Origin: a virus
Direction: 5' to 3' (one strand)
Length of the DNA: 40,097 nt
Virus record (IMG/VR): IMGVR_UViG_3300013094_000120
Coordinates: 1 to 40,097 of that record
Program-made: the position numbers and the translations under genes
The notes under the pieces: generated by a model
What the model saw: only the letters and a program-made list of their open reading frames with translations
The model's database searches: none
Told to the model about the DNA's origin: nothing
Shown here: one piece after another, positions 1 through 40,097 of the stretch
Layout: every line of letters begins with the position of its first letter
How positions within the stretch are numbered: the stretch's first letter is position 1

Positions 1-117
1 AGAGTTAGGCTTAAAATAAAGGCAGATCAAGCAACCGAATTACTTGACCTACTAGAACAAATGGATTTTAATCAGATAGACAAAGTAGTAAAATATTGTA
101 AGAGTATCTTACGATAA
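1..117 (+). CDS. C-terminal end of an unknown phage protein (partial)
   Basis: An open frame enters from the left edge and ends at a TAA at 115-117. Only 38 residues are visible. They are charged and look helical, with acidic and leucine-rich stretches such as TELLDLLEQMDF and a lysine-rich end. The stop lies eight bases before the start of the gp14-like gene on the same strand, so the two genes are probably co-transcribed and perhaps translationally coupled. Too little is visible to name a family. Confidence 0.6.
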   Translation, partial: RVRLKIKADQATELLDLLEQMDFNQIDKVVKYCKSILR

Positions 118-125
118 ATATCATT

Positions 126-1577
126 ATGCCACGCTTATCTCTATATAAACCAGAAAAAGGGCTCGACTATAAATTTATAGATCGCCAAGCCAGCGAAATG
201 TTCCAAGTCGGGGGAGTGGATGTATACGTCCACAAATATCTTGGTTCTAATACCAGTGCTGAAAATGCCACTGCGGATCAGCCTAATTATGCCACTACCA
301 GCGTGACAAATATACAGGATTTGTTATTCCTAGAAAATCGAGATCGTACATACGATACAGAAATCTATAGAATTCGCGGCATGTACAGTGCTCAAAACAT
401 TGACTTCAATCTAAGTCAGTTTGGTTTATTTTTAGACAGTGATACTATGATGTTGACTGTGCATATTAACGATATAGTAAAAACTATTGGCCGTAAACCT
501 ATTACAGGCGATGTTTTAGAATTTCCTAATTTAAAAGATGACTTTGCTCTTAATGCACAAGATTTTAGTATGCCTCGATATTATGTGATCGACGATGTTA
601 CTCGTGCTAGCGAAGGTTATTCAGTGACTTGGTTCCCGCATTTATACAGATTGCGACTTAAACGCATAACAGATAGCCAACAATTTGCACAACTGCTTAA
701 TCAGCCTGCTACTGATGCAAATGGTGATCCAAGCAATACTACTCTCCGTGAGTTGATTAGTACTCATAATCAAACATTACAAATTAACGATCAGATAGTT
801 GCACAGGCAGAAGCCGATGCACCTAAGAGCGGATATGAAACTCGTCAATTCTATACACTAGCTGTTGATCCTACTAATGGAAAACCAGTTCTAGAAACAG
901 CAGATGAAACAACACTAGATGCTAGCAATGCCAGCTACAGAGCCAGTGAGGACAATGGTCGTCCAGTACGAACTGGCTATACTGGTTATCTAGTAGGTGA
1001 CGGCATGCCGGTCAATGGTTACGATTTTGGTCACGGTATTCAATTTCCGCCCAATGCTGGTCCGGATGACTTCTTTTTACGTACTGATTTTTTACCTAAC
1101 AGATTATTTAGATTTGATGGAAAACAAAATGCTTGGATAAAAGTTGAAGATGCTGTGCGTATGAATATGACCAACAATGATACACGAAGCACACAAAAAA
1201 CTGGATTTATTAACAACAGTTCTTATACCTATAATGAATCAATTGCTACTGATATTGCTGTGTTGAATCAAGGTGATCACGTTATCAATACTAAGATTCT
1301 TTACAGTGTTGGCAGCTCTGCTCCGTACATTGTGTTAAAATTAGGAACAGTACAATTAGAATATCAAGTGTCTGCGTATACAGGTTTAGTCACTTCATAC
1401 AATTATACTAATCCAGTAGGTGTGACCAGTACTAATTTAAAAATAACTCTACCTATTATTAACACCGAACAACAGACTATTCCCCTTGCCGGTGAATGGA
1501 CTGTGACCTTGTATAATATGAGAGAAGCTCAACGACAAAGCCTTAGTCAGGCACTTAAACCTAAGGCGGATCTATAA
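126..1577 (+). CDS. gp14-like neck protein, long form
   Basis: Probable virion neck protein that helps join the filled head to the tail, by analogy with T4 gp14. The first 180 or so residues follow the gp14 pattern: a GVDVYVHKY segment (compare GVECYYVPR in T4), a block around an SQFG motif, a TMMLTVHIND strand, a GDVLEFP turn and a long strand ending in RLRLKRI. The rest, about 300 residues, is low in cysteine and beta-rich and has no counterpart in the roughly 256-residue T4 protein. It overlaps the gp15-like gene by one base (TAATG), and this gp14-gp15 order supports the call. There is no good ribosome binding site before the start, so translation may depend on the gene upstream. The similarity is recalled, not computed, and another neck or tail-completion protein is possible. 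Confidence 0.6.
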   Translation: MPRLSLYKPEKGLDYKFIDRQASEMFQVGGVDVYVHKYLGSNTSAENATADQPNYATTSVTNIQDLLFLENRDRTYDTEIYRIRGMYSAQNIDFNLSQFGLFLDSDTMMLTVHINDIVKTIGRKPITGDVLEFPNLKDDFALNAQDFSMPRYYVIDDVTRASEGYSVTWFPHLYRLRLKRITDSQQFAQLLNQPATDANGDPSNTTLRELISTHNQTLQINDQIVAQAEADAPKSGYETRQFYTLAVDPTNGKPVLETADETTLDASNASYRASEDNGRPVRTGYTGYLVGDGMPVNGYDFGHGIQFPPNAGPDDFFLRTDFLPNRLFRFDGKQNAWIKVEDAVRMNMTNNDTRSTQKTGFINNSSYTYNESIATDIAVLNQGDHVINTKILYSVGSSAPYIVLKLGTVQLEYQVSAYTGLVTSYNYTNPVGVTSTNLKITLPIINTEQQTIPLAGEWTVTLYNMREAQRQSLSQALKPKADL

Positions 1578-3115
1578 TGCAGTTTTTCTACGACGGACAA
1601 ATACGACGCTACATTACACAGACTATTCGTGTATTAAGTAATTTTGTAGTACAATACGGCGATGGTACGCTGGTACGCATACCTGTAATATATGGCGATC
1701 AAGATCGACAGGCTGCTAGTATTATCAATCAAAATAGTGAAAACACTATTAGCAGTGCGCCAAGAATAGCAGTGTATGTTGGCAGCTTAGAACTGGATAG
1801 AGAACGATTATCTGATTCAACCTATGTAGGCAAATTAAACTTCCGTGAGCGTGATACACAGGTTGATATGGATCCTATGAGTCCTACCTATGGGCAGACT
1901 GTTTATAATCAAAATCAAGGTCGTAACTATACAGTTGAAAGACTAATGCCAACACCCTATAAATTAACTATCAAAGTTGATATTTGGAGCACTAGTACCG
2001 AACAAAAATTACAGATACTTGAACAAATACTAGTGTTGTTCAATCCTAGTTTAGAATTACAAACTACAGACAACTATATCGACTGGACTAGTTTAAGTGT
2101 TCTTAATTTAGATTCAATGTCTTGGAGTAGTCGTCAAGTACCAGTCGGTACTAACTCTCCGATAGATATAGCTACCTTAACATTAACTACTCCAATTTGG
2201 ATCAGTCCCCCAGTTAAGGTCAAGCATCTTGGTGTTATTACACGTATTGTTACTAATCTATGGGCTAATACATCTACCAGTCCAGTTGGTTATATTGACG
2301 GATTAGGTCAAGATCCTGCTGGAGCGGTAGGCACTACATCCTTTAGCGATTTATTATGGTCAAGTGACACAACTATAGGTGGTTGGGGTATACAAGTATA
2401 TGCTGGACAGGCTCAACTATTGAATCCCGGCGAAAATGTTTTACCAGCAGAACCAACATTAGATAAATCTGTAAGACAAGGTACTCCAATTAATTGGCAA
2501 ACAGCCTTTGATCAATATCCTGGAAAATATATTGCAGGCTCGAGTATGTTGTATCTTATACAACCTAATGGAACTTATGTGGTAGGAACCATAGCAATTA
2601 ATCCATTAGACAATACCATACTGCAAGTTAATTGGAATCCTGATACACTAACATCTAATACTGGTATCGATAGCACCGGAAAACTAGATACTGACGGTGG
2701 ATATAATGCTGCTGGTAGTTATAGACCTAATAGTCCTGGTACATTTGATGCTATTATAAATCCTCAAACATACGATCCTAAGAGACCAACTGGAACGGAA
2801 GAAACAGATCAAGCAGTAGCAGTGGGTACTAGATTTTTAATTGTTGAAGATCTAGGTAGTCAAGATAATCCACCTGGCACTGGACCATCTGCTTGGCAAA
2901 GCACTACAGGCACTGATTTTATTGCTAAAACAAATGATATCATAGAGTGGACTGGTACACAGTGGAATGTGATTTTTAACGCTATTCAAGAATCAGACAC
3001 TATGGTCTGGCAAACTAATATATACACTGGAGTTCAATACTTATGGAACGGAGTTTCCTGGGTCAAGAGCTTTGAAGGTGAATATGGTGCCGGCCAATGG
3101 AAAATAGTATTGTAA
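1577..3115 (+). CDS. gp15-like tail sheath stabiliser and completion protein
   Basis: Likely tail terminator that caps the contractile sheath and tube and contacts the neck. The N-terminal 230 residues carry the pattern of gp15 from T4-like marine phages: FYDGQIRRYITQ at the start, a YGDGTLVRIPVIYGD block, a SAPRIAVYVG strand, an ERLMPTPYKLTIKVDIW segment, EQILVLFNPSLE, then TNDY-type and TPIWISPP motifs before KVKHLGVIT. From about residue 235 the protein carries a C-terminal extension rich in W, G and T that makes it much longer than T4 gp15 (about 272 residues). Its start overlaps the previous stop in TAATG, with AAGGCGGA just upstream as ribosome binding site. I am fairly sure of the family; the role of the extension is unknown. 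Confidence 0.8.
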   Translation: MQFFYDGQIRRYITQTIRVLSNFVVQYGDGTLVRIPVIYGDQDRQAASIINQNSENTISSAPRIAVYVGSLELDRERLSDSTYVGKLNFRERDTQVDMDPMSPTYGQTVYNQNQGRNYTVERLMPTPYKLTIKVDIWSTSTEQKLQILEQILVLFNPSLELQTTDNYIDWTSLSVLNLDSMSWSSRQVPVGTNSPIDIATLTLTTPIWISPPVKVKHLGVITRIVTNLWANTSTSPVGYIDGLGQDPAGAVGTTSFSDLLWSSDTTIGGWGIQVYAGQAQLLNPGENVLPAEPTLDKSVRQGTPINWQTAFDQYPGKYIAGSSMLYLIQPNGTYVVGTIAINPLDNTILQVNWNPDTLTSNTGIDSTGKLDTDGGYNAAGSYRPNSPGTFDAIINPQTYDPKRPTGTEETDQAVAVGTRFLIVEDLGSQDNPPGTGPSAWQSTTGTDFIAKTNDIIEWTGTQWNVIFNAIQESDTMVWQTNIYTGVQYLWNGVSWVKSFEGEYGAGQWKIVL

Positions 3116-3546
3116 AAGAATCAATTGTATGTAGTGGTGCGTTATTTTACGCAAAAACCACTCGACGATTTCTATTGCTACAAAAAGCCACAGGTAAACA
3201 TGAAGGCACCTGGGGCCTAGTTGGTGGTACTAATATTTCCGGTGAAACTCCATGGCAAGGATTACAACGTGAGATTACCGAAGAGATTGGCAGTCTCCCC
3301 AATATCTTTAAAACTATTCCATTAGAAACATTCGTATCTAATGATCGAGTTTTTAATTTCCATACGTATTTGTGTGTTGTAGAAAATGAATTTATCCCAG
3401 TTCTTAGTGGTGAGCATTGTGCATGGGCATGGGCAACTATAGACCGTGCTCCTAAGCCATTGCATCAAGGACTGCGTAATAGTTTTAGCAGTAAAATAAT
3501 TCGAACAAAATTAAAAACTGTGTTTGATCTAGTAGATCTAATTTAA
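3097..3546 (+). CDS. Nudix hydrolase
   Basis: A 149-residue hydrolase of the Nudix superfamily, which cleaves nucleoside diphosphates linked to another group; the substrate cannot be told. The Nudix box lies at residues 44-65: G44, E50, then REITEEIG at 58-65, giving the required G-x5-E-x7-RE-x2-EE-x-G spacing with catalytic glutamates E62 and E63. The usual final hydrophobic position holds S66. An upstream TWGLVGG strand is typical. The start lies inside the end of the gp15-like gene (19-base overlap), and no strong ribosome binding site precedes it, so translation may be coupled. It is a small metabolic gene at the end of a structural block, meeting the - strand operon tail to tail. Family confidence is high; whether it clears unusual nucleotides or nucleotide sugars is open. 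Confidence 0.9.
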   Translation: MENSIVKESIVCSGALFYAKTTRRFLLLQKATGKHEGTWGLVGGTNISGETPWQGLQREITEEIGSLPNIFKTIPLETFVSNDRVFNFHTYLCVVENEFIPVLSGEHCAWAWATIDRAPKPLHQGLRNSFSSKIIRTKLKTVFDLVDLI

Positions 3547-4310
3547 ATTTTAGCTTCTTTCCTGTACTGCTTTACCATAACTAAATTAAGCTCTTGCTCA
3601 GGATTTAGTATGGCATCAAGCCCAAACAATTTTTCTTTAAATCCCGATAGTAAATTTAATTCTGAATTATTAGTTAGCGTATCAAATAATTTATCAACTA
3701 ATATGTCATGATTACTTAGACATAAGTGATTGTACCTAGTGTCCAATCCAACCCATGGTATATCTTTAACATCTTCTTGTCGAGAAATTTCTAGTAAATT
3801 TCCCTTAGAGAAAATTAGATTTGGAAAGTCTACAATCTTTTGTGGGTTGATGTCATGATTAAATCCTCCCCAAACTACTAATGGTTTTCGCCAACCTCGT
3901 ACCGTAGCAATATTGTTTAACCAACCTATTCTGTGTAAAAATGCTTGAAATTCTAATGCAGGTCGTTGTATGTGTTTTACATAGGACTCGATAGCTTTAG
4001 TGCGAGCTTTGCCTATCCGATCTATTAAGTCAGTTTCCCATATATGATAGTTGCTAACTTCTGGAAATTCTTCATAAAACCAAAATCTAGCAGGATCAGT
4101 TACTACAAAGATCAGTTGATCGTCCGGTGTTATTAGATTAGTAACAGCATCTATATATCTACAAGACCAATCCTGGCCGGCCCCTGGCATACTTTGATTA
4201 GCTAGTTTATATCCTAGTCTATTAGCAAGTGCAATGGACCAGATCCTAGGGTTAGTATGTCCTGGTGGAATATAACTGAAACTATCGCCGGTAACGTATA
4301 GGGTTGGCAT
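3543..4310 (-). CDS. SGNH/GDSL-like hydrolase-fold protein
   Basis: A 255-residue protein with an SGNH-hydrolase layout: GDSFS at residues 8-12 (nucleophile block I), an NQSMPGAGQD stretch at 38-47 (blocks with conserved G and possible oxyanion residues), an FVVTDP strand near 67-73 and a D-x4-H pair at D190/H195, followed by LCLSNH, resembling block V. Members cleave esters or move acyl groups; several phage members are annotated only by fold. There is no signal peptide. It is the last gene of the four-gene operon; its ATG overlaps the stop of the oxygenase gene (TAATG) and has no clear ribosome binding site of its own, which points to coupled translation. It could remove or add acyl groups on the same sugar the neighbouring enzymes act on. 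The fold is likely; activity is not proven. Confidence 0.65.
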   Translation of the reverse strand: MPTLYVTGDSFSYIPPGHTNPRIWSIALANRLGYKLANQSMPGAGQDWSCRYIDAVTNLITPDDQLIFVVTDPARFWFYEEFPEVSNYHIWETDLIDRIGKARTKAIESYVKHIQRPALEFQAFLHRIGWLNNIATVRGWRKPLVVWGGFNHDINPQKIVDFPNLIFSKGNLLEISRQEDVKDIPWVGLDTRYNHLCLSNHDILVDKLFDTLTNNSELNLLSGFKEKLFGLDAILNPEQELNLVMVKQYRKEAKI

Positions 4311-5035
4311 TAGTCATCAATATCTGGCATAGTGTCAGGATCATCAAACAACTCATGGGGCCTCCATGGGTTAGCTCTGGCATTTTCATGAACTACAATA
4401 TCAAACGCAATACTGACTCTTTCTTCTGGACCAGTGTATACTTCACTGTAGTGCGGTAACCAGCTGGGGAATAATATTAAATTGCCTGCATCATTTGGAA
4501 AATAACTAAGTTCTTGCTGACGTATAGGATTTTCCAATGCTAATTTAGCATGGCTATTACTTACATAGTACGTGCCGGACAAATAACTGTGTTCATCCGA
4601 CAAGTGCATGTGTCGGCTAATAAACTGATCTTTTCTAAGAACATTTGCCCAAGCATGAATGAATACACGCTTTCTAGGAAATCCTAAATTTTTTAAATGC
4701 AGTAGATAGTGACTACGGAACATATTAAAAAGATCTCTAGTTTCAGGAATAGGTGGAAACTTTTCAAACGCCTCACCGCCTTTCCTAGGAATAGAATCAT
4801 CTAATAGATGATGTTGTTTCCACTGTTGAGTATATTGATATGGATCACTATCATTTTTCGGAACTTCACTGACCAATTCTTCTTTGGCAATGATACCTTG
4901 CTCCATATCTATACAGTATTGTTTCATGGTCTTCATTAACTCAATACTGCCGTCCTTAGCGTAATATAAAGGCACTCTAAAATTTGGTGCAAATTTATTT
5001 TTAGGACGGACTCCTTCCCACCAACTTGTCGGCAT
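4310..5035 (-). CDS. 2OG-Fe(II) oxygenase family protein
   Basis: A 241-residue protein resembling the phage 2-oxoglutarate and iron dependent oxygenases (TIGR02466-like). The C-terminal half shows the expected order: a histidine cluster RHMHLSDEH at 141-149, the SGTYYV strand at 153-158, a DAGNLILFPSWLPH block ending in H195, and EERVSIAFDI with R206 as likely 2-oxoglutarate anchor. Such enzymes hydroxylate protein, nucleic acid or small-molecule targets. The N-terminal 120 residues are charged and not recognised. AGAGGAA six bases before the ATG is a good ribosome binding site, located in the end of the carbamoyltransferase gene, two bases away. The exact iron ligands among H142, H144 and D147 are uncertain. 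The target is probably shared with the other enzymes of the operon, which is inference. Confidence 0.8.
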   Translation of the reverse strand: MPTSWWEGVRPKNKFAPNFRVPLYYAKDGSIELMKTMKQYCIDMEQGIIAKEELVSEVPKNDSDPYQYTQQWKQHHLLDDSIPRKGGEAFEKFPPIPETRDLFNMFRSHYLLHLKNLGFPRKRVFIHAWANVLRKDQFISRHMHLSDEHSYLSGTYYVSNSHAKLALENPIRQQELSYFPNDAGNLILFPSWLPHYSEVYTGPEERVSIAFDIVVHENARANPWRPHELFDDPDTMPDIDD

Positions 5036-5037
5036 AA

Positions 5038-6816
5038 TTATTCCTCTGAGTCTGAATCTTCTGCGTTTACATTGCCTGGAATATAGACTAATTTGCCGAC
5101 TTCTGGCAGATACAAGTACTTTAATTCACTACGACGCAGGGTGCTTAGTGCATCATCGATTGTTTCCACCAGCGGATCTCCACCTAAATTGAAACTAGTG
5201 TTAAACAATATAGGAGTGCCAGTAGCAGTATTAAATGCACTGATTAGATTATAATAGTGTAGATTCTGTTCTGCTGTTACTGTTTGAATACGGCAAGTGC
5301 CATCGACGTGAATAATGCTTGGAATCTTATCGGCAACACCGGGTTGGCAATTAACAGCATACATCATAAATGGACTGTTATCCATGCCTCGTAGATCGAA
5401 CCATTCGTGTACATTTTCTTCTAGGATTGTGCCGGCAAACGGACGGAACCATTCACGATGTTTAACTCCATTAACAATGTCTTTACCATTTTTAACACGT
5501 GGATCAAACAGGATCGAACGATTACCTAGAGCACGTGGACCACCTTCTGATCCGCCTTGATACATACAGACAATCTTTTCGTCAAGCAACAACTTAACTA
5601 TGTCATCATAACTAGCGTCAGTAACTGTTTCACCTGCAGATGCGTCTAAATCTAACTTATAGTCACCATACTTTTCAAAGTAGTTAGGACCATAGTAAAT
5701 GGTCTTAGGCTTGCGTATGGTCATATCATTAAATTCAGTGTGATGAATAAACTTAGCGGCACCAATACATGTACCACCATCATGGCTAATTGGTTCTACA
5801 TATAGATTAACACCTTCTGGCAAGTGTGCTAGATATTCGTAGTTAGCCACACAATTAAGACCAAAGCCGCCAGCGATACAGATGTTAGTTTGTCCAGTAC
5901 GCTCGATAGCATCTAGGATCAATCGGACCATTTGTTCTTGACAAGCCTGTTGTACAGCAAATGCAAGATCCTGTGCCATTTCAATACTATCTGTATCAAG
6001 TGCTGGGAACAATGTTCTATCAACATAGGCACCGTTAGGGTAGTTGGGCACGAACAGATTACGATTACTTAAATGACGTGCTTCTTTGCCATGGAAAATA
6101 AATGGTATCTTATCATTAGGCTTGCCATATGGTGCAAGACCCATGGCTTTGCCTGCTTCGATAAATGGAAAACCGCAATAGTTGGTCATTGCTTCGTATA
6201 CTTTGGTAATGCCTGGATGATCTGTAAAGATCACATCATGGATATCTTGCGGTTTACCGCGATTATCGTGTGGACAATTTAATTTTTCATAAATTGTTTG
6301 AGGTCCACGTACTCCAATGTGTTTGAATTTAGTGGCAAAATCGCCTGGATAACTTGCACTAAAAATTGTTTCTAGTTCAAAACCAGTAGTTTCACCTAGA
6401 GGAATAAATGTACCAGCACCGTCAACGATTAATACAGCAGCTTCTTTGAATCCACTGTTATAAAATGTGCAGGCTGCATGTAATTCATGATGTATCATAC
6501 CTAGGTCAACTACCTGCGGGTGAGTTTCTACATTAAGATTTTCAATCAGGCCAATTTTTCTAGCAAATCCAGTGTACATGTCGTCACCGGTAAAATCAAT
6601 AGTACCAGCTTGAGATAGAGGCTGTGTATGTGCAACCACTAGATAATCAAGTTTATCAGTATATTCTTTGATCTTTAACATGCCTGCTAAAGGTCCACCG
6701 TCATATTTTTTACGGCTAAGACGTTCTTCTTCTAGATAGAATACTACTTCACCGTCTTTTAATAAACATGTAGCACCATTGTGACCACGTGTAATACCTG
6801 CAATCCATTTTGCCAT
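5038..6816 (-). CDS. NodU/CmcH-family O-carbamoyltransferase
   Basis: A full-length 592-residue carbamoyltransferase, which moves a carbamoyl group from carbamoyl phosphate to a hydroxyl, via an adenylated intermediate. The N-terminal ASKHA/Kae1-like domain begins with GITRGHNGATCLL and carries the metal site HHELHA at about 109-114, a VDGAG loop near 131 and AGGFGLNC near 312. The C-terminal YrdC-like part shows LGNRSILFDPR near 427 and FNTSFNLGGDPLV near 536. Family members act on Nod factors, cephalosporins and other sugars or natural products; phage members have been linked to carbamoylation of 5-hydroxymethylcytosine in DNA. GGAGAA precedes the ATG, and one base separates it from the glycosyltransferase stop. 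The substrate here is unknown: sugar on a virion or host glycan, or DNA base. Confidence 0.95.
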   Translation of the reverse strand: MAKWIAGITRGHNGATCLLKDGEVVFYLEEERLSRKKYDGGPLAGMLKIKEYTDKLDYLVVAHTQPLSQAGTIDFTGDDMYTGFARKIGLIENLNVETHPQVVDLGMIHHELHAACTFYNSGFKEAAVLIVDGAGTFIPLGETTGFELETIFSASYPGDFATKFKHIGVRGPQTIYEKLNCPHDNRGKPQDIHDVIFTDHPGITKVYEAMTNYCGFPFIEAGKAMGLAPYGKPNDKIPFIFHGKEARHLSNRNLFVPNYPNGAYVDRTLFPALDTDSIEMAQDLAFAVQQACQEQMVRLILDAIERTGQTNICIAGGFGLNCVANYEYLAHLPEGVNLYVEPISHDGGTCIGAAKFIHHTEFNDMTIRKPKTIYYGPNYFEKYGDYKLDLDASAGETVTDASYDDIVKLLLDEKIVCMYQGGSEGGPRALGNRSILFDPRVKNGKDIVNGVKHREWFRPFAGTILEENVHEWFDLRGMDNSPFMMYAVNCQPGVADKIPSIIHVDGTCRIQTVTAEQNLHYYNLISAFNTATGTPILFNTSFNLGGDPLVETIDDALSTLRRSELKYLYLPEVGKLVYIPGNVNAEDSDSEE

Positions 6817-6817
6817 A

Positions 6818-7747
6818 TTATTCTCCGACCTTATCTTTAATATCTTTCATAATGCTTTTAATCATTTCTTGTTCTTCTTGTTTGCTAAAATTCATCACTG
6901 TATCGTTGACTCTATCTGCTAAGTGTGAATCATAGTCACTAACTCTAATTGGACTATATTTTTTAACTGCACCCTTCTTTTCATAAATTTTAAAATAATC
7001 AGGATAGGTAACATTCACAGCATAAGTGCTGCCTATAATCACAGATCCCGGCTTGTTAAAAGTATAGGCAATATGTTGCCCCACACTATCACAGCCAATA
7101 AAGTAGTCACATTGATCAATAGCCGCAGCCCAATATCTCAGTGATATATTTTTTGGAATAATTGCGTACTCGTCATTTGGCGTGGGAATCTCTGTCATAC
7201 AAATTAGATTATACTTGGTTCTAATCGCTTTTGCAAGCTCTAAATAAGTATTAGATTCTAAACTACGTGAACTTTGGTCAATCATTACACCTAAGTTCTG
7301 TTCCATAGTAACGCCACGGCCGTATGGTTGTATAATAATTGTTTTCTTTTTCTTGTGTGCTTCTTTGGCTGTTTTAATTACAGCCATGCCATTTAGTTCT
7401 TCTTCTTTGTTTAAGAAGATTTGGGCACGTTGTTGTTTTTCAGTAATTGGAGTGCCATTGATTAGTTTATCAAATGCCTGGGTAATACTACAACGTTGAT
7501 TATAGTAGTCATTGTCTCTATAGGGTTCTGGGCTGATAATTTCGCCGTCTTTGATAAATTGATCAAACAGATCTTTATGATTGCTTGGATATGTTCTATC
7601 TTGTAAATTTGGATTACCTAGAATAAAATCCATACCCGCTTCTGAAACTATGATGCCGTCTGGATTATTTTGGGCAAACTTTTCCAATGCTGGCAATGCA
7701 CATAACATACGTCCAGCACCACCATTAATAAAAACAATTTTTCTCAT
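6818..7747 (-). CDS. GT9-like glycosyltransferase
   Basis: A 309-residue GT-B-type glycosyltransferase resembling family GT9 (LPS heptosyltransferase-like). The N-terminal Rossmann half starts with KIVFINGGAGRMLCALPAL, the place where GT9 proteins hold a glycine-rich loop. The donor-binding half has TIIIQPYGRG near 135-144 and the diagnostic CDYFIGCDSVGQHIAYTF segment at about 212-230, followed by KPGSVIIGST. The C-terminus is lysine- and glutamate-rich. It is the first gene of the operon with the carbamoyltransferase, oxygenase and SGNH-like protein. Its ribosome binding site AGGAG (7757-7753) lies in the stem of a strong hairpin, so translation is probably restrained. It may attach the sugar that the later enzymes modify; donor and acceptor cannot be told from sequence. 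Confidence 0.8.
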   Translation of the reverse strand: MRKIVFINGGAGRMLCALPALEKFAQNNPDGIIVSEAGMDFILGNPNLQDRTYPSNHKDLFDQFIKDGEIISPEPYRDNDYYNQRCSITQAFDKLINGTPITEKQQRAQIFLNKEEELNGMAVIKTAKEAHKKKKTIIIQPYGRGVTMEQNLGVMIDQSSRSLESNTYLELAKAIRTKYNLICMTEIPTPNDEYAIIPKNISLRYWAAAIDQCDYFIGCDSVGQHIAYTFNKPGSVIIGSTYAVNVTYPDYFKIYEKKGAVKKYSPIRVSDYDSHLADRVNDTVMNFSKQEEQEMIKSIMKDIKDKVGE

Positions 7748-7750
7748 GAG

Positions 7751-7799
7751 ATCTCCTCTATGAAGTTATTTAACTGTGTAGATAACTCCTAGAGGAGAT
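7751..7799 (-). promoter_or_regulatory. Hairpin that buries the ribosome binding site of the glycosyltransferase
   Basis: In the - strand transcript, bases 7799-7790 and 7760-7751 form a perfect 10-bp stem, with a small internal loop and a second 6-bp stem (7787-7782 with 7769-7764). The 3' arm TAGAGGAGAT contains the AGGAG ribosome binding site, five bases before the ATG at 7747. The paired 5' arm is ATCTCCTCTA. An alternative short hairpin can form from CTCC and GGAG within 7798-7787, which would free the site. Only the bases are seen; the switch is inferred. Confidence 0.7.
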
Positions 7800-7810
7800 T
7801 CTGAGCGGAT

Positions 7811-7834
7811 TTTTCTTGTTCTAGAACAAGAAAA
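7811..7834. promoter_or_regulatory. Perfect 24-base palindrome, operator or hairpin
   Basis: A perfect self-complementary sequence centred on TTCTAGAA, flanked by CTTG/CAAG and A/T runs. As RNA it would form a 10-bp stem with a four-base loop right after the stop of the 113-residue gene. The stem is AT-rich and the - strand side lacks a long U run, so it is a weak intrinsic terminator. A dimeric repressor site or a processing hairpin is equally possible. Confidence 0.55.
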
Positions 7835-7845
7835 CCATTAGTTTA

Positions 7846-8187
7846 TTATGCCGGTGGAGGGCCGCTTTTTTCCAATGTGGGTTGCCAAACTGCATCTGGA
7901 TGCTCTGGAAACTTTACTTGGAATGGTTGTAAGTCTGCTGCTTGAGAATCCTTAATGATATCACGTAGTTGTTGTTTGTACAGTCTATAAGCTGCAATCA
8001 TAGCAGGTGGACTGTCAAAATTATAACTGTTTTCTACAATGTGTAATTCAGCATCTCTTTTCATTCTCACATCATCCCAAGTCATTTGGGAGTTAGTTTC
8101 ATGAGCCGCTTGAATATGCGGTTCATCTATGTGACTTGGATCACTTAGTACGGGTGTAAATTGATTTGGTTGTTGAATTTCAGCCAT
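7846..8187 (-). CDS. Small tail-assembly-chaperone-like protein
   Basis: A 113-residue acidic protein. Residues 35-101 follow the pattern of phage tail assembly chaperone domains (Phage_tail_APC type): TWDDVRMKRDAEL, a central IAAYRLYKQQLRDI helix, and a proline-rich FPEHPDAVWQP end. The same pattern occurs at residues 121-187 of the 337-residue protein at 9175-10188. Such proteins help fold or trimerise tail fibres or tail tips and are often next to them, as here with the glycine-rich adhesin candidates. AAGGAAT seven bases upstream is the ribosome binding site. It is the last gene before the two hairpin elements and the enzyme operon. The assignment rests on a pattern match by eye, so it is moderate. 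Confidence 0.5.
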   Translation of the reverse strand: MAEIQQPNQFTPVLSDPSHIDEPHIQAAHETNSQMTWDDVRMKRDAELHIVENSYNFDSPPAMIAAYRLYKQQLRDIIKDSQAADLQPFQVKFPEHPDAVWQPTLEKSGPPPA

Positions 8188-8196
8188 TTTTATTCC

Positions 8197-9162
8197 TTAG
8201 TAAGTAATACGAACGTAGCCTGGGGCACCGTGGCCACCTGAACTACCTGAACAGCAGCAACCAGATTTTACACCAGCTGCACCGCCACCGCCTGGGAAGT
8301 TACCATTTGTTCCTGGATATTCACGACCACAGCATAGCCAACCAGTCGAAGTTGAACATGTGTACCAGCCTGAACTAGGTACGTTAAATGCACAATAGCC
8401 TGTAGCTACACCAGCAATACCGTTTGAGTTAGTACAACCGGTATTAAATGCATAATAGAACCAGCAGTTACAGTCTGCGTTCCATTGCTGAGGGCTTGAA
8501 CCCCAACCGCTAGCAGCACCCCAGTTCATCTGTTGTGAACACTGTCCATCACAGCCCCAGCTCATAGCAACGCCTGGACCGATGGCAAGATCTCTAGTAC
8601 CTTGGTTGAACGTGGTAAATGCACCGCATGCTGTTTGTGTGGCATCTAGCAATGGACTACCGCCGCAACCATAGTATACGCAACCACAGCTTTCATAGCA
8701 CTGTGAATAACCAATGAGTCCACCGCTAGCATCTACTAAAATTGTACCGTTACAAGCTACATATGAACAGGCACCCTGACCACCGCAACAGCAATAACTG
8801 GCTGTGGATTCATTACCAGCGCCACCACGCCCGCCTGCACCTGCACATAGAGTCAGTGTAACACCTGGTGTCACAGGAAGTGTGTATTTACCATAAGTTG
8901 CACCACCGCCACCTGGGTGTGTGCCGCAGCACTCACCACCTGATCCTGCACCACCACCGCCACCTGCACCCCACAATTCTACTTGAATCTGTGTAACGCC
9001 GGTTGGTACGACCCATGCACAACAGCAACCTGCAGGGACATAAGAACCCTGGTTACATGCGCAAAAGTTTTCCATAGCATCTCTGGTTGCACTGCAACCA
9101 AAAACTTCTTGAGTACGGAATCGTTTAGTTACTGCTTTACATAGTGTATATACGCCTGGCAT
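8197..9162 (-). CDS. Glycine- and cysteine-rich tail-fibre adhesin candidate 1
   Basis: A 321-residue protein built around a glycine-rich domain like those of phage tail-fibre tips (Gly_rich_2 type). A WVVPTGVTQIQVELWGAGG strand-turn near 50-69 leads into polyglycine runs, then PGVTLTLCAGAGGRGG, more glycine loops, and a C-terminal GHGAPGYVRITY that ends the protein as in its two paralogues. It has about 32 cysteines (10%), often in runs of two or three at the edges of glycine runs. The first 45 residues differ from the paralogues (CKAVTKRFRTQEVFG). AAGGAGC precedes the start. Polyglycine sandwiches are known in S16-type gp38 receptor binders; the cysteines are unusual and might form disulfides or bind metal. 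It sits between the two chaperone-like genes. A receptor-binding role is inferred. Confidence 0.65.
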   Translation of the reverse strand: MPGVYTLCKAVTKRFRTQEVFGCSATRDAMENFCACNQGSYVPAGCCCAWVVPTGVTQIQVELWGAGGGGGAGSGGECCGTHPGGGGATYGKYTLPVTPGVTLTLCAGAGGRGGAGNESTASYCCCGGQGACSYVACNGTILVDASGGLIGYSQCYESCGCVYYGCGGSPLLDATQTACGAFTTFNQGTRDLAIGPGVAMSWGCDGQCSQQMNWGAASGWGSSPQQWNADCNCWFYYAFNTGCTNSNGIAGVATGYCAFNVPSSGWYTCSTSTGWLCCGREYPGTNGNFPGGGGAAGVKSGCCCSGSSGGHGAPGYVRITY

Positions 9163-9174
9163 TTAAATCGCTCC

Positions 9175-10188
9175 TTATGAACCACTAGGTGTTGATGAAT
9201 TTGTTGATATATCTGTGTTAAGAGGTACACCTGATATTGGGTTAGCTGGATTAGACGTTGTGTTGGCCTTATTACTTGGCTCACCTAACACATTGGTATT
9301 CAAAGCCTGCTGTGCTACAATATTAGCTGGGTCACCTGCGTGTACGATTTGATTGCTTGGTGCAATGCTCTGTGCTGGAACACCTTTGCAATCAGCAACT
9401 TCTTGACGAATTTGAGCAACCAACTCCATTAAATGTGTTGGATCATCATCAACCCCGCCTGCTGAACCACTAGCTCTCGGACCGTACTTGGCAAAGTTTG
9501 CTGGACGATGTAGAATGACAGTATTATCAGGTACTACTGATATCGGATGTCCTGATTCTGTTGTTGCCGATTGAGCAGTATTTATTGGGTTAGGATCAAC
9601 CGCGTGTTCATTTACGCTGCGAGCACTTGTTGGATATGGAGGAAGTGGCCAATGTACTGTACCAGGTGTACGACCATTGGCTTTTTCATTATCAACTAGT
9701 TGACGTAGTTGTTCACGATAAAACAACCACTCTGAACGCAATGGCTCAGGAGTGTCAATATTAAAGAAACTATCTGATCCGCTCAACATGGCGTTACGTG
9801 CATTTTTTACATCATCCCATGTTGGTGCTGGGGTTTGTACAAATACAAATTTTTCTGTGGCCCAGTCATAGCGTGACATAGGTATATCAAGGTGAGTTAA
9901 TGCCCAATCACTTGGATTATTTGTAGGATCGATAGAACCTGGATCAACAAATACCTTCCATGCATCAGAACCACGGTCTACTTCTACATAAACACGATGT
10001 GGACCTACTACTTCTTCGTAGTTATGATCTTGAGGAATGTGACTTTCTAAAAAGACACCGTGATCAATATATCCTGGATTAGGACTATCTGCAGCCCATA
10101 TTAACAAGAACACTTTTTGTGTTTGACTTGTAATTTCATTTTGTGCTGCTGGTATTGCTACCGCAGAGTTAGTTGTGTTTTCAGCCAT
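9175..10188 (-). CDS. Tail-associated protein with chaperone-like domain
   Basis: A 337-residue protein in three parts. Residues 22-118 form a beta-rich domain of unknown family (KVFLLIWAAD, HRVYVEVDRG, WKVFVDPG). Residues 121-187 repeat the pattern of the 113-residue neighbour: TWDDVKNARNAML, FYREQLRQLVDN and WPLPPYP, typical of tail assembly chaperone domains. The last 150 residues are a low-complexity tail rich in N, S, T, P and A, likely disordered. AAGGAAAA precedes the start. It lies between two glycine- and cysteine-rich adhesin candidates, so it may assist their folding or be a virion part carrying the same interaction domain. The fusion makes a pure chaperone role less certain. Confidence 0.5.
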   Translation of the reverse strand: MAENTTNSAVAIPAAQNEITSQTQKVFLLIWAADSPNPGYIDHGVFLESHIPQDHNYEEVVGPHRVYVEVDRGSDAWKVFVDPGSIDPTNNPSDWALTHLDIPMSRYDWATEKFVFVQTPAPTWDDVKNARNAMLSGSDSFFNIDTPEPLRSEWLFYREQLRQLVDNEKANGRTPGTVHWPLPPYPTSARSVNEHAVDPNPINTAQSATTESGHPISVVPDNTVILHRPANFAKYGPRASGSAGGVDDDPTHLMELVAQIRQEVADCKGVPAQSIAPSNQIVHAGDPANIVAQQALNTNVLGEPSNKANTTSNPANPISGVPLNTDISTNSSTPSGS

Positions 10189-10204
10189 TTTTAATTTTCC
10201 TTAA

Positions 10205-11071
10205 TTACATCCAAATTCTTACTAGTCCTGGGGCGCCATCGCCACCGCAGGAACATACATTACAGCAGCAGCTTACTGCGCCGCCAGTGCCACCGCCGCC
10301 TGGGAACATGCCGGTAAATCCGCAAATACCAGCCGAACGATCCCAACCGTTATTCCAAGGAATATATCCTGTACCAAATATGTATGTGCAGGCCGCATAG
10401 CCCATGAATATCTTTTTACCACCCATTGGAGAACCGCCGCCCCATGTCATGAATCGACAGTTATAACTACTTGAGTCTGATCTCCAGCTTCCGCCATCTT
10501 CGCCGCGAACGTTAAGTACGCCGCCAAACGCACATGCACCGTTGGCGCTTGTATAACCACCTGATGCGTTGTTGCATCGACTTTCACCACCATATCCGCC
10601 TTCTGCACAGAAGTTACTTAGGCCGTAGCCTGTAATAAAGGTGCAACCACCGCGGCAACCGCAACAGCATAAATTGTTGTTAGCCCAGTTACTTGACCCC
10701 TTACCACCGCCAGGACCACCATAGCCTACACAGATAGTGTATTGGCAACCTGGCACAGTATTAATAGTACCAGAGCGACTATATCCGCCGCCGCCTCCAC
10801 CCCATCCTGTTGTACAGCATGAGCAGCCTGCAGATGTGCCTCCGCCGCCACCTCCACCCCAAATTTCAAAAGTAACAGAGCAAACACCTTGAGGCACTGT
10901 CCAAAGCGCACAGTAACCGGTTGATCCACTTCCTTGGTAGTTACTGCCTGGGGAACCAATATCTTGGCAACCACCAGAACCACCTGTAAATTGTACTAGA
11001 CAAGTACCAGATCCATAATAGGTACCGGTACTATTGTCAACTGTTATTGCTTGTGTAATATAACGTGGCAT
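10205..11071 (-). CDS. Glycine- and cysteine-rich tail-fibre adhesin candidate 2
   Basis: A 288-residue paralogue of the proteins at 8197-9162 and 11081-11971. It starts MPRYITQAITVDN, has the WTVPQGVCSVTFEIWGGGG strand and turn near 57-75, PGCQYTICVGYGGPGGG near 106-122, a TFITGYGLSNFC segment shared closely with candidate 3, several glycine loops with large variable insertions, and the closing GDGAPGLVRIWM. About 25 cysteines are present (near 9%), with a CCCNVCSC cluster close to the end. AAGGAG precedes the start, and the next gene upstream ends ten bases away. The core suggests a polyglycine sandwich at a fibre tip; the loops would be the receptor-contacting parts. That role is inferred from family and context. 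Confidence 0.65.
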   Translation of the reverse strand: MPRYITQAITVDNSTGTYYGSGTCLVQFTGGSGGCQDIGSPGSNYQGSGSTGYCALWTVPQGVCSVTFEIWGGGGGGGTSAGCSCCTTGWGGGGGGYSRSGTINTVPGCQYTICVGYGGPGGGKGSSNWANNNLCCCGCRGGCTFITGYGLSNFCAEGGYGGESRCNNASGGYTSANGACAFGGVLNVRGEDGGSWRSDSSSYNCRFMTWGGGSPMGGKKIFMGYAACTYIFGTGYIPWNNGWDRSAGICGFTGMFPGGGGTGGAVSCCCNVCSCGGDGAPGLVRIWM

Positions 11072-11080
11072 TTTTTCTCC

Positions 11081-11971
11081 TTAGTACCAAATCTTAACTA
11101 AACCGGGAGCTCCAAAGCCACCGCAATTACAACATGAGCAGTTATCAACGTTGGCCATAGCTGAACCACCGCCTCCTGGAGTGAAACCAGCTTGACTTGG
11201 CCAATAACCACGACAGCAGTTCATCCAACCGCGATATCCGCCCTGCCCGCCACCTGGGCCACCTGCATTACCACCGTAACTCTCTGAACGGCAACCGCTT
11301 GATGAACAACCAAGGCTTGTGCCGCCCATACCGCGTGTTACTACTGCACAACCACCTGGGTTTGGTGCACCGCCTCCACTGGTAATACCCGGAAGGATTC
11401 CAGTTGCTAGACCGCAACCGTAGTTACATTGATTAGTTCCGTTGCATGAAAAATATGTATTACAACCTGCACAACCACCACACCCTGGTGTTACACAGAA
11501 GTTATTTAAATTGTAGCCAGTAACATATGTAAGGCCGCCGGAGCAACCACATGCTACACTAACGCCCGGTTGACTATTGCCACCCGCACCGTCTTGGCAC
11601 ACTGCTCCCCACCATGCTTGACCGCCGCCACCTACACAAACAGTGTATTGACATCCAGGTGCCGTTGGCACTGTGATACTGGCATAACCACCACCACCAC
11701 CTCCAGGTGTTGCTTGACAGCAGCAGCAGTCACCTGCACCACCACCACCTCCACCTGCACCCCATGCTTCAACAACAATACTGTTTACACCCTCAGGTAC
11801 AGTAAATTCATAGCAACAGCTAGCACAAGCACAGTAGCTCGGATATCCTAAGCCGCCGGTAAATGCGCAAACACGTCGCTGACGACAAATAGTTTGTCCA
11901 GCGGATGTGATTGTAGAATCGTCGACGTAATAGACGTCTGTTCTGTTTGGTAAGTCTTGATAGCGACCCAT
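11081..11971 (-). CDS. Glycine- and cysteine-rich tail-fibre adhesin candidate 3
   Basis: A 296-residue paralogue of the two preceding adhesin candidates. It shows FTVPEGVNSIVVEAWGAGG near 55-73, a GDCCCCQ run, PGCQYTVCVGGGGQ near 104-117, TYVTGYNLNNFC near 147-158, multiple glycine loops, and the terminal GFGAPGLVKIWY. I count 31 cysteines (over 10%), which is extreme for a virion protein. The first 45 residues are a distinct N-terminal piece that probably anchors the protein to a fibre. GGAGG before the start is the strongest ribosome binding site of the three. It is the first of the cluster to be transcribed on this strand, directly after the small beta-rich protein at 11973-12308. Confidence 0.65.
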   Translation of the reverse strand: MGRYQDLPNRTDVYYVDDSTITSAGQTICRQRRVCAFTGGLGYPSYCACASCCYEFTVPEGVNSIVVEAWGAGGGGGGAGDCCCCQATPGGGGGGYASITVPTAPGCQYTVCVGGGGQAWWGAVCQDGAGGNSQPGVSVACGCSGGLTYVTGYNLNNFCVTPGCGGCAGCNTYFSCNGTNQCNYGCGLATGILPGITSGGGAPNPGGCAVVTRGMGGTSLGCSSSGCRSESYGGNAGGPGGGQGGYRGWMNCCRGYWPSQAGFTPGGGGSAMANVDNCSCCNCGGFGAPGLVKIWY

Positions 11972-11972
11972 A

Positions 11973-12308
11973 TTATACTGCCTCCGTAATTCCCCAGGCT
12001 ACTACGTTAGTAGAGCTTGCGTTTGCTGATGCAAGTAGGCTGTATCCTGGCGGAACAATAATACCTGTTCTTTCAAGAACACCGTATGCAGCGATAAGTG
12101 CGTTATATTCAACGTATTCACCTGCTGATGGTGAACTTGCGCTGGTACTTAGTGCTAGGTTGACCCTGGTATCAGCGTTTGCCTGGTTGGCAAAGTTTAC
12201 GGTAATTACCGAATTTACACCGGAACCACTACCGTTGGTAGTTACTACGGTATATGTAGATAGCGAACCGTTTAGGGCGGATGCTACGAATCTAGTTGCT
12301 GTTGTCAT
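11973..12308 (-). CDS. Small beta-rich virion protein (ERTG family)
   Basis: A 111-residue protein with alternating strands and no charged core. It is a paralogue of the 107-residue protein at 12929-13252: both have TVNF/VSFTN strands, L-A-STS-SSP, E-x-L/I then a GVLERTG or GVFERTG turn, a G-Y/K-x-LL/VLV-A-x-A strand and a final WGI/YGI-E. The pattern is that of a small beta-sandwich often found beside fibre genes in T4-like marine phages. GGAGAAA lies seven bases before the ATG, and a CATAAATA late-promoter-like element lies just upstream at 12325-12332. Precise role unknown; a fibre joint or surface decoration is possible. Confidence 0.65.
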   Translation of the reverse strand: MTTATRFVASALNGSLSTYTVVTTNGSGSGVNSVITVNFANQANADTRVNLALSTSASSPSAGEYVEYNALIAAYGVLERTGIIVPPGYSLLASANASSTNVVAWGITEAV

Positions 12309-12324
12309 TTAATTTCTCCATGCT

Positions 12325-12332
12325 TATTTATG
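12325..12332 (-). promoter_or_regulatory. Late-promoter-like element CATAAATA
   Basis: On the - strand GCATAAATAAGC matches the T4-type late -10 element TATAAATA in seven of eight places. It lies in a true gap between genes, 16 bases before the ATG of the 111-residue gene at 12308. The implied leader is very short but still holds the GGAGAAA ribosome binding site. Confidence 0.5.
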
Positions 12333-12342
12333 CTATTATTAA

Positions 12343-12912
12343 TTACCATGATCTTGCCCAATATGCTGAAGTAGTAAGCAGACTGTTTACATAGGTTAAA
12401 TTGGGTACTGCTGTTGATGTACTGGCTATACCAAGTTTTGGATAAGGAACTGTTACGTTATAACTAGCGCCGGATGATGATAAGGCCAAGTTACCAGCTG
12501 CTGTAATAGTCAATTGCTGTGTGCCGCTTGTACTGATTGTGGCAGCAGCACTATGGCTTACTAAACCAATAGTAGCATAGGTAATTGCTGCTGGGCCTCC
12601 AGTGCCTACAATGACAGTATATCCGTTAACTCCGTCTGCAATAACCTGCATAGTTTGCAGAGTTTGCACTGTAATAGTACTTGAACCTGTTCCAGTAAAA
12701 GTACCAGTGGGTGTAGACAACGTTACAGAACTTGCACTAGCATTATAAAATGTTAGAATAGTACCATAAAATGACAATGGTGCTGGTAGGGTAATTACAA
12801 CACCACTACCGGTACCTGATGGGATATAGTTGTACAATCCTTGCGCAGGGGCAGTAAGTGTAGTACTGGTTGTTATACTATTAACTAAGACGGGGGTTAC
12901 GTAACGTGCCAT
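12343..12912 (-). CDS. Beta-rich virion protein, unknown
   Basis: A 189-residue protein rich in T, S, V and G, nearly without charge. The start MARYVTPVLVNS resembles the first residues of adhesin candidate 2 (MPRYITQAITVDN), hinting at a shared attachment segment. The middle has regularly spaced strands (GVVITLPAPLSFYGTILTFYN, SVTLSTPTGTF) like the polar-threonine fibres of T4-like phages, and the end has a YPKLGIASTS turn and a short LLTTSAYWARSW tail. AAGG with a spacing of about 14 bases is a weak ribosome binding site. No family is recognised; position among fibre genes suggests a fibre-related structural part. Confidence 0.55.
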   Translation of the reverse strand: MARYVTPVLVNSITTSTTLTAPAQGLYNYIPSGTGSGVVITLPAPLSFYGTILTFYNASASSVTLSTPTGTFTGTGSSTITVQTLQTMQVIADGVNGYTVIVGTGGPAAITYATIGLVSHSAAATISTSGTQQLTITAAGNLALSSSGASYNVTVPYPKLGIASTSTAVPNLTYVNSLLTTSAYWARSW

Positions 12913-12928
12913 TTTTTAATCTACCTTA

Positions 12929-13252
12929 TTATGATGTAGAGGTTTCAATACCATAGACGTTAACGTTAACTACGCTATTTGTCGATGCTTTCACTAGTAC
13001 ATATTTCCCTGCATCTGCCACTAGGCCAGTTCTTTCAAAAACACCGTTTGGAATAACGGTTGTTAAAATTTCAAAAACTTCGTTAGTTTGAGGGCTAGAA
13101 CTTGATGTACTAATTGCCAAAGATATAGTCACTGCTGTTGTATTAGTGTTAGTAAAACTAACGTTAAACACAGAGTAAGTTGCCGGTGGAACACGATACG
13201 CCGATGCGTAACTCGTTGTTGCCTGGGTTGTTCCGAGGATTCCTGTTGCCAT
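12929..13252 (-). CDS. Small beta-rich virion protein (ERTG family)
   Basis: A 107-residue paralogue of the protein at 11973-12308, sharing the GVFERTGLV turn near residues 71-79, the ISTSSSSP segment and the ending VNVYGIE. It looks like a single small beta-sandwich. GGAGAAA precedes the ATG. It follows the 3513-residue giant gene with a gap of 17 bases, so both are probably on one transcript. Similar small domains are seen at 38502-38855 and in the second half of the protein at 33650-34216, making a small family in this window. Role unknown; likely structural. Confidence 0.65.
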   Translation of the reverse strand: MATGILGTTQATTSYASAYRVPPATYSVFNVSFTNTNTTAVTISLAISTSSSSPQTNEVFEILTTVIPNGVFERTGLVADAGKYVLVKASTNSVVNVNVYGIETSTS

Positions 13253-13269
13253 TTTTTATTTCTCCAATT

Positions 13270-16200
13270 TTAATGTTGCCCGAAGAATACAAGGGCAACG
13301 GGCGAACCGTCAATACCACCTGTAAACGTCATTTTTGCATCTACTAATATACTGCCGCCAGTTGTGTTGAAAATTGTATTATTTGCAATTTCAATTTGAC
13401 CGGCCGTTAGTGTATTTACGTTCAATGTACTAGATCCACCACCAATTTGGGCTGTAATAAAGCTCTTAATAGCCTTTTGTGTTGGTAAAATGTTATCACT
13501 GTTAGCTGTGAAGTATGGATCTGTACTAAATTGTGTAATTGTAGCTGATCCAACACCTAGGTTAATTTGTCCCAGTGTCAAGCTCTGCAAACCAGCCAAG
13601 TTAAACGCACTAGCGTTCAATGTAGCAGTACCAGTTGCCTGTTGTACACCAAAATATCCACCAACGCTAAAGTTACCATCTTGGTCAGTACTTGTAAAGA
13701 ACACACGTCCACCTGCTGTAGCAGCTTCTTGCTGGCTTTGTACAGCAGTAGAAGCGTTAACATATGGATAGTTTGTGGCAGTAAAGTTACCTGTACCGAT
13801 ATACAAGAAGTCATGTCCTGTTAAACGTACCTGACTATACTTCAAATTAGTAGTAATCAATGTGCTGCCAGCTGGAGCATTGTATGCTGTTAGTGGAGGA
13901 CTAATCTGGAACTGTGCAGAATATGCTCCTGCAATACCTAACTGATTAGTAATCGCTACTAGTTTATACCAAGTATTTGGATTAGTACCAACATAAATTA
14001 ATGTTGCTGTGCCATCTGATGCTGTGCCGCTAGTAAAGCTAGGTGCTGTAGTACCAGTTGTACCTGCTGCTGTTACTTTATAAACGTTGTAGTAATATGT
14101 TGTTACTCCGGATACTGTAGTAATAGTTGTAGCAATTAGCTGTACACCAACTGATACAGGAGTGCTTGGTGTCCATGTAGTTCCTGCGTAGATAGTACCA
14201 AACTGTAAGTTTGCACCTGCACTTGGTAAACTAAACACATTGTTTACGTTAATGTAACCACTGTTCTGATAGATATCAGCAGCACCGTCACCGCTGGCCT
14301 GATAATAGCCACCACCTGTGCTTGATGTTGCTGTAGTATTAGCAGTACCACGAGTAATAAATGTTGGATTACCTAGCGCACCTACACCAGTACGTACACG
14401 ATATAGTGCAGCAGTATTATGGTTAGGATCAGTTAGTGTGCTTGATGGTCCAGCTGTATAAATCATTGTTGCACCAGGTGTAACTGTATTTAAACTCACT
14501 GGAGTGCTGCTGCCAGCTGTAGCAGTAACCTTGAACTGAGTTGTAGTTACTGTTGAGCCAATTACATAGTAAGTTACGTTAGTGCTGACACCACCGTAAC
14601 TGGCGCTAAATTCAATCGGTTGATTGTTAGCTGAACTTGTGCTCAAGTTAGTTGTATCATCAACTGTGAACAAGTTGCTGCTAGATCCAGTGATCGCAAG
14701 TACGTTACCTTTTGGATATCCGCTACCTGGCTCAACCAGTCGAATCTCTGTAACTGCATTGCTGGCCACTTTTACACGACCTAATGCTGTTGCACCAGTA
14801 CGTATGCTAGCACCTACTGTTCCGCTAGTTGCAGATACCGCAGCAAATATTGGTTGAGCACCTAGTGTAGTTGTGCTTACACCGGTAACAGTACCAGCGA
14901 CAGATTGTGCAGCGGTAGTTGTATTGGCATAACTTACACTGGTTGTAGAACAACTAGTTACAGTATAGGTACCATTATAGCCACTAGGTGTAACTCCTGC
15001 TACAATAATGCTCTGTCCAACTGCATATGGAGCCACTGTTTGAGCGTTAAACGAAATTGTTGCTATTGAGCCTGTGCCAGTAGTACCCGAAGTGACTACA
15101 GTTGTAGTGCTTGGGTTACCAAATGCTAGGCCAGTCCAGTTAGAACTACTTGGCATTACTTGATCGTTCCAAGTTACTCCATCTACGCTGGTTGCGCAAA
15201 TATTTGTACCTGTGGCAATTGCCATGAATAGACCTTCACCATAGACAACCTTTTTCCAGGTTGAAATTGTAGGATCAAGTCCAGCTGGGCTTGCAATCCA
15301 TACTGTGCCATAGTTAGTATTTCCAGAACCTTGGTTAATTGTATATGCTACGCTGCCGTTAGCTGCAATAGCCACAAAGCGTCCATTACCCCATGCTAAA
15401 CTTACCCAGTTTGTTGAACTTGGAAGATTTCCACCTTGTGTCCAAGCTACTGAGTTAGTTGAGTAACTGGTAATGTTTCCACCACCACCGTTAATGGCCA
15501 TAAAGTAGCCGCCACCAAATGCCACAGCTGAATAGTAACCTGTGCTTAGTCCAGTAATGCCTCGACTAATCCATGCACTTGTTGGTTGGGTAGCAGTTAC
15601 ACAAGTTGCTGTGCCGCTGGCTCCGCCAACTGCTACCAAAACTCCATTACCCCATGTAAGAGAATACAGATTTGAGAAGTTGGTTGAGGCGCCAGCTGTC
15701 CAAGTTGTGCCACCATTAGTACTGTATGCGGATACCGCACTATTGCCTGAAATAGCCCAGAAACCATTATAGTATGTACTAGTTAGATTTGTACCGTCAG
15801 TAATAGTAACAGTCGGAGTAAACGTGTAACCATATCCAGGTTGTACCAGTGTGTAAACTGCTGCACCATTATTAGTTAGTGCTACTGTAGCAGTTGCTAG
15901 TGTACCTACATAGGTTAAAGTCACTGTACCATTAGATTGATTACTTGCACCCGATGGAGATGAAGAACCTAATGTTGTACCACCCGATGCTTGATAGTAA
16001 TAAGTGACAAATGTTATGTTATTATAGTAGGAAACATAACTGCCGTTAGCTGCTGTACCTCCACTTGACCATGCTGTTGCTGTAAATGGTGCTTGTATGG
16101 TTACTACAGGAGCTACTTGATATCCTGATCCCCATGTTATTGGGTTGATAGAAGTTACAATGCCAGTTGATGCTACTACTGTTGGTGCTGATGAATAACC

Positions 16201-19200
16201 AGAACCATTAATTGTTATACTAACTGCTTGAACTACACCGTTCAATACAGTACATGTTGCTGTTGCACCAGAGCCGCCACCACCGCTAAACACTAGTGTT
16301 GGTGGTGTTGTATAGTTTAAACCTCCATTGGTTACTATTACGTTAACCACTTGATTGGCAGTTGTACCTGTACCTAATACTGCTGTAAATGTTGCACCAG
16401 AACCACCTAGTCCACCAACAACTGCTGTTGCTGTTGCACCTTGACCGCCTGTGAATTTAACATCAACCCAGTTAGCTGAACTTGGTAGGGCTCCACCGCT
16501 TGACCATGTTTTACCGTCAATAGATGTAGCTGTTGCTGTACTGCTGCTGCCAGCGACTGCTACAAATTTAGCATTACCATAGGCTGCTGCTGTCCAACTG
16601 GCTGTTGCTGGCAATGTTCTTGCTGTTGAAGTAAATCCAGGAGAACTGTAATTGATACGTGGTTCAATAATGTATGTCGATGTTAGATCTAATGTAGTTA
16701 CGGCCGCATTGCTACCTGGAACAACGTGATCCCAACCTGCTGCGTACAATGTAACGGTCTGTCCGCTAGTTGCTGTTAGGCCAGTAATAGTACTTCCACC
16801 AAATGTTATAATACCAGTAGTGTTGTTGACTATCGGATTGCTGATTGTAAATGATGTACCATTAACTATTGACTGTACAAAGTACAGTGAGTTTACAGTT
16901 AAACCAATATTTGCAGCACCTGTTCCTAAATAGATTGGCATTCCAGCGTATAATGACGCTGTGTTGGCCACAGTCAATGCTGTTGTGCTGGAACCAGTAA
17001 CTGTCAAGTTAGTAAAGCTATCTCTATACACCTGAGCAATCTTACTTGCATTACTGTAAGTCAGAATGTTAGCATATTGGCCGACACCTGTACCAGCTGT
17101 TATCTGGATGCGCATACCTGGATAGGCTGTACTTGGTTGAATATCAGTTGCAGCAATAGTGATGTAGCCAATTGTACCAAACTGTGCCGCATTGGTTGCT
17201 GTTACATAACTAGAACCACCAGTTAATCCAGTATTGTTAGGATCAATTAAACGTGTTTCAAATACTGCGGCATCACGGAATTCATCCTGTGTCACTGTTG
17301 GAGGAACACCTGCACCACTAACAGTGGTTACTGTGTTAGTATAGCCACTACCAGCATTGCCAAACTCTAAGCGTAATACCTGCTGAGTAGTATCTGTTGG
17401 TGTATTGGTGATAGTTGCTGCAAAATACTTGTTGAGTAAATTAGCATACAGTGGTGTTTCAAATGTATCAGTACCTTCAGCAGTTACACCATATGTACCG
17501 TATGAGCTGTTACCGTTGGTAGCACGGATGCGTCCACCTAATTCTGCTAGGTATCCAGAGTAGCTGTAGTAACAGAATACTGAAACAAGTTCTGTTAATG
17601 ATGCAGATCCAGTTACCCAGTATCCAATACCATCAGATAATACAGTAGTATAGTCGTTAGCAACCATAGAACGGTTACCACCAGCGTGTAATGCACCATC
17701 GACTTTACCACCTGTACAACCGTTACCAAACATGGTACAGTTTTGTGTATAGCATGATCTGCTGATTACCCAAGCAGTGCTGTCATTTGGTCCATATCCT
17801 GGATCTAATGAACTATAAGCACCCGCTGTTGGACGTTTTGTACCGTATGCGTTTGCTGCGGTTAATGTACCGTTCAAGCCGGTCATTGTTAAGTTACGGA
17901 TACCGCAACCGTTGCGTACTTGGAACATATTAGACAATGTTGAACCAGTTACTGCATTATTATAAAGTTCAGCAGCTCTCATTGACTTATAGTTACCTGT
18001 ATACTGTAGATCATAAATCAAAGCGTTGATAAATGCTGTTGTATCACGTAGACACTTACTTTGACTGTAGTAATAGTTTACCGTTACTGATCCAGAGCTT
18101 GGTGCTGTAAGTGTAGTTTGTAATGGAACAAATTGTGTAGAACCAATAGTAAATGTCGTAGCACTTGGCACGGCGATTACATAGTAAGTTGTAGCAGTAG
18201 CAAGACCGCCAAATGCTGTTCCGGTAAACACAACTGGATCCCCAGCAACAAAGTTGTGTGCTGATGATGTAGTAATTACATTGTTAGTACCTGTAATAGT
18301 AGTAGAACTAACTGTTTGACTTACGCTAACAGTCCATGTTCCAGCACTTGCACTAATTTGATTTACAATGTAAGTACCAGCAGTTACACCAGTACCTGTT
18401 AGCGTCATGCCAACTGTAAATGTTCCGCCACTAACAGTAAACACTGTACCAGTGATTGAACCTGTACCGCTAGTAGTTGAAGCACTAATGCCTGTAGCAG
18501 TACCGCCATAACTAGCACTAATATATGCTGCTGCCTCATAGGCTAAGAATGTTGTATTAGCACGTAGTACTTCTGCACCTTGAATTGTAGTTAATGTATC
18601 ATTATATGTTAATGTACCGTTAGTAATTACAAAACTTGAATAAGGATTAATAGTATTAGAAATACCTGCTGTAGCAGTAGCAGTCATACTGCTTACTGTA
18701 TTGGTAATTGCGTATGCTGATCCACTCTTATAACTGTTAGTCACAGTTAATGTCGTACTGCTTGGAATTGAGTTAATCCAATAAGTGTTATTTGCCCATA
18801 ATCCGCCAGCATTGTTTACAAATGCGTTCATAGTACCGCTGGCTGTTGCAAGAACAACCGCACTACCGCCTGATGTTAAACTAATTTGTATTGTGCTGCC
18901 TGATGGACTTAGTACATAATACATCTGATTAGAAATAACGTTACCAATCGCACTTGTAAAGTATATTTGTTGACCTGCTACAATACCTAAACTTGATGCT
19001 GTAGCAGCAAGTGTAATTACGTTAGTGCTGGCAGTTGTTGCTGAAGCAGTTGTTGTAATAGGCGCTGGCAATCCAACAAATTTAATAGGCATATTGACCG
19101 ACATACCAGTAGTACTGCTCACTGTCAATACGTTCGTTGATGTTGTTGCTGTAGTTAATGTTGGAGTTGCTGTTACAGTTACGTTACCGGTAACTGCTAC

Positions 19201-22200
19201 GGAACTACCTGCAGCAAATACGCTGCCATTGTATGTTGATGATACAGTAATTGTTGTAGCATATGCTGTTAGGATGTAGTATGGAGTACCTTGTACTAGA
19301 TTACCTAGATTAGATCCAAACACTACAGTATTTCCTACAGCCATGTTTGCTGTTGAAGTTACTGTAATATTGTTATTGATAACAGAAGTTGCATAAGTTG
19401 ACTGAGTGACTGTTCCATTAATCATGGTAACGATGTCGTCAATAACTGTTTGAGATTGAGCAACTGATCCACTAGCAGCAATTTCTTTAACTTTGTAGGC
19501 AATAAATTGAATTGCACCCAATGTAGCTGTCAATTCATTTTGATTGTTTGCTAATAGAGCCTGCGCACTGGTATTTAGGCGATTAAACGCACGGCCAGCG
19601 GCAATACTGTTAAAGTTAGTACCAAATACCAGGTCATAACTTAAGGCAGTGGCAACTAATCCTGCATCACGATTTGTCAATGACTGGCTTATATTGTTAG
19701 ATTGGAAATACTTGTAAACCCAGTATTGTGCATCACTAGCAATTTCGCTATTTCTAGCCTGTACTGCGTTAAATGCGTTTTGAGATTGCGCACTAGTCAA
19801 GGCAATGGCTGCTGTTGGGTATACTGTTGCGTCACCGTAACCATTGTTAATCCAGTCGATAACGTTTTGTACTAGACCCTGAACGACGGTTCCTGTGGTT
19901 GCATTACCGACTGATCCACTAGTAGATTGGTTAGCAATATATGGTGCAGTCTGACTGCTTGGGGTCACTGTTGTACCTTGTACAATCTGGCCAACCACAG
20001 TCTTCAAACGTGTCAATGCTCCTAGGAATGATGCTAGGTATGCAGAGTTAATTTGGCTTACACTTAGTGAGTAGTAAGAACTACCATTGATATTACTTGC
20101 AGTATTACCACCATAGGTCATGTCGTACACTAGACCGTCTAGAATAAATCCAACATCACGCAATGTTTCATATTGGTTAACTGTACCAAATGTTGCCCAA
20201 ATTGAATTATAGTTGTTGTTTAGATAGTTAGCGATTTCATCTTTGATGAATACATAGTTATTTTGTAACTGAGTAACAGCATTTCCGTATGTTGCAAGGA
20301 ATGTGGTATTATAACCTGTTACAGTTGGTAGATTAAATGCCGGTGCTTGTTGAGCACCATTACTAATCATGTTGGTGATTATTGAAGCATTGTTTACTAC
20401 CAAGTTGATGGCTGTAGTGTTTCCAGTATCACCTGCTGGTAATGCAGTAACTTGGCTAGAAACTGTTCCAGCAACTGTCTGCGGACCACTGGTCGATCCA
20501 GTAAAACTTACATAGCTTAAGCCGGCAGCAGTAACAATTTTTGCTCCATTAAATCCAGTTGGAGTTACACCACTAACTGTAATGTATTGACCAACTGTAA
20601 ATGGTGCTGTTGTCTGTTGTGCGAATGAAATTGTTGAAACACCACCTGAACTGCTAGCACCAGTAGTTGCTAGTGACTGTGAATTACCAGTAGTTGCTGT
20701 TACTACAGTATTGGTTAAAATATTTGGTAGTAATGACTGAATACGAGTTAGGGCAGCAATTGATTTTGGTTTGTCGTTGACTAAATTAACGTTGGCTACC
20801 GCTGGTTGAATAGTAGTACTGCGTAGCTCGTCGCCGACAACTGCTGTGTTTGCAGGTAATACAATTGGTAGTACTTCATTAAATGTGCCTGTCTTAACAC
20901 TGATAGTAGTGTTAGGATTCTGTACACTTGGTAGTAATGCTGTATTTTGATTAGCTAATACGGTATTGATAAGACCAATTAGGTAACTAGCAGTTGTGCT
21001 AGTATTTGATTCAGCTGTATAGTTGGTATTAATCTGCTGAGTAGCTGCCAATGGGGCAACTGTACCTGCAACAGTCTGTGGTCCTAGTGTTCCTGCTAAG
21101 GCAAAACTCACACTAGTAGTAGTACAAGCTGTTACTAACCACTGCCCGTTAAATGCAGTAGGTGTTACACCAGCAACAGTAATGAAGCTACCTACGGCAT
21201 AGGGAGCCGCAGTTTGAGTTGCAAATCCTATAGTAGCTGTTCCACCGGTTGCACTGGCACTAGTGGTTGTAATTGCTACAGTATTTTGTGCTTGATAGTT
21301 TGTGCTAGGTGCAGTATTTGATAATACTTTGCCTGTTAATGTCTGCAAATATGTCAGTGCTTTGGTAAATGGAATAATATCATAAGCGCCAACACCACTA
21401 GCAAGTGTTACACTTGGGTATGGCGAAGCAAAATATGCCTGAGCCTGAGCAATAGTTTTTTGTGTGCCACTGTGGCCAATATCAAACATTACTGCTTCTA
21501 AGATTGTGCCTGTATCGCGTTCAGTTTTGCTTTGACTATATGAGTAGGTGCCTGTCATTGTTGTACTGCCTGCACCAGTGATTGAGAACGCTACAGAACT
21601 ACCATATGTAGATGTAATTGTAAATGTTGCTGCTGCCGGAGTTACTGTTAATACATAATAGGTCTGACCTGCTGTAACACCACCACCAGTACCGTTGAAT
21701 ACAATAGGCATACCAGAATACATGTTAGCTGTGCTGGCTGCTGTAAATAGATTACCTGTTGCATTGTACGCTGTAATAGAATATGTATAAGTGTACAATA
21801 TATAATTGTTAATTTCTTTCATCATGAACTGTTTGTTCAATCTTAACAATGTTTGAGCGTTAGTGTTTAAGTAGCCTTCTTCAACCTGTTTAGCTGCATA
21901 TCTAACAGTTGCCCATGGTTTATCTATAGTTGTACCTTGTCCATTGGCTACTGTGTCAGTACCTGCTGGAGAAACGTAAACAACGTTATTAATTTGTCCA
22001 TAATATGCCCATGACGGTGCATTATTATTAACACGTAATACTTGACCATCAGTACCGATCGGTAGTCTTACAGGACCATTTGATCCGTAGTAGACCATGT
22101 CGCCCTGTGTTGTCATCACTGCTGCTTCAACACCGCTGGCTAATAAATTCCAATAGGTACCTGATGTGTCTGCATCTGGACGATTGCCACTTGATGCTAC

Positions 22201-23811
22201 GTGAGCTGATACGCAAATATAACTGCTAGCACCAAATAATACAACGTCACCTAGTACATAGGCAACACTAGATCCCCAAGTTACTGCAATACCTGCTACA
22301 GAAATAGTACTAATTGCACCAGTGCTTACACCGGTAACCGTAATTACTAAATCGTTAGCTGGGCTTAGACCACCAAGACTTGTTCCTAGGATCTTAACTG
22401 TATCGTTTGCAGCATAGCTACTACCGGTAGTTGTAACTGTTACTGTGTAAACAGTCTTATTGGCAACTACTGTGAACTGAGCACCAGATCCATTAGAGCT
22501 AACAGCGGTAGCTGATAAACCTGTATAGGTAGCACTGGTACTATTCCAGCGCAGGCCACTATTCAAACGCTGCCAGTAGGTTAGGTTTGGAGGTGTCTGA
22601 CCTGTACTATCTGCGGTCGCTACATAAGTGTAGCCGCCTAGGCGAACCACATTACCAACTAGGTAAGCTGTGGTGTTTAACCAATCACCTACAAAATTAA
22701 ATCCTGTGGTGAATAATTGCCAATAGCCAGTAGTTGTACTCGGATCCTGATTAATGTTAGTAGCTGTTCCAATAGCCACATAAGTGTTACCGCCATAGGT
22801 AACTGTGTCTCCTTGAACATAGCTAGTTGCACTAGACCAAGTGTTAGCAAACTCAAATCCGTTTACAAAAACACTCCAGTTAGTTGTAAATGGGAATGTA
22901 CTGGTCGAAGTGTGTTGCAGGGTACAGATCCATAGATCGGCACCATACTTTACAACATCATTAGCTTTATATCGAACTGAGCTGCCGCTCCAAGTTCCTA
23001 GATAGGTAATACCTTGATTGAATGTATCCCACTTACTTTGATCATTTTCTAAACCCAGAGATGCAGTGCTTGCAGAAGTGTGAGGAGTATTACAAACATA
23101 TGTAACACCACCGTAATAAATTAAATCTCTTAATTTATAACGAGTGTTAATAGCCCATGCACCTAACCAGTTAAAACCAGCTGCAAATGTTTGCCAGTTA
23201 CTAACTGCAAATGACAAACCTGTAGTTGTTCCACCGGCACCTAATGTTGTTGTGATAGGTGTACCGCCACTAGTTGCTGATAACGTAAATGTTGTTGATC
23301 CATTAGTAGCAATAATATAATAGGTAGTAGGGTTTGAATAAGTTGCAGGACCGCTAGTGCCTGTCAATGTTCCACTAATAGTTACAGCCTGACCAACTGT
23401 TAATGTTAGACTAGCTGCTGAACATGAAAATGCTCCAGATGTGCTAACGACTTGAACACTGCTTAGTGCCACATTAAGATTGGCTTCTAAACCTGCTGAT
23501 GTAGTAGACGCAGAAGTGTGTGCTGCGATACAATCATAAACCACTGCACCATATAACACTTGGTCACCGATATGATAATAGGTACTAGTAAGCCATGAAC
23601 TCTTCCATTGCTGACCATCAGCTACCAAACTCCAATATGTTGGATTTTGATTTAAGTCAGATTCAAAGTTTACTGATGAAGACGTATTAGATAATACACA
23701 AATATATGTTCTACCGTTTACAGTAACAACGTCATCAACAACATAAGTTGTATTAGGAGCCCAAGCACCTTGATATACAAACTTAATTCTACCTAATTTA
23801 TATTCTGCCAT
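13270..23811 (-). CDS. Giant modular virion protein A (fibre or baseplate type)
   Basis: A 3513-residue structural protein. Residues 14-556 hold about seven repeats of W-x6-8-Y-x2-GD-V-x-YGG-x2-Y-x-C-x3-HTS, resembling CBM5/12 carbohydrate-binding units. Residue 607 onward (INNVVYVSPAGTD, KPWATVRYA) begins a large region with GDELRST near 984, four copies of an RD-x7-ALxYDL helical module (near 760, 1212, 1377, 1917) and a conserved NGCGIRNLTMTGL to NGNSSYGTYGV stretch near 1965-2120. Beta-propeller-like WGNG-FVAI repeats lie near 2390-2900. The C-terminus near 3370-3513 has the FFTSTDQDGNF and TQKAIKSFI motifs shared with protein B and known from marine T4-like phages. Many beta modules are inserted throughout. 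AGAAGGAAT and a late-promoter-like element precede the start. Likely a host-contact fibre or baseplate part; enzyme activity is not evident. Confidence 0.85.
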   Translation of the reverse strand: MAEYKLGRIKFVYQGAWAPNTTYVVDDVVTVNGRTYICVLSNTSSSVNFESDLNQNPTYWSLVADGQQWKSSWLTSTYYHIGDQVLYGAVVYDCIAAHTSASTTSAGLEANLNVALSSVQVVSTSGAFSCSAASLTLTVGQAVTISGTLTGTSGPATYSNPTTYYIIATNGSTTFTLSATSGGTPITTTLGAGGTTTGLSFAVSNWQTFAAGFNWLGAWAINTRYKLRDLIYYGGVTYVCNTPHTSASTASLGLENDQSKWDTFNQGITYLGTWSGSSVRYKANDVVKYGADLWICTLQHTSTSTFPFTTNWSVFVNGFEFANTWSSATSYVQGDTVTYGGNTYVAIGTATNINQDPSTTTGYWQLFTTGFNFVGDWLNTTAYLVGNVVRLGGYTYVATADSTGQTPPNLTYWQRLNSGLRWNSTSATYTGLSATAVSSNGSGAQFTVVANKTVYTVTVTTTGSSYAANDTVKILGTSLGGLSPANDLVITVTGVSTGAISTISVAGIAVTWGSSVAYVLGDVVLFGASSYICVSAHVASSGNRPDADTSGTYWNLLASGVEAAVMTTQGDMVYYGSNGPVRLPIGTDGQVLRVNNNAPSWAYYGQINNVVYVSPAGTDTVANGQGTTIDKPWATVRYAAKQVEEGYLNTNAQTLLRLNKQFMMKEINNYILYTYTYSITAYNATGNLFTAASTANMYSGMPIVFNGTGGGVTAGQTYYVLTVTPAAATFTITSTYGSSVAFSITGAGSTTMTGTYSYSQSKTERDTGTILEAVMFDIGHSGTQKTIAQAQAYFASPYPSVTLASGVGAYDIIPFTKALTYLQTLTGKVLSNTAPSTNYQAQNTVAITTTSASATGGTATIGFATQTAAPYAVGSFITVAGVTPTAFNGQWLVTACTTTSVSFALAGTLGPQTVAGTVAPLAATQQINTNYTAESNTSTTASYLIGLINTVLANQNTALLPSVQNPNTTISVKTGTFNEVLPIVLPANTAVVGDELRSTTIQPAVANVNLVNDKPKSIAALTRIQSLLPNILTNTVVTATTGNSQSLATTGASSSGGVSTISFAQQTTAPFTVGQYITVSGVTPTGFNGAKIVTAAGLSYVSFTGSTSGPQTVAGTVSSQVTALPAGDTGNTTAINLVVNNASIITNMISNGAQQAPAFNLPTVTGYNTTFLATYGNAVTQLQNNYVFIKDEIANYLNNNYNSIWATFGTVNQYETLRDVGFILDGLVYDMTYGGNTASNINGSSYYSLSVSQINSAYLASFLGALTRLKTVVGQIVQGTTVTPSSQTAPYIANQSTSGSVGNATTGTVVQGLVQNVIDWINNGYGDATVYPTAAIALTSAQSQNAFNAVQARNSEIASDAQYWVYKYFQSNNISQSLTNRDAGLVATALSYDLVFGTNFNSIAAGRAFNRLNTSAQALLANNQNELTATLGAIQFIAYKVKEIAASGSVAQSQTVIDDIVTMINGTVTQSTYATSVINNNITVTSTANMAVGNTVVFGSNLGNLVQGTPYYILTAYATTITVSSTYNGSVFAAGSSVAVTGNVTVTATPTLTTATTSTNVLTVSSTTGMSVNMPIKFVGLPAPITTTASATTASTNVITLAATASSLGIVAGQQIYFTSAIGNVISNQMYYVLSPSGSTIQISLTSGGSAVVLATASGTMNAFVNNAGGLWANNTYWINSIPSSTTLTVTNSYKSGSAYAITNTVSSMTATATAGISNTINPYSSFVITNGTLTYNDTLTTIQGAEVLRANTTFLAYEAAAYISASYGGTATGISASTTSGTGSITGTVFTVSGGTFTVGMTLTGTGVTAGTYIVNQISASAGTWTVSVSQTVSSTTITGTNNVITTSSAHNFVAGDPVVFTGTAFGGLATATTYYVIAVPSATTFTIGSTQFVPLQTTLTAPSSGSVTVNYYYSQSKCLRDTTAFINALIYDLQYTGNYKSMRAAELYNNAVTGSTLSNMFQVRNGCGIRNLTMTGLNGTLTAANAYGTKRPTAGAYSSLDPGYGPNDSTAWVISRSCYTQNCTMFGNGCTGGKVDGALHAGGNRSMVANDYTTVLSDGIGYWVTGSASLTELVSVFCYYSYSGYLAELGGRIRATNGNSSYGTYGVTAEGTDTFETPLYANLLNKYFAATITNTPTDTTQQVLRLEFGNAGSGYTNTVTTVSGAGVPPTVTQDEFRDAAVFETRLIDPNNTGLTGGSSYVTATNAAQFGTIGYITIAATDIQPSTAYPGMRIQITAGTGVGQYANILTYSNASKIAQVYRDSFTNLTVTGSSTTALTVANTASLYAGMPIYLGTGAANIGLTVNSLYFVQSIVNGTSFTISNPIVNNTTGIITFGGSTITGLTATSGQTVTLYAAGWDHVVPGSNAAVTTLDLTSTYIIEPRINYSSPGFTSTARTLPATASWTAAAYGNAKFVAVAGSSSTATATSIDGKTWSSGGALPSSANWVDVKFTGGQGATATAVVGGLGGSGATFTAVLGTGTTANQVVNVIVTNGGLNYTTPPTLVFSGGGGSGATATCTVLNGVVQAVSITINGSGYSSAPTVVASTGIVTSINPITWGSGYQVAPVVTIQAPFTATAWSSGGTAANGSYVSYYNNITFVTYYYQASGGTTLGSSSPSGASNQSNGTVTLTYVGTLATATVALTNNGAAVYTLVQPGYGYTFTPTVTITDGTNLTSTYYNGFWAISGNSAVSAYSTNGGTTWTAGASTNFSNLYSLTWGNGVLVAVGGASGTATCVTATQPTSAWISRGITGLSTGYYSAVAFGGGYFMAINGGGGNITSYSTNSVAWTQGGNLPSSTNWVSLAWGNGRFVAIAANGSVAYTINQGSGNTNYGTVWIASPAGLDPTISTWKKVVYGEGLFMAIATGTNICATSVDGVTWNDQVMPSSSNWTGLAFGNPSTTTVVTSGTTGTGSIATISFNAQTVAPYAVGQSIIVAGVTPSGYNGTYTVTSCSTTSVSYANTTTAAQSVAGTVTGVSTTTLGAQPIFAAVSATSGTVGASIRTGATALGRVKVASNAVTEIRLVEPGSGYPKGNVLAITGSSSNLFTVDDTTNLSTSSANNQPIEFSASYGGVSTNVTYYVIGSTVTTTQFKVTATAGSSTPVSLNTVTPGATMIYTAGPSSTLTDPNHNTAALYRVRTGVGALGNPTFITRGTANTTATSSTGGGYYQASGDGAADIYQNSGYINVNNVFSLPSAGANLQFGTIYAGTTWTPSTPVSVGVQLIATTITTVSGVTTYYYNVYKVTAAGTTGTTAPSFTSGTASDGTATLIYVGTNPNTWYKLVAITNQLGIAGAYSAQFQISPPLTAYNAPAGSTLITTNLKYSQVRLTGHDFLYIGTGNFTATNYPYVNASTAVQSQQEAATAGGRVFFTSTDQDGNFSVGGYFGVQQATGTATLNASAFNLAGLQSLTLGQINLGVGSATITQFSTDPYFTANSDNILPTQKAIKSFITAQIGGGSSTLNVNTLTAGQIEIANNTIFNTTGGSILVDAKMTFTGGIDGSPVALVFFGQH
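14875..15105 (-). repeat. Module A copy in giant protein A
   Basis: About 75 residues with the pattern ISFNAQTVAPYAVGQ, GVTPSGYNGTYTVTSC and VSYANTTTAAQ. The same pattern recurs six more times in this window, in four further places of the giant proteins and in two small structural genes. It lies inside the propeller-like region. Coordinates are approximate. Confidence 0.7.
20458..20690 (-). repeat. Module A copy in giant protein A
   Basis: Variant of module A with ISFAQQTTAPFTVGQ, GVTPTGFNGAKIVTA and GPQTVAGTVS. It is less regular than the others in its second half. It separates the GDELRST region from a threonine-rich helical segment. Edges are approximate. Confidence 0.65.
21055..21280 (-). 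repeat. Module A copy in giant protein A
   Basis: Module A with IGFATQTAAPYAVG, GVTPTAFNGQWLVTAC and GPQTVAGTVAP. It lies between a segment ending in TLTGKVLSN and one starting NTNYTAES, so it appears to divide a helical region. Edges are approximate. Confidence 0.65.
22282..22524 (-). repeat. Module D insert splitting carbohydrate-binding-like repeat 7 of giant protein A
   Basis: Residues 430-510 carry GSGAQFTVVANK, a G-x-Y-x-ND-TVKILG turn and ANDLVITVTGV. They fall between the RWNSTSATYTG start and the WGSSVAYVLGDVV continuation of one repeat. Giant protein B has the same module in the same place. Confidence 0.65.
23197..23463 (-). repeat. Module B insert in carbohydrate-binding-like repeat 2 of giant protein A
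   Basis: Residues 117-205 hold a TVGQAVTISG, TTYYIIATNGSTTFTLS pattern that sits between the AGLEANLN loop and the WQTF end of repeat 2. In undivided repeats the GLEN or GLEAN loop runs straight to the tryptophan. Edges approximate. Confidence 0.6.
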
Positions 23812-23833
23812 TTTAATTTATTCCTTCTGATAG

Positions 23834-23841
23834 TATTTATG
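23834..23841 (-). promoter_or_regulatory. Late-promoter-like element CATAAATA
   Basis: On the - strand GCATAAATACTATC lies in the 48-base gap before giant protein A, 22 bases from its ATG. It matches the T4 late element TATAAATA at seven of eight places and shares ATAAATACTAT with the element at 35906-35913. Confidence 0.6.
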
Positions 23842-23859
23842 CTAATCACAAATTCGGGG

Positions 23860-26800
23860 TTAAAACCCTTGAACACCACGATTTTGAACGCCACGCATGA
23901 ACATGTCCAGAGCCTGCATATTTCCGTCAATTCCTGAATACTGGGCGCCTGTAATGGTTACTTTACTCAACATCTTGATATTAGATCCACTGGTTCCTCG
24001 CGGAATAGTTGATGTTATTACATTTGGTCCTTGCGTAGTAGTTCCAACAACTATGGTGCCTGCAACTAACTCACCAGTGTAGGTGTTTGCACCACCTTGA
24101 CTTAGACGACTGGTCAAGTAAGTTTTGATAGCTTTTTGTGTTGGAATAATATAATCACTATTGGCCACAAAAGTGCCATCAGTTGAGAACTGCGTAATAA
24201 TAACACTTGATCCACCAACTGCAATACCGCCTAGGCTAATGCTGTTTAATCCCTGTAGTCCAAATTGGCTGGCACTTAATGTAATAATACCAGTTGCCTG
24301 CTGAACTCCAAACAAGTTACCTACCTTAAAGTTACCGTCTTGGTCAGTACTTGTAAAGAACACACGACCAAAGTTAGCTTCAATTGTTTGATTATTAGTG
24401 ATTGCCACATAACCTGCTGCTGGGAATCCTGGATAATTAGACTCAAGTTGGTCACCGTAACCAATATTTAAGAAGTCGTGATTGGTTAAACGTGCCTGAC
24501 TGTATTTGCTACGAATACTTACTGTCGTACCGTTAGCAGTTGAGTTAGCAGTTGTAACTGGTGGTGATAATGATACATTAGCTTCTAAGAAAGGAGCACT
24601 AGTTCCATATACAGGTACTGCGCTGGTCACTTTGTAAACTTGACTAATACCATTAATTACCAAGTTATCACCAACCAGTGGCTGTCTTGATAAATTATTC
24701 ATAATAATGGTCAGACCAGTTTGATAGGTATCAGCAAATCCGTTACCTGTAATTGCTACTCCAGTTGACGTGGTATTATATCCAGTACCGTTATTAATAA
24801 ACGTAGGATTAGCCAGTGTACCATTGCTAATTCTATTGACCACAGCAGCCGGAACAGAGTAATTAGGATCTGTAAATGTTATAGTTGGTGCTGAAGTATA
24901 GTTAGAACCTGGTTCAAAGAGGCTAACACCATACATAACGTTGGAAGCAATTAGTGGTCTAGCTTTGGCTCTTATACCTGCACTTACTGTTGCTCCGGAA
25001 TTCTGTCCGGCTAGTAAACTAAACACGCCAACGTTGGCAGCGTTAAATCCAAAGTTTATTGCGCTAGTTGAAATACTAACTGCTAGAGTGCGCTGTAGCC
25101 AATCTAAACCGCTGTCGCTGATATAGGCAGTAGTTGAGCCAGGTTGTACTGCTAAGAATACTCCCTGACCATAGGCTATATAGCTGGCAGTTACTGGCAA
25201 GTAAGAACTATACCAAGTTATACCATCGAAGCTATAGGCAGTGGTTGTGCCTGCACTAGACACTGCTACAAATCTACCGTTACCAAACACAATGCTTGCC
25301 CATGTAGTCTGTAGTGGCAATGCTCCAGTGGTCCAAGTTGATCCACCGTTGGTGCTGTAGGCTGTTACAGAATTACCTACAATTGAACCAAATACTGTGC
25401 CGGCTGCAGTAGTTGGGTTGGTGTAGCTTACTGAGCTAGTTGTACAACCAGTTACCACATAAGTTCCATTATACTGAGTAGGAGTCATTCCACTTACTAC
25501 GATAGTCTGACCTACAGTATATGGAGCCGTTGATTGTGTGGCAAATGACAGTGTTGCTGTAGCGCCTGAGCCGCTGGCAGCAGTTGGAGTGAGTGTATTT
25601 CCACCACTACTGATTGCTACAAAGGTATTTTTTCCATAGGCCAGGCCGGTCCAAATTTGACTGCTTGGTAAAGTGGCTGCAGTCCATGTCGATCCTAAAC
25701 TAGCCACAGTGCTATATGCCGCATTAGTAGAACCACTGGCTATGGTAACAAAAGTTCCGTTACCATATGCAATGCTGGACCAACTTTGACTGCTTGGCAT
25801 GGCTGATTGCTTAAATCCGGCACCTGCACTGGATGAATAAATTGCAGTGGTATTGCTGACTGCAACAAAGTATCCGGCGCCGTAGACAACACCTCCCCAA
25901 AGAGTTGCCGTTATTGGTAGGTTAATTTGAGTCCATGCACTGCCGTCTGGACTTGTTGCGGCGGTATTACCTGTGTTAGGGAAACCTATGAAAGTACCAG
26001 CACCATAGGCTATACTTGCCCAGTTAGATCCTGGACTTAGTGTCACTACACTACCAGTCGTGACTGACGAAAATGCCGGATCTGAGTAAGTTGTTTTTGG
26101 TTCAATATAATAAACTGTTGTAGAATCTAGTACTGCTGCTGACGGGGTTCCAGGTGTAATATTATCCCATCCTGACATACCAACATTCATAGAACCTGTA
26201 GCAGAGATTAAAGCTACCTGGGTTCCGCCCACGTTCGCTAGTGATGATGCCAGCGTAAATGTTGTAGATGATAGTATTGCATTGACATAGTAGTTAACAC
26301 CTTGTAGTAGACCACCAAACAACGGAGTTGAGAATGTAGCAGTCATGGCTCCTTGTCCTAGACTTATTTTAGTCTTAGGACCAGTGCTAGTACCAGTTAT
26401 AGTTGTAGTTCCTGCTGTTAATGCTAGATTACTTGCACAAGTTCTTAAACTCATTCCGCCAGTGCCGTTACTTAGACCAAATGGTGTTCCTGGTGTTCCA
26501 ACAACGCCCACATAGGTAATAGTTGAACTTACTGAAAAGTTTTGACTATCACTAATAGCTGCAATGTAGTAGACAGTTTCTGCTTGGATTCCACCAAATG
26601 TTGTACCTGTGAAGATGATCGGATTGCCTACTATAAATCCGCCAGTACTGCTACAAGTAATTAGATTGGTTCCATAGGTTGTGGCACTACAGACTACATT
26701 TAGTAAACTATTAGAAATTGTAAATGTAGTAGCAGAAGTTACAGCACTAATATAGTATTTCTGTCCAATAGATAGTCCATATGGAGTTCCTGTACCTGAG

Positions 26801-29800
26801 AATATAATCGGGTTACATGGAATCAAGTTAGTCGTGGCTGTTAGCGCAGTAAGCGTAAACGCTGTAGTGGTTGCTGATGCTATACTTACTGTAACCAATG
26901 ATGATGCAACAGTAAAATTAGCTGTATCAATAACATCCTGGATATAATATTGATTACCTGTTGTAATACCACCTAATGATGTTCCGGTAAACTGTACAGG
27001 ATAGTTTGCCTGCATGTTTGCTGTTGGGGCTTGTAGATAACTGTTATTAGAAGGGAAGTTCATGGTAAATGAACCGCTGCCTGCTGTTAACAAATATGTA
27101 CCTGAGCCAAAAGATACTGATATCTGTATTTGTGTACTGTTCAAAATAGCAGAAACATAGTAGGTATAGGCTGGAATTACGTTAGTGAATATTGTACCAC
27201 TAAACTGCACCGGCATGCCAACAGCCAACTGACTAGTACTAGCTACAGTTAAACTGGTAGTAGTAATAGTTCCGCCAGTAGATTGGGTTACTAGTGTTTG
27301 TGACAAATTAGTACTGGTAATTACTGTGCTGTAGTATGTTGGAATAAATTGCACTGGCATTCCAGCATAGAATGAATTTAAATTAGCAGTGTTATTAATT
27401 GTAACATAATTTGTTGGACTACCTGATGCATCAGCAGTGGCAACAACTTGAACAGTATTAAATGATTCTCTCATTACACTTGCAGTTTTAGATGGAATTC
27501 CAGCAACTGTAGCATTTGTAGGATTATATGCTGAAATAAAACCATATTGCCCAGAACCTGTTCCGCTATTAATAAACACACGCATACCAACATAGTTGCT
27601 GGCCAATAATACATCAGCTTGTGATAATTGGATACTGGTTTTGTCGCCACCCTGAGCTTGGTTACTTGCTGTTAAGTAGCCAAGACCACCAGTGATTGAG
27701 TTGCTGTCTGTAATAATTCTTGAATTAAACACAGCACCAGAACGAGTCTCTTCTCCTACTACTAGCGCACCTGTACCAGCACCGGTAATGTTATAATTTG
27801 CATAAGCAGTGTATTGATTATTTGTTGTTTGCAAATAGAAACTTGGACTGTATGCTGCTGGCGAAATTTCAACTTGTGGTCCATAGACGTAACTATACGT
27901 TCCTGTAGCACCGTTGACACCTTTTGGATAAATCTTGAAAGTTAGTGTGTTATTTGGTCCTGCTGTATCATAGGCTGCAAACCATAATCTATACCATCCA
28001 GCCGATGTAGTTACTTGGGCTTTATAGTTTACAGGGGTTAATCCGCCATTAATACTAGACGGTGTAACAACACCTGTGGCAAAGTTAAAGTTTATAGCAC
28101 TGGTTACTGAAGTTGTGCCACTCCATGTTGCATATAAATCAACAGATGCTGCGGTTCCTTGTTGAACATCAACACTGAATGTATAGCTCAATGCTGTACC
28201 AGCTGGGACTGTTCCAGTTGATGTTACGGTGTTAATACTACTTGCTCCACTTAGACCGCTAACAGTTACAGTAATATCATTAAGACCTACTGCGCCGCCA
28301 ACTTGATTACCAAGAATTTTTATTATATTACTAACAACATAGCCAGTTCCAGGATTATTCACTGTGACTACATATCCGCTAGGTGCAACTGTAACGTTAA
28401 ATGTTGCACTAGTTCCTGTACCTGTTACGTTAGCACCTGAAATATTTGTATAAGTACCGCCGGCTGCTGGTATTGAAATCGCTTGACTTATTGTACCAGT
28501 GTTTGTGCCGCCAGTGCCAGTGATAGACCAAGCTTCTGCATATCCAGTTGGTGCTGTGATAGTCTGCGACAGAGTGACATTTCCATCGGTTGACCATGCA
28601 GCATTGGTAAAGATATTGCTGTACTGTAGTAAATTAGTCGTAGTTGTATAGTAACCTGATCCAGCATTGGTAAAGTTTAAGTGAATCAATTTACCAATGG
28701 CACCAAATGTACTTTCAATAGTCGCTTGAGTCTGTGTTGACTGATTGTAAATTATACCGGTAGCTGGAGTTTCTGTTATGTCATAGCCTTCAGCAATAAC
28801 ACCGTATGCACCATATGAGCTGTTACCATTAGTAGCACGAATACGTCCGCCAGCTTCTGCAAAGTAACCTGCATATCCATAGTATGAGAAAATACTTACA
28901 CACTCTGTTAACGCACCAGTACCAGTACACCATACACCAATACCGTCACTGATAATATGTGTAAAGTCGTTAGCCACAATAGATTTATTACCACCATTGT
29001 GCAGAGCTCCGTCAATCTTCAAACCAACGCAGCCGTTACCAAAAGCTGATACGTTCTGTACATAAGGACTGCGACGAATAATCCAGGCACTAGTATCTGT
29101 AGGGTCATTCCCTGGATCTAGGCAGGCAAATGATCCACCACTTGGGCGTTGAATTTGATTAGAATCTTGTGAAAGAAGTGTACCTAATAGGCCGACTAAT
29201 GTCATGTTTCTTAAACCTGTGCCGTTACGTAAACGGAACATATCTCTGATAGCATCGCCACCATAGACTGCCATGGCAGTACCTAACCCGATTGATCCAG
29301 TCGCATAAGATAGTATTATCGGAGTTCCACTGTAGGTCATGGTAATACCGGCGTAGGTAGCTGTAGCAGTCGTCGATAGAGTAATACTTCCAGATCCCGG
29401 AATGGTTGCAATTTTAGCTCCGGATGGAATTCCTGGACCTGTTACATACATACCAACTGTTAAATTAGTTGTGCTGCTTACTGAAACTACATTGCTTGAA
29501 GCACTGATATTTGCAGTTAAAGTTCCGCCTAGACCGCTACTAACTGCAAACTGGGTTGGAGTTATCGTAGTTCCAATTACATAATATGTTTGACCAGCGA
29601 CTACACCTCCAAAGGTACTGTAGCTAATATTAGTTGCAATATTTGGATCAACAAACTGTACTGGACATCCATCGTACATGCCTGTTGTCGACAATACAGT
29701 AAACAAATTAGTTACATCAGTTTGAGTGCAATAGGTATCTATTGTAATGTTAGGTTGGACTACTGCACTACGTAATTCGTCTCCAACGATTGCAGTATTT

Positions 29801-32800
29801 TCTGGAACTGTGATCGGTAATGTTTCGTTATAAGTACCTGTCTTAACAAATATTGTAGCAGTGATTCCTGAATTTGGTGGTGGAACACTTGATTTATTTT
29901 GATTGGTCAACGCAGTAGTAATTATGCTCATTAAAGAACTGATTGCTGTGCTAGATCCTGCCTCAGGTGTATACGCACTGTTGGTCACTTGTAACGCTTG
30001 TGATCCTGTCGGAACACTGTTTAATGTCTGATAGGTTGTTGATTCAACTGTATTGGTTAACACGTAAGTTGTTATTAGTGTTAGTAGCTCTGTAAGCGCC
30101 GCAATAAACAACGGCATCTCAAGACCTACATTGGTGGTAATAAACTGTGTTAGGCTTTCTTGAGCAAAATATGACAACGCTGCTGCAACAGTCTGACTGT
30201 TACCACCACGTGATAGGTCATAGATTAATGCATCAATAACATATTCTGAATCACGTATAGTTTTAGTTTGATCAAATGTTGATGAACTAGTGAACGGAGC
30301 ATTTTGTGCAGTTTTTTGACTCAACATCCAATAATAAACTTCAGTGGCTAACCATACTTTGTTTTGTGTCAATAGATAAGTGGTGTTAGGATAGTTTACA
30401 CCGTTCTGAACAAACTTACATGCATAGTTAATAGTTTTAAATGCCTGATCCCAAGTAGTACCGTAATCGGAACGGTCAATACCATTAGGTGCCACATAGA
30501 ACACATTTGTTACCTGATTGATTTTACTCCAACCTGGAACATTATTAGTGTTACGTAAGGTATAACTTTGTGTGCCAATAGGTACTGCCTGATAAGAACC
30601 ACTGTTGTAAGTTTCTAAATCACCGTAAGTGCTCATGGCATTTTTTCTTGCGTGAGCCACATACAGAGTCCAATAGGTACCTGTGGTATCTAGATCCGGT
30701 CTATTAAGAGCAGTTGCAGTATGCGTTTGAGTACAGATATAGGTAGCATTTTTCCATACTACTAGATCATTTGCAACATATTGTTTACCTATAGAAGTTC
30801 CAGTAAATGTAAATGTGACAATTTGAGCTGCATAGTTCACTGAAGTTACTGTAATAGTAATATCATTATTAGCAGCTGGTACAGGTGTTGTTACTCCATT
30901 TATTCCACCTACTAATGCTCCCGGAATCTTAAGTGTGTCGCCTGCATTAAAACCAGAACCCGCCGAAGTTAATATTAAGCTATACACAGAACCAGTTGCT
31001 GACACAGTAAATGTTGCGCCACTACCTGCGCCTGATATGGTAGTAGGTACAACTCCGGTATAGGTTACCAATGGATTCCATAAGAAGGTCCAGTTAGTAC
31101 CGGGAACTAAAAATTTCCAGTAGGTAGAATTTACAGCAGTGAACGCAATAGTTTGACCATTGGTCAATGTACCGTCTGGAGCATAATTTAGTATGACTTG
31201 TGTTCCGGTACTATTAACACTAGTTACTGATTGCCCTTGAGTAAAACCGGCAGCTTGAATTATCATTCCTGGAACAATACCACCAACTCCAAATTTTACA
31301 GGTTGATCGGCATTAATACCAATGTCTGGTTTAGAACTTGATCCAACTGTGCTGGCTGTACTTATTGTATAGGTTCCTGCAAATCCAGGTTGATAAAAAT
31401 TGTATGTTCCTGTGGCATTTGTGGTAAAGTTTTGAGCAGTACCAGATCCGTTGACTAGAGTGATAGTTGTGCCTGTTGTATAGGTGGAAATCACATAGGT
31501 CCCTGCTGGAACTCCTGTACCAGTTACTAACATACCTGCTGTAATACCAGTAGCACTGGCCACTACAAACGTATTTGTACCACTTGTTCCACCACTGGCC
31601 TGTGTAGTAGATACTGATGTTGTTACTACACTACCGCCAGTTGCTGCAGAGGTTGTTGTATTAAGATACTGGACTTGAGTGGTAGTACAAGCTGTTACTG
31701 TATAAGTTCCGTTGTATCCACTTACTGATACGCTTGATACTGTAATTTTCTGTCCCACAGTGTAAGGAGCATATGTTTGTGCGCCGCTGAAAATTAAAGT
31801 TGCAGTAGTACCGTCGCCCGATGCTGTGGCTATTGATACTGTATTGATCGTTGCAGTAACTTGATTGCTTACTGTTACTCCTGGTACACTAAAACTGCCA
31901 GGAGAACCTATTGGATCTGAAGGTGTTCCGCCGCTTAACAGATAACCTACTCCAATAGGAGCACTTGATGATGACTGTGATAGGACAGTAAGAGTAGTAC
32001 TGGCTGCATATCCTGTAAAGTTTGAATTAATATTGCCAGCTGTAGTTTGATTACTTAAAGTAAGTGCGCCAGTGTTACTGATATTAGTTATAGTAGTGCC
32101 AGCTGGAATTCCTGATGCTGCAATAATGTCGCCAACTAAAATACCAGCGGTGCTTGATCCATTACTAGGCGTAATTACAGTATTATTGCTACTCCATGTA
32201 GCAGAAAATACTCCGCCTAAATTTATTGTAGTACCAGAACTACCGGCACTTAAATAGGGACCACTTACTGTTGATGTTGACGGATCTTGAGCTCCGGTAG
32301 TGCTATTAGTGTCTGCAACTGCTTCGTATAACCCACCGTTGCGACGAACAACATCACCAATTTTATATGTTGCCTGACTTGACCAATCTGTGCGCAGTTC
32401 GTATCCTTGAGCTAACAAGGTCCAGAATGATGATGTTAGACTCGGAGTGTTGTTAAGATTATTTTGAGCTGCTGAAATAAAATCAAAACCACCGTACTGG
32501 ACTACATCTCCTGGTTGATAGGTTACAGAGCTAGACCATGTTCCACCTAGATCGATACCTGGCAAGTAGATTTGCCAATTGCCTGTAGCAAACGATGACG
32601 AGCTAGTATGACCAGCTGTACACTCATAAAGATCAGGTCCTAATTTAACTAGATCATTGGCCTTGTATCGAATGTTAGAGCCAGACCATGTTCCCTTGAA
32701 CTCGATACCACTAAATTGTATAGACCATGATGATTGATTAGCTTCAAGACCAAGAGTCACAGATGCTGCTGATGTGTGAGCAGTGTTACAATTATAAACA

Positions 32801-33240
32801 ATTCCACCATACTTAACAATATCACCGATACCGTAGACAGTGTTCGGCTGCCATGAAGTATGCCAGTTACTAAATTGATTGTATTGAGTCCACTTGGTGC
32901 TGTCGATGATCGTTCCAGATGCCACATGCTGAGTAGTACAAATAAACAACAATCCACCAAATTGAACAATGTTACCTAAGCCGTACTGTGTACCAGTAGT
33001 CCATACTCCCTTGTAGCTTTTCCCATCAACTACCAGTGCCCAATAAGGATTTGATGCTAAAGTTGTTGGGTTAACATAATAAAAATCATTCCAGAAATTA
33101 CTGCTGGCAGTGTTGGCCACTAGAGCCACATACATTCTGCCGTCATATTGAACTATAGCATCTATGTTATAGGTATTTCCTGGGGTCCATGCGCCTTCAT
33201 ATGTAAAGCGTAGTCTATTGATTTTAAATTCTTGGGACAT
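23860..33240 (-). CDS. Giant modular virion protein B (fibre or baseplate type)
   Basis: A 3126-residue paralogue of giant protein A. Residues 14-325 hold six CBM5/12-like repeats and a seventh follows at about 720-860, the sixth and seventh being split by inserts. VTNVFYVAPNGIDRSD near 911 opens the large middle region, with one RD-x7-ALIYDL module near 990, GDELRSA near 1143 and the conserved NGTGLRNMTLVGL to NGNSSYGAYGV stretch near 1338-1490. Stacked threonine-rich beta modules fill about 1490-2380; propeller-like AYGNGTFVTI repeats lie near 2390-2700; the C-terminus near 2960 has RVFFTSTDQDGNFKVG and TQKAIKTYL as in protein A. AAGGAAA precedes the ATG. Probably a long fibre or peripheral baseplate part that contacts surface glycans; this is inference from repeats and context. 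Confidence 0.85.
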   Translation of the reverse strand: MSQEFKINRLRFTYEGAWTPGNTYNIDAIVQYDGRMYVALVANTASSNFWNDFYYVNPTTLASNPYWALVVDGKSYKGVWTTGTQYGLGNIVQFGGLLFICTTQHVASGTIIDSTKWTQYNQFSNWHTSWQPNTVYGIGDIVKYGGIVYNCNTAHTSAASVTLGLEANQSSWSIQFSGIEFKGTWSGSNIRYKANDLVKLGPDLYECTAGHTSSSSFATGNWQIYLPGIDLGGTWSSSVTYQPGDVVQYGGFDFISAAQNNLNNTPSLTSSFWTLLAQGYELRTDWSSQATYKIGDVVRRNGGLYEAVADTNSTTGAQDPSTSTVSGPYLSAGSSGTTINLGGVFSATWSSNNTVITPSNGSSTAGILVGDIIAASGIPAGTTITNISNTGALTLSNQTTAGNINSNFTGYAASTTLTVLSQSSSSAPIGVGYLLSGGTPSDPIGSPGSFSVPGVTVSNQVTATINTVSIATASGDGTTATLIFSGAQTYAPYTVGQKITVSSVSVSGYNGTYTVTACTTTQVQYLNTTTSAATGGSVVTTSVSTTQASGGTSGTNTFVVASATGITAGMLVTGTGVPAGTYVISTYTTGTTITLVNGSGTAQNFTTNATGTYNFYQPGFAGTYTISTASTVGSSSKPDIGINADQPVKFGVGGIVPGMIIQAAGFTQGQSVTSVNSTGTQVILNYAPDGTLTNGQTIAFTAVNSTYWKFLVPGTNWTFLWNPLVTYTGVVPTTISGAGSGATFTVSATGSVYSLILTSAGSGFNAGDTLKIPGALVGGINGVTTPVPAANNDITITVTSVNYAAQIVTFTFTGTSIGKQYVANDLVVWKNATYICTQTHTATALNRPDLDTTGTYWTLYVAHARKNAMSTYGDLETYNSGSYQAVPIGTQSYTLRNTNNVPGWSKINQVTNVFYVAPNGIDRSDYGTTWDQAFKTINYACKFVQNGVNYPNTTYLLTQNKVWLATEVYYWMLSQKTAQNAPFTSSSTFDQTKTIRDSEYVIDALIYDLSRGGNSQTVAAALSYFAQESLTQFITTNVGLEMPLFIAALTELLTLITTYVLTNTVESTTYQTLNSVPTGSQALQVTNSAYTPEAGSSTAISSLMSIITTALTNQNKSSVPPPNSGITATIFVKTGTYNETLPITVPENTAIVGDELRSAVVQPNITIDTYCTQTDVTNLFTVLSTTGMYDGCPVQFVDPNIATNISYSTFGGVVAGQTYYVIGTTITPTQFAVSSGLGGTLTANISASSNVVSVSSTTNLTVGMYVTGPGIPSGAKIATIPGSGSITLSTTATATYAGITMTYSGTPIILSYATGSIGLGTAMAVYGGDAIRDMFRLRNGTGLRNMTLVGLLGTLLSQDSNQIQRPSGGSFACLDPGNDPTDTSAWIIRRSPYVQNVSAFGNGCVGLKIDGALHNGGNKSIVANDFTHIISDGIGVWCTGTGALTECVSIFSYYGYAGYFAEAGGRIRATNGNSSYGAYGVIAEGYDITETPATGIIYNQSTQTQATIESTFGAIGKLIHLNFTNAGSGYYTTTTNLLQYSNIFTNAAWSTDGNVTLSQTITAPTGYAEAWSITGTGGTNTGTISQAISIPAAGGTYTNISGANVTGTGTSATFNVTVAPSGYVVTVNNPGTGYVVSNIIKILGNQVGGAVGLNDITVTVSGLSGASSINTVTSTGTVPAGTALSYTFSVDVQQGTAASVDLYATWSGTTSVTSAINFNFATGVVTPSSINGGLTPVNYKAQVTTSAGWYRLWFAAYDTAGPNNTLTFKIYPKGVNGATGTYSYVYGPQVEISPAAYSPSFYLQTTNNQYTAYANYNITGAGTGALVVGEETRSGAVFNSRIITDSNSITGGLGYLTASNQAQGGDKTSIQLSQADVLLASNYVGMRVFINSGTGSGQYGFISAYNPTNATVAGIPSKTASVMRESFNTVQVVATADASGSPTNYVTINNTANLNSFYAGMPVQFIPTYYSTVITSTNLSQTLVTQSTGGTITTTSLTVASTSQLAVGMPVQFSGTIFTNVIPAYTYYVSAILNSTQIQISVSFGSGTYLLTAGSGSFTMNFPSNNSYLQAPTANMQANYPVQFTGTSLGGITTGNQYYIQDVIDTANFTVASSLVTVSIASATTTAFTLTALTATTNLIPCNPIIFSGTGTPYGLSIGQKYYISAVTSATTFTISNSLLNVVCSATTYGTNLITCSSTGGFIVGNPIIFTGTTFGGIQAETVYYIAAISDSQNFSVSSTITYVGVVGTPGTPFGLSNGTGGMSLRTCASNLALTAGTTTITGTSTGPKTKISLGQGAMTATFSTPLFGGLLQGVNYYVNAILSSTTFTLASSLANVGGTQVALISATGSMNVGMSGWDNITPGTPSAAVLDSTTVYYIEPKTTYSDPAFSSVTTGSVVTLSPGSNWASIAYGAGTFIGFPNTGNTAATSPDGSAWTQINLPITATLWGGVVYGAGYFVAVSNTTAIYSSSAGAGFKQSAMPSSQSWSSIAYGNGTFVTIASGSTNAAYSTVASLGSTWTAATLPSSQIWTGLAYGKNTFVAISSGGNTLTPTAASGSGATATLSFATQSTAPYTVGQTIVVSGMTPTQYNGTYVVTGCTTSSVSYTNPTTAAGTVFGSIVGNSVTAYSTNGGSTWTTGALPLQTTWASIVFGNGRFVAVSSAGTTTAYSFDGITWYSSYLPVTASYIAYGQGVFLAVQPGSTTAYISDSGLDWLQRTLAVSISTSAINFGFNAANVGVFSLLAGQNSGATVSAGIRAKARPLIASNVMYGVSLFEPGSNYTSAPTITFTDPNYSVPAAVVNRISNGTLANPTFINNGTGYNTTSTGVAITGNGFADTYQTGLTIIMNNLSRQPLVGDNLVINGISQVYKVTSAVPVYGTSAPFLEANVSLSPPVTTANSTANGTTVSIRSKYSQARLTNHDFLNIGYGDQLESNYPGFPAAGYVAITNNQTIEANFGRVFFTSTDQDGNFKVGNLFGVQQATGIITLSASQFGLQGLNSISLGGIAVGGSSVIITQFSTDGTFVANSDYIIPTQKAIKTYLTSRLSQGGANTYTGELVAGTIVVGTTTQGPNVITSTIPRGTSGSNIKMLSKVTITGAQYSGIDGNMQALDMFMRGVQNRGVQGF
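25378..25596 (-). repeat. Module A copy in giant protein B
   Basis: Module A with LSFATQSTAPYTVGQ, GMTPTQYNGTYVVTGC and VSYTNPTTAAG. It interrupts the propeller-like repeats between KNTFVAISSGG and NSVTAYSTNGG, a place matching the copy in giant protein A. Edges approximate. Confidence 0.7.
30790..31056 (-). repeat. Module D insert splitting carbohydrate-binding-like repeat 7 of giant protein B
   Basis: Residues 729-817 (GSGATFTVSATG, GSGFNAGDTLKIPG, NNDITITVTS) lie between TFLWNPLVTY and KQYVANDLVVWKN of one repeat, the same position as in giant protein A, so this insertion predates the split of the two proteins or was exchanged between them. Confidence 0.65.
31132..32268 (-). repeat. Block of about 380 inserted residues within carbohydrate-binding-like repeat 6 of giant protein B
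   Basis: Residues 325-703 consist of module-C-like units (GDIIAASGIPAGTTI; GMLVTGTGVPAGTYV), a module A copy and other beta units. They separate AVADTNSTTGAQDPS from the STYWKFLVPG end of the repeat. Giant protein A has no block here; its matching repeat (GTATNINQDPSTTTGYW) is intact. Confidence 0.65.
31621..31842 (-). repeat. Module A copy in giant protein B
   Basis: Module A with LIFSGAQTYAPYTVGQ, SVSVSGYNGTYTVTAC and VQYLNTTTSA, nested in the inserted block of repeat 6. Confidence 0.7.
31790..33200 (-). repeat. CBM5/12-like repeat array of giant protein B (main part)
   Basis: Six W-Y-GD-V-YGG-C-HTS units start at residues near 14, 76, 126, 181, 230 and 282. The third (WQPNTVYGIGDIVKYGG) and fourth (WSGSNIRYKANDLVKLG) match units of protein A closely. 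The left part of this range is inside the inserted block described separately. Confidence 0.55.
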
Positions 33241-33260
33241 TATCTATTTTTCCTTGTTGC

Positions 33261-33638
33261 TTATGGGGTTACTATTTGACTAGCTGAATACGTATAGGCT
33301 TGATTAATTCTTACCACTAGATTACCACTACTGTCAAGATAGTAGTAACAACTCTTATTATCCCAACGATATTGGTCAAAATATAAATTAGGAAATGGAC
33401 GAGTATGATCTACTTCAAGTCGACCATCAAAAAAGTCAACACCATATTCAAACAATTCAAAGTTTTGATTACCGTTTCCTGGCACATTAATTGTAATTGA
33501 AGATGACCCCTGTAGTAGATCTTGTCTATCAAAATACAGCGTTCCATCGCTAGTTCTACGTAGTCCATAGAAATATCTAGCGTCGCCTACTCCTAGTAGA
33601 TCAGTATATGTATTTTCGTTGCCAATGTAGTATGTCAT
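33261..33638 (-). CDS. Conserved small structural protein of T4-like marine phages
   Basis: A 125-residue protein whose whole length recalls a protein found beside fibre genes in cyanophages: a MTYYIGNENTYTDLLGVGDA start, YFYGLRRTSDGTLYF, INVPGNG, then EYGVDFFDGRLEVDH, PNLYFDQYRWDNKSCYYYL and RINQAYTY near the end. It is rich in aromatic residues and looks like a compact beta domain. AAGGAAT precedes the start. It is in one run with the gene at 33650-34216 and giant protein B. Conservation is recalled, not computed; the precise position in the virion is unknown to me. Confidence 0.75.
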   Translation of the reverse strand: MTYYIGNENTYTDLLGVGDARYFYGLRRTSDGTLYFDRQDLLQGSSSITINVPGNGNQNFELFEYGVDFFDGRLEVDHTRPFPNLYFDQYRWDNKSCYYYLDSSGNLVVRINQAYTYSASQIVTP

Positions 33639-33649
33639 TTTTCTATTCC

Positions 33650-34216
33650 TTAACTGATCTCAACCCAACTCATAACTAGATCTAGACTGGCTGCCACTGA
33701 TGAGTAGATGTTTACATTTGTTGATGCTGTTAAAATTAGTTTTTCACCACCATTAATAATTCTTAAACTTTGATTAGGAGGAACAATAACATTCTTTAAA
33801 AAGTATGCTGAAGTTGTTGCAACCGTATCTTGAATTTGAACTGTAGCCAGTGCAATGTCTGCTGTAGTGTTGGTTAAACTCATGCCAATTATTGTACTAG
33901 TCGCCGAACCATTGCTAACTATTCCGTTAGGTGTAATGGTTCCATATACTCCGCCTGTTGCGGTGGGCGCACTAGTAGTTGAGTTTGAAAAAGTTACAGT
34001 AGTAGTTGTACATCCAGTAACTTGATATACTCCATTATAATCACTTACTGTAACTCCCGATACTGCAATATTATTACCTACAGTAAACGGAGCAACTAGT
34101 TGAGCTGCAAACGTTAAAGTAACAGAGCCGGTGGTGGGGGAGCTTGCTGTAACTGCTGTTATCGCTAGCTGTGTACCAAGTCCAGTAATTAATTTGTTCT
34201 TAAATGTTGTTGCCAT
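33650..34216 (-). CDS. Small beta-rich virion protein enlarged by a module A insertion
   Basis: A 188-residue protein. The start MATTFKNKLITGLGT and the second half (STIIGMSLTNTTADI, FLKNVIVPPNQSLRI, GGEKLILTAS, MSWVEIS) together match a protein of roughly 108 residues known from T4-like marine phages and resemble the small sandwich proteins at 38502-38855 and 12929-13252. Residues 17-98 between them are a complete module A (LTFAAQLVAPFTVGN, GVTVSDYNGVYQVTGC, VTFSNSTTSAP). AGGATAAA precedes the ATG. The protein is thus best read as a small structural unit with a foreign domain in its first loop. The role of either part is unknown. Confidence 0.75.
   Translation of the reverse strand: MATTFKNKLITGLGTQLAITAVTASSPTTGSVTLTFAAQLVAPFTVGNNIAVSGVTVSDYNGVYQVTGCTTTTVTFSNSTTSAPTATGGVYGTITPNGIVSNGSATSTIIGMSLTNTTADIALATVQIQDTVATTSAYFLKNVIVPPNQSLRIINGGEKLILTASTNVNIYSSVAASLDLVMSWVEIS
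33923..34168 (-). repeat. Module A insertion in a small virion gene
   Basis: About 82 residues with all the marks of module A, placed between GLGTQ and GIVSNGSATSTIIGMSL. Related small proteins in this window pass from their first strand to the corresponding strand without it. Edges are set by eye. Confidence 0.75.
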
Positions 34217-34219
34217 ATT

Positions 34220-35788
34220 TTATCCTAGTGCTAGCACCAATCCAATACTAATATCAGTAGCAGTATTTGCCGATACTCCACCGGCTGTTCCTGCTACACT
34301 GGTCCATATTGAACCGTTATAAATCTCAACATACTGCAAATCAGTATTAAATCGTATCATTCCTGTTTCAGTATACTGTGTCGCAGGACGATTTGCCACT
34401 GTACCACTAGGAATCACTACTCCATTAGTACCGGCAATTTTTACATATCCTGTACCACTTTCTGCTAGTTGAGTAACAGCATTTGGTGATATGTTAGTGA
34501 TAGCATTTGAAGTAAACTTTAAATTTCCAAATACAACACCGCCTGTACCAGTGGTAGCAAAACTAATATCCGTATTGGCACTTTTTGCACTGATCGTACT
34601 ATTACTTATGTCTAAACCGCTGGTTTGTAAATCTGTAGTGGTTATAGTTCCAACATTAGCAGTAGTGGCATTTACGGTTCCTGCATATAAGTTATTCCAG
34701 TATAAACTGCCTACAGTACCAACAGTAACGGTACCACCTGTGCCACCTACAATAGACACTTGATCCCCAGGGCTATAACCGGTACCTGGAGTTGCTATAC
34801 TAACTCCTGTAATAATACCGTTAAGGACAGTAGTTACTGTTAGGGTTAGATCATTTGTTGGACTGGTTCCGTCTAATAGTGTACCCGGAAACGTTACTGT
34901 ATCACCTATAGCGTAACCATTTCCAGCTGCATAAATGGAAACCATTGCACTTGTATATGAGGCACTAGGTGTTGATCCAGTGGATACATTAATGGCTAAT
35001 CCTGTACCTGTTCCACTAGTACTGCTTTGGGTAACATCAATAAATGTAAATCCTGTACCAATTGGGGTACCTGAAACATTATTAAATGCACTTACACCGT
35101 AAGTATTTAGAATAGCAGTAACATTTAAAGTTAAGCCCGTGCCTGTTCCACTGGTAGCTGCAACACCACTAGTGTAACCTGTTCCACCCGTAAAAGCTCC
35201 TAATGTTAATACTGGACCAGTTGCTCGGCCGATATTGTATGTGTTAGTAGTTTGAGGAATAATATCGCTGGCTATCTCTGCATCAAACGTCACTGTATCT
35301 GTAGGTGCATTTCCTAGCGTAATGTTGCCATCTGCCGTAATGTTTCCTGTGGCATGTAGATTTCCGTTAACTGTTACATTTGAATTGAATTCAGTTATGC
35401 CAGAGCCAGTTGGCGTAATTTCTATATTAGTATTGGTGCCACTAGATGCGATAGTATTTCCAGACAGTATCAGTTGTCCAACATTAAGTTGTCCTTGATA
35501 AACAACAGGATTAGCACCTTGCGGTGTAAGATTAATCGTGCTATTAGAACTGCTGATAGTGTTACTTGAAAAAGTAATGTTGCCCAGTTTTGCTGAACTA
35601 GTTACTTCAAGATTGGTAGTACGGGTTGTGCCGTTAACACTTAGATCGTTTGTTGGTAGGCCGTTGTTAATTCCAACACGGCGGTTGACCACATCCAAGT
35701 AGAGAAGGTTCGTCTCAAAGGCCAGATTAACCCCGTTGCGAAGGAGGTTGTCCTTTAAGAGCGGACCTGAAATACGACCAACAGCCAT
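34220..35788 (-). CDS. Structural protein, fibre type, with module D insertion
   Basis: A 522-residue virion protein of a type common in T4-like marine phages. The start GRISGPLLKDNLLRNGVNLAFETNLLYLDV is followed by short threonine-rich fibre repeats, NGNLHATGNITADGNITLGN at 141-160 and a C-terminal MIRFNTDLQYVEIYNGSIW module that recurs in its neighbours. It is a paralogue of the 354-residue protein at 35923-36987; DNA is also visibly similar around the HATGNIT region. Between NTYNIG (about 187) and SLYWNNLYAG (about 361) lies an insertion of some 170 residues made of module D units, absent from the paralogue. GGGAG seven bases before the ATG is the ribosome binding site. A long leader and a late-promoter-like element lie upstream. 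Confidence 0.8.
   Translation of the reverse strand: MAVGRISGPLLKDNLLRNGVNLAFETNLLYLDVVNRRVGINNGLPTNDLSVNGTTRTTNLEVTSSAKLGNITFSSNTISSSNSTINLTPQGANPVVYQGQLNVGQLILSGNTIASSGTNTNIEITPTGSGITEFNSNVTVNGNLHATGNITADGNITLGNAPTDTVTFDAEIASDIIPQTTNTYNIGRATGPVLTLGAFTGGTGYTSGVAATSGTGTGLTLNVTAILNTYGVSAFNNVSGTPIGTGFTFIDVTQSSTSGTGTGLAINVSTGSTPSASYTSAMVSIYAAGNGYAIGDTVTFPGTLLDGTSPTNDLTLTVTTVLNGIITGVSIATPGTGYSPGDQVSIVGGTGGTVTVGTVGSLYWNNLYAGTVNATTANVGTITTTDLQTSGLDISNSTISAKSANTDISFATTGTGGVVFGNLKFTSNAITNISPNAVTQLAESGTGYVKIAGTNGVVIPSGTVANRPATQYTETGMIRFNTDLQYVEIYNGSIWTSVAGTAGGVSANTATDISIGLVLALG
34709..35227 (-). repeat. Module D insertion in the 522-residue structural protein
   Basis: About 173 residues containing two or more units with GTGTGLAINV, G-NGYAIGDTVTFPG, TNDLTLTVTTV and PGTGYSPGDQVSI. 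The paralogue at 35923-36987 goes from SYTDNLG directly to SLSKTWKTL at the same point. Confidence 0.75.
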
Positions 35789-35826
35789 TTACGCTCCCGT
35801 ATACCCCGTGTTTCACGGTTAACCAT
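35755..35826 (-). CDS. Possible 23-residue upstream ORF overlapping the structural gene
   Basis: An ATG at 35826 is preceded by GAGGG at eight bases, a usable ribosome binding site. It encodes a short basic peptide (MVNRETRGIRERKW followed by a hydrophobic LLVVFQ stretch) and stops 34 bases inside the gene at 35788 in another frame. This would be an overlapping leader peptide. It may equally be chance in a structured leader. Confidence 0.25.
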   Translation of the reverse strand: MVNRETRGIRERKWLLVVFQVRS

Positions 35827-35905
35827 ATTTTCATCCCTCGCGGGCTCTTTGCAGGTTTACCACAGTCGAATTACGCAAAATTTTGGTCAAACTTTGCAGT
35901 AATAG
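35789..35905 (-). promoter_or_regulatory. Structured 5' leader of the 522-residue structural gene
   Basis: The longest gap in the window without a main gene (134 bases with the promoter). In the - strand RNA, CCC-GCGA-GGG can form a short stem with a GNRA-type loop and CCGTG-AAA-CACGG a second hairpin near the ribosome binding site. The 8-mer CTGCAAAG occurs twice (35854-35847 and 35899-35892). Function unknown. Confidence 0.4.
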
Positions 35906-35913
35906 TATTTATC
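35906..35913 (-). promoter_or_regulatory. Late-promoter-like element GATAAATA
   Basis: On the - strand CGATAAATACTATT matches the T4 late element in seven of eight places and continues like the element at 23834-23841. It lies just after the stop of the 354-residue gene and before the leader of the 522-residue gene. Confidence 0.6.
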
Positions 35914-35922
35914 GGTTTTTAA

Positions 35923-36987
35923 TTATAGACCCAGGATAAGAGTCCAAACGGTGCTGATATCAGTAACCTGATCAGTTGTGATAGTGGTTTGAGGACCAAT
36001 AGGGTTACCCCAGCTAGTACCGTTCCATAGTTCAATTGATCCAGTATCGGTATTAAATCTTGTTGTACCTATTTCAGGAGAAACAGGCTCCTGTGCTGTG
36101 TTTCCAGTAGGAAGAACTACGCCATTTGTGCCTGAAAATTTCCAATGTCCTTGTGCAGTACTGTCTAGTGTAAATGCGCTATTTGACATATTGGTAATAG
36201 AATTTCCTGTGGGAATGTTTAGTATAGTACCGTTAACTACTACGTTACCTGTTCCCGAGGGTTGGATGCTAACATTACTAGTAGCACTAGTGTCAGTTAT
36301 AGTTGTGCCGGTAAAACTAAAATTTCCTACATTTAAAATACCAGAGTTTGTCAATGTTGTGTTTAAATTTGTAGTTTTAAAGTTGTAAGATTCTAATGTT
36401 TTCCATGTTTTAGATAGACTACCAAGATTATCAGTATAGCTGGTGCTGGGTAATAGATCGCTAGTAATTTCTGCGTCAAAAGTCACTGTATCTGTGGGTG
36501 CATTTCCTAGTGTAATGTTCCCATCCCACGTAATATTACCAGTAGCATGCAGATCACCGTTAACTGTGGCGTTACCGTTGATTTCAGTTATTCCCCCAGC
36601 AGCTGGTGTAAATTCTAAATTATTGCCTAGATTATTTGCGATTATATTGCTGGAAATTTTTACATTGCCGCTGAGCGTGCCTGGCGCAACTATGGTAGGA
36701 TTTGCTGTTTGATTAGGCGAAATTGTGATAGTAGTTAGCGGATTTTGTATCTGATTTCCGCTAATGCTAAAGTTGGCAATTTCGCTTAGAGTATCAACTA
36801 TTAGATTAGTCGTATCAGCAGTTGTAGGAATTGTAAGATCCCTAACAGGAATGTTAGTATGGAATCCTACTTGTTTGCCGGATACATTTAGATAGAGTAA
36901 ATCTGTGTCTACTGCTAGATCTACGCCGTTACGTCTTAAATTCTCGGAAAGTAACGGGCCGCTAATTCGTCCTAATTCTCGCCCCAT
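35923..36987 (-). CDS. Structural protein, fibre type (short paralogue)
   Basis: A 354-residue virion protein paralogous to the 522-residue one downstream. Shared parts: GRISGPLLSENLRRNGVDLAVDTDLLYLNV at the start, threonine- and asparagine-rich fibre repeats, GDLHATGNITWDGNITLGN near 145-163, APTDTVTFDAEITSD, and a C-terminal GTTRFNTDTGSIELWNGTSW module. The last residues, TDISTVWTLILGL, mirror TDISIGLVLALG of the paralogue. It has no module D insertion and so serves as the plain form for comparison. Codon use and composition match the neighbours. The ribosome binding site is weak (GGAAAC). A role as a long thin fibre or trimeric connector is inferred. Confidence 0.8.
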   Translation of the reverse strand: MGRELGRISGPLLSENLRRNGVDLAVDTDLLYLNVSGKQVGFHTNIPVRDLTIPTTADTTNLIVDTLSEIANFSISGNQIQNPLTTITISPNQTANPTIVAPGTLSGNVKISSNIIANNLGNNLEFTPAAGGITEINGNATVNGDLHATGNITWDGNITLGNAPTDTVTFDAEITSDLLPSTSYTDNLGSLSKTWKTLESYNFKTTNLNTTLTNSGILNVGNFSFTGTTITDTSATSNVSIQPSGTGNVVVNGTILNIPTGNSITNMSNSAFTLDSTAQGHWKFSGTNGVVLPTGNTAQEPVSPEIGTTRFNTDTGSIELWNGTSWGNPIGPQTTITTDQVTDISTVWTLILGL

Positions 36988-37002
36988 AGTTAGTTTCCAG
37001 TA

Positions 37003-38499
37003 TTATTGATCAAACCCTAGTAATGCGGTAACTGTTTTGCCAAGTGGAACTGGGCTGGTAAAATTGATATAGTATCCACCGCTACCTGATTGTGACCCGG
37101 CCGCAATAGTAATCGAAGCATTGGCAGAAACTGAACCAGTAATGGCGTGACTTAGACTAATACTGGTTAATGCATCAGTGACGGAATCTGTAGTGTAGGA
37201 CATAACAGTTGTTGGAGAAAATATGTTTGTACCAGTCACTGTGGCTCCAGTTAAATTAACACTAGGATATACAGCATTGGCGCTGGTAATTACTCCGGCA
37301 AATGTCATACTACCAATAGCAGTTGACGCATAACTCACCGAAGTACTAGTTGAAGAACTTACAGTATAAGTTCCGTTATACCCTACAGGAATCATACCAG
37401 TAACTGTGATAGTGGATCCCGTAGCGAACGGTATTGGATTTCCAGATACTGCCGCAAAAGTTAACGTTGCTAGTGTACCTGATCCTGTAATACTAGTTCC
37501 CGGTGAAACAGAATTCACCGCACTAACCGCCCAACTGGTGCCTGTAAAAGTTATAGGACTGCCGCTTGATCCAACTGTTTGACTATTGTTTACAGTCCAC
37601 GTTGAACCAGACCCTGACACAATATAAGTGCCTGCAGAAGTTGAACCACCTGTTAGCACTAGTCCTGCTGCAACTACACCAAATGATGTTGAAGTCACAG
37701 TTAAGGTCGTTCCTGAAATATAACCGACAAATGTAGCATTATTTTGTGCTGTTACTGTAGTACCTGCTGTTACTCCCGTGCCAGTTAAGGTCATACCCAC
37801 TGCAATTCCTGTGCCGCTGGTAACTGACAAAGTATAACTTGAAATTAAACCTGTTACGGTTACGCTGCCTGAACTGCTGGCACCTGTGGCAGTTAGGCTA
37901 GTATTAAAATACAGTGTAGAACCACTGGCTTGGTTTTGACTTAGTGTACCAGTGTATGTCTCATCACGTATAGTCGGTGTAGTTGTTGATGAAATTGTAT
38001 AGTTTACACCTTGAAGCTGTAGCACGTTTTCAACTACAACTAGGATATTCTGACCTAGGAATTGACCACTTGATACTCCTCCTGAGCCCGGAACTTCGCT
38101 GCTAACATTGCTAGGATTATAATAGTATGAGTTCAAAGGTCCAAAGTAAGTATTTTGACCGTCACCGGCTCCGAGATTCTGTTGGATAATCGGTGCTGAC
38201 TCTTTATAACGTAAGGCTCTCCATGCACTGCCTTGATAAACTTCAACCTGTCCACCATTTGGATTGGTGCTTGCATTATATGGATCGTTATTAAAACGCA
38301 TCATCCCTGTTACCGGAGTAGAAGTTCCAGTACGTTGAGCCACTGTGCCTCTTGGCAATAATACATTGCTGTTAACACCCATTACAATATTTGCGTTAGA
38401 TGTAAAAGGCAGTGTTATACTTGCATTATTAGGATCTACATAAAACTGCGGATCGTTTGCAATTCTACGATTAAGAGTTTGACGTTTTAGATATCTCAT
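37003..38499 (-). CDS. Structural protein with a block of inserted beta modules
   Basis: A 498-residue virion protein. The start MRYLKRQTLNRRIANDPQFYV, the MMRFNND and GQVEVYQGSAWRALRYKE module (65-100), IIQQNLGAGDGQNTYFGPLN and NILVVVENVLQLQGVNYTI (151-169), and the closing YYINFTSPVPLGKTVTALLGF match a protein type known beside fibre genes in T4-like marine phages. Residues about 203-408 interrupt it with two module-C-like units (GMTLTGTGVTAGTTV; AAGLVLTGGSTSAGTYIV) and one module A copy. No strong ribosome binding site is seen; the stop of the next gene upstream is three bases away, so coupling is likely. Virion position is unknown. Confidence 0.75.
   Translation of the reverse strand: MRYLKRQTLNRRIANDPQFYVDPNNASITLPFTSNANIVMGVNSNVLLPRGTVAQRTGTSTPVTGMMRFNNDPYNASTNPNGGQVEVYQGSAWRALRYKESAPIIQQNLGAGDGQNTYFGPLNSYYYNPSNVSSEVPGSGGVSSGQFLGQNILVVVENVLQLQGVNYTISSTTTPTIRDETYTGTLSQNQASGSTLYFNTSLTATGASSSGSVTVTGLISSYTLSVTSGTGIAVGMTLTGTGVTAGTTVTAQNNATFVGYISGTTLTVTSTSFGVVAAGLVLTGGSTSAGTYIVSGSGSTWTVNNSQTVGSSGSPITFTGTSWAVSAVNSVSPGTSITGSGTLATLTFAAVSGNPIPFATGSTITVTGMIPVGYNGTYTVSSSTSTSVSYASTAIGSMTFAGVITSANAVYPSVNLTGATVTGTNIFSPTTVMSYTTDSVTDALTSISLSHAITGSVSANASITIAAGSQSGSGGYYINFTSPVPLGKTVTALLGFDQ
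37276..37497 (-). repeat. Module A copy in the 498-residue structural protein
   Basis: Module A with LTFAAVSGNPIPFATGS, GMIPVGYNGTYTVSSS and VSYASTAIG. It is the last unit of an inserted block that spans about 37276-37893. Confidence 0.65.
37498..37893 (-). repeat. Two module-C-like units in the 498-residue structural protein
   Basis: Two units with the pattern VGM-x-LTGTGV-x-AGT-x-V-x9-T, like those in both giant proteins (near 18300-18490, 29300-29520 and 31360-31600). Together with the module A copy they separate the first and last conserved parts of this protein. Confidence 0.6.
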
Positions 38500-38501
38500 T
38501 T

Positions 38502-38855
38502 TTATACTGGTAGTGAGCTAACAACAATACCAATTCCTGTACCAGAGTATGCTGAACTTGCAGTTGCTCCAAGTAGATCACTAGCGCCAAGCACTAGTTT
38601 TTCTTGATCTAAACTTAGTGTTTCGCCTGGGGGTAAACTTAAATTGCTAACAATAACAGTCTCGGGATTAGCATAGGCATTCTTGCCAGACGGTACAGCA
38701 TATAGCGAAAAAGTAAGAGTGCTGGCACTGTTGTTACAAGCGATGATACTGGTAATTGCATTGCTAGTAGACTGTGTTGGAAACACTACAGTACCATTTT
38801 GATTAGCACCACTTGCTAGTGCTGTTACTGTTACTTGAGTTGCTGTTATTGCCAT
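38502..38855 (-). CDS. Small beta-rich virion protein
   Basis: A 117-residue protein with a single-domain beta-sandwich look: VTVTALASGANQNGTVVF, an IIACNNSASTLTFSLYAVPSG strand pair, a VIVSNLSLPPGETLSL turn and EKLVLGASDLLGATAS. The PPG-x-TLSL then K/E-x-L-x-L-A pattern also occurs in the second half of the protein at 33650-34216 and more distantly in the ERTG proteins, so it belongs to the same broad family. AAGGAAT precedes the ATG with a spacing of about six bases. Exact role unknown; likely a small attachment or decoration protein near the fibres. Confidence 0.65.
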   Translation of the reverse strand: MAITATQVTVTALASGANQNGTVVFPTQSTSNAITSIIACNNSASTLTFSLYAVPSGKNAYANPETVIVSNLSLPPGETLSLDQEKLVLGASDLLGATASSAYSGTGIGIVVSSLPV

Positions 38856-38864
38856 GATTATTCC

Positions 38865-39869
38865 TTATAGTAAAATACTTAGCAGTACTGCTCGGTTCTT
38901 ACTTACTAATTCATCTGTATTATAGCTGTTGCTACCGTAGGGTGTGGTATCTGTAAAGTATATACCTGTACGGCCGGCACCTTCTGTACCTGTTGTGTAT
39001 AGTTTAGTTGTTCCACTAGCTGGAGTATTAGCTGTGTTAGATGTACCGCTTTGATTATCTAAATTTAATACCCCATTAATTTCTACGCCAGCGGTAGTTC
39101 TGTTAGTAACTGTCAAAATTAAATTATGAGCAGCAACCTTATTTGATATAGTGTCTGACCCAATTAGTATGTTGTTAACTGTTAGACCAGTTGTGTCAAC
39201 TGTAGCTATCGGAGTTAAACCTGAACCACTATTAACTTGCAATAAAATATTAGTAGAGCCGGTAGTTACATTAGTGTCCTGAGTACCAAACAATGGATAA
39301 TAGATACTGCTGACTGTTGCAACACCTGCCACTGCTGACACATAGAGATCCAGGTATTTCTTATTGATAATGTGATTATCTTGAGTAACGTTAGCATAGT
39401 ATGTTGGACTATTGCCAACTAACAGCGCCTTTGAACTGCCTTGTAAATCAAATACTAGATCTGAAACACCGTCATTGGTAATGGTGCGAACTTGGAGTCC
39501 ATTAAGTGTGCCATCCTTAGTACGTAATTCAAAAGTACCTGAGTTATTAGTACTAGTGCTTGAATCATAATGTGTAACTGATTCATTGAATAATATTTGA
39601 GCGGGGCTATATGCTCCACGCTCTATTTCTATACCGGCTGTTCCGCCAGTGATGCCTGAGGCATTTGTTGTATCTCCAGAATTAAGTTGCAGTATGTTAT
39701 CGGTAATTTGTGTGTTAGTAGTTTCGATCGTGGTTAATGCACCTTGTACATCAAGATCTCCAATTACTGTAACCTTACCTGTGGTAGACTGTGTATCCAG
39801 TATAATACTATTACCGGAATTTACCTGCAGTCTATAATCACCGTTGCTAACTTTTACTATTCTAGACAT
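38865..39869 (-). CDS. Structural protein, fibre type
   Basis: A 334-residue virion protein. The start SRIVKVSNGDYRLQV, GKVTVIGDLDVQGALTTIET and TDNILQLNSGD (30-66), and IEIERGAYSPAQILFNE (86-102) match a protein family seen in T4-like marine phages, where it sits in the same structural group. The middle has ordinary strand-rich fibre sequence with YYANVTQDNHIINKKYLDLYV, and the end GTTKLYTTGTEGAGRTGIYF resembles a fibre tail. AGGAT lies seven bases before the ATG. It follows a hairpin at 39883-39900 and heads a run of structural genes with very short gaps. The specific virion location is not known to me. Confidence 0.8.
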   Translation of the reverse strand: MSRIVKVSNGDYRLQVNSGNSIILDTQSTTGKVTVIGDLDVQGALTTIETTNTQITDNILQLNSGDTTNASGITGGTAGIEIERGAYSPAQILFNESVTHYDSSTSTNNSGTFELRTKDGTLNGLQVRTITNDGVSDLVFDLQGSSKALLVGNSPTYYANVTQDNHIINKKYLDLYVSAVAGVATVSSIYYPLFGTQDTNVTTGSTNILLQVNSGSGLTPIATVDTTGLTVNNILIGSDTISNKVAAHNLILTVTNRTTAGVEINGVLNLDNQSGTSNTANTPASGTTKLYTTGTEGAGRTGIYFTDTTPYGSNSYNTDELVSKNRAVLLSILL

Positions 39870-39882
39870 TAAGAATCCTGTT

Positions 39883-39900
39883 AGGGGACCAAAGTCCCCT
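39883..39900 (-). terminator. Hairpin between structural genes, possible terminator
   Basis: A perfect 7-bp GC-rich stem (AGGGGAC with GTCCCCT) closed by a four-base loop, in the 39-base gap after the partial gene at the right edge. The - strand side is followed by AACAGG and not by a U run, so termination may be weak; it may instead stabilise the upstream mRNA. Confidence 0.45.
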
Positions 39901-39908
39901 TATGCTAA

Positions 39909-40097
39909 TTAAGCGTTTTCGATCTGTACAACACCTGTTGTAGCGGCATTGAATGACCACTTAACTTGTTGTCCAGCTGTAATTGCTGATCCTGCTGAAG
40001 CACTTAAACGTGAAATACTTACTGGGCTTAGTGTACATGTACGGTTGTACAATTTGCGAACCAAGTATGATCCACCTGCACTGTCAAGAGCAACAAT
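39909..40097 (-). CDS. C-terminal end of a structural protein (partial)
   Basis: An open frame enters from the right edge on the - strand and stops at 39909-39911. The 62 visible residues include SAGGSYLVRKLYNRTCTL, SRLSASAGSAITAGQQVKW and the ending TTGVVQIENA. They are strand-rich and polar, in keeping with the neighbouring virion proteins, and would fit a small beta domain. The start is outside the window, so length and family cannot be judged. Confidence 0.6.
   Translation of the reverse strand: MVALDSAGGSYLVRKLYNRTCTLSPVSISRLSASAGSAITAGQQVKWSFNAATTGVVQIENA

Follow-up and report, generated by a model that had tools for sequence, protein, structure and literature searches.

A GT9-fold protein and a carbamoyltransferase encoded side by side near the tail-fiber genes of large phages: a candidate module for virion glycan modification

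Numerous large aquatic phages, of at least two backbones, carry, together with their tail-fiber genes, what is apparently an obligate gene pair as judged from gene order: a GT9-like glycosyltransferase (GT) and an O-carbamoyltransferase of the NodU/CmcH/TobZ type (CT). The two backbones, in both of which the pair lies near the tail fibers, are those of T4-like cyanophages and of PA5oct-like jumbo phages. The reading that we prefer, tentatively and while granting that it falls somewhat short of probable, is that GT and CT belong to a late, virion-directed module, by which a heptose-like sugar would be transferred and then carbamoylated, probably on fiber-tip proteins; that the fiber would be the acceptor is suggested solely by the genomic neighborhood. 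Phage-borne modification of glycans is already known as a kind, and the GT-CT module would vary on that theme. The proposal offers a concrete candidate function for the ‘LPS gene clusters’ of large cyanophages, in which several of the genes T4-GC 302-308 co-occur and which in 2010 were left undecided between being functional and being ‘stuffer DNA’ (Sullivan, 2010; PMC3037559). If true, the receptor-binding tips of phages are chemically capped or diversified, with a likely bearing on the range of hosts infected in aquatic ecosystems.

Gene Order and Linkage

The window, the whole stretch of DNA analyzed here (40,097 nucleotides), is a 40-kb virus record and a fragment of a larger genome. Four minus-strand ORFs run near-contiguously from 7747 to 3543; the first and second are 1 base apart, the second and third 2 bases, and the last two overlap by 1 base. 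They encode GT (6818–7747, 309 aa; phrog_8954), CT (5038–6816, 592 aa; phrog_1601), a 2OG-Fe(II) oxygenase (4310–5035, 241 aa; PF13759) and a divergent SGNH-like protein (3543–4310, 255 aa). GT and CT are homologues of the cyanophage genes T4-GC 302 and T4-GC 303, respectively. The first-pass annotation had described a four-gene run behind the fiber-tip genes, and the run is real, down to its coordinates, gaps and overlap. The enzyme identities given there were essentially right as well; what was missed is that the genes are linked to the heptose pathway and that the GT9 catalytic Asp is absent.

Upstream of GT, across a gap of 98 bp, lies the gene of a small tail chaperone-like protein (7846–8187, minus strand; Phage_tail_APC, PF16778), a weak match (E 6.5e-4) below the Pfam cut-off. 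Beyond it, on the same strand, are genes for Gly/Cys-rich fiber-tip proteins (PF21722), one at 8197–9162, which is a candidate acceptor, and two more at 10205–11971. Downstream of the four-gene block, a plus-strand Nudix hydrolase gene (3097–3546) converges with the SGNH gene and overlaps its end by 4 bases. Then come gp15- and gp14-like genes, the gp15-like tail sheath stabilizer (1577–3115, plus strand) marking the boundary of the fiber region. The Nudix gene belongs to the gp14/gp15 side. The nearest relatives of the window gp15 are those of Phosso, PA5oct and Atu_ph07 (29–35% identity), jumbo phages of about 285–490 kb. Many of the fetched loci keep a Nudix gene adjoining gp15, and so do PA5oct-like Pseudomonas phages.

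Relatives of GT number at least 554 in viral contigs. The best 80 of these were retained and, with reference phages and the window, make up the 87 GT loci considered here. CT is downstream of GT on the same strand in all 87, at a distance of 50 bp or less in 69; in the remaining 18, genes for one protein or two, each about 300 aa long, stand between them. GT followed by CT is also the order in every cyanophage and marine-virus phage record with GT. Fiber-tip or chaperone genes lie within two ORFs of the module in 56 of the 87 loci, which is a lower bound; the gp13 and sheath models of the neighborhood survey matched fibers and were ignored. The view that the four genes are an indivisible unit is rejected: GT and CT alone are invariant, and the 2OG and SGNH genes come and go. 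Outside the window, the full order GT-CT-2OG-SGNH is confined to the near relatives L009 and L012, and to L014 with a different SGNH. The chance neighborhood that the first-pass annotation had allowed for, with the genes unlinked in relatives, is thus not what is seen for GT and CT, and is seen in part for the full four.

A genome scan returned nine full-length GT matches, each on a contig from a MAG bin and each with the GT-CT pair, and most of these contigs have phage fiber-tip/chaperone genes. We therefore reject GT as a bacterial acquisition; the subfamily looks phage-specific as far as searched. A functional annotation was previously lacking, T4-GC 302 being an unnamed hypothetical protein in cyanophages (Sullivan, 2010; PMC3037559).

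The Two Core Proteins

By sequence, CT is certainly a NodU/CmcH/TobZ-type carbamoyltransferase. Both Carbam_trans domains are found (PF02543, 1.8e-26; PF16861, 5.7e-57), with scores of 93.9 and 192.4 bits against cut-offs of 24 and 27. Residues H109, H113 and D346 and the motifs GPRALG and FNTSFN are invariant in six phages; the HxxxH...D residues we take, by analogy, to be metal ligands.

The kinship of GT is more distant. Its matches to PF01075 (13.2 bits, E 0.055; gathering cut-off 22) and to NCBIfam TIGR02201 (21.2 bits, E 1.3e-4; cut-off 170) are both below threshold, and no GT9 chain came up when the PDB sequences were searched with the profile of GT. GT9 was detected by comparison of folds and of profiles with profiles alone, the latter with the E. 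coli heptosyltransferases WaaC/F/Q/U (E 8.7e-8). The AlphaFold model is confident (pLDDT 92.3). Its top fold matches are the GT9 structure 3tov (Z 21.6), TibC (20.2), WaaF (19.2) and WaaC (17.8), and non-GT9 enzymes stay under 12, with the exception of plant NDH subunits at about 17. GT is thus predicted to have a GT-B fold of the GT9 type.

The active site is partly retained. In the profile comparison D220 and H225, invariant in 42 sequences, align with D261 and H266 of WaaC, and R161 falls at about WaaC K192. At the position of WaaC D13, the catalytic Asp of GT9/TibC-type enzymes, GT has R13, and the residue is Arg in all 42 aligned relatives. By eye the two N-termini are collinear (GDVLHTLPAL in WaaC, GRMLCALPAL in GT), placing G12-D13 of WaaC opposite G12-R13 of the window protein. 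As the catalytic Asp is replaced by an invariant Arg, classical GT9 catalysis by GT is unassured. The protein may use another base or a different chemistry.

The autotransporter heptosyltransferases TibC/BAHT share the GT-B/GT9-type fold with GT, and in them too an adhesin acceptor is encoded nearby, a likeness that is hypothetical for the phage protein (PMC4358343). GT differs from them not only in its Arg. It is without their N-terminal β-barrel, residue 1 of the model aligning to TibC residue 97, behind the barrel; and it is without their four-Cys iron finger, no CxxC being present in its sequence.

A Link to Heptose Synthesis

ADP-heptose pathway genes are found on the same stretch as GT-CT in 40 of the 87 loci, typically straight behind CT. 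Their best NCBIfam matches are heptose families (HldD-type, 3.3e-54; kinase, 1.2e-39; adenylyltransferase, 2.5e-35; GmhB, 1.4e-39). In G001, a 280-kb relative with a jumbo backbone and the SGNH flavor of the module, an operon of cupin, adenylyltransferase, kinase and epimerase genes lies about 90 kb from GT-CT. ADP-heptose is a putative donor of GT, and linkage to these genes is what points to it. The other 47 loci have no heptose gene within the fetched stretch, the 40-kb window among those fragments without one, and no adenylyltransferase or epimerase of heptose type was detected in the 223-kb record G002. The sugar may therefore differ in such phages or be host-derived. The GmhA isomerase (PF13580, SIS-type) was absent from the eight records searched, so the isomerase step would need host supply. 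The cyanophage T4-GC 306 genes, annotated ‘phosphoheptose isomerase’, resemble HAD phosphatases (TIGR01689), as does L006 10470–10874; the isomerase annotation is likely mistaken. Adjoining the heptose operon of G001 there is, by eye, a 5-aminolevulinate synthase-like (α-oxoamine synthase) gene (L103 5431–6771).

Accessory Genes

The 2OG and SGNH genes are recurrent, exchangeable accessories around the GT-CT core, and the ADP-heptose pathway is another exchangeable one. The sequence leaves the 2OG-Fe(II) oxygenase identity certain (PF13759, 7e-15, 55.7 bits against a cut-off of 27; phrog_81, 2.3e-25). Alike oxygenases, with the H...H...R motif kept, are directly behind CT also in L013, L014 and L015, and in L014 an SGNH/DUF6071-like gene comes after the oxygenase.

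The SGNH-like protein of the window has no match in Pfam, PHROG or NCBIfam, and the call draws on its relatives. The protein has a GDSF block I, N38 and G43 of block II, and His195. Within the family G8 and S10 are invariant and G43 nearly so, giving the Ser of block I and the Gly of block II; the family profile matches the GDSL esterase 3hp4 at 7.4e-4. For block V (Asp-x-x-His), His195 is invariant, with an Asp at −3 in the relatives only and at −5 in the window; block III, where SGNH enzymes have an Asn, reads W-S-x-x-x-R in the relatives. The structural model is unreliable (pLDDT 47.5) and was left out of the fold search. With the model poor and the catalytic Asp off its usual place, any role of the SGNH protein in the module is a guess. 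The proteins inserted between GT and CT in 18 loci make up one family, with an SGNH-like signature by eye (GCSYT/GCSFT, NxGxxGxGN, DxHPS), and this family is distantly alike to that of the window SGNH (hhalign P-value 4.8e-5, 68 columns, probability 68%).

SGNH and heptose genes are together in none of the 87 fetched loci, where about 13 would be expected if they were independent. We claim no functional exclusion, because the types are clade-structured and G001 carries both, far apart. In another locus a luciferase-like monooxygenase gene (L024 7614–8615; PF00296, 4.9e-33) and several 2OG oxygenase genes are just upstream of GT-CT.

Expression Signals

In 18 of 63 non-redundant loci the late promoter box of T4 type, TATAAATA, is present without mismatch 10–110 nt upstream of GT, against 2.3 expected from a Markov model. 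The box was found in none of the 63 on the antisense strand and in none of 70 loci upstream of CT. A box at GT without one at CT fits a single late GT-CT transcript. The window GT has no late promoter upstream, exact or with one mismatch, so that the case for a late operon comes from the relatives. What the window does have is a strong RNA hairpin (7743–7805, minus strand) in the 75-nt GT leader (−27.8 kcal/mol for the leader), which encloses AGAGGAG, the likely ribosome-binding site. L013, L014 and L015 have hairpins in the same place at the GT start, but of other sequence. Hairpins of this kind in T4 keep early read-through transcripts of some of its late genes silent. By analogy, the hairpin at the GT start suggests a T4-like control of late translation.

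Comparison with Known Systems

The closest counterparts are the cyanophage ‘LPS gene clusters’ of P-SSM2 and S-SSM7 (T4-GC 302-308), which have homologous GT and CT in the same order beside fiber genes (PMC3037559). In those clusters heptose genes follow CT, whereas the window has the 2OG and SGNH genes in their place, and its backbone is that of a PA5oct/Atu_ph07-like jumbo phage rather than of a T4-like cyanophage. The host recognition cluster of pelagi- and cyanomyophages occupies the same niche, between fiber genes and gp14, and also has glycosyltransferases and rfaE; its enzymes are mostly GT8 and are read as modifying the host O-chain, and a carbamoyltransferase goes unmentioned (PMC7029224).

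Among bacterial enzymes, WapO, the LPS-core heptose O-carbamoyltransferase of Pseudomonas, provides a precedent for carbamoylated heptose (PMC8005017). Like the phage CT, it is a carbamoyltransferase linked with heptosyltransferases, the likeness being one of description; unlike CT, it is a chromosomal LPS gene. TibC is the precedent for heptosylation of a protein (PMC4358343).

Proposed Function and Its Rivals

We envisage that ADP-heptose would be supplied by phage or host enzymes, and that the GT9-fold protein would move heptose or a heptose-like sugar onto Ser/Thr of a fiber-tip or other virion protein. CT would carbamoylate a hydroxyl of the sugar via carbamoyl-adenylate, as is thought for WapO on LPS core heptose. 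The oxygenases could vary the product by hydroxylating protein or sugar, and the SGNH proteins by adding or removing acyl groups. The likely benefit would be a variable, chemically capped adhesin surface. The first-pass annotation had left the target between virion, host glycan and phage DNA. The virion is now better supported, favored by the fiber-tip neighborhood, the late-promoter signal and the recurrence in two backbones, and the case for DNA is weakened. It is rather doubtful that the proposal holds in its most specific form, with an Arg-for-Asp GT9-fold enzyme and an obligate CT putting carbamoylated heptose on fiber tips, and with the module exchanged horizontally among unrelated large phages. 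If real, such a glycan would be of a virion type absent from the literature searched. That search, with subscription literature outside it, found no work joining phage, carbamoyltransferase, heptosyltransferase and tail fiber in this sense.

A serious rival, unlikely as we think it, is a late change of a glycan on the host surface, in the LPS core or the O-chain, that would block superinfection or keep progeny from sticking to debris. GT would add the heptose-like sugar and CT would carbamoylate it, on the pattern of the Pseudomonas LPS core. LPS is the normal target of GT9 enzymes and of WapO (PMC8005017), the glycosyltransferases of the host recognition cluster are read in print as O-chain modifiers (PMC7029224), and the genes of the heptose pathway are classically LPS genes. 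The late-promoter signature 5′ of GT and the association with fiber tips argue the other way, as does the presence of the protein-acting TibC among the nearest folds, and no lipid-carrier or export gene was recognized in the operon. Quite improbable, in our estimate, is that GT is inactive as a transferase and serves as a sugar- or ADP-binding scaffold, recruiting or activating CT, which would carbamoylate a fiber protein or sugar directly. The invariant R13 where WaaC has D13 would fit, the 1:1 pairing with CT resembles that of partner proteins, and the plant NDH supercomplex subunits share the fold. Against this, GT keeps the other GT9 features (D220, H225 and R161) and many further invariant residues, and has heptose-making genes alongside.

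Very unlikely is hypermodification of phage DNA, with GT and CT making, for example, a carbamoylated, glycosylated base that would protect against host nucleases. Phage glycosyltransferases often modify DNA, and a phage-borne carbamoyltransferase of the same family as CT, from a phage metagenome, acts on 5-hydroxymethylcytosine (PMC8670742). It is only in modified contigs, however, that this enzyme is accompanied by thymidylate-synthase-type genes, and carbamoyltransferases flanked by (group 1) glycosyltransferases sat in unmodified ones (PMC8670742). The hydroxymethylase that the first-pass annotation proposed to look for elsewhere did not turn up: no ThyA-type gene (PF00303) accompanies GT-CT in 11 related records, which include those of 280 and 223 kb and whose completeness is not established. 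Tet/JBP was not found either, in a search without a positive control, and the module sits in a virion locus.

The virion proteins of the window have features of their own. The tip proteins (8197–9162 and 10205–11971) are about 10% cysteine (25–32 Cys per ~300 aa), which is unusual for a phage fiber; comparable Cys-rich tips are seen at L006 5117–5965 and L007 10016–12292. Further on (13270–33240) come two giant genes of the virion, coding for 3513 and 3126 aa, and each has four carbohydrate-binding stretches of the CBM_5_12 type.
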